From Synechococcus sp. AG-683-C23 (lineage in GTDB: Bacteria; Cyanobacteriota; Cyanobacteriia; PCC-6307; Cyanobiaceae), in the NCBI GenBank assembly GCA_003208835.1, contig QCVD01000001.1, forward strand, positions 102,089 to 166,088: DNA of 64,000 bases, given 5' to 3'. How positions within the stretch are numbered: position 1 is the first letter of the stretch; the number at the start of each line of letters is the position of its first letter. Shown here piece by piece: positions 1 through 64,000 of the stretch. Position numbers and translations under genes: made by a program. The notes beneath the pieces are model-generated. The model ran no database searches, was not told where the DNA came from, and saw nothing but the letters and a program-made list of their open reading frames with translations.

Positions 1-468
1 GATATATTGACCATTTACTTCCGAAAAATACAAAGGTTTAACACCCTTAGAGTCACGACAAGCAATGACCTTGGAAGTAATCTTATCATAATAGACAAAG
101 GAAAAGAACCCTTCGATATCAGATAAAAGCTCACTAAGTTCCTGACTATAAATAATGGCATAAAGCAGAACTTCGGTATCAGATGTACTTCTAAGCATCT
201 GATCTGGGCAATATTTATTGTAAATAAAATCTGCATTAAAGATCTCACCGTTATAAACTAAAAGATAGTTAGAGCACTGTGACAAAAACGGCTGCTCACC
301 TAAAGATGATAAGTCTTGAATAGATAAACGAACATGCCCAGCAGAGACTAGGGAATCAAAATAAAAGTTTTTGCCATCTGGTCCACGATTACTTTGAAGA
401 TCAAGAGCATTTGAAAATGTGCTACGGTCAGAGACAAGATCCGAATGCGCTACTAAAAAACCACACAT
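1..468 (-). CDS. Asparagine synthase (glutamine-hydrolysing)-like, N-terminal glutaminase domain; runs off the left edge
   Basis: Minus-strand translation from ATG at 468: MCGFLVAHSD...NRGPDGK...GHVRLSIQDLSSLGEQPF...LVYNGEIFN...SKGVKPLYFSE. Cys2 and RGPD/NGEI motifs of class II glutamine amidotransferases. Open to position 1. Confidence 0.85.
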   Translation of the reverse strand, partial: MCGFLVAHSDLVSDRSTFSNALDLQSNRGPDGKNFYFDSLVSAGHVRLSIQDLSSLGEQPFLSQCSNYLLVYNGEIFNADFIYNKYCPDQMLRSTSDTEVLLYAIIYSQELSELLSDIEGFFSFVYYDKITSKVIACRDSKGVKPLYFSEVNGQYI

Positions 469-469
469 A

Positions 470-1201
470 CTAATTAAAGATCAAAGATTTAAAGCAAGAT
501 AAATACTTATGAAAAAACCATGCAAGAGTTTCAATAGCGTTCATAACAGGACGCAAACGATGATTTTTCAGATTAGTATTTAAAACAAATATACGAAAGT
601 AGGCCCAAGGAAACCATTTGCCTCTTTGAACTGAGTGGTGAGCATAACCAAGATAATCAGACTTTGTGCAAAGATGAATGTTACTAGCATTTCTATTTGA
701 GAGCAACGTTTCGAACTGCCAAGGACTAAAATCTCCAGTTAAAAGATGAATTAAGAGTTTTTTATTCCAAACTGTTGCCTGCAGAGAGAAAAAATACTTG
801 TCGGATGGCTGAACTAATGTATAAGAATCGGAATATATCCGAGACCCGGAAGGCCTTGGTATTAATCTGACAAAATTGATATCTTTAGAAGCAGATAACA
901 TGGAAAATACAGATTTCAAGCCTAATGTATTAACAGAGCGGAATATCAAAAAGTCATCGAGAGTCAGCAATATTGATGAGTAGGGAACCATCTCCAAGCC
1001 AATGCGAAGCATATTGGACCAAGATTTATCCAGACCCGTTCTTAAAATAGTACAACCGGGCAAGGATGCAGTTGAAAGATTGCAAATTATGTATATATCA
1101 AATTGATTTATATCAGCATGTCGGCTAAGTTGATGTAAATGGATTGGCCATAGATCTGAATAACGATCAGAAGAGCAAATCACATATGGAATTTTCTTCA
1201 T
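470..1201 (-). CDS. Putative glycosyltransferase-like protein of unknown specificity
   Basis: ORF with likely start MKKIPYVICSSDRYSD; contains LTLDDFLIF; 4-nt overlap with the upstream GT2 gene. Confidence 0.55.
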   Translation of the reverse strand: MKKIPYVICSSDRYSDLWPIHLHQLSRHADINQFDIYIICNLSTASLPGCTILRTGLDKSWSNMLRIGLEMVPYSSILLTLDDFLIFRSVNTLGLKSVFSMLSASKDINFVRLIPRPSGSRIYSDSYTLVQPSDKYFFSLQATVWNKKLLIHLLTGDFSPWQFETLLSNRNASNIHLCTKSDYLGYAHHSVQRGKWFPWAYFRIFVLNTNLKNHRLRPVMNAIETLAWFFHKYLSCFKSLIFN

Positions 1202-2418
1202 TTTATTTGTTTGATACAAAACAAAAGATAACTTGAATTTTTTAAAATTATCACAATCTGGGAAAATATTTGTTTAAAATAATATCTTCGAGACAGAGGG
1301 GGAGAAAAATGCTTTGGGATCAAAGAATGAAGGAATTTAGAGGCTCCAAAAACATCAGAAATATATTCACCTGGACAAGCTAGCAATGAAAGTCTGTCTG
1401 CGTGATCCATACCACGTTTTAAATCTGTATATCGGTATTTTGGCGATCTAGGTCTTACTCCAAGAAAAGAGGATGTGGTGGCTGCAGTGGTCAATATAGA
1501 TTCAGGTGAATCGTAGTTAGGGGACTCTTGATATAGTTTTTTTAGATAATTTTTTAAATTAGGTTTGCGGATGGATCCATTCCTCATATTTTGTGCAAAT
1601 AATAGGTATTCGCCAAGAAATATTGTGGATACACTTTGAGAATAAATATTTGCTGGTGCCGGATAACTCTTGTAAGCATTATAAGCATCCTTCACTTTTA
1701 GCTTGTCAGTGGGTGTCATGTTAGCTTTACCTTGGATAACACCACTGCTGCGAGAAGATGCGCCATTTACAGTTATAGGATAGCCCAAATATAAAACACT
1801 AGAACTATGGTAAGCAATAGCAATAGATGAATACACATCAGGAATAATTCCACCAAAGAATAGGCCTTTTTTATTATTTTCTTTTGACTTATTAATTACA
1901 TCAACATGAACAAAGCTGTTATATATTGTCGGTAAACGAGCGTAGCCGATTACAAAGTTTCGCGCTAGTAAAAGTAGACGTTTAGGACAGAGGGATATTG
2001 AAAAAGGACGACTTTCCACAGAAAGAGTGTTTTTGCGATTATCCTTAATATGATTAGGCCAACAGTAATTGGCCTTGGTCCACGTTATTGCATCATAATC
2101 TAAAAGACTCTCATTTAAGTGACTTATAGAAAACGGGATAAATGCATCATCGTCCCCTAATATAGTCACATAGGTTCCACGAACATATTTCAATGCTTCC
2201 TCCCAATCTTCTGAAAACGAAAGATTTGAAGGCCTTTTGAAATATAAAAATCTATTATCATTGAGAGATTTAATATAGTTAGAAAGTTTTAAGTTGCTAG
2301 ACGCATCTGAAACAATAATTTCTATATTCTCGGGCTGACAGATGAGTGATTGCAGCGTTAAATAAATTTCTTCTGATATGTTTTTAATAGGTATTACAAT
2401 AGAAAATTTTGGGGTCAT
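1198..2418 (-). CDS. Glycosyltransferase family 2
   Basis: MTPKFSIVIPIKN...IEIIVSDASSN...YVTILGDDDAF: classic GT2 nucleotide-sugar motifs. Confidence 0.85.
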   Translation of the reverse strand: MTPKFSIVIPIKNISEEIYLTLQSLICQPENIEIIVSDASSNLKLSNYIKSLNDNRFLYFKRPSNLSFSEDWEEALKYVRGTYVTILGDDDAFIPFSISHLNESLLDYDAITWTKANYCWPNHIKDNRKNTLSVESRPFSISLCPKRLLLLARNFVIGYARLPTIYNSFVHVDVINKSKENNKKGLFFGGIIPDVYSSIAIAYHSSSVLYLGYPITVNGASSRSSGVIQGKANMTPTDKLKVKDAYNAYKSYPAPANIYSQSVSTIFLGEYLLFAQNMRNGSIRKPNLKNYLKKLYQESPNYDSPESILTTAATTSSFLGVRPRSPKYRYTDLKRGMDHADRLSLLACPGEYISDVFGASKFLHSLIPKHFSPPLSRRYYFKQIFSQIVIILKNSSYLLFCIKQIK

Positions 2419-2568
2419 GTCGTTGAGTGTCTATTTTGAATTTTAGAGTAAACGTAAAAATAAGGAGTTTATCTAAAAAATAAAATACCTGGAAGAAAGA
2501 AGAAAAGTGTACGGATAATCATTAGTGGTTTGCATTGATTAATGGATTAAGATAAAATCAATCATGAG

Positions 2569-3015
2569 CTATTTGCGAGAGTTCAAAATTATATTGCAAA
2601 AATCTTTTGGCGAGATCAATGGGCAAGTAGAGTCATCTAGGGTAATATAATTAGGGAAAAAATTGCAATTATTTTTTAGCAAATAAACTTTTTTATAATG
2701 AAAAGCAGCGCATTCAATTGCAGATGACGGCAAGAAGCATGCAAGTATATCTCTACTTGAAATCCATTCAGAAAGAGGGATAGAGGGCTTAGATAATGAA
2801 ATTTGACAACAACGGGGATCAAGAAACGAGTTGATTACCAATGAGAGATAGTCTAAACGACTATTGTTTCCAGGTTTTAATCGCAAAACAATATGGCAGT
2901 AACTTGGAACAAGATTGCCCAGCAATTTTAAATTGTACTTTATACATTGAATTGATTGAACCGGAAAGCAAGAGAACCCGTCAGCATTCATAATAATGCC
3001 AATTTCAAATTTCAT
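2569..3015 (-). CDS. Short protein resembling the C-terminal half of a GT-B/capsule-type transferase
   Basis: CHIVLRLKPGNNSRLDYLSLV...ISSRDILACFLPSSAIECAAFHYKKVYLL; overlaps the upstream ORF by 11 nt. Confidence 0.5.
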   Translation of the reverse strand: MKFEIGIIMNADGFSCFPVQSIQCIKYNLKLLGNLVPSYCHIVLRLKPGNNSRLDYLSLVINSFLDPRCCQISLSKPSIPLSEWISSRDILACFLPSSAIECAAFHYKKVYLLKNNCNFFPNYITLDDSTCPLISPKDFCNIILNSRK

Positions 3016-4090
3016 TTAAAAGAACCTCTTTGCTTTTTAAAAAAGAAATATCTTGACCACACGCATCTGAAATAACAGACGATCGTTTTGTTACCACTTG
3101 GAAGTCGAACATTTGACAAGGTATCTCGTATGATGGTATATCTGAATGAAGTAATAGATGTATGCGAGAAAATAGAAGACGACCTAATATTAAAGTTGCA
3201 GGTGTATGGATTATTGGAGCACAAGCAAGAAAGAGGTTGGCATTAGTAAAAGGTGAATATTTACTAGATATTTTTAGCATGCTTTCAATAAGACTTTTCG
3301 ACAAATACTTGATAAATGCAAACCTTTCAGAGTGCAGTTGTTCTGCAAGGTTTGCGTCTCTTGTTGTATTGTAAGCATCTAGAGTAAGATTGCGGATATT
3401 TGATTTGTCTTTTTGAATAAAAATATGTGATTTGGAATCAAAACTATGCAATACATTCTTTTTTACTGAATTAGTGATCAAGGCATATCCATATTGTTTT
3501 GTTGACAAGAATATTTTGTCAACTAATTCTTCGTCAGGTAAAAGTGCTTGATGCATGATTGTATAAAGAAAAGACAGGCTATTTTCAGATTTAATGGACA
3601 AATTATCAACTAAATCAATAAGCTTGAATCTAATATTAAGCTGTCGAAGCTTATGGGCGACAAGATAAATCGAAAACAAAGAAAAAAGTGTGTCATTCCT
3701 TGCGAAGCAAAGAACTGGAAAATTGGAACGCATAGAGAGCATATTGTCAATGATGATATCAGCGGCAATAATAGCATTCAATGTGCTATTCACTAATAAT
3801 GCCTCTATGCATTTAGTATATTCAGCAAGATTCGATGAATGATAATCAGGAAAGTTGGTGATGGATGTGATAAATGAATTCTCTAGGCACTCTTTTTTCT
3901 TAGTGTTTTGGTTTATGTTCGGACTTAACTTGTAAATTGAGTTTAGGAAAGGATATCTTTTATGAGCATGGTAATTAATATAAAATCCTCTATGGTAGGG
4001 GTATAAAAACGTTTTGAATGCTTGCAAATGAAACCGGTGATCACTAAAATAAAAATAATCAGAGGCCATTGTCATACTCCTTGCGATCAT
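3005..4090 (-). CDS. Hypothetical protein in the surface-glycan cluster
   Basis: 361-aa ORF; no confident family motif; overlaps the next gene. Confidence 0.5.
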   Translation of the reverse strand: MIARSMTMASDYFYFSDHRFHLQAFKTFLYPYHRGFYINYHAHKRYPFLNSIYKLSPNINQNTKKKECLENSFITSITNFPDYHSSNLAEYTKCIEALLVNSTLNAIIAADIIIDNMLSMRSNFPVLCFARNDTLFSLFSIYLVAHKLRQLNIRFKLIDLVDNLSIKSENSLSFLYTIMHQALLPDEELVDKIFLSTKQYGYALITNSVKKNVLHSFDSKSHIFIQKDKSNIRNLTLDAYNTTRDANLAEQLHSERFAFIKYLSKSLIESMLKISSKYSPFTNANLFLACAPIIHTPATLILGRLLFSRIHLLLHSDIPSYEIPCQMFDFQVVTKRSSVISDACGQDISFLKSKEVLLNEI

Positions 4091-4149
4091 ATTTAGAAAA
4101 ATAAGCTAGTGAGAGAATAATATTTAATACATGAAAATTTACCAATCCT

Positions 4150-4984
4150 TTAATTAAATTCCCTTCCAAAAACAACAAAATCATTTTCTGGGCAATAGCT
4201 TGTCCTCACAAGTTTATTGATGGATTCAGGAAGATCAATGTAAGATGTTGGCAAATTAGGCTCATCGCTAATTAAATTGAAGTGTCTGGGGAAGAGATGC
4301 TGTATAATCCAATCTCTCCCGCTTTTAGTTATATCAAGCCAATCAAAAAATGAATTCAAATAAATTTTCTGTTTACTATAATGTTCATGTAACATCAAAG
4401 CTGTCTCTCGATCTATTCGTTTGTGCCTGATCTCTCGATTAAGATGATCGCGAACTTTTCTGTATCCATGCCGAAGTAAACGGGATACTTCATGTGCTGT
4501 GTAATAAACGGATGATCCAGCTCTTTCGTAGGGATCAAACGTCGCTGACTCAATTTGGGGTTTAAAACCGTACTTCATAATAGAATGATTCTGAGCATGG
4601 GGATCCCATCGCATATAGTTACTCAGATAAATGCCTAATACTCTTTTTCTTGATGAAAGTTTATTTGATAGAAATTGATAATAGCCAAGTGTACTAGTAT
4701 TGAGTTGTGCTCCATTGCCAATCATTTCATCCATTGTTAGTCCTAACCTATCGTGCTCAATTTGACTCCATTTTGTCATTTGAACACCATCTAAATGTGA
4801 AAATTTACCCACTTGCTCAATAGCTTGAGATTGCCCCCAAATAATTAGAGGTATATTTTTTTTCATATACAACATTAACAGGATAAGAAGCGAGCAGGGA
4901 GAGTGCGGGATATAATATATGCCTATGTTTACGAAATGCTGTCTTAACTAATTCTTTGTACTGAAAAATATTTGGACTATATAT
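4150..4984 (-). pseudogene. N-acetyl sugar amidotransferase (PseA/WbpG-type) C-terminal remnant with an internal frameshift
   Basis: ORF 4150..4875 carries IPLIIWGQSQ...RVLGIYLSNYMRWDPHAQ...YTAHEVSRLLRHGYRKVRDHLNREIRHKRIDRETAL. Upstream residues FDLDSQIYSPNIFQYKELVKTAFRKHRHILYPALSLLASYPVNVVYEK lie in another frame across an A8 tract. The N-terminal part is absent. Confidence 0.7.
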
Positions 4985-5387
4985 TTGTGAATCCAGATCG
5001 AATATGGTAAGTCAATTCATAGTTGGTGAGATCGGAAGAACTTACTTTATACAGCGAAAGGAAGGGGTCAAATATATCTACAAGATCTTTATCAAAGCAA
5101 GTAGTTAGAAATAAAATATCTAACTCTTGGCAAAGCCTAATAATAGGCTCATAAAATTTAAGTTCAAAGCATTCGTGTTTATTAAAAAGCTCTCTCTGTG
5201 AAGTGCATGGCTCACTATCTAGATCCCAATACGACGGCGACTTTGCTGCTGCTAAAGAAGAGGATTTATATGTTTGAAACTTAACAGCGTCAGCACCCGC
5301 TGATTTGGCATTTCTGACCATATCAAGGGCGAGATCAATTGATCCTTCATGATTAACTCCAATCTCAGCTATAAAGAAAACAGACAT
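4977..5387 (-). pseudogene. N-terminal fragment of a NeuB/PseI/LegI-type nonulosonate synthase
   Basis: MSVFFIAEIGVNHEGSIDLALDMVRNAKSAGADAVKFQTYK...SLYKVSSSDLTNYELTYHI, then stop. Only about 130 residues remain. Confidence 0.75.
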
Positions 5388-5440
5388 TAGGCTAAAATTA
5401 AAATAGGTTTAGAAATAAAGACCTAAAAATGCTTGAAACT

Positions 5441-7234
5441 CTACAATATGTCTTGGGGCGGGCCATAGTCAACAGCAATACCATTGGAAACCCTTAATAT
5501 TTTATCGCAATTTTTCAGAGTACTAGTCCGATGGGCAATATTTATGATAGTTAATCCGCTTTCAAGTTTTTCAATTGCATTCATGACTCGTAATTCTGTG
5601 TCACTATCTAGCGCACTTGTTGCTTCATCGAATACCAAAACATTAGCTTTTTTATATAAAGCACGAGCAACTCCTATTCGCTGACGCTGTCCACCACTAA
5701 GTTTAACGCCTTGCTCACCAACTATTGCATTGTAACCCTTTGGATTATCCTCAATAAATTTGGCAATCTGAGCTTGCTCAGCTGCTTGCTTAACTCGAAC
5801 AATATTCAATTGGTGCTTTTGGACTCCAAAAGCAATGTTTTCGGCAATTGAACTATCTGCTAAGTATATGCTCTGTGGTACGTGGGCAATCGATGACCGC
5901 CAAGCTGCCAGACGCTCCGGATGCGCAGGATCGTGAAGATCAGCTCCATCTACCAAAATTCGCCCAGCTGACGGAACCAACAAACCCATGAGCAAATCCA
6001 CCATGGTGCTCTTGCCGCTGCCGGTGCTGCCGACTAGACCGATGCGCTCGCCGCTGCAGATCTCAAAATCCAGCCCATTAAGAACATCAGGCTGATCAGG
6101 GCCATAGCAAAAGCGGACCGCTTCAAAGCGGATGAACTCGCGCAACGGCAGCGGCTCAGCCGAACTAAGCACCAGAGGCAGGGGTTGGTTGAGCATGACC
6201 AGCACAGCTTGAATCGATACGCTGTAACCTCTTAAAGACGCCCAACCGGCGTAGATCTGCTGCAAAGCAGGTAACAAGCGTTGAGCCCCTAGGGCCAGAG
6301 CACCTAGTAAAGGAATTACGGCAGTTCCACTACCACGTTGCAGAACAAGCATCCCTCCGAGGATTGCTATCCCAACCATGCCCAAGGCCTCAATTGAGAA
6401 GCGTGGTGAACCTGCAATGAAGGTATTTTTGGCTGCAAGTTGGCGTTGAGGTCGATCAGCTTTCTGGTAGATCTGCAGATAGGTGGATTGGCTCCCATCG
6501 AGCAGAACATCGCGAATGGCGCCAAGTCCTTCCTGCAGCGCTTTGATCTGAAGAGTTGAAGCTTCAGAAATTTTTTGCCCATTTATGCGAAGCGCTCGAC
6601 GCGAGGTGATCGCCAACAGCCCGTAGGCAGCGCCAAAAAGAGCAGCAGCACCCAATGCAACTGGTGCATCAATGACCAACAACCCCATCAATAGCAGCGC
6701 TGCTACCACAGTTGAGGTGGTGATTTGCAGCAGGGCGTTTAGAGCAGCCACTGTTCGACCAATCTGAATGGTGGTGCCATTAATCACATAGGCGCTATTA
6801 CGCTGCAAATGAACGCTATAGGATTGATAAAGCGTTCGTCGGTAAGCCTCACAGCTCATATCTGAACCGACAGCCGCCGCCAGACGCCCGTTCAGCCACA
6901 GATTTGAAAGCCGGATCAGCGCAGCTAGCACAGATGCTGCTGCAAACCCCAGTGTGGCCGGCAGCAGCAGTTGGCTCGCATCAGATACTCCTAGCAAGAC
7001 CGATAAATCCTTGACTAATGGTTGGTCCCAGAGAAGATCCGGGTCGCTCAGCACTGCCAAAAAAGGCAGCACCGCACCAAGCGACAACAGCTCGGCCAGG
7101 CCACTGGCGAGCATCACAACCAAAAGCAAACCAAGCTGCATTCGGCGACGGCGGCTGAGATGGAACCAGATGCCCAGCAGGAGAGTGAGCGAGGAAGAGG
7201 GTGATTGTTGATTAGCCAAAACCTGTGTCGTCAA
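5441..7234 (-). CDS. ABC exporter, fused permease and ATPase (MsbA/PglK-like)
   Basis: Walker A GSTGSGKST, signature LSGGQRQRIGVARAL, Walker B VLVFDEATSALD, multiple TM segments. Confidence 0.9.
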   Translation of the reverse strand: MTTQVLANQQSPSSSLTLLLGIWFHLSRRRRMQLGLLLVVMLASGLAELLSLGAVLPFLAVLSDPDLLWDQPLVKDLSVLLGVSDASQLLLPATLGFAAASVLAALIRLSNLWLNGRLAAAVGSDMSCEAYRRTLYQSYSVHLQRNSAYVINGTTIQIGRTVAALNALLQITTSTVVAALLLMGLLVIDAPVALGAAALFGAAYGLLAITSRRALRINGQKISEASTLQIKALQEGLGAIRDVLLDGSQSTYLQIYQKADRPQRQLAAKNTFIAGSPRFSIEALGMVGIAILGGMLVLQRGSGTAVIPLLGALALGAQRLLPALQQIYAGWASLRGYSVSIQAVLVMLNQPLPLVLSSAEPLPLREFIRFEAVRFCYGPDQPDVLNGLDFEICSGERIGLVGSTGSGKSTMVDLLMGLLVPSAGRILVDGADLHDPAHPERLAAWRSSIAHVPQSIYLADSSIAENIAFGVQKHQLNIVRVKQAAEQAQIAKFIEDNPKGYNAIVGEQGVKLSGGQRQRIGVARALYKKANVLVFDEATSALDSDTELRVMNAIEKLESGLTIINIAHRTSTLKNCDKILRVSNGIAVDYGPPQDIL

Positions 7235-7269
7235 ATCGCTACGAAACTGAGAACTAAGGCAGGCATGTC

Positions 7270-8241
7270 CTAAAGACGTACAAGCTCCTTGCTTAGCTGC
7301 TCGCGGAACATCATCACAGTGCTAGCCAGGCCTTCCGCCAAAGGAATCCGTGCCCTCCAGCCGAGGGTGGCCAGGCGGCTTACGTCCAGTTGTTTCTTGG
7401 GGGTGCCATCGGGTTTGCTGGTATCCCAATGGATCATTCCTGTGAAACCGGTAGCGCTTGCCACGCCTTGAGAGAGCTCACGGATACTCAGGTCAATGCC
7501 TGTTCCCACGTTCAGAAAAGCAAGCTCATCTAGTGAGGGTTTCCAGTGCTCCAAGGCAAATAAGCAGGCATCACCGAGATCATCCACATGCAGAAACTCG
7601 CGCAGAGGTGAACCTGTGCCCCAGCAGCTCACGGTTGGGGCTTTGGATTCGGCAGCTTCATGAAAGCGACGAATCAAGGCCGGCAACACATGGCTGTTGG
7701 TGGGGTGATAATTGTCGCCTGGGCCATACAGATTTGTGGGCATCAGGCTTATCGCATCGAAGCCGTTCTGCTGGCGAAGGGCTTCGCAGAGCTTGATACC
7801 AGCAATCTTGGCAATCGCGTACCACTCATTCGTGGGTTCAAGCGCTCCAGTGAGCAGTGCTTCTTCCCGGATCGGCTGCTCGGCAAACTTCGGATAGATG
7901 CAACTGCTGCCCAGAAACAACAGCCGCCGCACCCCAGAGCGCCAAGCGGTTTCAATTACATGGGTCTGGATCTTGAGGTTCTCCAGCAGAAAATCCGCCG
8001 GGTAGCTGCTGTTAGCCGCAATTCCACCCACCTTTGCGGCGGCGAGCACAACCACCGTGGGTTGATGCTTGGTGAACCAAGCTTCCACCGCAGAGCCATC
8101 GAGCAGGTCGAGCTCAGATCGGCTGGCGGTGAGCAGCTGGTGGAAGCCGGCGCGCTCGAGGGCGCGGCAGATCGCGCTGCCGGCCATGCCGCGGTGGCCA
8201 GCCACGTAAATGCGGTCGGCTGGAGTGATCAAAGCAGTCAC
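7270..8241 (-). CDS. fcl: GDP-L-fucose synthase
   Basis: [17 protein letters not shown]...[26 protein letters not shown]...[24 protein letters not shown]...[19 protein letters not shown]. Confidence 0.95.
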
Positions 8242-9398
8242 GCAGCGCCCCCCGCTGTTTTGGTCGCTTCAGTATTCGTCGGTGGATTCTCCATCGACCC
8301 AACCACCATGAAGCCCTTTTGTTTCAAGTAAGCCTCTTTCTTGGCGTCGTCCCGGTCAGCGGCCACCATCTCCGCCACCAGATCCTCCAGGGTGGTGGTG
8401 GGTGTCCAACCCAGCTTCTCTTTGGCCCTGGTGGGATCACCCAGCAGCGTTTCCACCTCCGCCGGGCGGAAGTAGCGCGGGTCGATGCGCACCACCACAT
8501 CGCCAGTGTCGGCACGGCTGCCGGTTTCCTGGAGGCCTTCTCCCTGCCACTGGATGCCGCCCCAGCCCAACTCGGAGGCGGCGAGTTCGATGAAACGCCG
8601 TACCGATTCCTGGCGGCCGGTTGCGATCACGAAATCTTCCGGAGTGCCCTTTTGCTGGAGCATGCGCCACTGCATCTCCACGTAGTCGCGGGCGTGGCCC
8701 CAATCGCGCAACGAATCAAGGTTGCCCATGAACAGGCATTGCTCCAACCCCGCATCGATCCGCGCCAGGCCGCGGGTGATCTTGCGGGTCACGAAGGTTT
8801 CACCGCGGCGCGGACTCTCGTGGTTGAAAAGGATGCCGTTGCAGGCATACATCCCGTAGGCCTCGCGGTAATTCACCGTGATCCAATAGGCGTAGAGCTT
8901 CGCCACGCCGTAGGGGCTGCGTGGATAGAAGGGAGTGAATTCCTTCTGAGGCACCTCCTGGACCAAGCCGTAGAGCTCGCTGGTGCTGGCCTGATAGATG
9001 CGTGTTTTAGATGTGAGGCCAAGCATCCTCACCGCTTCAAGGATGCGCAGAGTGCCGAGGGCGTCAGAATTGGCGGTGTATTCAGGCGCCTCGAAGCTCA
9101 CGGCCACATGGCTCTGGGCCCCGAGGTTGTAGATCTCATCGGGCTGCACCTGCTGGATAATCCGAATTAGGTTGGTGCTGTCGGTGAGGTCGCCGTAGTG
9201 CAGCACTAGGCGGGGATCGCTTTCGTGTGGATCCTGGTAAAGGTGATCGATCCGGGTGGTGTTGAAGCTGCTGGCTCGGCGCTTGATCCCATGCACTACA
9301 TATCCCTTCTCAAGCAAGAGCTCCGCTAGGTAGCTACCATCCTGGCCGGTAATGCCAGTAATCAAGGCGATTGTGGTGGAGGTTAAAGAAGGAGGCAT
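8238..9398 (-). CDS. gmd: GDP-mannose 4,6-dehydratase
   Basis: [44 protein letters not shown]...[73 protein letters not shown]. Confidence 0.97.
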
Positions 9399-9566
9399 TT
9401 TGTTTCATAACGACGTGCAGGCAGATCGATTCTTCCTGCTGTCACAGCGGACGGGAGCGTTGCTCAACCGTCTCTACTGCCACCTGGTCCGATAGGAGTT
9501 TGCCATGTGACTCGGTTCTGCTCACCAGCGCATTGGATGATGGGGTGACACTGCCTGACCAACCCA

Positions 9567-10604
9567 TTGGCAAAGCTGCTGATTACAGGTGGGGCAGGAT
9601 TCGTCGGCAGCCATACCGCGCTGGTGCTGCTGGAGGCGGGCCACGAGCTGCTGGTGTTCGACGATTTCAGCAACAGCAGCCCGATCGCGCTTGACCGTGT
9701 GCGCGAGCTCGCTGGGCCTGCGGCCGCACCTCGGTTGCAACAGATGCAAGGCGACATCCGCAACCCCAAGGATCTTGAGCAAGCCTTCACCAAGGCGCCG
9801 TCTGGGATTGATGCGGTGATCCATTTCGCTGGCCTCAAGGCTGTGGGGGAGTCGGTGCAGCACCCCATGCACTACTGGGATGTGAATGTGAATGGCAGCC
9901 GCTGCCTTCTGGAGGCCATGCAGACCCATGGCTGCCACACCCTTGTGTTCAGCAGCAGCGCGTCGCTCTATGGATATCCAGAAGCCGTACCGATCCCGGA
10001 GACAGCTCCCATCGCTCCGATCAACCCTTACGGGCACACCAAGGCCGCTGTGGAGCAGATGCTATCCGACCTACACGCCAGTTCCCCGGACTCCTGGCGG
10101 ATCGATTGCCTGCGCTATTTCAACCCGGTTGGCGCCCATCCGTCCGGCCGCATCGGAGAAAACCCGCTGGGCATCCCCAACAACCTCTACCCCTTCGTGA
10201 GTCAGGTGGCCGTCGGCCGCAAATCACAACTCCAGGTGTTCGGCGGAGACTGGCCCACTTCCGACGGGACGGGCGTACGTGACTACATCCACGTGATGGA
10301 TCTCGCTGACGGCCACCTTGCCGCCCTGGACTGCCTGCTGGCGGAGGAACCGCAGCTGCTCACCCTCAATCTCGGCAGCGGCCAGGGACAGTCAGTCTTG
10401 GAGATGGTGCAGGCAATGGAAGCCGCCAGCGGCTGTTCCATCCCCTACGCGATCACCGACCGTCGGCCTGGCGATGCCGCAATCAGCGTCGCTGATCCCA
10501 GCAAAGCCGCTCAGCGCCTGGGCTGGCGAACCCAGCGCGGCCTCAAAGAAATCTGCCGCGACGGCTGGGCCTGGCAGCAGCAGAACCCAGATGGGTACAC
10601 CTGA
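9567..10604 (+). CDS. galE: UDP-glucose 4-epimerase
   Basis: KLLITGGAGFVGSHTALVLLEAGHELLVFDDFSNSS...VIHFAGLKAVGESVQHPMHYW...YGHTKAAVEQML...RPGDAAISVADPSKA; TTG start. Confidence 0.93.
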   Translation: MAKLLITGGAGFVGSHTALVLLEAGHELLVFDDFSNSSPIALDRVRELAGPAAAPRLQQMQGDIRNPKDLEQAFTKAPSGIDAVIHFAGLKAVGESVQHPMHYWDVNVNGSRCLLEAMQTHGCHTLVFSSSASLYGYPEAVPIPETAPIAPINPYGHTKAAVEQMLSDLHASSPDSWRIDCLRYFNPVGAHPSGRIGENPLGIPNNLYPFVSQVAVGRKSQLQVFGGDWPTSDGTGVRDYIHVMDLADGHLAALDCLLAEEPQLLTLNLGSGQGQSVLEMVQAMEAASGCSIPYAITDRRPGDAAISVADPSKAAQRLGWRTQRGLKEICRDGWAWQQQNPDGYT

Positions 10605-10943
10605 CCGAAGAGTTGGTATTGATCGGGCAGAAAAAGTTCTAGATCTGAAGCAGCTATCCAGGCTTCCAAGGCCACTCAAGTCATGTTGTTTATTTAGGGT
10701 GCTACCGGATGTGCTTGTGGAGCAGTAGATCTGGACTTGGTTGTCCGTGGCGGTAGCTAATACATCCGCCAGCTCGCCCAGGAAGAGCGGCTCGAGCAGG
10801 ACATCAGGATGCTTTAAGGGGCCAAGGGCACTCAAACGGCCTGGAATGCGCTGCTCCGGAGTCGGCTCCAAGGGCATCAGACGTAGCCAGGGGCTGACAC
10901 CACCATCAAGCTCTCCGACACAAGCCCTTCACTTCGTGAGCAC

Positions 10944-10982
10944 AACGTTTAACCGCTTAACTGTTAAACAAATCGTTTAACG
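10944..10982. promoter_or_regulatory. Putative autoregulatory operator of the toxin-antitoxin pair
   Basis: CGTTTAAC occurs twice (10946-10953, 10974-10981) with an inverted GTTAAACA (10963-10970) between, immediately upstream of the RHH start. Confidence 0.45.
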
Positions 10983-10992
10983 CCTTCTTGTT

Positions 10993-11220
10993 ATGGCGAT
11001 TGGGATACGGCTAGAGCCAGAGCTCGAACAGCAGCTTGAACGCCTGGCTCAAAGCCTGGGCAAAACGCGCAGCGCTTGCGTAAGGGAGGCCATTGCCAAT
11101 TATCTATCCCGCGTTGATGGAGACGAGGAGGCAAAGCGCCAATCCAGCTTGATCGCAGCCAGCAGCAGCACTCAGCAGTGGAGCGAGCCACTCCCCGACT
11201 GGGACGACTGGACAGCATGA
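10993..11220 (+). CDS. Ribbon-helix-helix (CopG-like) antitoxin
   Basis: MAIGIRLEPELEQQLERLAQSLGKTRSACVREAIANYL: RHH fold signature; ATGA overlap with the toxin gene. Confidence 0.85.
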   Translation: MAIGIRLEPELEQQLERLAQSLGKTRSACVREAIANYLSRVDGDEEAKRQSSLIAASSSTQQWSEPLPDWDDWTA

Positions 11221-11561
11221 GTTCTCTCCAAATCCAAAGAGGTGAGGTCATCACGGTGGCCAGCCCTGGTGCGTACTCCGGCAAACCCAGACCAGCTGTT
11301 GTCGTACAGGCGCATCGTTGGCTAGAAGCTCATCCCAGCATCACGCTGTGTCCACTCACCAGCACCCTGATCGAGGCACCTTTGGTGCGAATCATTGTTG
11401 AGCCCAGCGCCATGAATGGACTACGCAAACGATCCCAGCTGATGGTCGACAAGCTCTTCACGGTTCCAATCGGCGACATCGGCAGCTCGATTGGCTGTCT
11501 TGAAACAACCGTGATGGCAGAACTTGATCTGGCGCTCAGAGACTGGCTTGCCCTCCATTAA
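11217..11561 (+). CDS. MazF/PemK-family mRNA interferase toxin
   Basis: QIQRGEVITVASPGAYSGKPRPAVVVQ...SITLCPLTSTL...LVRIIVEPS...GLRKRSQLMVDKLFTV. Confidence 0.88.
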   Translation: MSSLQIQRGEVITVASPGAYSGKPRPAVVVQAHRWLEAHPSITLCPLTSTLIEAPLVRIIVEPSAMNGLRKRSQLMVDKLFTVPIGDIGSSIGCLETTVMAELDLALRDWLALH

Positions 11562-11619
11562 GGGCGCTCGCACTGCATAAACGCGTCGCCTACACCTGCG
11601 GCACCAGCTCATCAGGCAG

Positions 11620-11736
11620 TTAGGCCAACCAACTCTGATCCAACTCAGCAATGGCCTCAAATTCCGGATCCTTATGCAGCAACGTTGCCTGGCTCAAAAG
11701 AGCCGTCGCGGCGATCCAGGCTTCGGCTAAGGAATC
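11620..11736 (-). pseudogene. C-terminal remnant of a PIN-domain (VapC-like) toxin
   Basis: In-frame SDSLAEAWIAATALLSQATLLHKDPEFEAI at the end of minus ORF 11620..12003; the N-terminal PIN half is missing. Confidence 0.6.
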
Positions 11737-11896
11737 AGACGAATGAAACGCGGGGAACGGAGCCACCACACCATCACCGGAAGCAACTGGATCAAACGGT
11801 GAACGATAAATCTCAATCCAATTCCCGGCCTGGTCACCGCCAGCAACCATATGAGAAAGAAAAGCCATAAATTCAAATAAATTTTGTAATTCAGGC

Positions 11897-13078
11897 TTGC
11901 CCAAAACCAGTTTCCTATGGGCAATCGCTTCAGGCGCAGCATTAACGCTCCAGCCAGCGATAGTGTTCGCCCAGCAACCATCAAAAGTAGAAAAAGAAAT
12001 CACTGAGCAAGTCCAACCCCTGCCACTCGAGCAGCGGGCAAACGTTACTTATGCCGCCTATATACTCGGCCCTGGTGATTCCATCCAAATTGATGTTTTA
12101 GATCTACCGGAATTAAGCGGTACCTTTTCAATCGGGCCAGATGGCACGATTTACCTTCCCCGGCTACGAGCGCTATATGTTGAAGGACTAACAATTGAAG
12201 AGTTACGCTTTTTTGTAACCGAACAATTACGTGGCTACGTCATTGAGCCTGAGCTCTACGTTAGGCCTATTGGATACCGGCCAATACGCGTTTACATCGG
12301 CGGAGAAGTAAAACGGCCTGGATATTACACGCTTAGCGGAGCACAATCAGAGAAAAGTAACGATCAAACAGGAAATATTTCTGCTGTTGAAAACAATTCA
12401 ATGGCTCTTCAAAACGTCAACAACTCATCATCCATAAGCGGGGGCTCATCTAGTTCAACACTCTTCCCCACGGTCTTCGATGCGATTCGCACAGCACAGG
12501 GCATTACTCCATACTCCGACCTCGCAACAGTAGAGGTCACACGCCTAAAGCCACTCAGCAGTGGCGGCGGAAGAATTCGAGCAAAACTAAATTTCTTGTC
12601 CTTGATTACTGAGGGAGATGAAAGTCAAAACATTCGATTATTTGACGGGGATGTGGTGAGTGTCAGCAAAAGCCCTGAGGTGCTTCGCGAGCAACTTCTT
12701 AAGGCAGGCCAAACTAATTTGACCCCACAGTTTTTGCAGGTCTACGTCAGCGGGCGCGTCGAGCAGCCTGGCGCCGTCACTTTGCCCCAAGGTTCAAGCC
12801 TCGTGCAAGCCATTGATCTTGCTGGTGGAACAAAAGTGCTTCACGGTAAAGTGGAATTTATACGCTTCACCCGCGAAGGGGAGATTGATCGTCGTATCTT
12901 TGGATTGAAAAGTGATGCCCCCGCCAGTGATTACCGCAATCCGGTATTAATGGCGGGTGATGTAATCCGACTGCGAGAAACCGCCTTAACCAAGTCGTTG
13001 GCTGTGATTGACGAGATCACAACCCCTGCGGTGGGCGTGTATTCAGTGTTCTCACTTTTCGATGGGTTTAGCAATTGA
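11897..13078 (+). CDS. Polysaccharide export outer-membrane protein (Wza-like)
   Basis: Signal peptide; AYILGPGDSIQIDVLDLPELSGTFSIGPDGTIYLPRL...VYIGGEVKRPGYYTL; SLBB-like repeats. Confidence 0.9.
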   Translation: MPKTSFLWAIASGAALTLQPAIVFAQQPSKVEKEITEQVQPLPLEQRANVTYAAYILGPGDSIQIDVLDLPELSGTFSIGPDGTIYLPRLRALYVEGLTIEELRFFVTEQLRGYVIEPELYVRPIGYRPIRVYIGGEVKRPGYYTLSGAQSEKSNDQTGNISAVENNSMALQNVNNSSSISGGSSSSTLFPTVFDAIRTAQGITPYSDLATVEVTRLKPLSSGGGRIRAKLNFLSLITEGDESQNIRLFDGDVVSVSKSPEVLREQLLKAGQTNLTPQFLQVYVSGRVEQPGAVTLPQGSSLVQAIDLAGGTKVLHGKVEFIRFTREGEIDRRIFGLKSDAPASDYRNPVLMAGDVIRLRETALTKSLAVIDEITTPAVGVYSVFSLFDGFSN

Positions 13079-14775
13079 TGACGAGCACAAATACTCCGGC
13101 CCAGGTCGCTCCTGTTCAACCCATCGCTGACGATGAAATCGACCTACGCCAACTCGTCGCAGCTTTAATTCGACAGAAAAAGTTGATCGCAGGGGTTGCC
13201 GGCACCGCTGTGCTCCTCAGTGGACTGTATGCATTCACCCGCGATCCCGTTTGGCAAGGTGAGAGCCAGATCGTGCTGGAGAATCAAGACTCTGGAGCTG
13301 GATTCGCTCAGCTGGCCGCATCGAATCCAATATTGGCCAATCTCGCTGGAGCGAGTGGCGGCGGTGGCAGCCAATTGGAAACGGAAGTGACGGTGCTGGA
13401 AAGCCCCTCTGTCTTGAAACCCACCTTCGACTTCGTGAAAGCCCGCAAGGCACAACAAGGAGAGGACACGAGCAAATGGAGCTTCACCGCTTGGCGCGAT
13501 GGCAATCTCGACATTGAGCTCGAGAAAGGTACCTCAGTGCTCAATATCACTTACCGCGATACAGATCCAGATCTAGTGCTGCCTGTAATCAAACGCATCA
13601 CCAGCGATTATCAACGCTATTCAGGCCGCGATCGTCAACGAGGCCTAACGCAAGGGGTTAGCTACTTAGAAAAACAAGTTTTAACCCTAAGGACGAAAGC
13701 TGACCTGTCGATGAGAAAAGCTCAGGCTTATGCGTTAACCCATGAATTGGGTTTACAAGATGGCATGCCAGCAGCCTCCACAGCAAACTCCGCTGGAACA
13801 TCAGTCGAGGCCAACAGGGGGCAAGTCCAACAGCGTGTCAACGCACTGGAACAGCAGCTCATTTCAGCTCGCCGTGCTCGCAATCGCACCGTGTTTCAAG
13901 CCCCGCAACTGGAGGCCAATTCAGAGCTCTTTAGCCAGCTGCAAACACTCGAGTCCAACCTGCAGCAGAAACAATCTCTGTTGAATCCCAACGATGATTC
14001 GATTCGCAGACTGCAACGCCAACGCCAAAACCTAATTGCATACATCAATCAGCAAACAATCGGCCTATTGGAGGGTGAACTAATCACCGCCCAATCCCAG
14101 CTGTCGTCTTTAAACCGACCCCGTGATGTGGTGCTCAAGCACCGTGAATTGGTACGCACGGCGTTACGGGATGAAAAGACACTGGCTGAGCTAGAGATTC
14201 AGTTGCAAACCCTGCAACTCGAACAAGCCAGACAGACCGAACCCTGGGAACTGATCTCCACGCCAACGCTTCTTGACACTCCTGTCGCCCCGCGCAAAAA
14301 GCGCATGGTGGCCCTCGGTTTACTGGCCGGATTAGTCCTTGGGAGTGGCGCCGCCCTCGTCATCGACCGACGCACAGGGTTGGTCTTTAGTGAAGATGAA
14401 CTGAAAACAGCCGTACCCGCTCCGTTGCTGGAACGGCTGTCACTTGATTCGAGCCTTGAATGGCCATCCACCTTGCAATTGATGGCACAAGGCCCCTTAA
14501 AAAATGCACAATCGATTGGATTAGTACCGGTTGGACAACCAGATTCGTTCGCTGTTCAACAGTTTCAAAACCAACTGAAGAAAGCATGTGTTGCACGGGA
14601 GATTGAAGCAAGCCAGGATCTTGTTAAAACAAGGGACTGCGACACTCAGCTGCTCTTGATTCAGCCAGGCTATGTATCTCGAAAGCAATTGGCGCAACTC
14701 AACCAAAGCTTGGCGCTACAAGGAACTCCAATTGCAGGGTGGGTGCTGCTTGACCCAACAATGGAGGCCGGGTGA
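13075..14775 (+). CDS. Wzz-type polysaccharide co-polymerase / chain-length determinant
   Basis: DDEIDLRQLVAALIRQKKLIAGVAGTAVLLSGLYAFTRDPVWQGESQIVLE...; long coiled coil; C-terminal TM; overlaps both neighbours by a few nt. Confidence 0.8.
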   Translation: MMTSTNTPAQVAPVQPIADDEIDLRQLVAALIRQKKLIAGVAGTAVLLSGLYAFTRDPVWQGESQIVLENQDSGAGFAQLAASNPILANLAGASGGGGSQLETEVTVLESPSVLKPTFDFVKARKAQQGEDTSKWSFTAWRDGNLDIELEKGTSVLNITYRDTDPDLVLPVIKRITSDYQRYSGRDRQRGLTQGVSYLEKQVLTLRTKADLSMRKAQAYALTHELGLQDGMPAASTANSAGTSVEANRGQVQQRVNALEQQLISARRARNRTVFQAPQLEANSELFSQLQTLESNLQQKQSLLNPNDDSIRRLQRQRQNLIAYINQQTIGLLEGELITAQSQLSSLNRPRDVVLKHRELVRTALRDEKTLAELEIQLQTLQLEQARQTEPWELISTPTLLDTPVAPRKKRMVALGLLAGLVLGSGAALVIDRRTGLVFSEDELKTAVPAPLLERLSLDSSLEWPSTLQLMAQGPLKNAQSIGLVPVGQPDSFAVQQFQNQLKKACVAREIEASQDLVKTRDCDTQLLLIQPGYVSRKQLAQLNQSLALQGTPIAGWVLLDPTMEAG

Positions 14776-16163
14776 AATCCTTTTTCGCTGGGTTAGCTTG
14801 TTGTGGCCTAGGACTATCTTTAAATGCACCAATTGGTGTAGCCGCTGAATGGGAGTCTGTTAATACCGACGCAGAATCTAAATCAACAACTAGCAATCAA
14901 GTTGACAAGGGTAGATCGACACAATGGTCTCCTGTTCAATCAAAGTCGGAAATATCGACCAAGACCAATCGACAAGTGGTTTGGACACCTGTCGAGCCAT
15001 TAAAAAAATCTGCGCCTTCGCAATCGACTTTGGCCGTCATAGACACTGGATCGAACGTAAAAGAGCCAATTCGCTGGAAACCTGTTGAGCCAGCGATCGC
15101 TCAAGAAATCGAAGAAGATATAGACAACGAACAACCCATTAAAGATGCTTCAGTGAAGAACGTGGCAATCAAGCCACCAGTGATGCCGAGCGGAGCCACA
15201 TTTGCTAACGACAAAGCGCTATGGCGAGATAATAATTGGCATCCGCAAATCAGCAGCCTTGTCCCTATTGGCTTCGGGCCAAAAGGAACAATGATTTCAA
15301 TGGGCCTATATGGGTGGGATTGTACGACTTCAGGCATCTGTACCCAACCTCAAGACTGGGAAGACTATCAGGATCAGTTAGAGCGATTTGGAGAAGCCCA
15401 CTATGAATTTTCAGTTGGGATAGGAGATTCAGAAAAACTTGTGGGAATAGCCCTTACAGGGCTATTTGAGGAAACATCACTACCTATTGGTTCTCGTAAT
15501 GAAACTGAGGATAAAAGTATATTCAGCAATTATTATATCGGAGCTCACTTGTCTAGAAATATTGGTCCCGACACTGGACTACGTGTTGGAGTAAAAAACT
15601 GGTTAGACGTTAAAGAATGTGGCCTAGCCTGCGGTTACCCAAAAAGTGCTTATGCAGTGATCAGCCAAAGATTCCGGTTAAATGACAACCAAAACGGATG
15701 GTTTCCCAACGCCTACCTAACAGCCGGTGTCGGCAATGGTGAATTCAGATCACTTGACGAGCAAGTTCGCGAATCTATTGCATCACAAAGAGACAATGGG
15801 TGCCAAACCTATGGATACATCCCAGACAAACCCTGCACTCCAAATACCTTAAGACGTGCCGTTTTAGATGCAGCTAATTATGGAGAATTAACCCCAATTG
15901 GCTCTGCTGCTTTAGAAGTTTATCCTGGCTTTAATGCCATTGGAGAGTGGACAGGCAGGAATTTAAATCTTGGATTTAGTGTCAAGCCTTTCGAAGAGGT
16001 CGGACTGGTATTCACATCCATGTGGAATCAACTATTAAAAAACTGTGACTACGGATGCGATGTAAGCGTTCCAGATTACAGCGGAAAAGCCCCCCTCCCA
16101 GAAAATATGATTACATATCGACCAGTATGGTCCTTCAAGCTTTCATTAGACGTTAAATTCTAA
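14772..16163 (+). CDS. Secreted/outer-membrane-like protein with N-terminal W-x-[PS]-V repeats
   Basis: Signal peptide (MKSFFAGLACCGLGLSLNAPIGVAAE), then EWESV, QWSPV, VWTPV, RWKPV, then a beta-rich domain. Confidence 0.6.
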   Translation: MKSFFAGLACCGLGLSLNAPIGVAAEWESVNTDAESKSTTSNQVDKGRSTQWSPVQSKSEISTKTNRQVVWTPVEPLKKSAPSQSTLAVIDTGSNVKEPIRWKPVEPAIAQEIEEDIDNEQPIKDASVKNVAIKPPVMPSGATFANDKALWRDNNWHPQISSLVPIGFGPKGTMISMGLYGWDCTTSGICTQPQDWEDYQDQLERFGEAHYEFSVGIGDSEKLVGIALTGLFEETSLPIGSRNETEDKSIFSNYYIGAHLSRNIGPDTGLRVGVKNWLDVKECGLACGYPKSAYAVISQRFRLNDNQNGWFPNAYLTAGVGNGEFRSLDEQVRESIASQRDNGCQTYGYIPDKPCTPNTLRRAVLDAANYGELTPIGSAALEVYPGFNAIGEWTGRNLNLGFSVKPFEEVGLVFTSMWNQLLKNCDYGCDVSVPDYSGKAPLPENMITYRPVWSFKLSLDVKF

Positions 16164-16705
16164 AGTGTAGTTCTCCACAGAACTAATTAGTATGTCACCT
16201 GACTATAAATGCATTACCCATAAATACTTTTTCCAACATCAAGCAAACTGAAATCCAGGTATGCGGCCAATAAAGCTACCTAGCACATATTGAATTCACC
16301 AATCCTAGATTCGAAGGTAATGTTCCACTCTTCGATATTTACTTAAATCCTCTTTCAACTTCATGACCATATCAAGTGCTCCGCTGGAGCCACTGATAAC
16401 GATGTATTTTCACTTCACAGCGAAATCAATAGAGGTACTGACAGAGACACGAGACTCGGCGAAGCAGCCCGATCAAAACCTGAGGCCAGCAATCAAAGGC
16501 AGCCTTCCCAGAGATGACTTACACAGAAACGTTCAGCCCAAGGTCGAAACCACATCACTTCCTATTAATTAAATTTATCAAACAAATGCTCAACCAAAGA
16601 AAGCTTCACAACTATGAATTACAATCCGATTAAACCAGGTCTTATGCAGCATCTATTGCTTGCACATCAGAGCCAACACTTTTAGCGACTCAGTGTCATA
16701 TCGAG

Positions 16706-17941
16706 ATGCGCATTCTCCAGCTAGTGCATGGTCACATCAAAACAAGCTTCGGTGGCAGTGAGCATGCCGCATTTGCTCTCCACCATGCCTACAAATGCAA
16801 TCAGAATGCCTGGATCCTGACCCCTGGCGTTGAAGATCCAGCTGACAAATCACCAGGTGATCTAAAGCTCCCAAGCAGAAGCCACCCCTTGAAGTTGGTT
16901 GGTAAAGATGCCGAGGAACGGGATCGGCAGCTTGCTTCTTTGCTTCAAGAAATACAACCGCAGGTCATTCACCTGCACCACTACTTGCATTTTGGGGTCG
17001 ATATCATCGCAGCCCTCAAAAGGCTGTGGCCTGAAGCCATCGTCGTACTGACTTTGCACGAATATCTGTTGCTCTGTGCTCATAACGGGCAGATGCTGAA
17101 ACGCGGAAGCAATCGGATTTGCAATAACCCAGAGCCAGAGGCATGCTCCAACTGTTTCGAAGGTCTGGATCTCAATCTGTTCGAGCAGCGCAACTTCGCA
17201 GCACAAACTGCTCTAAAAAGCTGCGATGGGCTGATCAGCCCGAGCCACTACCTGCTAACCGTGATGCAGCAGCAGTTCTGTCTCCCAGCAGAAACGCGGG
17301 TGATCGAGAACGGGCTGCCACTCGAGCTGCTTCAAAGATGCCGCCAAAGCAGAGATGAGACGAGCAACGCAACGCCTTCTCTCAATCGCTTCGCTTTCTT
17401 CGGCCGGGCCAGTGAACTCAAGGGGTTACTTGTAATGCTGCAGGCCTGTTATTTAATGTCGTTAAGCGATACGGGCTCATTTCAGCTGCAGATCTTCGGA
17501 GGAGGACTGGAGCTAGAACCAGCAGCTATCCAACACCGGATCCACTCCTTAATTGCCGCTTGCGGCGAACATATTGAACTTCATGGTCGCTACCAGCAGA
17601 TGCAAATTCCCCAATTGATGCAGCAGTGCGATTGGGTGATCGTTCCATCGATCTGGTGGGAGAACTCACCGGTGGTGATTCAAGAAGCGTTCGCATGCCA
17701 CAAACCGGTCATCGGCAGTAACCACGGCGGTATCGCCGAAAAAATTAATGGTCGAGGGGGCCTCGGATTCCAACCCAATGATGCTGCCAATCTGGCTAGT
17801 CGCATGGCAGAAGCGATCGGCAACGTGCAGCTGCACCGCTGCCTGCAAAAACAGATGGCACCGCCCTTTTCAATTGAGGCCTGCGCAGCACAACACCTAA
17901 AGTTCTACGAGGAATTGATGCAGAGTCATGCCTGCGGATGA
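16706..17941 (+). CDS. Glycosyltransferase family 1/4
   Basis: MRILQLVHGHIKTSFGGSEHAA...VIHLHHYLHFG...FFGRASELKGLLVML...VIVPSIWWENSPVVIQEAFACHKPVIGSNHGGIAE. Confidence 0.9.
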   Translation: MRILQLVHGHIKTSFGGSEHAAFALHHAYKCNQNAWILTPGVEDPADKSPGDLKLPSRSHPLKLVGKDAEERDRQLASLLQEIQPQVIHLHHYLHFGVDIIAALKRLWPEAIVVLTLHEYLLLCAHNGQMLKRGSNRICNNPEPEACSNCFEGLDLNLFEQRNFAAQTALKSCDGLISPSHYLLTVMQQQFCLPAETRVIENGLPLELLQRCRQSRDETSNATPSLNRFAFFGRASELKGLLVMLQACYLMSLSDTGSFQLQIFGGGLELEPAAIQHRIHSLIAACGEHIELHGRYQQMQIPQLMQQCDWVIVPSIWWENSPVVIQEAFACHKPVIGSNHGGIAEKINGRGGLGFQPNDAANLASRMAEAIGNVQLHRCLQKQMAPPFSIEACAAQHLKFYEELMQSHACG

Positions 17942-18128
17942 GAAGCCACCAGGTGACCTTGAAGTACTCAGAGATGAGCTGAATCACTTTATTCGCTTGT
18001 CACAAGTGCAGGCCAAACAGCTCTCCCGCTACCAAGAGCTGCAGCAACGAAGCCACCGGATGATCTTGAAGCTGAACGATCAATTAAAGGTATCCAGGTC
18101 AATGGGATCCATCAGCTTCCGCAAGTGA
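17928..18128 (+). CDS. Small coiled-coil protein
   Basis: MPADEKPPGDLEVLRDELNHFIRLSQVQAKQLSRYQELQQRSHRMILKLNDQL; overlaps the GT 3' end by 14 nt. Confidence 0.45.
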   Translation: MPADEKPPGDLEVLRDELNHFIRLSQVQAKQLSRYQELQQRSHRMILKLNDQLKVSRSMGSISFRK

Positions 18129-19048
18129 TCCAAGATCAGCGCATCCCTTGCCAGTGCCTGATCTACCTTGAGCACTCGATCGGCGCTGGCGCATTGCAAG
18201 CCGTGCTCGTACGCCACATCCTGTTGCGCTGACAACCAAGTGAGAGCTCCAGAATGCCCAGGGTGCTCCACCAAAAACCTCAAGGCTGATTGCACAGCGT
18301 TTTTATCTCGGCCGATGTCCTGCTGCAGCATCAGCTCCACCACCAAACCCTGCCAGCAGTGATCAGCGATATCAGAGCCTTCTAGCCGTTGCAACGCCTC
18401 GCGGTAACTGGGCAAATGTTGCCAAACCTGCTCACCCAGCTCCACCACCAGCTGCGCCCAGCGTCGCTGCAGATCCACTGGCAAAGCATCCAGCGACCAC
18501 TGGCCCCATTGCATCAACTCTTCGAGAACGGCCTTGGCCAATGCAGCTCCACCCACACCAATCTGTTGATGCGCAAAGTCAAAAAGCCGACCGTGGAGCT
18601 GAGTAGGTGGAATGGTCTCCAGCAGTGGGAGTCCGATGGGCTCCCACTGCTGAGCGTTGCAATGCTCTAGAAGATTGGACCGGAGAGCCTGCTGATGAGT
18701 TAGCAGGGCATCGGTCGCTCCCTGCAGCACCTCGCCTTGATCCAGATCGGCTAGAGACGACAACAAAAGTGTTGCTTCCCCAAAGCGATCCGAATCAATC
18801 AAGCCTCGGATCAGGTTGTCGAAGACAAGCAGATGCTCCACACCCTGATCGCGTAGCCACTCCAGCAACATCAAGCTGGTGGCTTGATCACTGGCACTAC
18901 GGCATTGGATTGCCTGTCGCAACACAGCAAAAAAGCATTCCTCTTCGTGCTCCCAGCTGCCCTCCAACTCCTGATAGCAGCCCAGCTCGTCGCCAAACCT
19001 CTCCAGGAGCTGAGGCAAGCGCTCACGCAAGGGCGGCCACTCAGCCAT
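18080..19048 (-). CDS. Hypothetical protein
   Basis: Likely start MAEWPPLRERLPQLL; overlaps the 3' end of the upstream RgpF-like ORF. Confidence 0.6.
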   Translation of the reverse strand: MAEWPPLRERLPQLLERFGDELGCYQELEGSWEHEEECFFAVLRQAIQCRSASDQATSLMLLEWLRDQGVEHLLVFDNLIRGLIDSDRFGEATLLLSSLADLDQGEVLQGATDALLTHQQALRSNLLEHCNAQQWEPIGLPLLETIPPTQLHGRLFDFAHQQIGVGGAALAKAVLEELMQWGQWSLDALPVDLQRRWAQLVVELGEQVWQHLPSYREALQRLEGSDIADHCWQGLVVELMLQQDIGRDKNAVQSALRFLVEHPGHSGALTWLSAQQDVAYEHGLQCASADRVLKVDQALARDALILDHLRKLMDPIDLDTFN

Positions 19049-20300
19049 CACCCCATTCCTCCAGCAGAGCCGTAAGCCCCTCGGCCGTAAAACAGTCATC
19101 AAGGCGGTGCAGGACCGGCGTCCCGTGTACTAAACGCCACTGAGGGTTCACCACCAAGCGACGCAATTGCAGCTGCAAACCAGCCAGGTCCCGCCAGAGA
19201 AGTGCTGAGGAGATCACCACCCAATCCATTCCTGCCGCCGCAATTAGCTGCAGCAGTTGCTGCGAGGGGCTCTGGCCGAAGTCGCAGATCAGAATTCCCA
19301 GCAGGCCATCCTCAAGCTCTTTCTTGAAAACACGGGTGAGCCTGGCTCGCAGGGCAATTTGCTGAAACGGCACCGACACCAGTGCCTTCAAATTCGGATG
19401 GGGATGGGCCTTAATCCAAGCGATTCGTTCCTCTAAAAGCGCAAGATCCGCATCACGCAACAGGATCGCCACGGTGATCGACTCCTGCCAGAGACGACGG
19501 TGAGCAGTCGACTCCCAAAGCTCTTCCCAAATTTGAGGTTGCTGTTCTGCCATCAGGCTGCAAGTGCGGCCCAGACCATCCTGATTAGCGGAAACGTCCT
19601 TCAGCGCCCGATGCTTCACCACCGGAGATCCAGCATCCAATGAACAGATTGGGTAGGCCGTGGAGTTGAGCATTGGCTCCCCATTGCGGGGATCCTCCAT
19701 CGGGCTGATCGGCAACCAGGCCCGCCACTGGATGCCCAGTTCACCCAACAAGCAAGAGAACCCCAATTCATAGGCCTGAATGACGTCATGACGACTGGCC
19801 TGGGGAATGACGGCCTCAAAAAATTGCACCAACCTGTGGTGCTGCATCACAGCTTGCTCCACCAGCAGGAAATAACTCTGCAAATGCGGCGTGTACAACT
19901 GACAGTCCGTCAAGCCCCACACCGGCCCCGGCTGCTGGACCATGGCGTCGAGGATCGGCTCGAGATCACGGAAAGGGCCCACCACGCTGTCGTTGCAGAG
20001 CAGCACGTGGGTCGCCCCATCAAGCAACTGCTGCTCTCGGGCGATGCGAAGCCCCAACTGATAGGAACCAAAGTCGTAGGCACGGTGGCGCTTACAAAGG
20101 CAAATTAACCCTGGGTACTGCTCAACGAGCTCCTCCAGACCATCGACCTGATCTTGATCAAACACCAGCACAAGCTGCGTGCTCAGCTGCCGCAGGGCGC
20201 GAATCCAGCGGATAGTAACGGCAGACAGCGTCCCGCCACGCGCATACCCCGCCATAACGGTCACCAAACGCTTGTGGGGCAACGCGTCAGTCACAATCAC
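19041..20300 (-). CDS. RgpF-like (rhamnan synthesis F family) protein
   Basis: VTVMAGYARGGTLSAVTIRWIRALRQLSTQLVLVFDQ...RAYDFGSYQLGLRIA...HVLLCNDSVVGPF...VWGLTDC; likely GTG start overlapping the upstream stop. Confidence 0.7.
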   Translation of the reverse strand: MIVTDALPHKRLVTVMAGYARGGTLSAVTIRWIRALRQLSTQLVLVFDQDQVDGLEELVEQYPGLICLCKRHRAYDFGSYQLGLRIAREQQLLDGATHVLLCNDSVVGPFRDLEPILDAMVQQPGPVWGLTDCQLYTPHLQSYFLLVEQAVMQHHRLVQFFEAVIPQASRHDVIQAYELGFSCLLGELGIQWRAWLPISPMEDPRNGEPMLNSTAYPICSLDAGSPVVKHRALKDVSANQDGLGRTCSLMAEQQPQIWEELWESTAHRRLWQESITVAILLRDADLALLEERIAWIKAHPHPNLKALVSVPFQQIALRARLTRVFKKELEDGLLGILICDFGQSPSQQLLQLIAAAGMDWVVISSALLWRDLAGLQLQLRRLVVNPQWRLVHGTPVLHRLDDCFTAEGLTALLEEWGDG

Positions 20301-20919
20301 TAGCCTCCCAGTCCTGCAACTGCCGCTCAAAAAGATCCAGCACCAGATGGTTCGTGAACAGACCGCGATCCCAAGGGGTTGCTGGAGGTTGTGGCCATTC
20401 CATGGCCACAACCTCCAGCACATCCTCGAGAGTATTTGGCTCGTCTTCATCCATCAGGGCAACGAGCAACATCTCCACCACCCGCTCCGTGTCATTGCGA
20501 TCTATGGCTTGAGCCACCTCCATGGCCAGTTGTTCGCCCGACTCGACTTTGCGCAGCTGATTGGCCAGGGCGTGCTTAGCGATCTCCCGCAGTTTTCGAT
20601 TCTCATGGTGGAGCAGCTCGTTCCAACGGGCTTCGGCGCGAGCGCGATCCCCGAGGAACAGCCAGATCCTGGCCTCCACATCTTCGAAAAACGACGTCCA
20701 CATCCCATGACACTTGCAGCAGGCGATCAGGGCTTCCGACACCCGCACGGCCCGAATTTTTTGCAGGCAGCGCAACTCCGCATAGATCTCCGGAACACCC
20801 GGACGGCACTGATCAGTGCCGATGCACTGCGGCAGCCAGGCCGCCCGCTCACAGATCAATAAAGCGTCCGCCCGCAGGGCCAGGGCGCGATCTTCAACGG
20901 TGGGGGCTGAGGATGCCAT
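20287..20919 (-). CDS. Hypothetical protein
   Basis: Likely start MASSAPTVEDRALALRADALLICERAAW. The upstream part of the 20287..21570 ORF is antisense to the T1SS ATPase. Confidence 0.55.
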   Translation of the reverse strand: MASSAPTVEDRALALRADALLICERAAWLPQCIGTDQCRPGVPEIYAELRCLQKIRAVRVSEALIACCKCHGMWTSFFEDVEARIWLFLGDRARAEARWNELLHHENRKLREIAKHALANQLRKVESGEQLAMEVAQAIDRNDTERVVEMLLVALMDEDEPNTLEDVLEVVAMEWPQPPATPWDRGLFTNHLVLDLFERQLQDWEASDCD

Positions 20920-21030
20920 AACGGCAATTCTGCTGCAGCACAACCATTGATTCAATGCCGAATCGTCGTCCGCTGAGTGGGGAACTGGGCTGATGAGTTC
21001 AAGCCGGTACGCTTGAACTCGCGGTAGATC

Positions 21031-23847
21031 GTGATGACGGCTCACCTGGCATCGCCTATCAACCTTGACGCCCTGCTGCCAACGGACGTCAAGACGCGCA
21101 GGTTGTCCACAGGGGAAACGTTGCTGGCCCCAGGTGAGCTCCCAACAAAAATTTGGCTGATACGCCACGGAACGGTGCGCAGTTTGGCCGGGATGCTGCC
21201 GCGGAACAACTGGCGCACTGTTGAACGCCACGGCAGTGGAGAACTCGTTGGCTGGCTCGGTTGGCTCCATGGCCGTCCGATCGAGCATCTCCGCGCTGCA
21301 GAACCTTGCGAGCTGATCGAGTTGACCTTGGATCAGGTTGACAACCTCTTGCGAACAGAACTTGCACTTCGTGAATGGTGCGCCCAGCAGACCCCAATTA
21401 TTGAGCTGCTCCATCTGCTTTTGCAGCTCTCCCATGGCAACCCAGCCCGAGGCCATCAACTGGATGACTGGCGTGATCTGCAGCACAAAATCGGTCACGC
21501 TATCGACCAAGATCCTGAGCCTCGTCCAGGCGGGCAATGGCACTGGATCGATGGTGAAGTGTGGCCTCAACCAGCTTCAGCCAGTCACCACCAACAACGG
21601 CTGATCTGGCTTCCAGACCCCGATGATGCCGCCATCCAGGAAAGCCTCAAGACGTTAGGGCCCACAACGCGGCAAAACGCCAACCAACAGGAGCTGAGTC
21701 TCAACCGCGCCAGCGGTCCACGCGACATCCCTCTAGCCATTTGCAAAAGCTTGGCGGAGTTCCATGGTGTTCCCATCAATCGCGACAACCTGCTGGATGA
21801 GATCGACGCCTTACTTCAGCGTCAGGCTCGACTGAACCTGATCAACATCGGCCAGCTTCTCAGCAGCCTCGATCTCTCGGTGTCGAAGGTGGAGTTGCCA
21901 ATGCGGCAGCTCACTCGCGTACCTTGCCCCGCAGTGTTCAGCCATCAGGGAAACATCACCCTGCTGGAGGGGATAGACGACAACGGCCAACTGCGACTGC
22001 TGGACCCCGAACTTGGGGCCCTGAGAGTGAATCCGGCCGCTATCGCTCCAGAAGCAGGTGAACGGATGCCGATCCTGCTGCTGCGCCGGCGTCCAGACAG
22101 CAAGGAACAACGCTTCAGCTGGAGCTGGTACGGCCCTTTTCTGCGGCCTCATCGCCGTGAACTGATCGAGGTTCTGGTGACCTCTGGCGTGGTCAATGTG
22201 CTGGCCCTGGTCACACCACTTGGGATCATGCGGTTGATCAACGCCCGCACCGGTGGCAGTGACTCCCTGGATGCAGTGGTCAGCATTGGTGTAATTCTCA
22301 TCGGCGCCAGTGTCGTAACGGCCATCGCGTCCGCCCTGCGCAGCTTGATCTTCACGGGCATCGCTAATCGGGTGGACATGGACACCCGCGAGACCATCCT
22401 GGATCGGCTTGTGCGTCTGCCCCAGGGCTTTTTTGACGTCAGACCCGTGGGCCGGATCACTTACTACTTCAACCAGCTCGACCGATTACGCGATTTCCTG
22501 ATCGGAAGGGCATTGACCACCCTGGTGGATTTCAGCTTCAGCCTGATGTATCTAGCGGTGCTGTTCAGCCTCAATCCACTGCTCACCCTGGTCACGCTCA
22601 GCACCCTGCCCCTATTTGTGGTGTTGGCTCTCATCGCCAACCCGATCGTGGAAAACCAGATCGACAAGGTGGTGCAGGAAGGCGTCCGCACCAACAGCTA
22701 TCTCACGGAAGCCATCACTGGCATTCAGACCATTAAGTCCCAGAACGCAGAGCTCAAAACCCGTTGGGATTTTCAGGATCGCTACAGCCGCTTCATCGGC
22801 GAAGACTTCAAGCTGAAGGTCAGCGGTGAAACCGTTGGCGCCCTAGCCAAATTCCTCGGAGATCTCACCGGCATCGCCACCATGGTGGTGGGGATTTGGT
22901 TGGTGTCTCGAAACGAGCTCTCGATCGGAGCGCTATTTGCCTTTCGGATCATCAGCGATCGCGTCACAGGTCCGTTGGTGCAATTGGTGCAGACCTGGCA
23001 GCAGTTCAAGATCCAGTCCCGCAACCTCACCCTGGCGGCTGATGTGGTCGATCGACCCACCGAACAATCAGAACGCGACGCCGCCAACATCCCGATGCCG
23101 CCCCTCCAGGGCAAGGTGTCGATCGAAAACGTCGACTTCCGCTACCAGGAGGGCGGCCAAACCATCCTTCACAACGTGTCTCTTGAGGTTCCCGTGGGAA
23201 CCTTTGTTGGCCTAGTCGGTGGGTCGGGATCGGGCAAATCGACGCTGTTGAAATTGTTGCCGCGCTTCTACGCTGCCGAATCAGGACGCATCAAGATCGA
23301 TGGCCTCGACATCAGCAAAGTAGAGCTCTATTCACTACGCCGTCAGATCGGTGTGGTGCCACAGGATTCGCTGCTCTTCGACGGCACAATCAAAGAGAAC
23401 CTGCTGATGGTGAAACCAGATGCCACCAGTGAGGAGTTGATTCGAGCGGCCCAGATCGCCTGTGCCCACGATTTCATTATGGAGATGCCGCAGGGGTACA
23501 ACTCACCGGTGGGAGAACGGGGGGCCGGGCTGTCTGGTGGTCAACGCCAACGAATGGCCCTGGCCCGGGCAGTGCTGCAGAACCCCAGGATGCTGATCCT
23601 CGATGAAGCCACCAGTGCCCTCGATGCCACCACCGAACGGCAGGTGTGCCTCAACCTCTTCGAAGCCTTCCGCGGCCGTACTGTTTTTTTTATCACCCAC
23701 CGACTTACGACGGTGCGACCTGCCGATCTAATCGTGCTGATGGACCAAGGCGTGGTCATGGAAACAGGTGATCACAACGATTTGATCGAGCGTCAGGGCT
23801 GGTATTACGCCTTGGTACAGAGCCAAGCTCAGGAGGGATTGAACTGA
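21031..23847 (+). CDS. Type I secretion ABC ATPase/permease with N-terminal cyclic-nucleotide-binding-like and degenerate C39-like domains
   Basis: CNB-like N-terminus (LSTGETLLAPGELPTKIWLIRHGTVR), TM region, GGSGSGKSTLLKLLPRFY, LSGGQRQRMALARAVLQNPRMLILDEATSALD. Confidence 0.9.
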   Translation: MMTAHLASPINLDALLPTDVKTRRLSTGETLLAPGELPTKIWLIRHGTVRSLAGMLPRNNWRTVERHGSGELVGWLGWLHGRPIEHLRAAEPCELIELTLDQVDNLLRTELALREWCAQQTPIIELLHLLLQLSHGNPARGHQLDDWRDLQHKIGHAIDQDPEPRPGGQWHWIDGEVWPQPASASHHQQRLIWLPDPDDAAIQESLKTLGPTTRQNANQQELSLNRASGPRDIPLAICKSLAEFHGVPINRDNLLDEIDALLQRQARLNLINIGQLLSSLDLSVSKVELPMRQLTRVPCPAVFSHQGNITLLEGIDDNGQLRLLDPELGALRVNPAAIAPEAGERMPILLLRRRPDSKEQRFSWSWYGPFLRPHRRELIEVLVTSGVVNVLALVTPLGIMRLINARTGGSDSLDAVVSIGVILIGASVVTAIASALRSLIFTGIANRVDMDTRETILDRLVRLPQGFFDVRPVGRITYYFNQLDRLRDFLIGRALTTLVDFSFSLMYLAVLFSLNPLLTLVTLSTLPLFVVLALIANPIVENQIDKVVQEGVRTNSYLTEAITGIQTIKSQNAELKTRWDFQDRYSRFIGEDFKLKVSGETVGALAKFLGDLTGIATMVVGIWLVSRNELSIGALFAFRIISDRVTGPLVQLVQTWQQFKIQSRNLTLAADVVDRPTEQSERDAANIPMPPLQGKVSIENVDFRYQEGGQTILHNVSLEVPVGTFVGLVGGSGSGKSTLLKLLPRFYAAESGRIKIDGLDISKVELYSLRRQIGVVPQDSLLFDGTIKENLLMVKPDATSEELIRAAQIACAHDFIMEMPQGYNSPVGERGAGLSGGQRQRMALARAVLQNPRMLILDEATSALDATTERQVCLNLFEAFRGRTVFFITHRLTTVRPADLIVLMDQGVVMETGDHNDLIERQGWYYALVQSQAQEGLN

Positions 23848-25118
23848 TGCCCCCCATCGACGAAACTGCATGGAGTTTCAACCAACCTGTACTACTGAAA
23901 AAAAGCCGGCGCACCTCCTCGGTGCTGGTCTGGACCTTGGCCGGCGGCACCCTGTTCGCGATCGCCTGGGCGTTTCTAGCCCCATTGCCGCAAACCGTTG
24001 CTTTGCAAGGCAAACTACAATCCACTAGCGGTTCGCAATCAATTGACGCTCCGGTTCCCGGTGTGATCGAAGACGTCGCGGTCGTGGAAGGCCAACGCGT
24101 CAACCGCGGTGATCTGCTGCTTCGGTTCGATGCCCGCGATGCGCAAGCACGGCTCAACAGTGCACAACGCAATCGAGATCGTCTTCAAAACCAGATCACG
24201 ATCAACCGCGTGGTGCTTGGGGAGGAGCCAGCCTCCAGCCTGAGCGAGAACCAACGCGCACTGTTGATCAGCCAACGCCAAAACAACGACGGCAGCCTGG
24301 CCGCCGAGCAAGCCGCCATACGTCGCAGCAAGGTCCGCGTCGCTGGGCTGCGGCAATCGCTCAGCACCGCAGAAATGGTGGCCTATCGCTACGAAGCCTT
24401 GCAGCGGGATGGAGCGAGCAGCGAACTCCAGGTGGTCATGGCGCTCGCCAAGGTGGCCGAGATTCGCACCGACCTCGATGCCGAAGAAGAAGACCTGATC
24501 CGCTTGAAATCTCGCCGTGAGGCCGACCAAGGCAGCCGTGAGGCGCTCCTGCGCAAGGAGATAGAAAGCAACCTCAATCAGATCGCGGTTCTAGATAGGG
24601 ACATCCGACAGTCCGATGTGCTTCTCTCTCGCATCAATGTCGAAGCGCCGATCACAGGGCTGGTGTTTGAGCTCAACGTCAGCCGCGGCGATGTGGTCTC
24701 CAAAAGAAGCGGCAACAAGCCGATGCTGCAGATCATTCCGGAAGATGAGCTACAGGCCAAAGTCTTCATCCCCAATGAAGCCATTGGCTTTATTCGCATC
24801 GGACAACGGGCCGATATTTCGCTCACCGCTTTCAACGCAAGTGATTACGGCTATCTCCCGGCTACGGTGAAACGCGTGGGATCCGATGCACTGACCCCGC
24901 AGGAGCAGCAACGCGAACTGGGTACAGACGCCCAGGGCCTGCATTTCCCCGCCACTTTGAAGCTCAACAACCAATCGCTCCAGGTCGGCACGCGCTCGAT
25001 CGACTTGCTACCTGGCATGAGCCTGACCGCTGATCTTCACATCCGCACCCGTCGATTTATTTCCGCGATCACGGATCTGTTTGACGACAAGCGGCGCAGC
25101 CTGGAACGCCTGCGCTGA
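23847..25118 (+). CDS. HlyD-family membrane fusion protein
   Basis: Single N-terminal TM, VPGVIEDVAVVEGQRVNRGDLLLRFDARDAQARL, INVEAPITGLVFELNVSRGDVV. Confidence 0.92.
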   Translation: MPPIDETAWSFNQPVLLKKSRRTSSVLVWTLAGGTLFAIAWAFLAPLPQTVALQGKLQSTSGSQSIDAPVPGVIEDVAVVEGQRVNRGDLLLRFDARDAQARLNSAQRNRDRLQNQITINRVVLGEEPASSLSENQRALLISQRQNNDGSLAAEQAAIRRSKVRVAGLRQSLSTAEMVAYRYEALQRDGASSELQVVMALAKVAEIRTDLDAEEEDLIRLKSRREADQGSREALLRKEIESNLNQIAVLDRDIRQSDVLLSRINVEAPITGLVFELNVSRGDVVSKRSGNKPMLQIIPEDELQAKVFIPNEAIGFIRIGQRADISLTAFNASDYGYLPATVKRVGSDALTPQEQQRELGTDAQGLHFPATLKLNNQSLQVGTRSIDLLPGMSLTADLHIRTRRFISAITDLFDDKRRSLERLR

Positions 25119-25396
25119 TGCATCACCTCGATCCACATCCCCTCTGGCAGCACCTTCCTGCAGAGCGCCGCACCCTGGGATCACAACTCGCCCTTAAATA
25201 TCGACGCGGACTGGCCTGGATCAACCGCCGCCGCCAACGCATTGGTATTGCCGTGGGGCTTTACCTCTTGATCTGGTTAGTCCCCCTACTGTTCAACCAG
25301 GTCTTGATCACCAGTTTTGCCTTGCTGCCCTTAGTACTGGTCCCCCCGGTCGGTGGTCTGGTCTACTGGCTGGTCTGGCAGGAGTTCCATGGCTGA
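25118..25396 (+). CDS. Small two-TM membrane protein in the T1SS operon
   Basis: Overlaps the HlyD stop (TGATG) and the PPIase start; GIAVGLYLLIWLVPLLFN...FALLPLVLVPPVGGLVYWLVW. Confidence 0.65.
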   Translation: MHHLDPHPLWQHLPAERRTLGSQLALKYRRGLAWINRRRQRIGIAVGLYLLIWLVPLLFNQVLITSFALLPLVLVPPVGGLVYWLVWQEFHG

Positions 25397-26159
25397 TATT
25401 GAATTGCATCCTGGAACACCCAGCTGCGATGTCGCCACATTGAATCGGCTGGCCCGGCAGCAAGAGTTGGGCGTGGCCATGGCCCGAGCTTTGATTTACG
25501 ACGAAATCTGTCAAGCCGTTCCCCTCTCTCAAGATGACAGCGACGTCCTCATTCGGATGTATCTCGAGCAGCAAGGCATTGACCCAAACAACGCAGATGC
25601 TCATCAAACATTTCTGCAGGTCAAAGGTTGGAGCAGTGAGGATCTGGGCTACATCTCCAGCCGTTGGGAACGGATTGAGCGTTTTCAGAACCAAATCTTT
25701 GCGGAAGAAGTCGAGCGTCAATTTCTGAGCAGAAAACTGGCCCACGACCAGGTCACCTATTCGATGATTCGCGTCCGCGATGGCGACCTAGCCTTTGAGC
25801 TGCACCAACGCTTGTTGGACGAGGAAGCCAGTTTTGCAGACCTTGCAGGTAAATATTCCGACGGTGCAGAGCGCGACTCAGAAGGGATCTGCGGACCAGT
25901 ACCCTTCGATCAAGCCCACGCCACCGTGGTGGAGAAACTCCGCGGCTGCAAAGAGGGAGAGCTGCTGGAGCCATTCTTCCTGGTGGACATCTGGCTGATT
26001 CTTCGCCTCGAGCGCTGGCAGGGAGCCCGGCTTGACGACGCCATGCGCAGCACGATGCTCGAAGAATTATTTGATCAATGGGTGGATCAACGCATCACGA
26101 CCCTCACGGAGGGCCGCACACCCGATCCACTACCCACCCACTTACTGAAGCGTGTCTAA
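25389..26159 (+). CDS. Parvulin-like peptidyl-prolyl isomerase (SurA/PrsA type)
   Basis: DQVTYSMIRVRDGDLAFELHQRLLDEEASFADLAGKYSDGAERDSEGICGPVPFDQAHATVVEKLRGCKEGELLEPFFLVDIWLILRLE. Confidence 0.85.
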   Translation: MADIELHPGTPSCDVATLNRLARQQELGVAMARALIYDEICQAVPLSQDDSDVLIRMYLEQQGIDPNNADAHQTFLQVKGWSSEDLGYISSRWERIERFQNQIFAEEVERQFLSRKLAHDQVTYSMIRVRDGDLAFELHQRLLDEEASFADLAGKYSDGAERDSEGICGPVPFDQAHATVVEKLRGCKEGELLEPFFLVDIWLILRLERWQGARLDDAMRSTMLEELFDQWVDQRITTLTEGRTPDPLPTHLLKRV

Positions 26160-27197
26160 TTCCTCAGCCAACCAAACCGGCAGACTGCTGCTGGAGCTAA
26201 GGCTGACGGAGCCTGCTGGATAGAACAACAACATGGCAAGCAGGGCCTCGGCCGAATCTGGGCTGGTCATCGCTGCGCGGATCTGCTGGTCTTGAACATC
26301 CACGAGCTCCCTGCCGAAATTGGCGCGAATCAAGGCACGGGTAACCCCGCCGACTGGGGTCGTGTAAAGGTTCTTCCCTTGGTCAGAATCAGTGTCCAAC
26401 CAGAGCTGAGCAACAATGCAACGCAACCCGCTGAGTTCCTCGAGAACTTCTCTGTCCTCAGGGTGAACGCCATAACGCTCAATCAAGTCAGTCATCCTCG
26501 CCACAGCTTGTTTGTCGCGAAAACAAGCCATCGCTTCATCACCGCGCTGTTCTGTCAACGGCTGCAGCTGGTTCAATATCGTCTCCACTGGCTGCCCAGC
26601 CTCTTCACTGGCCGCCTCCAATAAGCCGACCGGTCCCTGTAATTGCGCTTGAAGCGACATATCGCAATAGTCGGCGTAGTCCTTGATCAACCAATCGGGG
26701 AGTTTCTCCAGAGGGTTGCCAATACTGAACCCACCGGGACGAGTATATGGAATCACAGCCAAAAGGAGATTGTGCTGGCGAGGTTTCTGGTCTGAAGATG
26801 CGAGTTGCCGCGTCAACTGTGCCAGCCAAAGCTGCTCATCGCGCGCCAACGCCTGACGAACTAACGGTCCTTCAAGCTGCAGACGTTGAAGTATTCCGAT
26901 CGGTCCTTTATATAATTCAGGGAGTTGATCGGTCGGAGCAGCCAACCAAAACACCGAAAGACAGTGCCGTGCCTGACGAGCCGCCTGCAGCGTTGCCAGC
27001 GAGGGGTTGACGGCTGCCTCGCGCATGATCAGCTCCAGACGGGCTACCGACCAAGGACGCAACGCTCCAGTTAAATTAATGCCCGCTAGTTCAGGCAGCT
27101 CCAGCGCCCCTGGATGAGCAGTGAGTAAATCCAACCCCTGCGATCTAGATGCAGTTGACTGAGCCAGCCGATCGCGAAGCCAACCGCGGATACCCAT
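26142..27197 (-). CDS. Hypothetical protein, convergent with the T1SS operon
   Basis: Long ORF (351 aa), 3' overlap with the PPIase; no family motif recognised. Confidence 0.55.
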   Translation of the reverse strand: MGIRGWLRDRLAQSTASRSQGLDLLTAHPGALELPELAGINLTGALRPWSVARLELIMREAAVNPSLATLQAARQARHCLSVFWLAAPTDQLPELYKGPIGILQRLQLEGPLVRQALARDEQLWLAQLTRQLASSDQKPRQHNLLLAVIPYTRPGGFSIGNPLEKLPDWLIKDYADYCDMSLQAQLQGPVGLLEAASEEAGQPVETILNQLQPLTEQRGDEAMACFRDKQAVARMTDLIERYGVHPEDREVLEELSGLRCIVAQLWLDTDSDQGKNLYTTPVGGVTRALIRANFGRELVDVQDQQIRAAMTSPDSAEALLAMLLFYPAGSVSLSSSSSLPVWLAEELDTLQ

Positions 27198-27203
27198 TCG
27201 TGT

Positions 27204-27670
27204 GTGTGTAGTTCCGGCAGACTATCTGTACCACTCGCAGCTCACAACATCCACCGCATCTATCTGCTGCTAACCCATCAGAACTTCCCCGGGCAATTTC
27301 GAGACCTCGATCCAGCCTGGATACAAATGGGGCACCAGATCACAGCAATTGCAAAGCCTGTTCCAGAGGCGCAACTCCTCCTGATCAGTCACCAAAACCA
27401 GGGATCGGAATGAAGCAAAACACTGGTTAGCTCAGCTAATTTCACACTTGCCTTGGCGAGCTGCCTATAGAAAACGATCGCGAAAGCATCGATTTGCCCG
27501 AATGCCTCGGCCTAGGTTCCATGGTGCACTTGCTTCAGTGCAGCGCCTGTCATCTGGCCGTCAGTTACCCCTACGCGTTGTCTTGGAGCACATTGGAAGC
27601 AAAGGCTTGTGAAGCCCATTTAATTGGCAACCCCGGAGCACCCGTTGTGAACAAGCTCATCGAAGGTTAA
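27204..27670 (+). pseudogene. Decayed glycosyltransferase (N- and C-terminal remnants)
   Basis: 27204..27413 reads RIYLLLTHQNFPGQFRDLDPAWIQMGHQITAI; 27494..27670 reads LPECLGLGSMVHLLQCSACHLAVSYPYALSWSTLEAKACEAHLIGNPGAPVVNKLIEG*. The middle is lost. Confidence 0.7.
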
Positions 27671-28045
27671 AGGTTCATTCTCGTTCCGTTAAGTGACTAT
27701 CAAGCCCTTGCATCTTCAACCACTGCACTTCTGCAGAAGCCGCACGAACGCCGACAACTTGGCCAAACAGCAGGACGCATCGTGGTGCACGTTTTTCTAT
27801 CGCCAGGAGCCTCACGGCCTACCAGCAGCGTTTCAATCAATCAGCCAGCATTCCTTAACAAAGTCCACTAATTGCCTCTAGCGCTCAGCCCCCTTGCAGT
27901 CACTGGGGCCTTGCACAAGCAAAGAAAGGAAATCTCTACCCCACCCCTTAACAGGCCACCACTCAGCTGCCGAATTGACCATTCCTTTTGCTGTAGGGGG
28001 TTTTAAAGTTTAAGATCGGTCAGTTTTTAAATCTCATACTTTTTC

Positions 28046-28699
28046 ATGGCTACTACTGTCCCCGGCGGCGACGGCACCGATGTCATCCTCCCTGAGGGCA
28101 TCAGCAGCGATCAAGTTGAAGTCGAAGTCACCGATGAGGGCAACACTAATGTTGCTATTAAAGAGAAGACTAAGGACCTCCAGATCGAAGCCAAAGGTTC
28201 CACGGCTGTCACCGGTGAAAAAGTCGTTAATTCTACAATTAATGTCAGCACTTCTAAAAGTGAAAACGCCAACATTGTTCTTGAAACGACCGTTTCTAAT
28301 CAGACCAATATTGCTAACGGAGGCAAAGGCTCCCTCGAGGTAAACATCAACACCGGCCAAGTCAAAAACCTAACAATCGATGCTGGCAACAAAAAACGTG
28401 CTGACCTCGTCAGTATTAAGGATGACGTCAAACTAACCAAAGCCACCATGAAAATGGGCAAAGGCAACGACAGTGTCCGCTTTGGCAAGGGCGTCACCTT
28501 CGCAGGGCGAACCAATATTGACCTCGGCAAAGGGGGCAAGGACTCCGTCATTATCGAAGCCGACTCCATTAGCGAAGGTAAGTTGAACATCACCAACTTC
28601 ACCAAGAAGGACACCATTACCGTGGGCGACGAGACCTTTACCTACAAGGACATCAAGAACGGTGCCGAAATCACCGGAATAAACGTTGAACTTGCCTGA
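28046..28699 (+). CDS. Acidic/Gly-Asn-rich beta-repeat protein, candidate T1SS substrate
   Basis: No signal peptide; MATTVPGGDGTDVILPEG...GKGNDSVRFGKGVTFAGRTNIDLGKGGKDSVIIEADSISEGKLNITNFTKKDTITVGDETFTYKDI resembles degenerate RTX-type repeats. Confidence 0.65.
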   Translation: MATTVPGGDGTDVILPEGISSDQVEVEVTDEGNTNVAIKEKTKDLQIEAKGSTAVTGEKVVNSTINVSTSKSENANIVLETTVSNQTNIANGGKGSLEVNINTGQVKNLTIDAGNKKRADLVSIKDDVKLTKATMKMGKGNDSVRFGKGVTFAGRTNIDLGKGGKDSVIIEADSISEGKLNITNFTKKDTITVGDETFTYKDIKNGAEITGINVELA

Positions 28700-28726
28700 T
28701 CATTTCGATCAATCGGTTCAGCACAG

Positions 28727-28748
28727 CCCCTCTTCGGAGGGGTTTTTT
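28727..28748 (+). terminator. Rho-independent terminator
   Basis: CCCCTC-TTCG-GAGGGG followed by T6, 28 nt after the stop of the 28046 CDS. Confidence 0.9.
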
Positions 28749-29060
28749 ATGCACAGCAACAAAATCAGACGCATTTAACAAGAGCAGCTAGACATAAGAA
28801 TGACTCACACAAGACAATCTTTAGAAGACGATTTGTTCGCCTTTCAATATAATTATTGCTTCCGCGCGAATACAAATAAATCAATAAGAATACTCATCTT
28901 AATGCTTGCAATGCATTTACTTAGAGCGACTAAATTGGATACTAGCAATAATTAACAAGATTAAAGCTCTTTCCAAAACTTAGGACCTATCATTAATAGA
29001 TACTCAGTTATTGAAGCGTGATGTTAATCGTGTATTTTTTGCCCCCAGGCATCTGAGCAG

Positions 29061-30341
29061 ATGCGACGAATCGTTGCCTGGCTCTCGGACCTACGGGTCG
29101 CAATCGTCCTGCTGTTCTTGATCGCTCTTGCTAGCGCCATTGGTACCGCCATTCCGCAGGGGGATGCTCCACGCAGCTATGTGGAGGCCTACACCACACG
29201 ACCTTGGCTTGGATTGCTCCACGGAGAGCAGGTGCTTCAGCTTCAGCTGGACCACGTGTATTCCAGCGTTTGGTTCCTGAGCCTTCTGGCTTGGCTCGGA
29301 CTTGCTCTCATCCTTTGCAGCTGGAGACGCCAATGGCCCGCTCTTCAAGCAGCACGAAGATGGATCGACTACCGCACCCCTCGTCAGCTCAGCAAACTCA
29401 CAATTGCCGAAAGTCTGTCCTGTGCCGATTCAACATCAGCACTTCAGGCATTTTCATCTGTCTTAAGCCAGCGGGGATGGCGGCTCGAGCGCAAAGAGAA
29501 CCGCTTTGCCGCACGGAAGGGCACTGCAGGCCGGGTTGGCCCTTTGCTCGTGCACACCGGTTTAATCCTGCTGATGCTGGGTGCTGTTTGGGGAGTGCTG
29601 GCTGGAAATCGCCTGGAACGGTTCCTCGCCCCAGGGCGCACCCTTGATTTACTGAGCCGCAATGGCGACTCACAGGTATCGATTCTCTTGGAAGCCTTTC
29701 AAGTGGACCGCGACCCTGCGGGGCGGGCTGAACAATTTCGCTCTCAATTGCACCTGGAAGAAAACGGCAACTCAATCGACCGCGAAATCAGCGTGAACCA
29801 TCCCCTACGTCATCGGGGCATCACCATCTATCAAGCGGACTGGTCACTAGCCGCGATCACCCTGCAAATCGGCCGAAGCCCTCAATTACAGCTTCCGCTT
29901 CGCAGCTTCCCCGAGCTCGGCGAACAGGTTTGGGGTCTGGTCTTACCCACACGCCCAGACGGGACCGAGCCCGTTTTTCTGAGTGTTGAGAACGAAAAGG
30001 GTCCGATCAATATTTTCGACACGGACGGGTCATTACTCACCCTCCTAAGTCCTGGGGGACCAGCAGTCGACGTCAAGGGTTTGCCGATGCGGGTGAATTC
30101 GGTTCTCCCCGCCAGTGGTTTGTTACTGAAGCGAGATCCAGGCGTTCCCCTGGTGTATTTGGGATTTGCCGTGATGCTCGTTGGCGGGGGGCTCAGCTTG
30201 ATTGCAACGCGACAACTTTGGGCGATCGCCAGTGAAGGGCAATTGCATGTGGGAGGCCTTTGCAACCGCAACCTCACCGCCTTCGCCAAGGAATTACCCA
30301 GCCTGATCAGGGAAACAGCACTAGCCAATCAACAGGGCTGA
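29061..30341 (+). CDS. ccs1: Cytochrome c biogenesis protein Ccs1/ResB
   Basis: [35 protein letters not shown]...[22 protein letters not shown]...[18 protein letters not shown]. Confidence 0.93.
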
Positions 30342-30742
30342 CGGGTGCCATGGCTGACTCGCACTACCGTATGAACGTTGCCCCTGGGGTTGAAGTCTGC
30401 TTCTAATTGCATCCATACCGGATCACAGGCGGCCACCAAATCATCAACGATCCGATTGGACACTTCTTCATGGGAGATCGAATGGTCTCTATAGCTGTTC
30501 ACGTAAAGCTTGATGGCCTTGAGCTCCACCACGCGGGGACCAGGCTGATAGGTGAGCCGGAGAACGGCAAAATCTGGATATCCCGAAAAGGGGCACTTGC
30601 AGGTGAATTCCGGCAACTCAATGCTCACCTCATAGGCACGACCAGGTCGAGGATTGTCAAAACAAATCAGCTCAGCCTCATCAATCGCCCGTTCTCCATA
30701 GAGCGGAGTCTCCGTCTGTTGTTGAAATGCGGCTCCAGTCAA
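30329..30742 (-). CDS. queF: NADPH-dependent 7-cyano-7-deazaguanine reductase
   Basis: [57 protein letters not shown]...[13 protein letters not shown]. Confidence 0.95.
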
Positions 30743-30798
30743 TGCTCAAAGGGAATCAATCAGAGTGACCCTAAGCAACAAAGACATGGCAGTGTTCT

Positions 30799-30812
30799 GT
30801 AACAGCTATTAC
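30799..30812 (+). promoter_or_regulatory. NtcA-type binding site upstream of glnB
   Basis: GTAACAGCTATTAC matches GTA-N8-TAC, 48 nt upstream of the glnB start. Confidence 0.75.
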
Positions 30813-30851
30813 AACCCTGGGTGTGTTCCGAGCCATCCTGGATTCAGTTGA

Positions 30852-31199
<348 letters not shown>

Positions 31200-31425
31200 G
31201 ACTGAGTTGCTGGGGAATAGCGCGGTGCTTCAACACAACGGTTTTCAAAACAGAATGTTGAGAGAGCAAGCGTGTCTAACCGCCGCGACGTTCCCCTAAG
31301 ACGAAGGGGTCAAATTGCAATGAAATCCCGAATTCGTCTGCAAATTCCAAAACCCTGCACCGAGCTTTAGTTACACCCATCTCAGACCGGAGAATGCCCA
31401 CCAACAGCACTTGCGCCGCGCCGCT

Positions 31426-32076
31426 TTAAATAGAGAGCTCAGAGCTCTGCCAGCCAAGTGAACGTTGCACCGCTTCCTCCTGAAAGGTGGAAACCACATC
31501 AAAGGTACCCCCCAAAATCCGTTGACTGGCATCGTCCCAGCGGTAGGAAATCTGGTAACGATCCAGAAGCTCTATTGCAGGGACCCAAGAATGACCGTGT
31601 TCGTCAAGCTGCACCTTGAGGGTTGTGCCGCGGACCTTGATCTTGGCGACACCAGGAAACTGAAGGCGGTCCGATGGCTCCTATCCTGAAACTATCATTT
31701 AGTGATGGCGGATTTGCTCTTGGAGTCGACCGCCAACATCCAAGGTTCCGTCGCGATGGAGCTGCAACAGATCCCAGCATTCTCAAGTTCCACCCCAGCT
31801 CACGGGCCCAAAGTTGTCGTGCAACGTGCATCCGTCGCGATTGGCAGCCGCTTCGACATGGGTCATCACCCGCTCCAGCGTGATCTCTTCGGCACCCCAT
31901 CCCAAACAAACGCCGAGCCAAACTTGCAGCTTCTTGGCAAAGACTGGACAGTTGCAAAGGACTCGGAGCCTGCGTCCAAGGATCAGGCATACCACCCATG
32001 AAACCACCGCTGAAGCCACGCTGTCGCTATTGCGGCGCAACGTTTTGGCTGGCAAGTCGTCGTCGTAAGCATGCAA
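31426..32076 (-). pseudogene. Decayed ORF with in-frame stops; possible cell-wall hydrolase/amidase-like remnant
   Basis: Continuous minus frame: ...LGWGAEEITLERVMTHVEAAANRDGCTLHDNFGPVSWGGT*ECWDLLQLHRDGTLDVGGRLQEQIRHH*; a second fragment follows in 31426..31680 (LQFPGVAKIKVRGTTLKVQLDEHGHSWVPAIELLDRY). Confidence 0.45.
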
Positions 32077-32278
32077 ACGATGCTTTTAACCATCCCCCGT
32101 CACGATCGAGAGGTAGAGAACCGGTCGAATCCAGCCATCGTGGGTGGCGGTCCGGTGCAAATAAATGGTCGAAGCCATCGGCCTCGATCGAGCAATCGGA
32201 TCAAATTCAACGCAAAACCACTGGGGTTGGCCACCCACCGCCCCATAGATTCATGAATTCATTTGGGCGAGCGAGCCG

Positions 32279-33574
32279 GTGATCGAGCGCTATACCCTCC
32301 CCGAGATGGGAGCCATCTGGAGTGAGCAAGCCAAATTTCAAAGTTGGCTCGACGTGGAAATTGCAGCCACCGAAGCCAACTGTCGCCTCGGCCGTGTGCC
32401 AGAAGAGGCCCTCAAAACGATTAAAAACAAAGCCTCCTTTTCCGTCGAGCGGATTTTAGAAATTGAGGCAGAGGTCCGTCATGACGTGATCGCCTTCCTC
32501 ACCAATGTGAATGAACATGTCGGAGATGCTGGCCGGCATATCCACGTCGGCATGACCAGTTCAGATGTTTTGGATACGGGCTTAGCCCTACAGATGAAAC
32601 GCTCGGTCGTGCTGCTGCGCGCGGAACTCGATGCCCTCGCCGATGCCCTCAGAACGTTGGCCCGTGCGCACAAAAACACGGAGATGATCGGACGCTCCCA
32701 CGCCATCCACGGCGAGCCGATCACCTTTGGGTTCAAAGTGGCCGGCTGGCTGGCCGAAACCGAACGAAACCGCAGCAGGCTCGAACGCTTGGAAGCCGAT
32801 GTGGCTGTTGGACAAATCAGTGGAGCAATGGGCACCTATGCCAATACCGATCCACAAGTGGAAAAGATCAGTTGCGACATCCTCGGGTTAACTCCAGACA
32901 CGGCAAGCACCCAGGTGATCTCCCGTGATCGCCATGCGGATTACGTGCAAACCCTGGCCCTGGTAGCAGCATCCCTCGAGAGGTTTTCCACGGAAATTCG
33001 CAACCTCCAACGCACCGATGTACTCGAAGTCGAGGAAAACTTCGCCAAGGGACAAAAGGGCAGTTCCGCGATGCCCCACAAACGCAATCCGATCCGTAGC
33101 GAACGGATCAGTGGACTCGCCAGGGTGATTCGCAGTTACACCATTGCAGCTCTTGAAAATGTCACCCTGTGGCATGAGCGCGACATCAGCCACAGCTCGA
33201 CAGAGCGGATGATGCTGCCGGACTGTTCTGTCACCCTGCACTTCATGTTGCGCGAGATGACGGCGGTCGTCCAAGGGTTAGGGGTTTATTCCGACAACAT
33301 GCGCCGCAACATGAATATTTATGGTGGGGTGGTCTTCAGTCAGCGCGTGCTTCTCGCCCTCGTCAGCACCGGAATGAGTCGGGAAGATGCTTATCGCATC
33401 GTCCAACGCAACGCCCACACGGCTTGGAATACGGAGGGAGGCAACTTCCGCGCCAACCTCGAACGCGATGCTGATGTAACAGCACATCTCTCCGGAGACC
33501 AATTAGCCACGTGCTTCAGCACCGACGTTCACCAGGACAACCTCAACGTGATATGGCAACGCCTGGGGATTTAA
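32279..33574 (+). CDS. purB: Adenylosuccinate lyase
   Basis: MIERYTLPEMGAIWSEQAKFQSWLDVEIAATEA...GMTSSDVLDTGLALQ...GSSAMPHKRNPIRSERISGLAR; GTG start. Confidence 0.97.
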   Translation: MIERYTLPEMGAIWSEQAKFQSWLDVEIAATEANCRLGRVPEEALKTIKNKASFSVERILEIEAEVRHDVIAFLTNVNEHVGDAGRHIHVGMTSSDVLDTGLALQMKRSVVLLRAELDALADALRTLARAHKNTEMIGRSHAIHGEPITFGFKVAGWLAETERNRSRLERLEADVAVGQISGAMGTYANTDPQVEKISCDILGLTPDTASTQVISRDRHADYVQTLALVAASLERFSTEIRNLQRTDVLEVEENFAKGQKGSSAMPHKRNPIRSERISGLARVIRSYTIAALENVTLWHERDISHSSTERMMLPDCSVTLHFMLREMTAVVQGLGVYSDNMRRNMNIYGGVVFSQRVLLALVSTGMSREDAYRIVQRNAHTAWNTEGGNFRANLERDADVTAHLSGDQLATCFSTDVHQDNLNVIWQRLGI

Positions 33575-34734
33575 TTTCCTGCTCCGGGGAGACCCAAAAT
33601 TCGCAATACGGATGCCGCGTCCACAATTGGGTCTAGGGGTTCCAGGGCGAGGTTCATACCATCTGTGAATTTGGCAAGAATATTTCGATCAACCACCACG
33701 ACATCACCACTCCGCAAGGGAGGGTTGTTGGCACTACTCATCTCCGAACCCGGACTAAACGACATTTGTTTAATCGTGGTGCGGCCCTCTCCATCCATCC
33801 GAATCAAATCAACCCGCGACACACTGGCCCGGGAGCTCAACCCGCCCGATGCAAGAATCGCCTGCGAAAGGGGAGCATTGGAGGGAATCTCCACTAACCC
33901 CGGTAAAGCCACCTCACCGACCACCTTCACAGCGATCGTTGAGGGGGCGAAATTCGACGACGCTGTTGTAATTAGATCGGCATTAATCGGAGCATTCGCC
34001 TTCAAAACCCGAATGCTGTCGCCGTCGTAAATCAATGGATTCGGGGCAAAGCCGCCCTGCTTCAAAACAGTGAGGTAGTCGAAGACATAACGCTTTGAGC
34101 TAGCTCCCCGTTGATGGGAGGGCCGAAGCAATTCCAACCGGGAAAGATCCCCCATTGCTGCAACCCCTCCAGCCCGCTGGATCACATCGACCATGGTGGG
34201 CCAACCACCGCCACTACCCAGCTCTTCATCGCTCGAGAATCTCCCTTGGCTATTCACGGGGAGTGTGAAGACTCCTGGGCGACCAACCTGACCTGTCACC
34301 GTGACGCGCACTGGCCGTTGCTCGACAAGATCTAGATAGACAATCGGTCGTCGAAGGATCTGGCTATAACCTTTAGTAATCCGTTGACGCGCCTCATCCA
34401 TCGTCAGGCCCCATACGTCCATTGTTCCCAAGCGGGGCAAATTGATCGTGCCGTCGCTGAGCACTTGCACAGAGGCCTCATAACCCGAAATCTTGAACAC
34501 CGACATCACCAACTTGTCGCCAGGGCCGAGCCGATACCGATAGGAGGCTTCAGGGAAAGGGCTGACGGAAACAGATATTGGTTTAGGAAATGCCGTCGGT
34601 GCTGGACGGGATGAAACCTTCAGCCAATTCCGCCTTTCCTCCGCCCGCACGCTCCCTCCCCAGATGAGCGACACGCTCAACATCCAAGCAGCGGCGATGC
34701 CTGCAAACAATCCGGAGCGAAGGATGAAAAACAT
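33571..34734 (-). CDS. Second polysaccharide export outer-membrane protein (Wza/KpsD-like)
   Basis: YRLGPGDKLVMSVFKISGYEASVQVLSDGTINLPRLGTMDVWGLTMDEARQRIT...VTVTGQVGRPGVFTL. Confidence 0.88.
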   Translation of the reverse strand: MFFILRSGLFAGIAAAWMLSVSLIWGGSVRAEERRNWLKVSSRPAPTAFPKPISVSVSPFPEASYRYRLGPGDKLVMSVFKISGYEASVQVLSDGTINLPRLGTMDVWGLTMDEARQRITKGYSQILRRPIVYLDLVEQRPVRVTVTGQVGRPGVFTLPVNSQGRFSSDEELGSGGGWPTMVDVIQRAGGVAAMGDLSRLELLRPSHQRGASSKRYVFDYLTVLKQGGFAPNPLIYDGDSIRVLKANAPINADLITTASSNFAPSTIAVKVVGEVALPGLVEIPSNAPLSQAILASGGLSSRASVSRVDLIRMDGEGRTTIKQMSFSPGSEMSSANNPPLRSGDVVVVDRNILAKFTDGMNLALEPLDPIVDAASVLRILGLPGAGN

Positions 34735-34809
34735 TGGAGAAAAAAAGGGGTGATCTGCTGAAAAATTTTTTCCAATCTTCCCGCATAATGCCTTTTATAA
34801 GCTGGGCCC

Positions 34810-35751
34810 ATGGCACTGACAGGATCTGCCACCCCGGATGACGTTCTTCTCCCAAGGGGTTGGAACGGCTCCGAGCAAGACAGCAGTCGACTCTTCACAC
34901 TGGACGGGCTCGAGCTCCATCTCATCGCAGGGAGACAGTTTGGTCCAGTGGCCGAAGCCGTTGGGACGCTGCGAGAGTCCACCTATCGAGAGCAGCTGTC
35001 CGGTTCAGGCAACAGGCTTGATCTAGATGGACGCGACCCCTACTACGACCATCTCCTGCTCCTAGACGTAGAGAGTGGGGCTCTCGCAGGATCAGCGCGG
35101 TTGCAATTCATCCCCTTCGGCGCTCCGAGCTCTGATTTACCAAAAGCTAAAGCCTCCTATCTCGAGCACGTTTATCCGGGGATCAAAGCGCTGCTATCCC
35201 AGCGACAACATCACGTCGAGATTGGACGAGTCGCCCTCGCGCAACGGTTCCAACGCCAGCCCCATTCCTTGATGGCCCTATTCAGAGGAGGACTGCTTAT
35301 TTCCTCCCTGTCTGGGTACAGCACCCTGCATGGCCTGGTGTCTTACAACCATTTCGCGTTTTCCGACTCCGTCAATGCCACCTTTTTAAGCGCGCTGATG
35401 CGCCCTCCTTATCGCCGGACAAATCTTGCTCTGCCCGTGCCCCGTCACCCTGTTCCCTCGATCGAGAGCAGCGATAAGCCCTATCCGATCGACAACGTTC
35501 AAGCCTTGGAATTGGCGTTGCGCAACGACTACGACGAGGAATTCCGTCTGCCTGTTCTGTTACGGCAGTACTTCAATCTGATGGGAGCACAGGTATGCGA
35601 CCTTTCGCTGGCAAAAGATTTCAATCAAATCACTGAAATCCTCATGGCTGCAGAGCTCAACAATCTTCCAAAGGAACGTCTGAATTACTTTATTGATGTG
35701 CCGCATCAACCGATCTACCAGCGCTTCAGCTGGTACCGAGGACAAGACTGA
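34810..35751 (+). CDS. GNAT-type acyltransferase, OlsB-like (acyl-ACP-dependent N-acyltransferase family)
   Basis: VGTLRESTYREQL...LDLDGRDPYYDHLLLLDVESGALAGSARLQFIPF...HHVEIGRVALAQRFQRQPHSLMALFRGGLL: layout of OlsB/LuxI-like GNATs. Confidence 0.65.
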   Translation: MALTGSATPDDVLLPRGWNGSEQDSSRLFTLDGLELHLIAGRQFGPVAEAVGTLRESTYREQLSGSGNRLDLDGRDPYYDHLLLLDVESGALAGSARLQFIPFGAPSSDLPKAKASYLEHVYPGIKALLSQRQHHVEIGRVALAQRFQRQPHSLMALFRGGLLISSLSGYSTLHGLVSYNHFAFSDSVNATFLSALMRPPYRRTNLALPVPRHPVPSIESSDKPYPIDNVQALELALRNDYDEEFRLPVLLRQYFNLMGAQVCDLSLAKDFNQITEILMAAELNNLPKERLNYFIDVPHQPIYQRFSWYRGQD

Positions 35752-35789
35752 GCCTGCTCACGCTGGTAAGTTAGCAAAATCATGGTCTG

Positions 35790-36080
35790 GTGCTCGTATT
35801 GGCCGAGGTCCTCCCCGACAAGCACGCGCTAAAGGGACGCCTTGTGGAGATCCTTCATCGCATCTCAGGTGCTGACCCTGCCCTGATAACGGCAGAAGCC
35901 CGGCTAATGGAAGACATCGGTATCGACTCGCTGGGCTTTTACGAAATATTGATCGAAGCCGATACCTGTTTCGGGATTCGCATCCCAGAGGAAACCCTGC
36001 TGCAATTCCGCACTGTCGGTGATATTCAGACCCATCTGGAGTCGCTAGAGCTCACTCAAGTCAATGCCGAAAACACCTGA
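35790..36080 (+). CDS. Acyl carrier protein
   Basis: LMEDIGIDSLGFYEILIEADTCFGIRIPEETLLQFRTVGDIQTHLE; DSL phosphopantetheine site with Ser at about 35928. Confidence 0.88.
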   Translation: MLVLAEVLPDKHALKGRLVEILHRISGADPALITAEARLMEDIGIDSLGFYEILIEADTCFGIRIPEETLLQFRTVGDIQTHLESLELTQVNAENT

Positions 36081-37323
36081 ACGTTCGGCCATCGTTGGCT
36101 GGGGTTCAGTCACCCCCCTCGGGTCCAATCCGCAAACCACTTGGGAAGCAGCCCTTGGCGGTCGCTCTGGCATTCAAGCGTTGCATGACCTCTGGAGCAC
36201 CGACCTAGCAACTCGCATTGCCGGACGTGTAAAGGACTCGGCCTTTTCATCGCTAGAGCCCATTCTTCGCAGACGGGCCGATCGCTGCTCACAGCTTGCA
36301 TTATTGGCTGCACGACAAGCTTGGGGCATGGCCTTAGAGCGCGCACCTGGGCTTGATCCCGATCGTGTCGCCGTTGTGATCGGCACTGGGATTGGTGGAC
36401 TCTCCACCATGCATGAACAGCACATGCAACTCTCCGAAGGGGGGGCATCTCGGGTCAATCCGCTCACCGTACCGATGCTTATTCCAGATGCCCCTGCAGG
36501 CCAAGTCGCCATCGACTTAGGACTTCATGGCGGAGCCCATGCGCCCGTCTCGGCATGTGCATCCGGCGCTGAAGCCATGATGCTGGCCCAAATGTTGCTC
36601 AATGACGACCGTGCCGACTTGGTGCTCGCAGGGGGAACCGAAGCGCCGGTGAACAGGCTTGGACTTGTTGGGTTTTCCGCTATGCGCGCTCTGTCGTGCC
36701 GCAACGACGAGCCAGAGCAGGCCTCTCGCCCATACAGCCTCGACCGAGACGGCTTTGTGCTGTCGGAAGGCGCAGGGGTACTGGCGATGATGCGTGATCG
36801 AGATGCCCCTGCCGGTGCAGCCCTTGGCTGGCAACTCGCTAGTGGCAGCAGCAGCGATGGCCATCACATTGTGGCGCCAGAGCCGCAAGGGCTCCAGGCC
36901 AGTCGGGCGATTGACGATGCCCTACGGCGGGCTGACATCGATCCTGTAGATCTCTGCGCGGTTCAGGCCCATGCCACGGGCACCAGTCTCGGGGATCTTG
37001 CCGAAGCAAGAGCCTTGCGTCTCAGTTTTGGAACCGTTGGGGACTCCCTTCCGGTATATGCACCGAAGGGCCAGCTCGGTCACCTCTTAGGCGCCGCCGG
37101 ATCCGTCGAATCCATTTTAGGATTACAAGCCCTAAGAGAAGGCATTCTGCCTCAAAGCATCAACGCCGATCCTCTCGATCCAGGCGTAGATTTAGCAGTG
37201 ACAACTTCAGGAGCAGTGAAGCTTCCAGAACATCAATCAGAACGCTTCATGCTCAAAAATGCATTTGGCTTTGGCGGTCATAACATTAGCCTGGTTCTTG
37301 CTGCTGTAAGTAATAAAGCTTGA
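36064..37323 (+). CDS. Beta-ketoacyl-ACP synthase (FabF/KAS-II-like)
   Basis: Catalytic triad visible: VSACASGAEAM, AHATGTSLGD, GHLLGAAGSVES. Overlaps the ACP gene by 17 nt. Confidence 0.92.
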   Translation: MPKTPERSAIVGWGSVTPLGSNPQTTWEAALGGRSGIQALHDLWSTDLATRIAGRVKDSAFSSLEPILRRRADRCSQLALLAARQAWGMALERAPGLDPDRVAVVIGTGIGGLSTMHEQHMQLSEGGASRVNPLTVPMLIPDAPAGQVAIDLGLHGGAHAPVSACASGAEAMMLAQMLLNDDRADLVLAGGTEAPVNRLGLVGFSAMRALSCRNDEPEQASRPYSLDRDGFVLSEGAGVLAMMRDRDAPAGAALGWQLASGSSSDGHHIVAPEPQGLQASRAIDDALRRADIDPVDLCAVQAHATGTSLGDLAEARALRLSFGTVGDSLPVYAPKGQLGHLLGAAGSVESILGLQALREGILPQSINADPLDPGVDLAVTTSGAVKLPEHQSERFMLKNAFGFGGHNISLVLAAVSNKA

Positions 37324-38074
37324 CTGCTCGACTAAATCCTTCTCGATCGCGAGGGTCCGAAGGAAGATTGAGATCTGTTGATTTACCAAGATAACAATTA
37401 ATAGTGGAGGGCCTAGAAAAAATCCTCTTTAATAAAATTTTAAGCGGATTATACAAATCTTGTTCAGAAATTCTCAAGTTCTTGTAACCAAATGTCCAGG
37501 GTACGATGCGAGCGTTGTGCTTTCTAGCCAATACCCATGCACTAGCAGATACACGCTGAAGAATTGTTGTCTTAAGAGAGCCATTGGGTGCAATAATTAT
37601 GGCGCCATAGCGCCTCAATATCTCAGAAGATTTATACACAGCAGATCCCCGAGAGGACACATTTAAATGGTCCATTAATACATGCCCAGCATTCAAGGCA
37701 GACGACGAGAACCAAGGAAAAACTAGGCCCAAGTGAAGACCAGCTGTGGTAATACTGGGCACCCGCAAATACCCCTGCACCACAAAAACATCAAGAGGAT
37801 TTTGATGATTATACAAATAAATTATTGGCCGGGATTTACTCACTTCAAAAGACTGGTCCTGCACAGAAATAACAACCCGCACACCCATCGCACATAGAAC
37901 TAGCCTGGCAACAAGCGCCAAAAGATTTGAAGCCAATTTCTTTTGCCTCAACGCGAGCGCCCATAATTGAACTAAATAAACAACAAAAACAGATACAAGA
38001 GCAGATATACGCGCTACAGCACGAATCGGCACTAAAAGAATGTTTTTTAGATCATCAATCCTTAGTATCATCAA
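37286..38074 (-). CDS. PlsC-like acyltransferase, paralogous to the C-terminal domain of the adjacent KpsS fusion
   Basis: HX4D motif YNHQNPLDVFVVQ; IIIAPNGSLKTTILQRVSASAWVLARKHNARIVPW; C-terminus LPSDPRDREGFSRAVKLYYLQQ. Confidence 0.8.
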   Translation of the reverse strand: MMILRIDDLKNILLVPIRAVARISALVSVFVVYLVQLWALALRQKKLASNLLALVARLVLCAMGVRVVISVQDQSFEVSKSRPIIYLYNHQNPLDVFVVQGYLRVPSITTAGLHLGLVFPWFSSSALNAGHVLMDHLNVSSRGSAVYKSSEILRRYGAIIIAPNGSLKTTILQRVSASAWVLARKHNARIVPWTFGYKNLRISEQDLYNPLKILLKRIFSRPSTINCYLGKSTDLNLPSDPRDREGFSRAVKLYYLQQQEPG

Positions 38075-38110
38075 AATAAACGTATAACAGTCATATCATC
38101 CAAGATGTTC

Positions 38111-40243
38111 TTATTGCTCCCTGTAATACGCCTGAACCGAACGACTAAAGCCATCACGATCGCGGGGGTCTTGAGGGAGTTGAAGATCAGATGAGCGCCC
38201 GCGACGACAGTGGATCGTGCCCAGCGGTGCCGTTAACCGACGCAATAGCAAACGCAGCGGTTTGCAGTTGGCCCCAACAGCACCATCTATTCCCTCGTAG
38301 CAAAAAAGCCATGGAACGATGTTGGCCCCATAATGCCGGGCCAACATCCATGCGCTCGACGAGACCCGCTCCTCAATCGGTGTCAACAACGATCCGTTCA
38401 GGGCAATCATAATTTCACCGTGATCTCTCAACAACGTGGAGGCACTCATCAGGCCAGCAAGACGTGACTGGGGCTGTCGATGATCAAGGACCGCTGAACC
38501 GGCATTCCGCGCCGCAGCCGCATAACCAGGCAGCACCCACTTGAGATGCAACTGAGCCGTGGTGAAGCCAGGCAATTTGAGTATTGCCTGAATAACCAGG
38601 CAATCATACGGACTGCGGTGATTAAAAATGTGCACCAAGGGGGTACCAGGCTGTTCAGAGGGTTGGCTGTCGTCCACCACCACTTGCACCCCCAAGGCCC
38701 GCAGGGCTCCAGCAGACGCCAAGGTCATCAATTGGGCCGCCAAGTCCGGTCGACGGAGCAGTACCGCGGGAAGTCGCAGGCCGTACAGCACAAATCCAAG
38801 GCCAGCCCATGCCATACGGGAGGCCAACCGAGCAGTCAAGACCAACGAATTGCGAATCACAGGCGACTTCAACACCGGCAACGTGCGAGGAGACTCCAGC
38901 TGGCGGGCTTCCGGACCGATCGGAAAGGTGGTGCGGAATGGGAAGTCCCCATCGAAATTGCCATTCACCTGCGTGCTCATCACGAGATGGTTGTAAAAGC
39001 GATAAAAAAGCGGCCGATCACTAGGCTGAGGATCACGCCAGAAGTCGTCGAGGGGCTTCTGATCCGTAAGACCCTCCAAGTTGTAAAAGGTGTTGCCCAT
39101 CGTCTTGGTGGGTACCGCATGGAACAGTGATTGCAGGCCCACCGTGCTGTTCACCGTGATCACACCACGACACGTTCTTAGATACCGGCTTAAGGGGCCA
39201 TCGTGGAAATAGTGCACCCGGCCGACAACGCCATAACGTCGGGCTAACAGGACAATCAACAGGCCGTAATTGTTGTAGCCCCGATCGCGCGGATGATGTT
39301 TAAAGGCCAGTTGATCCGAAGCATGGGCATGTTCGGAGAAAGACCGGATTACATCTTCAATGAAATCGTGCATGCCCCGGTAGGGGGATCCCATTTGAAT
39401 TTGAGAATCGCTAGAAACCTGCAGAACAGAGAGAAAAAATGACTCATGCTCCAGTAGCCGCCGCTTCACATCTCTCTCGGTCCAGCGGTACAGCCAATAG
39501 CGCCAGCTACCGCGCACCTGGCACCACAAAAAACGTGGAGAAGGCTGCAGTTTGTGCTCCCCTTCGATGATGGGGTAATCGGTGAAAGCATGCTGAATAA
39601 ACGTGGGCGCTTTCCAGGCCTTGCGCCATCGCGATCCCGGATCAAGAACGATGTCTTGGGGCAGTTGATCCACAGGAGCGAGGTTCTGATAAAACTCGAC
39701 TGGCTTGTTGAGATTGGAGCGAGCATTCACCCGATCACGCTCCAACGTGATGTAGTTCGGGCGTAGATAGCCAAGTTCAAACACCCACGCTTCGATATCT
39801 AGCGACTGAGCTTCTTCAATCGCGATCCGGTGGGGAATGATGAAATCGCCATACATAAAGATGTGGCGAATGCCGCGCTCCTGGAGCAGACGTCGTACAA
39901 ACGGACGCCATGCCTCCATATCACCGCTGAACGGCACGGTCACCTCAGACGAGAACCCAAATTCCCGCAACGGGAACACCACTTTGGTTACAGGAATGCC
40001 GCAGCCCCTGAGGTAATTGCAATACCGAGCAAAAAACAGACCAATCGGACCCATCAAGAGGAGGACAGGACCATCAATGCGCACTTGTACCAGTGCCGGC
40101 GCCCGTCCCCTACCCAAATCGCTCACCATCGGGTGTATCAGTATGAAATCCTGGCATGCCCTAACGACGGCGCAATCGACCCCAGTGGCGAAATAAGGCC
40201 TGCACCAGCGTGCGGCGTGGGGGAGGGGCTTCTTTCCAAGCAA
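38111..40243 (-). CDS. KpsS-like capsule transferase fused to a C-terminal PlsC-like acyltransferase domain (probable start near 40129)
   Basis: N-terminus PVLLLMGPIGLFFARYCNYLRGCGIPVTKV...GVITVNSTVGLQSLFHAVPTKTMGNTFYN (KpsS-type); C-terminus FNHRSPYDCLVIQ (HX4D), IALNGSLLTPIEERVSSSAWMLARHYGANIVPW, LPQDPRDRDGFSRSVQAYYREQ. Confidence 0.8.
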   Translation of the reverse strand: MLGKKPLPHAARWCRPYFATGVDCAVVRACQDFILIHPMVSDLGRGRAPALVQVRIDGPVLLLMGPIGLFFARYCNYLRGCGIPVTKVVFPLREFGFSSEVTVPFSGDMEAWRPFVRRLLQERGIRHIFMYGDFIIPHRIAIEEAQSLDIEAWVFELGYLRPNYITLERDRVNARSNLNKPVEFYQNLAPVDQLPQDIVLDPGSRWRKAWKAPTFIQHAFTDYPIIEGEHKLQPSPRFLWCQVRGSWRYWLYRWTERDVKRRLLEHESFFLSVLQVSSDSQIQMGSPYRGMHDFIEDVIRSFSEHAHASDQLAFKHHPRDRGYNNYGLLIVLLARRYGVVGRVHYFHDGPLSRYLRTCRGVITVNSTVGLQSLFHAVPTKTMGNTFYNLEGLTDQKPLDDFWRDPQPSDRPLFYRFYNHLVMSTQVNGNFDGDFPFRTTFPIGPEARQLESPRTLPVLKSPVIRNSLVLTARLASRMAWAGLGFVLYGLRLPAVLLRRPDLAAQLMTLASAGALRALGVQVVVDDSQPSEQPGTPLVHIFNHRSPYDCLVIQAILKLPGFTTAQLHLKWVLPGYAAAARNAGSAVLDHRQPQSRLAGLMSASTLLRDHGEIMIALNGSLLTPIEERVSSSAWMLARHYGANIVPWLFCYEGIDGAVGANCKPLRLLLRRLTAPLGTIHCRRGRSSDLQLPQDPRDRDGFSRSVQAYYREQ

Positions 40244-40514
40244 TCAATTCATCAATAGCCTGCTCAGGAGTGATGAACCATCCACTGCCACGACTGACGT
40301 AGCGGGGGTACTCGATCAAGGCGGCATGCACGAGCGCATCAAGCGAGAGGGAACGGCCTCGCCTCGAACAGGTTTCACGATCACTGGTCAACCCCCAGCC
40401 CGCATAAAAAGGCAAACCCCAGCAATGCACCTCCACGCCACGCAGAAGGCCCTCAAATCCAGCCAGGGATGTGAGCACATGCAATGCGTCGACCTGGGTA
40501 AAAAAGCTGATCAA
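40161..40514 (-). CDS. kpsC: C-terminal segment of KpsC in a shifted frame
   Basis: [69 protein letters not shown], matching the equivalent segment of the first KpsC repeat ([32 protein letters not shown]). Confidence 0.85.
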   Translation of the reverse strand: [117 protein letters not shown]

Positions 40515-42159
40515 TCGACCCCGAGGTCAGTACTTCATCGCAACAGCGCTGGGCGATCTCCTCCCCCATACCGGCACGACAGAGGCCTGCAGTGACATCA
40601 GGGTGAGGCTTATAGACGAGATAAGCGTTAGGTTCAGCTACCCGCACTGCCTGCAGCAAACCAAGGTTAGTGCACAGGCCAGGGGCACCAAACCGAATGG
40701 AGGCATCACTCTCGACTTGACCCACCACCAAAACCACGCGTTGAATCCCATGGGGGCGCTGCCAGGAGTCCGCTTGCAGGTTGTATTTGGTGATCGCCGC
40801 ACCCACCAACCGCTGCCGCAATTGTGCTGCTCGCTCAAGCTGGAGCACTGTCCACTGGCGATCAAACAACAATAGTTCTAAATCGCTGGGCGCGGTGGCG
40901 TCGTAGTACATGCCGCGGGCATCCACCACCCAAGAGATCGGATCAATGAGATCCGCCCCCAAGCCCACCGATCGAAGGAAACCATCTTCCACGTGCAAGG
41001 TCGGTAACTGGCGACGATCCGCAGCGCGCAGCACCCGTGGTTTACCCCGACGGCCCCACACCGCCACTGCATTCATGCCACTGCCTGGAACCATCCATGG
41101 CATTGGGAACCTCACATCGCTCCCTGCTAAGAAACGGCGCAGGTTGCGTTGTTTCCAAGGCGTAAACCCAAAGGCCTGCACTCGTCTGGGGGCCAACGCG
41201 CTCATCCGACGCTGCAAGCCAATGGTCCTCATCAGAGTTTCAATCGAGCAGGGTTCATGCTGATGAGGATCAATGCAACAGGGATATGCAATGAGTGCTC
41301 CATGCACTAAAGCCATTAACGACACACCTCGCTGACGGCGGTCCGGCGCAGCTAAGCGGTCGTGGGTGAGCCCCCAACCGGCATAAAACGGCATCCCAAA
41401 ACAATGCACAGGTCTCCCCCAGAGCAGCGCCTCAAATCCCATCTGAGAGGTGACGACATAGACCGCCTCAGCACGTTGCAGCAGTCCAGCCGGATGCAAG
41501 CCATCGGCACTCAAACGAATGCGGGGATGAACCAGATCCTTTGCACTGAAATGCCCACGCGCCCGACCATGAATGACGTCGGGATGCACTTTCACGACAA
41601 CCGTGCAGGACGGATGATCCGCTAGTGCCTCGCGCAGCATCTGAAGGAAATGCTCTGGGCTGGCCCAACCGAGGGGGATCGAGCAATCTCCGGCCGATTG
41701 ATCCACCACCAGCACAAAGCGCTCCTCAGGAACGGGAGAGTCCTGAACAGGATTGACTTTGCTGAGCCGCTGCTCACACCACAGCGCCTGGACCTGCTGC
41801 GCCCGGACGCGCTGATCGAGAGACAGCGGCAGCGTGATCAAGTGCTCGAGCCGACTGGGAGCCGTTGCATCAAAATGAACCCCCAGATCATCAATGAGAA
41901 GCGCAAGCGGCGGATCGCGTCTTCCCTTGCCGAGGGAGCGCAGGAATCCATCCTCGATGTGCCAAACCGGAAGCCCCCAGTGCTGACCGAGCCGTTCCAC
42001 CCGCCGCGCACTCGGACGGCGACCCCAAGCCAGCAACGCATCGACATCACGGCGACGACCTGGCACCAACTGAGCCGGCGCCAACAACCTCGGCAGGGTT
42101 TGATGCACAAGCATGCCCCGGGACGGCACACCGAGTCGCGCAGCAGAGAGCCTGGTCAT
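40453..42159 (-). CDS. kpsC: KpsC-like capsule polysaccharide transferase, frameshifted near its end
   Basis: [32 protein letters not shown]...[29 protein letters not shown]...; two-repeat architecture; ends prematurely as [21 protein letters not shown]. Confidence 0.87.
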   Translation of the reverse strand: [568 protein letters not shown]

Positions 42160-42191
42160 CGGGTAAGACAGGGCATACCGAATCCTCTCCG

Positions 42192-42884
42192 ATGGCGGCC
42201 AATGCTGCAGCGCTGGCCTTGATCCCCGCCCGCGGAGGATCCAAGGCAATCCCAGGGAAAAACCTTCAAGAGGTCGGAGGCCATCCCCTTGTGGTGCGCT
42301 GTATTCAGGCGGCGCAGGCAAGTCATCGCGTCACCCGTGTAGTGGTCAGCACTGATGACGATGCCATCGCAAACATGTCACGGGACGCTGGGGCTGACGT
42401 CATAAAACGCCCTAAGACCATTGCAGGGGACAACGCCAGTTCTGAATCGGCTCTGCTGCATGCCCTCGATGAACTGGCGATTCCAGATCAATCCCCAAAT
42501 GGACTCGAAGCCAATCTGGTGTTTCTGCAGTGCACATCACCGTTCACCACTGGCGCAGAGATCGACAAGGTTCTCGCAGCCCTCGACCAACCCGAGATTA
42601 ATAGCAGCTTTGCTGTTGCTCCTTGGCATGGCTTCCTTTGGAGGGCGGATGGAGACGGCATTAACCATGACCCAAATTCACCGCGCCAACGCCGCCAAGA
42701 CCTCGAGCCCAGTTACTTAGAAACGGGGGCGATCTATGCGATGCGCACTGCCCACTTCCGCGCGGTTGGGCAACGGTTCTGCCCCCCATGGCAACCCGTC
42801 GTGCTTGCAAATGCCGGTCCCGAAATCGACACCCCCCAAGATCTTGCTCTTTGTCGAGGGCTTTCCGTTGTTTTATCCAGCTAA
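42192..42884 (+). CDS. neuA: CMP-nonulosonate (acylneuraminate) cytidylyltransferase
   Basis: ALIPARGGSKAIPGKNLQEVGGHPLVVRCIQAA...VVVSTDDDAIANMSRDAGADVIKRPKTIAGDNASSESAL...LQCTSPFTTG. Confidence 0.9.
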   Translation: MAANAAALALIPARGGSKAIPGKNLQEVGGHPLVVRCIQAAQASHRVTRVVVSTDDDAIANMSRDAGADVIKRPKTIAGDNASSESALLHALDELAIPDQSPNGLEANLVFLQCTSPFTTGAEIDKVLAALDQPEINSSFAVAPWHGFLWRADGDGINHDPNSPRQRRQDLEPSYLETGAIYAMRTAHFRAVGQRFCPPWQPVVLANAGPEIDTPQDLALCRGLSVVLSS

Positions 42885-42904
42885 TTTCAGGGGATTCGTA
42901 CTCC

Positions 42905-44215
42905 ATGTCGATGGCGCCTAACGCTCCCAAGCGCCTCGAAGGTCGCAAAGTCGCGGCGGTGGCCTGTTTCGACTCATTCGGGAAGTTGGCGATGACGCTC
43001 CTGGCGGCCTGCCGCAGGGAAGGAGCCGAAACCACGCTTTATCTGCTCGAGCTCAACAATCGGGCACTGTCGCGACGACAACGGTTGGAAATCCGTCGGA
43101 TCGACCCGCGGACACCCATCGAAAAACATCTCTGGGGTGATCTGCGTGACCTCTGCAGCCCAATGGCTGGCGACGTCGATGCCCTCATCCTTGGCCTCGA
43201 CGGTAAGCGCAGTCGCGATGCTCTGCTGCAACTCCAAGGTGCCTGGGGCCGTGGTCAAACCAGGCCACGCCTGATTAGTGCCTATCCCGGCATTCTCTTT
43301 CGCTTCGCCCTGGAAGGAATGCTCGATCGCTCCGGTGCTGATCTGTTGTGCCTCAATAGCCAGCAGGACCTCTCGACTTACCAAAAAGGCTGTGCCGCAT
43401 TGGGGCTCGATAGCCGCAACGCCGTCGTCACCGGCCTGCCGATCCTCTGGCGAACCCATCCCCGAACGGACTTACCTGAGCATCCGTCGATCGTTTTCTT
43501 TGAACAGCCCTCGATTCCTGTTCATCCCCTCCAGCGCCGGTTTGTCTGTGAACAACTACGGGATTTATCGGCAGCCTGGCCCAACCATTCGGTGATCTTC
43601 AAACCGCGCACCTCCAGCATCGAGACCACCCTGCACCGTCGCCATGGGGAGATGGCCAGCGTGATCGACACCATGTCGCGTCAACAGAGCAACCTGAAGC
43701 TGAGCTTCAAGCCGGCTACTCAATTATTGCGCAAGTGCGGCTGCGCCATCACGGTGTCGTCGACGGCTGCGCTGGAGTCCATGGCCATGGGCATCAGCAC
43801 GCGCATCGTGGGCGATCTGGGAGTGACCGAAACCTTGGGGAACCATTTCTTTGCCGATTCTGGTGCGATCGCCAACTTTGAATCCATTCGCGACAACCCC
43901 TTTGAGGTGCTGCATGACAACACCTGGCTGCAGACCCAAGGCTGGAATCCAGATGGAGATGACCGCTTTATTGAAGCCTTAGTCAGCCGTCTCCAAACCG
44001 AGCCGCCTCCGCTGTCGGCGAACGATTTAGGCCCGATCAGCTGGGGAAGTGAGGCTTGGCAACGCACTGCTTTAGGCAATGGTGGCCGCAAGATGTTGAG
44101 CAGTGGGGGAGCTCGTTCCAGTCAACGAAAACGCCATCACACCCGTCGAATGATTCGAACGGTTCGAGACAGTGTTGTGGGTTTTGGTTGGTTATCGAAA
44201 CTTCTGCGTAAGTAA
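42905..44215 (+). CDS. Putative glycosyltransferase, first of three tandem related proteins (DUF6716-like)
   Basis: KVAAVACFDSFGKLAMTLLAACRREGAETTLYLLE...VIFKPRTSSIETTLHRRH...LRKCGCAITVSSTAALESMAMGISTRIVGDLGVTETLGNHFFADSGAI. Confidence 0.7.
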   Translation: MSMAPNAPKRLEGRKVAAVACFDSFGKLAMTLLAACRREGAETTLYLLELNNRALSRRQRLEIRRIDPRTPIEKHLWGDLRDLCSPMAGDVDALILGLDGKRSRDALLQLQGAWGRGQTRPRLISAYPGILFRFALEGMLDRSGADLLCLNSQQDLSTYQKGCAALGLDSRNAVVTGLPILWRTHPRTDLPEHPSIVFFEQPSIPVHPLQRRFVCEQLRDLSAAWPNHSVIFKPRTSSIETTLHRRHGEMASVIDTMSRQQSNLKLSFKPATQLLRKCGCAITVSSTAALESMAMGISTRIVGDLGVTETLGNHFFADSGAIANFESIRDNPFEVLHDNTWLQTQGWNPDGDDRFIEALVSRLQTEPPPLSANDLGPISWGSEAWQRTALGNGGRKMLSSGGARSSQRKRHHTRRMIRTVRDSVVGFGWLSKLLRK

Positions 44216-45247
44216 GTGAGCATCGTTCTGGTTTGCGATGGTGCACTGGAGCAGTACAGCTGCCATCGCTTCGCGGACGCCTGGCGCCAGACGGGTCGAC
44301 GTTGCCTCGTGGTGGGGGCCCCAATAGCAGGAGAACTGCCCTTGCCCAATCGCCCTTGTGACCTAACACTTCATCCGAAGGAACTCCTTGGCAGCACGGT
44401 GTTTGATCACGCCAATGCCATTGGTTTATTTCTACGCAATCCCGCTGACATCGAAACGATCACGACGGGTTACAGAGCCCTTCGCCAAAGCCGTGGCCTC
44501 TTGGCTGCCCCAATTTTCAGCGGACCTCTGATCCCTCTCGCTGGAGATGACCTAATCGATGCTTTTTTGCGGCGCCTCAGTTGTGACCTGATGATTGTCA
44601 GCGGCGACGATCAGTTGAAGCAACTGAAGGCCATGACAAGCTTCTGGCCCGCTGAGCTGAGCAAGCCCCAAATCTTGGCGACGGGCTTCTGGTTTCCGAC
44701 GCCCCCCCCGACACCGCCCAGCCCCAAACCATTGCTTGTAGCGCTGTTACAACGCGAGATCCCAACGCGCATTGGAGATAAGGAGCAATTGATTCGGCTT
44801 ATAAAACGCTGGGCTCGCGGACAATCCGAATGGACCGTCGTTCTGCAACCGGATCACCCTTGGAAGTTGACGCCAACCGTGCCGACTGACAACACCAGTC
44901 AACAAACAAATGTGGTGGAGGCGGCACCGGAACAAATGCTTGGACTTCTTCGTCAGTGCACGGCATGCCTGACGGTGAGTTCCCCCTGGAGCCTGGTGGC
45001 GATGATGGGTGGAAGAATCCCTGTAGTTGTAGGGGACTACGGCATTCAATCCGAGCAACACACCACCACCTTTTTCGGCTGTGGAGCCATGCATCGTCTC
45101 CGCGACCTAGGGGGACTGCACAAATTGCAGAAGCTTCCCTTGGTCAACCAAGGTTGGCTTGAGGCCATAGGGGGGAGCATCAAAGACGGTCCGGCCCGCG
45201 TACTTGTAGCTCTAGATACCTTGCGTCCCGCGACGACTGCTCCATGA
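44216..45247 (+). CDS. Putative glycosyltransferase, second tandem copy (divergent)
   Basis: VVLQPDHPWK...MLGLLRQCTACLTVSSPWSLVAMMGGRIPVVVGDYGIQSEQHTTTFFGCGAMHRL, parallel to the flanking copies. Confidence 0.6.
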   Translation: MSIVLVCDGALEQYSCHRFADAWRQTGRRCLVVGAPIAGELPLPNRPCDLTLHPKELLGSTVFDHANAIGLFLRNPADIETITTGYRALRQSRGLLAAPIFSGPLIPLAGDDLIDAFLRRLSCDLMIVSGDDQLKQLKAMTSFWPAELSKPQILATGFWFPTPPPTPPSPKPLLVALLQREIPTRIGDKEQLIRLIKRWARGQSEWTVVLQPDHPWKLTPTVPTDNTSQQTNVVEAAPEQMLGLLRQCTACLTVSSPWSLVAMMGGRIPVVVGDYGIQSEQHTTTFFGCGAMHRLRDLGGLHKLQKLPLVNQGWLEAIGGSIKDGPARVLVALDTLRPATTAP

Positions 45248-46545
45248 CGCGTCCGCTGAAACTCCTGCTCATCGCCGATAGCGACAGTCAACTTTTGGCC
45301 TGTGAAGCACTTTGTCGATGCCAAACCGCATGGTCCGTGGAGTTCACCATCAATGTCATTCCCAGGGAGGGAACGCCCCAACAAATCCTTCAACGCATTG
45401 CCAACCTAGGCACGCTCTGGCGTCAGAATCTGAGACGACTACTTAATAATCCGAAGCTTCTGCGGTTCGACGCTGTTGGTGTGTTCCTCACAGGGAGCAA
45501 GCTGAACGACATCCGAATCGCCCTCGAACGGCGCCAGCAACGACCCAAGCTGTTTTGTGGATTTAATGGCGTCGTGCTGGAGCACTTCATTGAAGGCATC
45601 AGCTGGCGCTTGGGCTACGACCTGATCTGCCTCAGTGGCCCACGCGACCGTGATGCTCTGAACCAGCTAGTGGCCAATACCCCCTTCGCTAGCCAGCAAA
45701 CGGTGCTGACCGGGCTGCAGCGCAATGGAACAATTGAGACGCTCATCCCCCCTGCCCAACGGCCGAAACGGCTGGTCTTTGCGGAGCAAGTCGTGATGCC
45801 CTGCTCCGCCAGAGATCGGGCAGAAATGGTGCAGATTTTGGCGGGGTTGGCGACCCGTTCACCCAACTGGGAGGTGCTGATCAAGCCCCGGATCGCCCCT
45901 GGTGACGCGACATTTCACGACGTGGAAACCCACATCAGCTCGACCCTGCTCCAAACCCTGGGAGTCCCGCCAGCCAACTTGAAACTCGACTACCGCCCCT
46001 TAACGGACTTACTGCGTAAAGCGCCTCTGATGGCAACGATTTCATCGACGGCATTTTTTGATGCCCTGGACTTTGGATGTCGTCCCGTCGCCATGAACGA
46101 TCTCGGACTCCACGCCAGCCACGGCAGCCATGTGTTTGCGGGTAGCGGTGTCTGGCGTTCCCTCCGCGATGTGCATGATCTTGATGCGCTTGAACAAGAG
46201 CTCCAAGAACCAAATCCTCAATGGCTGGACTGGATGGGATACCACAAGCGCTATTGCGCTGACGATTTATTCGACGCTCTGGAGAACATCGAGCCGCCAG
46301 TAGCAACGGGCATCACGCATTGTGGATATCCAACCAATACCCAATCCAGTTTCAATCAACTCAGAGTCAGCGCAGAGGCGGCCATTTGCACAGCAGATTG
46401 GCGCGGAGCCGCTGACTTGCTCTCTCAAGCCGCACAAATGCGCCCACAGCACCGAGGGGTGGCCCGTCGCCACGCGGCCGCATCCTGCCGAAACCCATTC
46501 CTGCGAAGCGTTGGGCTCATCCTTTCGTATCGAGATCTGGGGTAA
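45244..46545 (+). CDS. Putative glycosyltransferase, third tandem copy (DUF6716-like)
   Basis: LKLLLIADSDSQLLACEALCRCQ...VLIKPRIAPGDATFHDVE...LLRKAPLMATISSTAFFDALDFGCRPVAMNDLGLHASHGSHVFAGSGVWRSL. Confidence 0.7.
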   Translation: MTRPLKLLLIADSDSQLLACEALCRCQTAWSVEFTINVIPREGTPQQILQRIANLGTLWRQNLRRLLNNPKLLRFDAVGVFLTGSKLNDIRIALERRQQRPKLFCGFNGVVLEHFIEGISWRLGYDLICLSGPRDRDALNQLVANTPFASQQTVLTGLQRNGTIETLIPPAQRPKRLVFAEQVVMPCSARDRAEMVQILAGLATRSPNWEVLIKPRIAPGDATFHDVETHISSTLLQTLGVPPANLKLDYRPLTDLLRKAPLMATISSTAFFDALDFGCRPVAMNDLGLHASHGSHVFAGSGVWRSLRDVHDLDALEQELQEPNPQWLDWMGYHKRYCADDLFDALENIEPPVATGITHCGYPTNTQSSFNQLRVSAEAAICTADWRGAADLLSQAAQMRPQHRGVARRHAAASCRNPFLRSVGLILSYRDLG

Positions 46546-46586
46546 TGTCAATCCTGGACTGACCTTGAGGAGTTAAAACAAGCACG

Positions 46587-48896
46587 GTGAAAGGCATCCT
46601 GATTGAACGCAATTTCACCCAGTTCGTTGTCTTTGCAGAAGACAGCATTCTGTCGGCACTTAGCAAGATCACGGCCAACCAATCAAGGCTGATCTTCGTC
46701 GTTTCCGAGAGCGGCATCCTCCAGGGTGTACTCACCGACGGTGACTTTCGACGCTGGATTGCAACATGCGGTGAGATCGACCTCAACAGGCCAGTCACAG
46801 CGGCAATGAATCCTGAATGCCGCAGTGCTCCAGAAAAAACACCAATCTCCGAGCTTGGTGAAGCAGTTAACAACTGGAGAGCATCGCGACCAGGGGGAGG
46901 CAAGATTCAGGCGCTGCCATTACTCGACAGCCACGGACGGATCGTGGCTGTGGCACGGCTTGGAACGGGCACGTTACAGCTTGGACAACACCCGATTGGT
47001 GATGAACATCCATGCTTTGTGATTGCAGAAATTGGAAACAATCACAACGGCGATATCAACATCGCACTGCAACTCATTGATGCAGCCCATGCGGCTGGAG
47101 CGGATTGCGCGAAATTCCAGATGCGTGACATGGGGCGTCTGTATAGCAATTCAGGGAAGAGCAGTGATATGGCGTCCGATCTCGGAACGCAATACACCCT
47201 CGATCTTCTCGAGCGCTTCCAACTCAGCGATGACGAGTTGTTCCGTTGTTTCGATTACTCAGCCAGCAAAGGGCTAGTACCCCTGTGCACCCCATGGGAT
47301 GAAACAAGCCTGCAAAAACTCAATAAGTGGGGAATGGAAGGGTTCAAAGTTGCCTCTGCTGATTTCACAAATCATGCCTTGTTGACACAACTTGCGGCAA
47401 CTGGAAAGCCACTAATCTGCTCTACCGGAATGGCGTCAGAGCTGGAAATTCGTTCTGGCATTCGCCACCTTCAAAAAGAAGGAGCCAATTATGTTTTACT
47501 GCACTGCAACTCCACATACCCAACCCCTTTTAAGGACGTTAATCTCCGTTACTTGGAACGACTTCGTGAATTAGCAGATGCGCCCGTGGGATATTCAGGC
47601 CATGAACGAGGGATCGAAATCCCCATTGCAGCAACCGCACTAGGAGCCGTGGTGATTGAAAAGCACATCACTCTGAATCGAGGGATGGAAGGCAACGATC
47701 ACAAGGTGAGCCTCTTACCGGATGAATTCAACCAAATGCTTCTTGGCATCCGTCGGGTTGAAGAATCGATGGGGCAAGGAGGCGAGCGGAGTATCAGTCA
47801 GGGCGAAATGATGAATCGCGAGGTGCTTGCCAAGAGCCTTGTGGCGTCGTGCGACATCGATGCTGGAACGACAGTCACAGAAGCCATGGTGAAAATTCAA
47901 AGCCCAGGACAAGGACTACAACCCAATCGACTTCACGACTTAGTTGGCATAAAGCTTCCAATCAACAAAAAAAAGGGGGATATTTTCTTCCCCTCAGACC
48001 TTAAAATGCAATCAGCTAAACCACGACCATTCAGATTTACACAACCCTTTGGACTACCAGTTCGTTATCACGACATCAGTATATTTTCGAAAGCAAGCAA
48101 CCTTGATCTTGTTGAAATTCATCTGAGCTATAAAGACCTCGAGATTGATCTCGATGTCGTCATTCCAGAGAAACTACCCTTAGGGCTTGTGATTCATGCT
48201 CCTGAGCTCTTTGCTGGCGACCATACACTTGACCTGTCGACTGCTGACGACAAATATCGGGAGCATTCCATCAAAGAGCTACAAAGAGTTGTTGACATTT
48301 CAAAAAATCTTCGCAAACGCTTTAAGTGCAAGGAGCCAGTACTTCTAGTCACTAATGTTGGTGGTTTTTCTGAACACCATCATCTCGACCCCAAAGAAAA
48401 AAAGCCTTTATATGATCGACTCATTCAAAGCCTTCAAAACATATCAACCGATAATGAAGTAGAAATTATTCCCCAAACAATGCCACCATTTCCGTGGCAT
48501 TTTGGAGGCCAGAGATATCACAATCTTTTTGTCGACGCCAACTTCATTCAATCCTTCCATAAAGAAACAGGAATGCGGGTTTGCCTTGACGTATCCCACT
48601 CGAAATTAGCCTGCACTCACTTGGATGCCTCGTTTAGCGAGTTCCTGAAGAAAATTCTACCCTTCACTGCACATTTGCATTTGGCAGATGCCCAGGGAGT
48701 TGATGGGGAGGGGCTTCAAATTAAAGAGGGAGAAATTGATTGGACAGAGCTTTTTAATTTAATCAACACTTACTGTCCAAACGCATCATTTATTCCTGAG
48801 ATCTGGCAAGGACACAAGAACCGCGGAGAAGGTGCTTGGATCGCTTTAGAACTCCTAGAGAATTACTCTTTGGCAACAAGAACGGACCTAAAGTAG
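46587..48896 (+). CDS. CBS-pair / NeuB nonulosonate synthase (with SAF-like domain) / xylose-isomerase-like TIM-barrel fusion
   Basis: CBS: DSILSALSKITANQSRLIFVVSESGILQGVLTDGDFRRW. NeuB: PCFVIAEIGNNHNGDINIALQLIDAAHAAGADCAKFQMRD...KVASADFTNHALL...GYSGHERGIEIPIAATALGAVVIEKHITL. C-terminus: LRVCLDVSHSKLACTHL-like stretch, HLHLADAQGVDGEGLQIKEGEIDW. GTG start. Confidence 0.9.
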   Translation: MKGILIERNFTQFVVFAEDSILSALSKITANQSRLIFVVSESGILQGVLTDGDFRRWIATCGEIDLNRPVTAAMNPECRSAPEKTPISELGEAVNNWRASRPGGGKIQALPLLDSHGRIVAVARLGTGTLQLGQHPIGDEHPCFVIAEIGNNHNGDINIALQLIDAAHAAGADCAKFQMRDMGRLYSNSGKSSDMASDLGTQYTLDLLERFQLSDDELFRCFDYSASKGLVPLCTPWDETSLQKLNKWGMEGFKVASADFTNHALLTQLAATGKPLICSTGMASELEIRSGIRHLQKEGANYVLLHCNSTYPTPFKDVNLRYLERLRELADAPVGYSGHERGIEIPIAATALGAVVIEKHITLNRGMEGNDHKVSLLPDEFNQMLLGIRRVEESMGQGGERSISQGEMMNREVLAKSLVASCDIDAGTTVTEAMVKIQSPGQGLQPNRLHDLVGIKLPINKKKGDIFFPSDLKMQSAKPRPFRFTQPFGLPVRYHDISIFSKASNLDLVEIHLSYKDLEIDLDVVIPEKLPLGLVIHAPELFAGDHTLDLSTADDKYREHSIKELQRVVDISKNLRKRFKCKEPVLLVTNVGGFSEHHHLDPKEKKPLYDRLIQSLQNISTDNEVEIIPQTMPPFPWHFGGQRYHNLFVDANFIQSFHKETGMRVCLDVSHSKLACTHLDASFSEFLKKILPFTAHLHLADAQGVDGEGLQIKEGEIDWTELFNLINTYCPNASFIPEIWQGHKNRGEGAWIALELLENYSLATRTDLK

Positions 48897-48897
48897 C

Positions 48898-49812
48898 GTG
48901 AACCAACTAAAACCCAAGCAAATCATTCTACATTGCGGCTTACACAAAACTGGAAGCACCTATCTACAACGAAATTTCAAAGGCAAGCACAAAGCTTTAT
49001 TAGACCATGGAATTTTATATCTTGGTCCAACAACATTTAAAAAGCAACTATGCCTTCTCTGGAGATACCTTCAGTGGGGAGAAAACAAGACAAAGCCATC
49101 TCAAGAGCTTACGCTCCAAACCCTAAAGGTGTTAACCGAACAAGCAAGTGATTCACAAGCAGAGATTCATACCATACTCATTTCTTTCGAAGCTATTTTC
49201 GGAACGCTAAGAACTGGCTTAATTCGAAAAAATCGAGAAAAAAAATCCAATCGTGAAAACAATCTAGGGCTCTATCGGTACACAAAAAACAGAACAAAGC
49301 GCCTAATACGTGGACTTGAACATACATTAGGGACCTCAGATATTAACTGGACCATCTGCTTTGCAAGCAGGCAGCAAGATGACTTCATTCGCTCATGCAA
49401 TATTCAGCTAATCAAAGAGGGTCATGATCAGACAGGCCTAAGCTTTGAAGAATCCACAAAAAGATCCAACTTTACGCATGCCAGCACAGACAGTTTGATC
49501 AAAAAATTAAGCCCTCTAAAGAAAAATCGTAATATCAAAATTGTTCCCTTTAGCTATGAGAACAACAGTAACCGATCCGACCCAACTATTTATCTAGATA
49601 ATTTTATTCATCTCATTCTACCTGAGAAAGGGAAGCAAATCATCCCTATCTTAATCAACAAATCAAATTCAAAAAATCTACACGAGGACATTAACCCTAG
49701 CATCAGTGAGAGGGGGCTTAATATTGCAAAAGAAGCACGACCAATTTTCACAAAACAAGAGTGGAAGTTGTTTCGAAAATTCCTGGAAAAAAACTTCCCC
49801 AAGAGCATCTGA
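48898..49812 (+). CDS. Sulfotransferase-like P-loop protein
   Basis: KQIILHCGLHKTGSTYLQRNFKGKHKALLDHGILYLGP: 5'-PSB-type P-loop. Confidence 0.7.
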   Translation: MNQLKPKQIILHCGLHKTGSTYLQRNFKGKHKALLDHGILYLGPTTFKKQLCLLWRYLQWGENKTKPSQELTLQTLKVLTEQASDSQAEIHTILISFEAIFGTLRTGLIRKNREKKSNRENNLGLYRYTKNRTKRLIRGLEHTLGTSDINWTICFASRQQDDFIRSCNIQLIKEGHDQTGLSFEESTKRSNFTHASTDSLIKKLSPLKKNRNIKIVPFSYENNSNRSDPTIYLDNFIHLILPEKGKQIIPILINKSNSKNLHEDINPSISERGLNIAKEARPIFTKQEWKLFRKFLEKNFPKSI

Positions 49813-49815
49813 CCA

Positions 49816-50592
49816 ATGGCCCAACCTCAACACTTCATTCGAGTCAAGCAGTGCAAGCTGCTCTATGGACGCGTACCAAAAGCGGCAAACTCATCAATCA
49901 AGGCGGCTCTTTGTCGACTCTTAAGCGAACGACCACCCAAAGGAACGAAAACAACTTCCGATAAGTTCTGGCAAAATGAAACAAACAACGAAACTGAATT
50001 AATTACACTTCGCAAGGCACGAAGATATAGACACAGCCACTCCAGCTTCAGCTTTGTACGCAACCCTTTTGATCGCCTGATTGCTGCTTACAACAACAAA
50101 GTCATCGAAATAGATGAACCGCCACTACCCATGAAACACATGGGAGTTCATCACGATATGTCATTTGAATCATTTCTCGACGTCTTGATTGACACGTCTA
50201 TCCATCGCTACGACGTACACGTTTTACCCCAAAGTCATTTGCTGTGCCTAGGACGACAGGTAATTCCAAAATTCGTCGGAAGAGTCGAGCAAATCGATGA
50301 ACATTGGGGCATTCTGCGGGGGATCCTGCAACGGCAAGGGATTGAAGTCATGCAATCATTACCACAAAAGAATGTACGCCGAATCAAGAAAAATAGCCTA
50401 CAAAAATATTTTTACAATGACGTATTGATTGATAAAGCGCTTCAAATTTATGGCGATGATGTCAGTTTATTTTATAACGACACAAGCATTGATAGCTTAA
50501 TCGCCAATGCACCACTTCCACAAGTGATACCACTTCAATCTCGCTCCATTAAACTATCAAGCTGGCTTTGGAACCATGTCTTCAAGCGCTGA
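49816..50592 (+). CDS. Sulfotransferase family 2 (HNK-1-like)
   Basis: LYGRVPKAANSSIKAALCRLL and HSSFSFVRNPFDRLIAAYNNKVIE. Confidence 0.8.
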   Translation: MAQPQHFIRVKQCKLLYGRVPKAANSSIKAALCRLLSERPPKGTKTTSDKFWQNETNNETELITLRKARRYRHSHSSFSFVRNPFDRLIAAYNNKVIEIDEPPLPMKHMGVHHDMSFESFLDVLIDTSIHRYDVHVLPQSHLLCLGRQVIPKFVGRVEQIDEHWGILRGILQRQGIEVMQSLPQKNVRRIKKNSLQKYFYNDVLIDKALQIYGDDVSLFYNDTSIDSLIANAPLPQVIPLQSRSIKLSSWLWNHVFKR

Positions 50593-50671
50593 GCAGCACA
50601 ACTAGCCAAGCAAATAATGTTGTTATCGAGCCATTAAAAATAGCCTTGCTGGTCAACATGACTACATCGCC

Positions 50672-51431
50672 ATGGCTTATCAACAACAATGGCCTAACTT
50701 GATTATTATTGGATCTAAAAAATCTGCAACTACCACGGTTAGCAACGATACTTGACCGACACCCGGAGATCCAAATCAGAAGATCGATGGAACCAAAATT
50801 TTTTGGCCGCAATTACAGGCGTGGCTGTGAACGGGACGGGCAACAATTCTCCGGCGAAAAAACGCTACGGCCTGCGTGGGGAAGCAAGCACGATGTACAC
50901 CTCCTCTTACCGCTCCTATCAACACACACACCACAACTCATCCGCCATTATCTCGGCAACATTCCACTGATCTATCTTGTCCGTCATCCCTTACGGCGCA
51001 TTGAATCCCATTGGAGACATTGGCGAGGCAGGGTTAATGATTGCCCTCCCTTTCACCAACTCCTGGAGTCAAAAGCTCTCAAGCAGCGCGTTATAGAAGC
51101 ATCTCTATACCACCAACAACTCATGCGGTATCGCCGATGGTTTCCTGCAGAGTCAATCCACTGCCTAACCACAGAAGAACTAAACGCAAACCCTGTCGAG
51201 AGCCTGAATATCATTTTAAAATTTCTTGGTCAACCACCATACGCCTCTAAGCTACTTCCCACAGAGCAACTGCCTGTTGCAAATTCGGCAGGATCAAAAG
51301 GACGACGCGAGGTCGCACAACCGCGATGGACAAAGGTACTCAAGAAGCAGACCATTGAAATCATTCAACCCGAGAGTGAGCAGTTTTTAGAAACGCTTCA
51401 ATGGCCAAAGAATACTTGGGCACTGGAATAA
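50672..51431 (+). pseudogene. Frameshifted sulfotransferase
   Basis: 50672..50755 encodes MAYQQQWPNLIIIGSKKSATTTVSNDT* (P-loop). The shifted frame continues LATILDRHPEIQIRRSMEPKFFGRN...IPLIYLVRHPLRRIESHWRHW (ORF 50709..51431). Confidence 0.7.
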
Positions 51432-51614
51432 ACAGTAATGCAATCAAGACAACACATATGGATCATCCTCAAAAATACAAAACCCAGCTCCAAATCCAAA
51501 GGGATTAACATTATCAAACTAACTTTATTAAAAACTAATCTAGATTGTGAATATAAAATAGCCGACGCTGCGATAGATCATCGGAAGAGAGCCCAACCAA
51601 TGAAATGAAAAAGG

Positions 51615-51854
51615 CTACTTATGGCAATGAGCTTTAAATCTGTACGAAGGGTTGGTTGCTCCGTGTTTAGTCTTGCGACCAGAAACTCTTTTCCTCCACA
51701 TTCGAAAGGAGGATGCTTTCATTTCTTTCCTCATAAGCGAAATTACCTCATTTTCGGACAACCCAAACTGGTATTCAATCGCTTCAAAGGACGTACGATC
51801 TTCCCACGCCATTTCGATAATGCGATCGATCGAAGCGGATAGCAAATCACTCAT
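51615..51854 (-). CDS. TIGR03643/DUF2805 family protein
   Basis: MSDLLSASIDRIIEMAWEDRTSFEAIEYQFGLSENEVISLMRKEMKASSFRMWRKRVSGRKTKH. Confidence 0.85.
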   Translation of the reverse strand: MSDLLSASIDRIIEMAWEDRTSFEAIEYQFGLSENEVISLMRKEMKASSFRMWRKRVSGRKTKHGATNPSYRFKAHCHK

Positions 51855-51888
51855 ACGAATGATGATGACGTTATTAGAGAAGATATTC

Positions 51889-52140
51889 TTAAGCAGGAGT
51901 CGGCTCAGATTCCCCAAGCTCAGGAAATCTCACAACAAGCAATTCTCCTGATATGAAGTCACCATGTTGATCGAGAAGCTCTGGATGCGTCGTCAACAGA
52001 CCTGTACGATCTCGGCGTTTTGAAAACGATGACCTGTTGATAGGTTGAGTATTAAAACCTAAGCTCATCATCCGAAAAGCTTGGACAAGCAGAAAGACAA
52101 ACGTTCCAGCAAAAACGAACGGAAAGAGAACACTCAACAT
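51889..52140 (-). CDS. Small membrane protein, DUF2973-like
   Basis: MLSVLFPFVFAGTFVFLLVQAFRMM...GLLTTHPELLDQHGDFISGELLVVRFPE. Confidence 0.65.
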   Translation of the reverse strand: MLSVLFPFVFAGTFVFLLVQAFRMMSLGFNTQPINRSSFSKRRDRTGLLTTHPELLDQHGDFISGELLVVRFPELGESEPTPA

Positions 52141-52144
52141 TGGA

Positions 52145-52264
52145 TCAACCTTCTCGCTTTGCAACAGGGACGTCGGTTGGCTGTGCCAACACATAGATAA
52201 CACCCGTCGTTAAAACCGCCGTAACGGCAATGAGAGCAAGGATTGCAGAGGAATAATCGACCAT
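52145..52264 (-). CDS. 39-aa single-TM micro-protein
   Basis: MVDYSSAILALIAVTAVLTTGVIYVLAQPTDVPVAKREG*, read directly; not in the supplied ORF track. Confidence 0.55.
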   Translation of the reverse strand: MVDYSSAILALIAVTAVLTTGVIYVLAQPTDVPVAKREG

Positions 52265-52460
52265 GAAAAGTCATCGCGTAAAGAAATATTACGCGATTTT
52301 ATTCCCATCCGTGGAGATCAAAATCGGTGCTCCTGAAGCAGGACGGGTTTGACGATCCGGAACGGGGTCCGTCGTTTGCGCGAAATATGGCTAAGTACAT
52401 CAATGGGTAGTCCTAATTCTGCGAAAGCACTACAAAGGAAAGAGCAGTCGCGACCGCGTT

Positions 52461-52604
52461 ATGGGAAAAACCAAAAAACTGTCAACCGCAGCAAACGACC
52501 AACTAATCACCTCCCTCATTGGGCTGGCAGCCGTATTTGTGTCATGCGCAATCTGGTGGTCTATTGCGCCCCAATGGCTCACCAGCACATGGCAAACCTT
52601 TTAA
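52461..52604 (+). CDS. 47-aa single-TM micro-protein
   Basis: MGKTKKLSTAANDQLITSLIGLAAVFVSCAIWWSIAPQWLTSTWQTF*. Confidence 0.5.
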   Translation: MGKTKKLSTAANDQLITSLIGLAAVFVSCAIWWSIAPQWLTSTWQTF

Positions 52605-52786
52605 GCAGCCATCGACAGATTGTCGGATAAAACCAGCGGGTAGCTGGGCGAAGAATCAACTTGTCCAAAAGCAATGGCGCGAGCTCTTTCATAAAGGACG
52701 CTGTCGATCTCACCAGCCACCTCGAGATCGACAGCAATCCTTGCCCAGTTGTTGATTTCAGCCTGGTCCACAGAAATAAGCTTCAT
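52601..52786 (-). CDS. Small-protein family copy A
   Basis: ...INNWARIAVDLEVAGEIDSVLYERARAIAFGQVDSSPSYPL, aligns with 62039..62203 and 63683..63853. Confidence 0.65.
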   Translation of the reverse strand: MKLISVDQAEINNWARIAVDLEVAGEIDSVLYERARAIAFGQVDSSPSYPLVLSDNLSMAA

Positions 52787-52860
52787 TGCTGTGAATTACA
52801 AGGACACCTGGAGGGATATGCAAGGAGAAGTCAGCATCACCAAATCTTTCCTCCAGCACT

Positions 52861-53046
52861 TCATTGCTTATTCAGGACCCTCCAAGCCACATAACCCACA
52901 GCACCCAGAACAACGAGGGGCAAGATCGCTTTAACGAATCCCAGTGCAATCCAAACGATCACAAGGCCAACACCCACCCCAACGCCTGCTTTCTTAAACA
53001 TCGCCTGACTCTCATCAGTCATGCTGGACCATTTGGGGAGAGGCAT
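52861..53046 (-). CDS. Small membrane protein
   Basis: MPLPKWSSMTDESQAMFKKAGVGVGVGLVIVWIALGFVKAILPLVVLGAVGYVAWRVLNKQ. Confidence 0.65.
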   Translation of the reverse strand: MPLPKWSSMTDESQAMFKKAGVGVGVGLVIVWIALGFVKAILPLVVLGAVGYVAWRVLNKQ

Positions 53047-53182
53047 AATGAAAACCGTGCTTAAAGACTGAAATCCAATCATCTCGGATTTTGGCCTAAG
53101 AATCCAGTCCTTGGGCCCTCGAAAGTGGCGCTAACCACTTTCCAAATAAGCCGGAAGTCGTTTGAACCTCCCAAGAAAACAA

Positions 53183-53377
53183 TCAGGTAAAAGAATGGGA
53201 GGTGATCGGGACGCATTCGTCGTCGTCACCAATCATCTGAACAATTTGAATATCAACAAAAGGTTGGTTCAACGCCAGGATCTGAAGCACATAACAATCA
53301 ATAGCCTGCCCCAAATCATCGAACGACTCAATAACAATAGAAGTCTCTTCGTCGTCAACACGGACTTGATAGAGCAT
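53183..53377 (-). CDS. Small acidic hypothetical protein
   Basis: 64-aa ORF MLYQVRVDDEETSIVIESFDDLGQAIDCYVLQ. Confidence 0.5.
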   Translation of the reverse strand: MLYQVRVDDEETSIVIESFDDLGQAIDCYVLQILALNQPFVDIQIVQMIGDDDECVPITSHSFT

Positions 53378-53532
53378 CAGAAAGGATCGTCAAGGGATAA
53401 AAAGAGTTAGTAAGTTACAAGAGATTGACGGCGTAAGTTTTGACCCAAATTTCAAAAAAGGAATTGACACAAATTGGCACGATTTGCCTAATGTTACTAA
53501 CAGCCATTCGCCAAAATAAAACTTAAACTGTA

Positions 53533-53676
53533 TTACTCGCTGCAACGTTGTTCTTCTGCTAATTCACGCAAAAACCGACGCCGCTGGGGAGATTCGTAAC
53601 CGGTGAGTTGAGATGCGCTCGAATGGGATGCAGACTGTTTGAACTCCTTTCGAGGAGTTAGATCGGTTTTGTTCAT
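53533..53676 (-). CDS. Small protein downstream of the conserved leader, copy 1
   Basis: MNKTDLTPRKEFKQSASHSSASQLTGYESPQRRRFLRELAEEQRCSE. Confidence 0.5.
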   Translation of the reverse strand: MNKTDLTPRKEFKQSASHSSASQLTGYESPQRRRFLRELAEEQRCSE

Positions 53677-53689
53677 GAAATCAAAATTT

Positions 53690-53735
53690 ATCGGTTCTCG
53701 CGCAGTGGACCCTTCTGTCGAGGATTCTTTGGCGT
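53690..53735 (-). promoter_or_regulatory. Conserved leader element, copy 1
   Basis: Minus strand: ACGCCAAAG ... AAGGGTCCACTGCGCGAGAACCGAT; 24 of 25 nt of the core are shared with 60512-60536. Confidence 0.55.
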
Positions 53736-53780
53736 ATCGAAAATCATACAGGCCTACTACCAATTACGCAAATCCTTAAC

Positions 53781-54053
53781 TCAACGCACCGGTGGCGAAC
53801 AACGCCTCCAACCCGCGGATTGCATTGTTTTCCACTCAACAATCGCGCTATCCCGGAGCATGCGACGACGAGCCTGCGGGATTGGGTAATCAGGCTTTCT
53901 CCAGCGGAAAGTTCGAATGGTGACCCACAGACCCAAACTCGACGATTCATCGGCACTGAACTCACAGACAAGTTCTTGCTGTTCATTGACGAGCCACCCT
54001 TCACCGTCTTGCGGCTCGACAGTTTCATCAAGAATTTCTGTTTGCTTCCACAT
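53781..54053 (-). CDS. DUF1651-like small protein
   Basis: GWLVNEQQELVCEFSADESSSLGLWVTIRTFRWRKPDYPIPQARRRMLRDSAIVEWKTMQSAGWRRCSPPV. Confidence 0.6.
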   Translation of the reverse strand: MWKQTEILDETVEPQDGEGWLVNEQQELVCEFSADESSSLGLWVTIRTFRWRKPDYPIPQARRRMLRDSAIVEWKTMQSAGWRRCSPPVR

Positions 54054-54504
54054 CAACTTAGTCTGGCGACCACAGAGGAACAATTGGCACGTTGCAACGG
54101 ATTACCAAGGAATAGAGACAAACCCAAAAAACAAAACAGCAAAAAGCCTGCACAAATATAAGCAATCAAACATTTTGTAAATCAGTAATTGCTGCATTAG
54201 CAAGCAACAGATTTAGAATTACGCTACCAACTATTAATACATCCAACGCATAGAAAATACATCACAACTGCAATCCCACGAATAGGAAATCTGTTTCACT
54301 ACAAGCGCAGAAAGTGATCGTCAATAGATGTGATGAATTTAATTGGCAATATAATTGGCCCCTACAGACTCAGTTGCATCAACCAATTAAAATTAACAAT
54401 TGCAGAAGTCCACTTGAAACTCACAACATTGGAACAAACAAAAAGAGCCCTGATTGCTCACAAGCAAAATGATGTTGGGTAAAAGAAGATCAAGTTTGAT
54501 CGGC

Positions 54505-54603
54505 TTAATATCCACGCTCTTTGTAGAGCTGAGCAGCGGATGCATCGACATAAGCATTGACTGTTTTCAAGAAGGCAATCAGACGTTGCTTGAGCTTGCT
54601 CAT
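54505..54603 (-). CDS. 32-aa micro-protein
   Basis: MSKLKQRLIAFLKTVNAYVDASAAQLYKERGY*. Confidence 0.4.
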   Translation of the reverse strand: MSKLKQRLIAFLKTVNAYVDASAAQLYKERGY

Positions 54604-55047
54604 CATGGGAAAGAAAGGGGCTATCGAAATAACGCAGACACCACAATAAGCATGGATTTTGGTGCCGTCATAACAAGTTCTGTGAGGTCCGCGGCTGCTT
54701 GGAAATCACCAAACAGCCAACTCGAGCCAAAACAAGCCAATCAGTGACATGGACGCGATGCCGATAGAAATCCATTGGTCTTTGAGAGCGCGAGTCATAA
54801 TCATTCCAATAACAATTCAGTCAATCGGCTCAGGCCTAACTTCGCCACCCCAGCCAATAGCGGAGTTCACAACCCACAAAGTCAAGGATCTCCATCAAGT
54901 CAGCATGAAGACACACACAAGTCAACTAATTTCAAACATCAAAGCAGAATCAAGCTCATACCAGAAAAATCACACTCGACGGGTGTAGTATCAGCGGAGG
55001 ATCATCAACCAATTATTTCAAATTTCAAAGACGACAACGACAACACA

Positions 55048-56355
55048 TTGACTTTTGAGAAACTAAAGCTGTGTGCAGAAACAGTTAGATCTATAAAAGA
55101 ATCGGGATATATATCGCCAACTCCAATCCAAGCCCAAACAATTCCCGAGGTACTCCAGGGCAGAGACGTTATGGCGTCAGCCCAAACTGGCACTGGAAAA
55201 ACAGCAGCGTTCATTCTGCCAATCATCGAATTGCTTCAAATTGAAGATAGGCCAAAACGACTACAAGTTCATTCCCTTATTCTTACTCCAACAAGAGAAC
55301 TAGCTGCACAAGTTGAGGCCAATGCAAGGGGATACACAAAGTATCTATCCCTACGATCTGATGCTGTTTATGGTGGAGTCAGTATACGACCGCAAGTGAA
55401 ACGCCTGCAAAGTGGAGTCGACATTCTTGTCGCAACACCAGGTCGTTTACTTGATCTCATCAATCAAAGAACGATTCGATTCGATAATCTCAAAGTATTA
55501 GTGCTTGATGAAGCCGATCGAATGCTCGACATGGGATTTATTCGAGACATCAAGAAAATCATTGAGTTCCTACCCAAAGATCGGCAAAATATGATGTTCT
55601 CCGCGACATTTAGCGCCCCAATCAAAAAACTTGCCTTTGGATTACTTAACGACCCTATAGAAATCAGGGCCTCAGTTCAAAATCAAGCCGCTCCCACTGT
55701 TGAACATCTTGTTCATCCTTGCGACATGGCTCGCAAAGTTGACCTGCTATGCCATCTCATCAAAACCAACCAATGGAAACAGGTTCTTGTTTTTGCACGC
55801 ACAAAACATGGTGCAGATAAAGTTGTCAAGATTCTGTGCGATCAGCACATGAAGGCATCAGCCATTCACGGAAACAAAAGCCAAGGAGCAAGAACCCGCG
55901 CCCTAGAGGGATTCAAAAATGGGGATGTCAAAATATTGGTCGCAACAGATATTGCAGCACGGGGTATTGATATCCATCAATTGCCATATGTGATCAACCT
56001 TGATTTACCGAATGTTGCCGAAGACTATGTCCATCGGATTGGACGAACTGGTCGGGCAGGTGAAAATGGACATGCAATCTCTTTGGTTGCAGCAGAAGAA
56101 GCATTATTACTCAAAGCCATTGAAAAATTTATAGGTAATCCCCTGCCGAAAGTTGATGTTGTTGGATTTGAGCAAAAGATTTTAAAAGCTGAACCGCTAA
56201 AACAAGGTGGTCAACGCCAGCGTCGTCCTTCTCAAACAGGACGACCGGGACGGAATTCAACAGCTAACTCTGCCTTATCGCAAGAGAGAAGGAGTGACTG
56301 GCGAAAATCATCAAGTCGATCATCACAAGGTAGCCGCAAGTCGCGACAACGCTGA
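55048..56355 (+). CDS. DEAD-box RNA helicase (RhlE-like)
   Basis: LTFEKLKLCAETVRSIKESGYISPTPIQAQTIP...ASAQTGTGKTAAF...TPTRELAAQ...LDEADRMLDMGF...SATFS...ATDIAARGIDIHQLPYVINLDLP...HRIGRTGRAG; probable TTG start. Confidence 0.93.
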   Translation: MTFEKLKLCAETVRSIKESGYISPTPIQAQTIPEVLQGRDVMASAQTGTGKTAAFILPIIELLQIEDRPKRLQVHSLILTPTRELAAQVEANARGYTKYLSLRSDAVYGGVSIRPQVKRLQSGVDILVATPGRLLDLINQRTIRFDNLKVLVLDEADRMLDMGFIRDIKKIIEFLPKDRQNMMFSATFSAPIKKLAFGLLNDPIEIRASVQNQAAPTVEHLVHPCDMARKVDLLCHLIKTNQWKQVLVFARTKHGADKVVKILCDQHMKASAIHGNKSQGARTRALEGFKNGDVKILVATDIAARGIDIHQLPYVINLDLPNVAEDYVHRIGRTGRAGENGHAISLVAAEEALLLKAIEKFIGNPLPKVDVVGFEQKILKAEPLKQGGQRQRRPSQTGRPGRNSTANSALSQERRSDWRKSSSRSSQGSRKSRQR

Positions 56356-56597
56356 TTCCCAACATTGAAGCCAGCCTCACCATAGACAGCGGCTATGTCG
56401 TGTTGAACTGGAAACACATAATTTGTGCCCAATATAATCACATATACAAGTAATCACTGTGAATTAATCTGGTTTTGTTTTTTTTTAGCCAGTGCGGTAG
56501 ATGGTGCCAGCAGGAGTGGAAACCAAGCCAGTCATGATGGACTGACACGATGGCAGTACAAACCTTGATGCCAACAAATGGAGTCAACAACATCGTC

Positions 56598-56852
56598 ATG
56601 AATCCCAATCTCATTGGCTATCTCGCTGCCAGTCTCACCACCATCAGCTTCTTCCCTCAAGCAATCAAAACGCTCCGAAGTGGGGATACCCGGGGCATTT
56701 CACTTCGTATGTACTGTCTGTTCACGTCAGGAGTGGTGTTGTGGTCGATCTATGGCTGGATTGTTGGCAATGGCCCGGTTTTATTCGCCAATTTAATTAC
56801 TTTAATTCCAGCAATAGTCGTTTTAACAATGAAACTTTCACACCTCCGTTGA
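56598..56852 (+). CDS. SemiSWEET/PQ-loop sugar transporter
   Basis: MNPNLIGYLAASLTTISFFPQAIKTLRSGDTRGISLRMYCLFTSGVVLWSIYGWIVGNGPVLFANLITLIPAIVVL. Confidence 0.88.
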   Translation: MNPNLIGYLAASLTTISFFPQAIKTLRSGDTRGISLRMYCLFTSGVVLWSIYGWIVGNGPVLFANLITLIPAIVVLTMKLSHLR

Positions 56853-56865
56853 TTGACAAGCACTG

Positions 56866-57309
56866 ATGGAGACATCGAAACCACCCCAAAATAATCTGAT
56901 CATGATGATCATTGCCACTGTGGCGCTAGCCGCTCTACTCCTTGCTGGTGTTCTTCGTGAGCGTTGGTGGAGCAGTAAAGGGCAACTCACAGCCCAATTT
57001 GAAGAATGTATGGAGCAAGCACCTTTTAAACAGAGCTTCAGCCAAATAAGGCCAGAAGATGTTTTATCTCCAGACAATCTTCAAGAGCATTTTAATGAAT
57101 TTGATCAGATTTTTCAGGCTACCGGGCTACCACCCATTTGGAACGGTGAAAAACTCTTGTCATGGACAACATATCATCGAGAATCAATTATTATCGCAAA
57201 AAGCTGTCATACAAAACTGGAAATTACGCAACCACAAAAACAATTACACGGAACGTACGGAAAACCAGTATGGGACCCAAACTCCCCAATTTGGCTCGAA
57301 GATCATTGA
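56866..57309 (+). CDS. Hypothetical protein with N-terminal TM
   Basis: 147-aa ORF with LIMMIIATVALAALLLAGVL anchor. Confidence 0.55.
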   Translation: METSKPPQNNLIMMIIATVALAALLLAGVLRERWWSSKGQLTAQFEECMEQAPFKQSFSQIRPEDVLSPDNLQEHFNEFDQIFQATGLPPIWNGEKLLSWTTYHRESIIIAKSCHTKLEITQPQKQLHGTYGKPVWDPNSPIWLEDH

Positions 57310-57887
57310 AATCCTCATCCATAAAGCCTTATCCAAAGCACACTGAAGACCACTCATCATGAGGATTGCATGTAGTCCCTTTCTGCTTCTAGCCGTTCAG
57401 CACAGCACTGCATACACATGCGCACATAATCAGAGTCGATACCGACAAAGCTTCCTCATCGCCAATGCGTATGCAGCATCCATGGGAAAACCAGGGCCAA
57501 TTCTTCATTAAAAGCGGCCATTCAGCCAGCCGCAAAGAAGAACTGTCGAGAGGCTGATCAGCATCGTCATGACCTGTCGTCCCAAATGGACCGTATCCAA
57601 GGTGTGATCCGAGTGTGAATACATGAACGCCTCGTCTGATGAGGTGAGAGACATGGATACACAGACAACGATCGAGTGCGACGTGGAACCGGAATCAACC
57701 TTGCCCCACCTGGCCATGCGAGCGTCCACCGCCTACCGAGTCAATGGGCCATCTCTCTTATTTTTAGCGGCTGTCTCGAACGGTGATGCAAAAGCACCGC
57801 AGGCCAGGAGACTGCTTCGGGACCATCACAAGGGCACGCGCAGCAATGGCGCTTCTCGTGACTTGGGCGGATTCAAAACATAGAACC

Positions 57888-57992
57888 ATGCCTGAGCAGC
57901 CCCAGACAGCAATTTGGCCGGCATTGCTACCGACATTCCTGTTCCTAGGCGGATTGGGTTCGGCGGCACTGCTTACGCAACTCATCGGATAA
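57888..57992 (+). CDS. 34-aa membrane micro-protein
   Basis: MPEQPQTAIWPALLPTFLFLGGLGSAALLTQLIG*. Confidence 0.4.
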   Translation: MPEQPQTAIWPALLPTFLFLGGLGSAALLTQLIG

Positions 57993-58222
57993 GCCCCACA
58001 GCCCAGGCATACAAAAATTGGCTGTGCTGGCGCATCGCATCGGCGAGCTCTTGAAAACTCAACTGATACCTGGCACAGCAATTCCGGCAATCCCCAGAAC
58101 AACGAGAACGCTCAAACGAGGCCAAATCTTAAGCAAATATAATTACTTATTTGCAAAATAATAAGCTTATATATTTATTCAAAGAAGTCTGTTTAAATTT
58201 TCGAACAATTATGGAGGCAAGA

Positions 58223-58438
58223 ATGTCTGCTCAAACTAAATCTCCAGCCTGTTTCTTGCGTTGGACCATCCAAAAAGTAGCCGACAGAATGTACGCCGTA
58301 GCTGCAACTATTGATGGAGTTGAGTACGATTTTGTCGGGAACTACAGGTCGATTCGTGACGCTCAACAAGCGGGTCGGCGCTACGCCACAGATCTCATGC
58401 ACAACTCGATGTCCGGCGGACAGCTGGCCTTCAGGTAA
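58223..58438 (+). CDS. Small hypothetical protein
   Basis: MSAQTKSPACFLRWTIQKVADRMYAVAATIDGVEYDFVGNYRSIRDAQQAGRRYATDL; followed by a terminator. Confidence 0.6.
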   Translation: MSAQTKSPACFLRWTIQKVADRMYAVAATIDGVEYDFVGNYRSIRDAQQAGRRYATDLMHNSMSGGQLAFR

Positions 58439-58470
58439 AACATTAGATAGCGCAACAGCTGCGTCACAAG

Positions 58471-58494
58471 AACCCAACCTTAAGGCTGGGTTTT
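58471..58494 (+). terminator. Probable Rho-independent terminator
   Basis: CCCAACCTTAAGGCTGGG followed by TTTT. Confidence 0.65.
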
Positions 58495-58651
58495 ATCTTT
58501 TATATAACCGTCCTCACGGATCAAGAGATCGTTCGACAATGGCGATATCAAAGGACTGACCATTGCAAAGAACAAAAAACAAACAGGCTTCTCAATTATT
58601 ATTATTTTGATCTAGATCAATGTGTCCGCACAAGTGCAGGAGCTTGATTAA

Positions 58652-59128
58652 TCATCGAACGAGCCAGGGCCTCGTTATGCCTTGCCGACTTCCCTTCCAT
58701 AGCCCAATCCTGGCGCGGCGAGCCTGATCCTCAAACAAAAGAAGTTTAGGAATATCGCAAGCAGGTGAATTCTTCGCATATACAAATACCAAACCCAGGC
58801 GAATCAACTCTTCACCAATATTGACTCCACCTGGAGTGAAAATGTTGGCAACAAGTCGACCATATCGATCAACTTTGATCGCTTGAATTGTGATTGGTGT
58901 ATAACTAGGCAAAAGTCCACTTAACGTATTCCTGGCTATTCGTCCGTGGGGAGTCTGGCCTATTTCTGGGGCATCAATGCAGGCCATGCGAATCATGGTT
59001 TGCTTGCCTTGAATCTTTGCAATCACACGATCTCCGTCAATGACGCGTAGCAGAGTTGCAGCCTGTACAGGCAAAGGACAGAAGACAACAGTGAGTATTC
59101 CAATGGCAGTCTGGAGTTTGATCATCAA
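58652..59128 (-). CDS. Secreted thermonuclease-like (SNase) protein
   Basis: Signal peptide; LLRVIDGDRVIAKIQGKQTMIRMACIDAPEIGQ...KVDRYGRLVANIF...GEELIRLGLVFVYAK...EDQARRARIGLWK. Confidence 0.88.
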   Translation of the reverse strand: MMIKLQTAIGILTVVFCPLPVQAATLLRVIDGDRVIAKIQGKQTMIRMACIDAPEIGQTPHGRIARNTLSGLLPSYTPITIQAIKVDRYGRLVANIFTPGGVNIGEELIRLGLVFVYAKNSPACDIPKLLLFEDQARRARIGLWKGSRQGITRPWLVR

Positions 59129-59325
59129 CCTTTTTTCCACATCTTGAATACCAGGAAGCTGCCTGGTGCTGCGATGGCTAAGGCAATAAAGGGCAAGATA
59201 AAAACCTGCACCACGGTGTTGAGTTCACCGAGCTGACCTGTCAGCCAGTTGCAAGAGCGAATACCAGCGATGAGATACAGACCACCGAAGGCAATCGTCC
59301 ATGCGAATTTCTGACCATCAGTCAT
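59125..59325 (-). CDS. Small membrane protein upstream of the SNase gene
   Basis: MTDGQKFAWTIAFGGLYLIAGIRSCNWLTGQLGELNTVVQVFILPFIALAIAAPGSFLVFKMWKKG; its stop overlaps the SNase start. Confidence 0.6.
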   Translation of the reverse strand: MTDGQKFAWTIAFGGLYLIAGIRSCNWLTGQLGELNTVVQVFILPFIALAIAAPGSFLVFKMWKKG

Positions 59326-59611
59326 CAGCCGTTACCTGTTTCATCTGATTAGAACAGTGATCTGTGAAGTTGAAGCCAGTCAATGAAATTTGATCCAATG
59401 AACGCTGAACCGATGGGGACTCTCATTGAAGACGGTCAACACAAACCATTTCACGCACTTGCGTGTCCGCTGCACCCTCAGTTGAAGCGAAGACGAGACA
59501 AGACGGTGGAGTTCTAAATGGAGTGCGACGATCGAGGCCTATGCTTCGCTACAACAATGAAGCACGCACTGGTTGGCTGTTAAAGCTGATGAACGCAGGC
59601 AGAGTAGTGAT

Positions 59612-59737
59612 ATGAAACGACTACTCACGCTCATTCAGCAATTAAAAGGCAGAAAACAGAAACCGCCGCTGCATACAGCGGCGGAATTGGAATGCTTCAA
59701 ACGCGATGCGCTTGAGAACAGAGGGAAGCACTACTAA
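59612..59737 (+). CDS. 41-aa micro-protein
   Basis: MKRLLTLIQQLKGRKQKPPLHTAAELECFKRDALENRGKHY*; TAATG overlap with the next ORF. Confidence 0.45.
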   Translation: MKRLLTLIQQLKGRKQKPPLHTAAELECFKRDALENRGKHY

Positions 59738-59916
59738 TGCAGGGAGCATTTGAACTAGGGCTAGTGGCGATCCTCTTTTTGGGGCTTCAGGCTTGGTGGC
59801 TCAGCAAAGTCTTTTTGAATCGTCCACGGCAGCCACGCCTGCGGGGAAAGCCGATGCGAGCCAATTCATTACAAAAGGAGCGCAATGTCTTTGAAAAGAT
59901 CATTGGCAAGTCTTGA
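59737..59916 (+). CDS. 59-aa single-TM micro-protein
   Basis: MQGAFELGLVAILFLGLQAWWLSKVFLNRPRQPRLRGKPMRANSLQKERNVFEKIIGKS*. Confidence 0.5.
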   Translation: MQGAFELGLVAILFLGLQAWWLSKVFLNRPRQPRLRGKPMRANSLQKERNVFEKIIGKS

Positions 59917-59960
59917 TTGCTACGACCACCGCCGCTGACTGAATAAAGCTGCCGTACTGG

Positions 59961-60056
59961 TTAGAAGGCGACAGAAGCCTTGGTTGCAAACCAAATGACC
60001 ATGCCAGCAATCGCCATTGTGCAACCCATCAAAGGAATGGTTAGAGAAAGCTTCAT
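59961..60056 (-). CDS. 31-aa single-TM micro-protein
   Basis: MKLSLTIPLMGCTMAIAGMVIWFATKASVAF*. Confidence 0.4.
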   Translation of the reverse strand: MKLSLTIPLMGCTMAIAGMVIWFATKASVAF

Positions 60057-60378
60057 GCGTTGACCTGACGGTCTCGCAGTATGAGCTTGATTCGCTCAAG
60101 AGAAGCAAAGGCTTCATGGCTCTTATCCCAGATTGGTCTGAAGCAATCAATCCCCGTCGTCCGCTATCAAGCGCATTGCAAGCCTCGAGCGATGGACTGC
60201 TTGGTCAAACGATGCACAAGACCTGCAGAACTCTCTGAATCAACGGCGGAGATTCTCAGCAGGAGCTCGGCAGGAGCGACGACAAAACAAAAAGGACACA
60301 TCTCCCAAAGCACTAAACAGATGCGTGCAAGCTTTTAAGCACCATATCTAGCACCAATGATAGCCAAAGGCACCACAT

Positions 60379-60498
60379 CTAGCGCTTGCCGATTATCTCT
60401 TCCCAAGTGATTAACTCTGGTTGCTTTTTGGTTGGCTTGGACGCATTGACTCGCGAAGCTGTGTCTTCCCGCTCTGGAGTGAGTGATCTTCTGTTCAT
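60379..60498 (-). CDS. Small protein downstream of the conserved leader, copy 2
   Basis: MNRRSLTPEREDTASRVNASKPTKKQPELITWEEIIGKR; N-terminus resembles copy 1 (MN[KR]xxLTP). Confidence 0.5.
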   Translation of the reverse strand: MNRRSLTPEREDTASRVNASKPTKKQPELITWEEIIGKR

Positions 60499-60511
60499 TG
60501 AAAAAACGGTT

Positions 60512-60553
60512 ATCGGTTCTCGCGCAGTGGTCCCTTTACCGGGCGCTTTGGCG
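60512..60553 (-). promoter_or_regulatory. Conserved leader element, copy 2
   Basis: Minus strand: ACGCCAAAG...AAAGGGACCACTGCGCGAGAACCGAT, same 13-nt distance to ATG as copy 1. Confidence 0.55.
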
Positions 60554-60614
60554 TGATCCATAGATAACACAATCCTCAAACCAAACGCCGGCTACGCAGG
60601 CTCCATCCATGTCT

Positions 60615-61106
60615 CTAGGCAGTCAGAGGCTCTCCGATCTGAGTTGTGTGCCAGCAACCACGATGCATTTTTATGCCTATCAAGGCATGTCCGGGACAGG
60701 GAAGCTTTTGCCAATCCCTCGAATCCCGAGCTCCATTTGATCTTGAACGACCCATTGAGCAAATGGTATTGCTATTCAGACCAGGCCAATATCGGTATTT
60801 TTCAAGAAATGGATAGCTGCTTGGAGATGATTCAATGGTCTCCATGAGTAACAATCCCTCTTCACCAATCCATTGCCGTATTAATCGAGATGGTCCGTTG
60901 CCAACGCCCTGATAAGGGGCCAAAAGGTTCTTATGCAGGTGCCCCCAACAAGAACCATTCAGGCAGGAGTGTTGCCAAACCTCCCAACGGTCACAAGTCT
61001 GATGATATTGACCATTCGAGTCATACTGAACTAGAAACCAATAATGATCAGCAAAAGTTCCTGACAACCCAGGAATTTTTGCTGCCAAAATCTCAACTTT
61101 GATCAA
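60615..61106 (-). pseudogene. DUF3750-like protein with a 3' frameshift
   Basis: FADHYWFLVQYDSN...DRWEVWQ...WGHLHKNLLAPYQGVGNGPSRLI...YPFLEKYRYWPGLNSNTI. The expected continuation AQWVVQDQMELGIRGIGKSFPVPDMP* lies in the next frame. Confidence 0.7.
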
Positions 61107-61385
61107 CTATTTTTTCCCTATAGGGTGTCATCAAATAACTAGACTTTGGGAAATACTTTCAACCGGCTACCTACAAGCAGCTACTAATACTTCTTACAGT
61201 CTTTGTTCATCCGGCAGGGTGAGAGAACAGAGCGCGCGCGGGTGGTCTCAGTAGTGAAGAAGCGCTTGTCTCGGGGTCACACAAGTGCAAAAATTCCGAA
61301 CTGCAGATTTAAAACTGATTTAACTGGCTATGAAAGCAGTACAACTAGGTCATAGGCATCGTATTGCATTCCTTTGGCGGAACTC

Positions 61386-61511
61386 ATGGAGTTGTATCAA
61401 CGGGCTAACCAGGCTGAAACTGAATATCAAGAATGGCTGGCCTGGCTAAAGCGACAAGTTGGACAAGATCAAGACACGTCCAGCCAGACTCTTGAAAAAT
61501 CGACATCATAA
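61386..61511 (+). CDS. 41-aa micro-protein
   Basis: MELYQRANQAETEYQEWLAWLKRQVGQDQDTSSQTLEKSTS*. Confidence 0.35.
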   Translation: MELYQRANQAETEYQEWLAWLKRQVGQDQDTSSQTLEKSTS

Positions 61512-61748
61512 ACTAAATAGGACTTTCGCCTTCTAGATACATAACAAAAAGGCAATAGCAATTTATCAAAAAAAAGGCCTGCAACTTCAATTAGAAGCAT
61601 GCGAAGGCTCTGATTAAATCAATATAGGCATAGAGAAATATTATCAAAATATAAAGAAATTATCTCTTGCATTTTTAATTTAAATCAGACCCTCAACTGA
61701 TTAGCAAAAAGCTGATCATGAGAGCCAATTCGATTTAGACAAGTCTGA

Positions 61749-61976
61749 TCATGAGGACTGTCCCCAGTTGAAGCCAAAACGTTGGCTCGCGGCAGCTTCC
61801 ATTTCTATGCGCACTTGAATCATGGCCTCCCTTGCAAAAGCCTTTTCGTTCTCCTGAGCCGTAATGATTTGCTTGGTGAGAGAGCGAAGCGTATCAATGT
61901 CTTCACAAGCATCAATTTCTCGGAAAGCTGCTTCTAGGTGGAACCTTTGCTCCACTGACAAATGATGGTTGGTCAT
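61749..61976 (-). CDS. Small helical protein, faintly NblA-like
   Basis: LSVEQRFHLEAAFREIDACEDIDTLRSLTKQIITAQENEKAFAREAMIQ. Confidence 0.55.
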   Translation of the reverse strand: MTNHHLSVEQRFHLEAAFREIDACEDIDTLRSLTKQIITAQENEKAFAREAMIQVRIEMEAAASQRFGFNWGQSS

Positions 61977-62038
61977 AACAAGAAAAGTAAGTAAAGCCCA
62001 GGAGTTGAAATAAGGCCATGTTTTAAACGACGGATGAA

Positions 62039-62203
62039 TTAGGCAGCGGTAATGCTGAACGGTGCCGCTGGATTGCTTGTAGGCATTGAATCAGACTTGC
62101 CTTCCGCAAGAGTTTTGGCACGGCCGTACATCTCGCTATTTGTTGCACCTTGGGCGTCCATAGCTGCTGCAACAACGGCCCAGTTATGAATATCGGTTGT
62201 CAT
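62039..62203 (-). CDS. Small-protein family copy B
   Basis: MTTDIHNWAVVAAAMDAQGATNSEMYGRAKTLAEGKSDSMPTSNPAAPFSITAA*. Confidence 0.7.
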   Translation of the reverse strand: MTTDIHNWAVVAAAMDAQGATNSEMYGRAKTLAEGKSDSMPTSNPAAPFSITAA

Positions 62204-62329
62204 GGGTGTGATAAAGAATCAACACACCAAATCTCGCAACAACAACTTGCCACCGTGAGGCAGACAACCGTCTAGTGACCGAACAACGGAATTAAAATAA
62301 ATTTGCTAGCTACAAAGATTAAGATCGAG

Positions 62330-62590
62330 TCAGCGCCGCTTTTGAGAACGCAGCGAACGAATCTTCTCTCCAAGGGCAAACCATTGGTCGGTCACGATAA
62401 ACCAAACGACAAATCCTGATAGGCAGACAAAAAGAGCTAACGCAAAAACAACTACACCGGTAGCGATCAGTTGATCACGACTGCATGAATCGAAATTCGT
62501 ACCTGGCTTGCAGACGGATTCAATTTCTCGAAATCCACGGTTGCCCCCGCTTTGTCCCCAGCCCCCACCAAGACCATTCGTAAAGTTCAT
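62330..62590 (-). CDS. Small membrane protein
   Basis: 86-aa ORF with a TM segment IATGVVVFALALFVCLSGFVVWFIV. Confidence 0.55.
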   Translation of the reverse strand: MNFTNGLGGGWGQSGGNRGFREIESVCKPGTNFDSCSRDQLIATGVVVFALALFVCLSGFVVWFIVTDQWFALGEKIRSLRSQKRR

Positions 62591-62825
62591 TGGCTCTCCT
62601 CCCAGTTGATGACATCTTCGAGCCGGAGAAAAGCCAGACAGTCAATCAACAGCATTTCCTTTCGATGACGGTCTGATCTAATTTCTGGCCGGCAAAGCGT
62701 TAATGGAAGAGAACGCACTCTCTACGACGAAAGAAGGCATGAACACCGACAAAATGGTCTAAGCGTCGTTCACAACCGTTGGTTTTAACCGCCACGATTG
62801 GTGGTGAACGCACCGATTTCAGGCC

Positions 62826-63440
62826 ATGAATGATCCCCGCACCGTCCTGTTGCTTCACAACCAGGGGCTATGGCAGGGGTGCTTTATGCGACTAAACAGC
62901 AGTGGCATTGAAGAAGACCGGTTCCTCACGTCGCTTGAGGTGCAGGAACGGGATGGAGTGATTGAGAGCTGCCTGACGTACAAGCGCACAGGACAACAGC
63001 GATTGATGAACTTCGAGACTGTGCCGTTCACTATGCAGGTAAACGGCAGAGGTGGATGGTCGCTGGGCCCAAGCTGCGTCTCCCCTTTCGGCTGGGTCGG
63101 CGAATTGAGCGTTGTCTCTGGCATAGAACGTCGGCGCATTGTTGCCCGCTACGGCCACCACAGTGTGGATCAGGTGTTCTACATCGTGGAGACAAAGAGT
63201 GGCAGTGAACCAAGCCCACCCTCTCAGCCGATTCAGTGCGAAACAAACCCCTGCGGAGACAGGGTGGTGTGGCAACCGGAACCTGGGGTTGAGGTGTTGC
63301 TTGATACTCGAGACCGGCAGATGAGTGACTTCACCGTTTGTGGATTGCGATGGCTGGGCTCCAACGGTGAACACCAACAGATCGTTCGGCGCTACGACAC
63401 CACCGGACACCTCGAATCCCTTTCAGACGTGTGGCCATAA
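62826..63440 (+). CDS. DUF3598-like beta-barrel protein
   Basis: LWQGCFMRLNSSG...SCLTYKRTGQQ...GWVGELSVVSGIERRRIVARYGHHSVDQVFYIVE...CGLRWLGSNGEHQQIVRRYDTTGHLESL. Confidence 0.6.
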   Translation: MNDPRTVLLLHNQGLWQGCFMRLNSSGIEEDRFLTSLEVQERDGVIESCLTYKRTGQQRLMNFETVPFTMQVNGRGGWSLGPSCVSPFGWVGELSVVSGIERRRIVARYGHHSVDQVFYIVETKSGSEPSPPSQPIQCETNPCGDRVVWQPEPGVEVLLDTRDRQMSDFTVCGLRWLGSNGEHQQIVRRYDTTGHLESLSDVWP

Positions 63441-63627
63441 AGGCCATAAACCAATTTCCACTTCCCGAAAAAAATGATCTCGAAATGGGTTGGATTGCTT
63501 GTTAAAAGGTCGAAGCGTGGACGAAACACAGCGATGAACAATCGAGGCCACACTCAGATAAGCCTCGTCCATACGGTCCCCCAGTCAAGTCTCATGAGAG
63601 AAATCGGGCCGATCAGTGACAAGCCAT

Positions 63628-63653
63628 GAAAAAGCGCCCCGAAAGGGACGCTG
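63628..63653 (-). terminator. Probable Rho-independent terminator on the minus strand
   Basis: AGCGTCCC-TTTC-GGGGCGCT followed by TTTT (minus strand), downstream of family copy C. Confidence 0.65.
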
Positions 63654-63682
63654 TAAAAATTTCAGAGGCGATGAATTAAACC

Positions 63683-63853
63683 TCAGCCAGCTACAGCACA
63701 AAAGCTGTGAGGCGCTTCTGGAAAACTCGTGGGCATGAGATCGAGCTTTCCTTCTGCCAATGCTTTGGCTCGGATATACATCTAACATGAGGTTGCACCA
63801 GCTGTTTCTAGTGCTTTAACAACAACATCCTAATTGCGAACTTCTGTAGACAT
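63683..63853 (-). pseudogene. Small-protein family copy C with two in-frame TAG codons
   Basis: MSTEVRN*DVVVKALETAGATSC*MYIRAKALAEGKLDLMPTSFPEAPHSFCAVAG*. Confidence 0.7.
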
Positions 63854-64000
63854 TTGCAGTTGAGTTAAGGATGAAAACATTTTGGCGAGTCTTTCTGGTG
63901 CGTGGTGACAGTGAAACCCGCCCCACAGCCAACATACAAAACTCAAAAACACCTAGTAAGGGTCGAGCGGGAGAATGCTTTTGACGAACATGTGATCAAT

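Follow-up and report, generated by a model that had tools for sequence, protein, structure and literature searches.

A dedicated acyl module in a Kps-type capsule locus suggests a custom-made lipid anchor in picocyanobacteria

The foot of Kps-type capsules is taken to be conserved and to consist of phosphatidylglycerol bearing a few Kdo residues. Cyanobacterial LPS has been reported to lack Kdo, and the exopolysaccharides of these bacteria have been proposed to do without a Kdo linker. In the rhizobial NodF/NodE/NodA system for Nod factor, a dedicated acyl carrier protein (ACP) and beta-ketoacyl-ACP synthase (KAS) supply an N-acyltransferase, as in the locus described here, but NodA is of another family and acts on chitooligosaccharide, and the Nod system has neither KpsS nor PlsC. 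The only exception to the phosphatidylglycerol-Kdo foot in the literature searched was the Vi capsule of Salmonella Typhi, whose locus encodes its own acyl-ACP-dependent LPLAT acyltransferase, VexE, for the lipid foot (PMC9597891). There, VexE is the sole acyltransferase and acylates UDP-GlcNAc, and KpsS and KpsC, both present here, are absent from Vi loci (PMC9597891).

We analyzed a 64,000-nucleotide stretch of Synechococcus sp. AG-683-C23 (the window). Its capsule genes resemble E. coli group 2/3 systems in the QXXXD motifs of KpsS and KpsC, a complete Kdo pathway, KpsM and KpsE homologues, an outer-membrane polysaccharide export (OPX) protein, and nonulosonate genes. They differ in a C-terminal PlsC domain on KpsS, a dedicated GNAT, ACP, and KAS, a spread over three separate loci, a KpsT homologue without Walker A, and a cyanobacterial host. 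Like OlsB/OlsA and OlsF, the block combines a PF13444 N-acyltransferase with a PF01553 O-acyltransferase in a single locus; here, however, the O-acyltransferase is carried on KpsS, its motif III is altered, and the pair has a dedicated ACP and KAS and a capsule context. FeeM/FeeL and the exosortase-linked N-acyl amino acid synthases share the GNAT fold, a dedicated ACP, and polysaccharide genes nearby, but their GNAT is shorter, and KAS, PlsC, and kps genes are not tied to it.

Layout and co-inheritance of the capsule block

The features of the block, in window coordinates, are as follows.

33571-34734, minus: OPX outer-membrane polysaccharide export protein, Wza/KpsD type (Poly_export 4e-18, SLBB 1e-17)
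34810-35751, plus: GNAT-fold N-acyltransferase candidate, OlsB/OlsF-C type (PF13444 3e-11; OlsF C-terminal half 5e-15)
35790-36080, plus: dedicated ACP, GIDSLG phosphopantetheine site (PF00550 8e-10)
36064-37323, plus: dedicated FabF-like KAS, C/H/H intact (TIGR03150 3e-115)
37286-38074, minus: stand-alone PlsC-like (LPLAT) acyltransferase, HX4D and APNGS (PF01553 2e-8)
38111-40243, minus: KpsS-PlsC fusion, whole reading frame as called mechanically (KpsS and PF01553 matches)
38111-38887, minus: PlsC-like domain, C terminus of the fusion, NHRSPYD and ALNGS (PF01553 4e-7)
38888-40129, minus: KpsS beta-Kdo transferase part of the fusion, QVSSD motif (NF050054 KpsS 4e-83)
40161-42321, minus: KpsC dual beta-Kdo transferase, in two frames (PF05159 2e-58 and 3e-14)
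42192-42884, plus: CMP-sugar synthetase, PseF/NeuA type (PseF 8e-35, below cut-off; KdsB 2e-12)
42788-44215, 44216-45247, and 45244-46545, plus: three DUF6716 putative glycosyltransferases (PF20471 matches)
46587-48896, plus: CBS-NeuB-SAF-TIM-barrel protein, nonulosonic acid synthase type (PF03102 1e-77; NeuB 7e-91)

The five genes named in the first-pass annotation (GNAT, ACP, KAS, PlsC-like, and KpsS-PlsC) were found where it had placed them, and the motifs it had called intact, the ACP serine and the KAS C/H/H triad, were seen in the sequence, as was HX4D. The true start of the fusion probably lies near 40129 rather than 40243, because conservation with relatives sets in there. dN/dS ratios showed purifying selection on every gene of the block.

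No relative with a sufficiently long contig departed from the order purB-OPX-GNAT-ACP-KAS-KpsS/PlsC-KpsC-cytidylyltransferase. This arrangement, with the OPX gene divergent from the GNAT gene, was common to all relatives compared (20/20), and recurred at named Synechococcus, Cyanobium, and Vulcanococcus loci as far as their contigs reach. The hosts, marine Synechococcus and freshwater relatives, make up part of the Cyanobiaceae. Across a sample of 294 cyanobacterial genomes, the GNAT and KpsS-PlsC occurred in an identical set of seven, and the block was absent as a whole next to purB in four near-complete members of the genus; these co-occurrences were counted without phylogenetic correction, and the four block-less genomes possibly represent a single loss. 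Three genomes that seemed to have KpsS but no GNAT were not real exceptions, as each ends at a contig break. Chance clustering was rejected because both synteny and co-occurrence are kept. The first-pass annotation had held that homologues routinely lying away from capsule genes would speak against its reading; in the genomes searched, the acyl genes were never found away from them. Its view that these genes belong to the capsule system was borne out by their co-inheritance and by the Kdo pathway and KpsM/E-type exporter in the same genomes. A search beyond cyanobacteria, confined to plasmid records, returned OlsF-like GNATs and no PlsC match on KpsS.

Further capsule genes lie apart from the block. 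KdsA, KdsB, KdsC, and a KpsF-family protein are clustered at a site unlinked to the block, and the CMP-Kdo pathway is complete. Given a true KdsB elsewhere, the cytidylyltransferase beside KpsC was rejected as a KpsU/KdsB and is PseF/NeuA-like. The window alone implied that KpsM, KpsE, and KpsT are missing, which was rejected: KpsM and KpsE adjoin fumC at a locus separate from the block and, with the OPX protein, were all found as exporter parts, beside a KpsT homologue. Both Walker A and Walker B of the latter are degenerate, which makes ATP hydrolysis by this protein doubtful. The four block-less genomes lacked KdsA and had no KdsB above threshold. Since the unlinked Kdo pathway and KpsM/KpsE locus share the presence pattern of the block, we judge from gene content that the capsule system is genuine, of the Kdo type and the ABC type, and that it carries an acyl module in addition.

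The beta-Kdo transferase motif has been defined as QXXXD (PMC10148158); KpsS has it as QVSSD, and the two KpsC modules as QSAGD and QVESD. The KpsS part is 37% identical to a plasmid-borne E. coli KpsS across the full catalytic part. Nothing about KpsS and KpsC looks out of the ordinary, and phosphatidylglycerol could still be their substrate.

The acyl genes

The GIDSLG site of the ACP was invariant in 21/21 aligned orthologues. The C/H/H triad of the KAS aligned with those of solved KAS enzymes, with the catalytic residues kept relative to KasA. Housekeeping counterparts are encoded elsewhere in the genome, an ACP 29% identical to the block ACP and a FabF 38% identical to the block KAS. Given this separate FabF/ACP pair and a GNAT never found without kps genes, the idea that GNAT, ACP, and KAS are general lipid genes was rejected.

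The GNAT was the sole PF13444 match in each of the seven block-bearing genomes tested, and a profile search found no PF13444 protein in the four block-less genomes. Its best named family match was OlsF, at 55 bits versus a curated OlsF cut-off of 620, which it does not reach; the match, to the C-terminal half of OlsF, spans most of the GNAT at ~25% identity, and the other half of OlsF is lacking. Because a sequence search of the GNAT and KpsS-PlsC against solved structures gave no match that was both significant and plausible, structure comparison was used; its TM-scores were moderate (0.5–0.67). The GNAT model (pLDDT 85) had CurA GNATL, FeeM, and AHL synthases as its best PDB folds, with CurA GNATL ranked top. 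CurA GNATL is, to our knowledge, no N-acyltransferase, GNAT folds are promiscuous, and other members of the family use amino acids and have no capsule role. The likeness to FeeM is at the level of fold only, and by sequence the GNAT falls outside the FeeM-like family; in both sequence and length it is nearer to OlsF/OlsB.

The fused PlsC domain (model pLDDT 85) had PlsC (5KYM) as its best PDB fold, and the capsule PlsC proteins have both the HX4D motif I and the LPLAT fold. Their motif III reads APNGS, versus FLDGTR in a housekeeping PlsC of the same genomes, and so lacks the acid and arginine of the (acidic)-G-T-R pattern expected for a glycerophosphate acceptor. The stand-alone PlsC, 41% identical to the fused domain, was found in a subset of relatives. 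In the alignment, HX4D of the fused domain was lost only in relatives with an intact stand-alone PlsC, and dN/dS of the fused domain is relaxed (0.32 versus 0.07–0.14). PlsC activity appears to be required by the system, because decayed fused domains always come with an intact stand-alone copy. The physical fusion and this coupled decay tie PlsC to KpsS, in agreement with the first-pass annotation.

Aminolipid synthesis takes two enzymes, a PF13444 GNAT and a PF01553 protein (PMC11631085). The block contains such a pairing of N- and O-acyltransferase, and its GNAT and PlsC, taken as a pair, are similar to OlsB and OlsA of the aminolipid pathway.

A candidate route to the capsule lipid terminus

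The constant presence of the acyl genes in a group 2-type capsule cluster and the fusion of PlsC to KpsS, which initiates the lipid-sugar foot of the capsule, together suggest that the picocyanobacterial capsule is anchored by a custom-made lipid. It is rather probable, in our judgment, that the lipid terminus of the capsule is produced or completed by the dedicated acyl module; this terminus, on which KpsS and KpsC would place Kdo, is probably an unusual one, perhaps an aminolipid. More tentatively, and with roughly half the likelihood of the general claim, the capsule may be built on an acyloxyacyl aminolipid dedicated to it. A pair of enzymes like OlsB and OlsA, served by a separate ACP and KAS, would make this lipid, and KpsS, fused to the second acyltransferase, would add Kdo to it in place of phosphatidylglycerol.

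Beside the observed gene content, motifs, synteny, co-inheritance, selection, fusion, and coupled decay, we infer the order of steps, the acceptors, the anchor chemistry, and the capsule lipid terminus as the product. The dedicated KAS would lengthen an acyl chain carried by the dedicated ACP, and housekeeping FabG and related enzymes would yield a 3-hydroxyacyl or finished chain. Like OlsB, the GNAT would pass the chain to an amine; the PlsC-like domain, whether fused to KpsS or stand-alone, would then act like OlsA and put a second acyl group on the hydroxyl that results. KpsS and KpsC would next add beta-Kdo residues to the acylated lipid, a nonulosonate-containing polymer would grow on the Kdo-bearing lipid, and KpsM, the KpsT-like protein, KpsE, and the OPX protein would carry out export.

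An unlikely alternative keeps the canonical anchor: KpsS and KpsC would act on (lyso)phosphatidylglycerol, PlsC would re-acylate the lyso-lipid after Kdo addition, and GNAT, ACP, and KAS would N-acylate an amino sugar, either in the polymer or in the linker. The identity of KpsS to its E. coli counterpart and its kept QXXXD motif fit this, the adjacent nonulosonic acid genes would give amine-bearing sugars, and the set of ACP, KAS, and N-acyltransferase has the layout of NodFE/NodA. The altered PlsC motif III nevertheless argues against a glycerophosphate acceptor, and the nearest named families of the GNAT use amino acids, not sugars.

We consider it improbable that GNAT, ACP, KAS, and PlsC make a free, ornithine-lipid-like membrane lipid and merely share an island with capsule genes. 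Both enzymes of aminolipid synthesis are at hand (PMC11631085) and OlsF is the best named match of the GNAT, but PlsC is physically joined to KpsS, the co-occurrence of GNAT and KpsS is perfect across Cyanobiaceae, and the block is lost together with the unlinked Kdo genes. Less probable still is that GNAT and ACP, beside polysaccharide export genes, make a product for secretion, an N-acyl amino acid or a signal, in the manner of the PEP-CTERM-linked FeeM/FeeL systems. The GNAT fold does match FeeM and AHL synthases, and exosortase loci with GNAT and ACP lie by exopolysaccharide genes, as far as the account of Craig 2011 in PMC11631085 goes; the affinity of the GNAT to OlsF/OlsB speaks against it, and the PlsC-KpsS fusion would be left unexplained. 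No exosortase gene was present among the annotated neighbours of the block.

If a custom-made anchor is correct, the capsule foot is itself open to re-engineering, here by a KpsS-acyltransferase fusion that always comes with GNAT, ACP, and KAS, and Kdo synthesis in cyanobacteria would have a reason. The aminolipid version, if true, would open a new class of lipid anchors for capsules. The host organisms are abundant in the ocean, the kps locus has been reported to vary with nutrient regime, and strains of marine Synechococcus and freshwater Cyanobium lend themselves to a direct test of the prediction. The first-pass annotation had described such an anchor as new to cyanobacterial capsules; this holds for the anchor in the literature searched, but the kps locus itself had already been noticed in marine Synechococcus (PMC10119275, PMC7522525), and an interpretation of its acyl module was not found in the literature searched on that locus.

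Lastly, we noted a frame change in kpsC, absent from the first-pass annotation, at a TTTTTT run (window 40500-40505). Since kpsC is a single open frame in 20/20 relatives, we read this as either an error in sequencing or a lesion that arose recently.

A conserved acyl-chain and Kdo-transferase block beside purB

By its nearest named relatives, the source organism of the window belongs to the picocyanobacterial family that contains Synechococcus and Cyanobium. The gene block under study is flanked by purB on one side and by a nonulosonate/glycosyltransferase cluster on the other:

33571-34734, divergent from GNAT-ACP-KAS: OPX, outer-membrane polysaccharide export protein
34810-35751, + strand: GNAT, candidate N-acyltransferase (PF13444)
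35790-36080, + strand: acyl carrier protein (ACP)
36064-37323, + strand: KAS, FabF-like beta-ketoacyl-ACP synthase
37286-38074, - strand: stand-alone PlsC-like gene (PF01553)
38111-40243, - strand, probable start 40129: KpsS-PlsC fusion
beside the fusion, - strand: kpsC
42788-46545: three consecutive putative glycosyltransferases (DUF6716)

The ACP and KAS active sites that the first-pass annotation had described as intact are so (GIDSLG motif and C/H/H triad, respectively). HX4D is intact in both PlsC units, fused and stand-alone, as is QXXXD (defined in PMC10148158) in KpsS and in each KpsC module. Unlike the window copy, which changes frame at a six-T run (40500-40505), kpsC is a single frame in 20 of 20 relatives.

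The neighbourhood search that the same annotation had proposed, for GNAT, ACP and KAS beside KpsS-PlsC across cyanobacteria, bore out the association. The order purB-OPX-GNAT-ACP-KAS-(PlsC)-KpsS/PlsC-KpsC-CMP transferase-DUF6716 was kept in all 20 fetched loci and, as far as contigs extend, in named loci of marine Synechococcus, freshwater Cyanobium and Vulcanococcus (GNAT identity 56-71%). Among 294 cyanobacterial genomes, GNAT and KpsS-PlsC occurred in an identical set of seven; this survey of arrangement was chiefly cyanobacterial, with thin sampling outside the group. Of the window's genome and 35 relatives from its genus or family, 24 carried GNAT, accompanied by orthologous ACP and KAS save where genes were truncated at contig ends. 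In three genomes KpsS was seen without GNAT, each time at a contig break. Four near-complete genus members (G001, G020, G031 and G033) retain purB and a housekeeping FabF/ACP pair, but the block was not found beside purB, nor its four genes elsewhere in these genomes. In the block-bearing genomes tested, GNAT is the sole PF13444 protein. The block genes thus form a unit.

Kdo synthesis and capsule export genes

All 15 near-complete genus members with the block have a KdsA above the cut-off, as do the window's own genome and the more distant G288; none was found in the four block-less genomes. For 20 genomes (19 from the genus, plus G288) of which four are block-less, such a split has a chance of 1 in 4845 assuming independence, although the genomes are not independent. 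KdsB was distributed likewise in those genomes where it was tested, with one weak sub-threshold match in G033. In the window's genome, KdsA, KdsB, KdsC and a KpsF-family isomerase cluster on contig 14 (L099, 6128-13305), with no linkage to the capsule block. On contig 15, fumC is neighboured by a divergent KpsM (NCBIfam KpsM, 5e-18) and a KpsE (9e-44); their homologues neighbour each other in the five relatives inspected, and a KpsM-type gene was detected at the threshold used in 14 of the 15 near-complete block-bearing genus members. The block belongs to a Kdo capsule system. Kdo has been reported absent from cyanobacterial LPS (PMC4390846), and a poly-Kdo linker has been proposed absent from cyanobacterial exopolysaccharide (PMC4594306); the presence pattern of KdsA and KdsB points to a likely use for Kdo in these bacteria.

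Upstream of KpsM lies a KpsT homologue (contig 15, L076:7561-8370; PDB 8TSH, E 1.7e-15) with orthologues in L077-L081. Across the six genomes aligned, none keeps the Walker A or Walker B motif, giving a conserved, ATPase-dead-looking protein next to KpsM/KpsE.

PlsC activity tied to KpsS

In aligned relatives without the stand-alone gene, the fused PlsC domain is intact. Six genomes carry stand-alone PlsC; in three aligned cases among them (G029, G003 and G022), HX4D and NGS are gone from the fused domain, and in a fourth, G026, that domain is alignable only in part. The stand-alone copy retains both motifs in the aligned cases. The decayed fused domain has a dN/dS of 0.32, versus 0.07-0.14 for intact domains; values for GNAT, ACP and KAS are 0.05-0.21. 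The window has two intact copies, but with drift in the fused domain (NHRSPYD, ALNGS). PlsC activity is coupled to KpsS and, from these sequence patterns, seems to be required. In G016, KpsC, KpsS and PlsC form one ORF of ~1388 residues (L031:6724-10884).

Candidate acyl product, precedents and neighbouring genes

Capsule PlsC units carry APNGS where a housekeeping PlsC of the same genomes carries FLDGTR; because the acid and the arginine are missing, glycerophosphate is a less likely acceptor. The fold of the capsule units is PlsC-like. GNAT matches the C-terminal half of OlsF and is ~25% identical to OlsF-kind proteins of marine bacterial plasmids over 82-88% of its length; the nearest folds to its model (pLDDT 85) are CurA GNATL, FeeM and acyl-homoserine lactone synthases. 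PF13444 and PF01553 are paired in aminolipid synthesis (PMC11631085). Taken together, the PlsC motif and fold, the GNAT matches and this pairing put forward an N-acyl, O-acyl lipid as the leading candidate for the product. Judging from the KpsS-PlsC fusion and gene order, such a lipid would serve as the KpsS acceptor.

The best solved-structure sequence match of KAS is mycobacterial KasA, slightly ahead of a cyanobacterial FabF, and the best NCBIfam match of ACP is AcpM; these matches may hint at long-chain elongation. NodF/NodE/NodA offer a precedent in which a dedicated ACP and KAS serve an N-acyltransferase. In functional terms the best precedent comes from the Vi locus, whose VexE, an LPLAT dependent on acyl-ACP, makes the lipid foot of that capsule (PMC9597891); the Vi system is without KpsS/KpsC (PMC12220298), which the block has. 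A kps-like locus of marine Synechococcus has already been noted among gene clusters tied to nutrient regime (PMC10119275, PMC7522525); the phrase "acyl carrier" is absent from the main texts of both papers.

The middle DUF6716 gene evolves fast among relatives. A single protein (46587-48896) combines a NeuB-type synthase with an N-terminal CBS domain, a SAF domain and a TIM barrel at the C terminus. Downstream of it, two sulfotransferase-family genes (49816-51431) possibly act in capsule sulfation.
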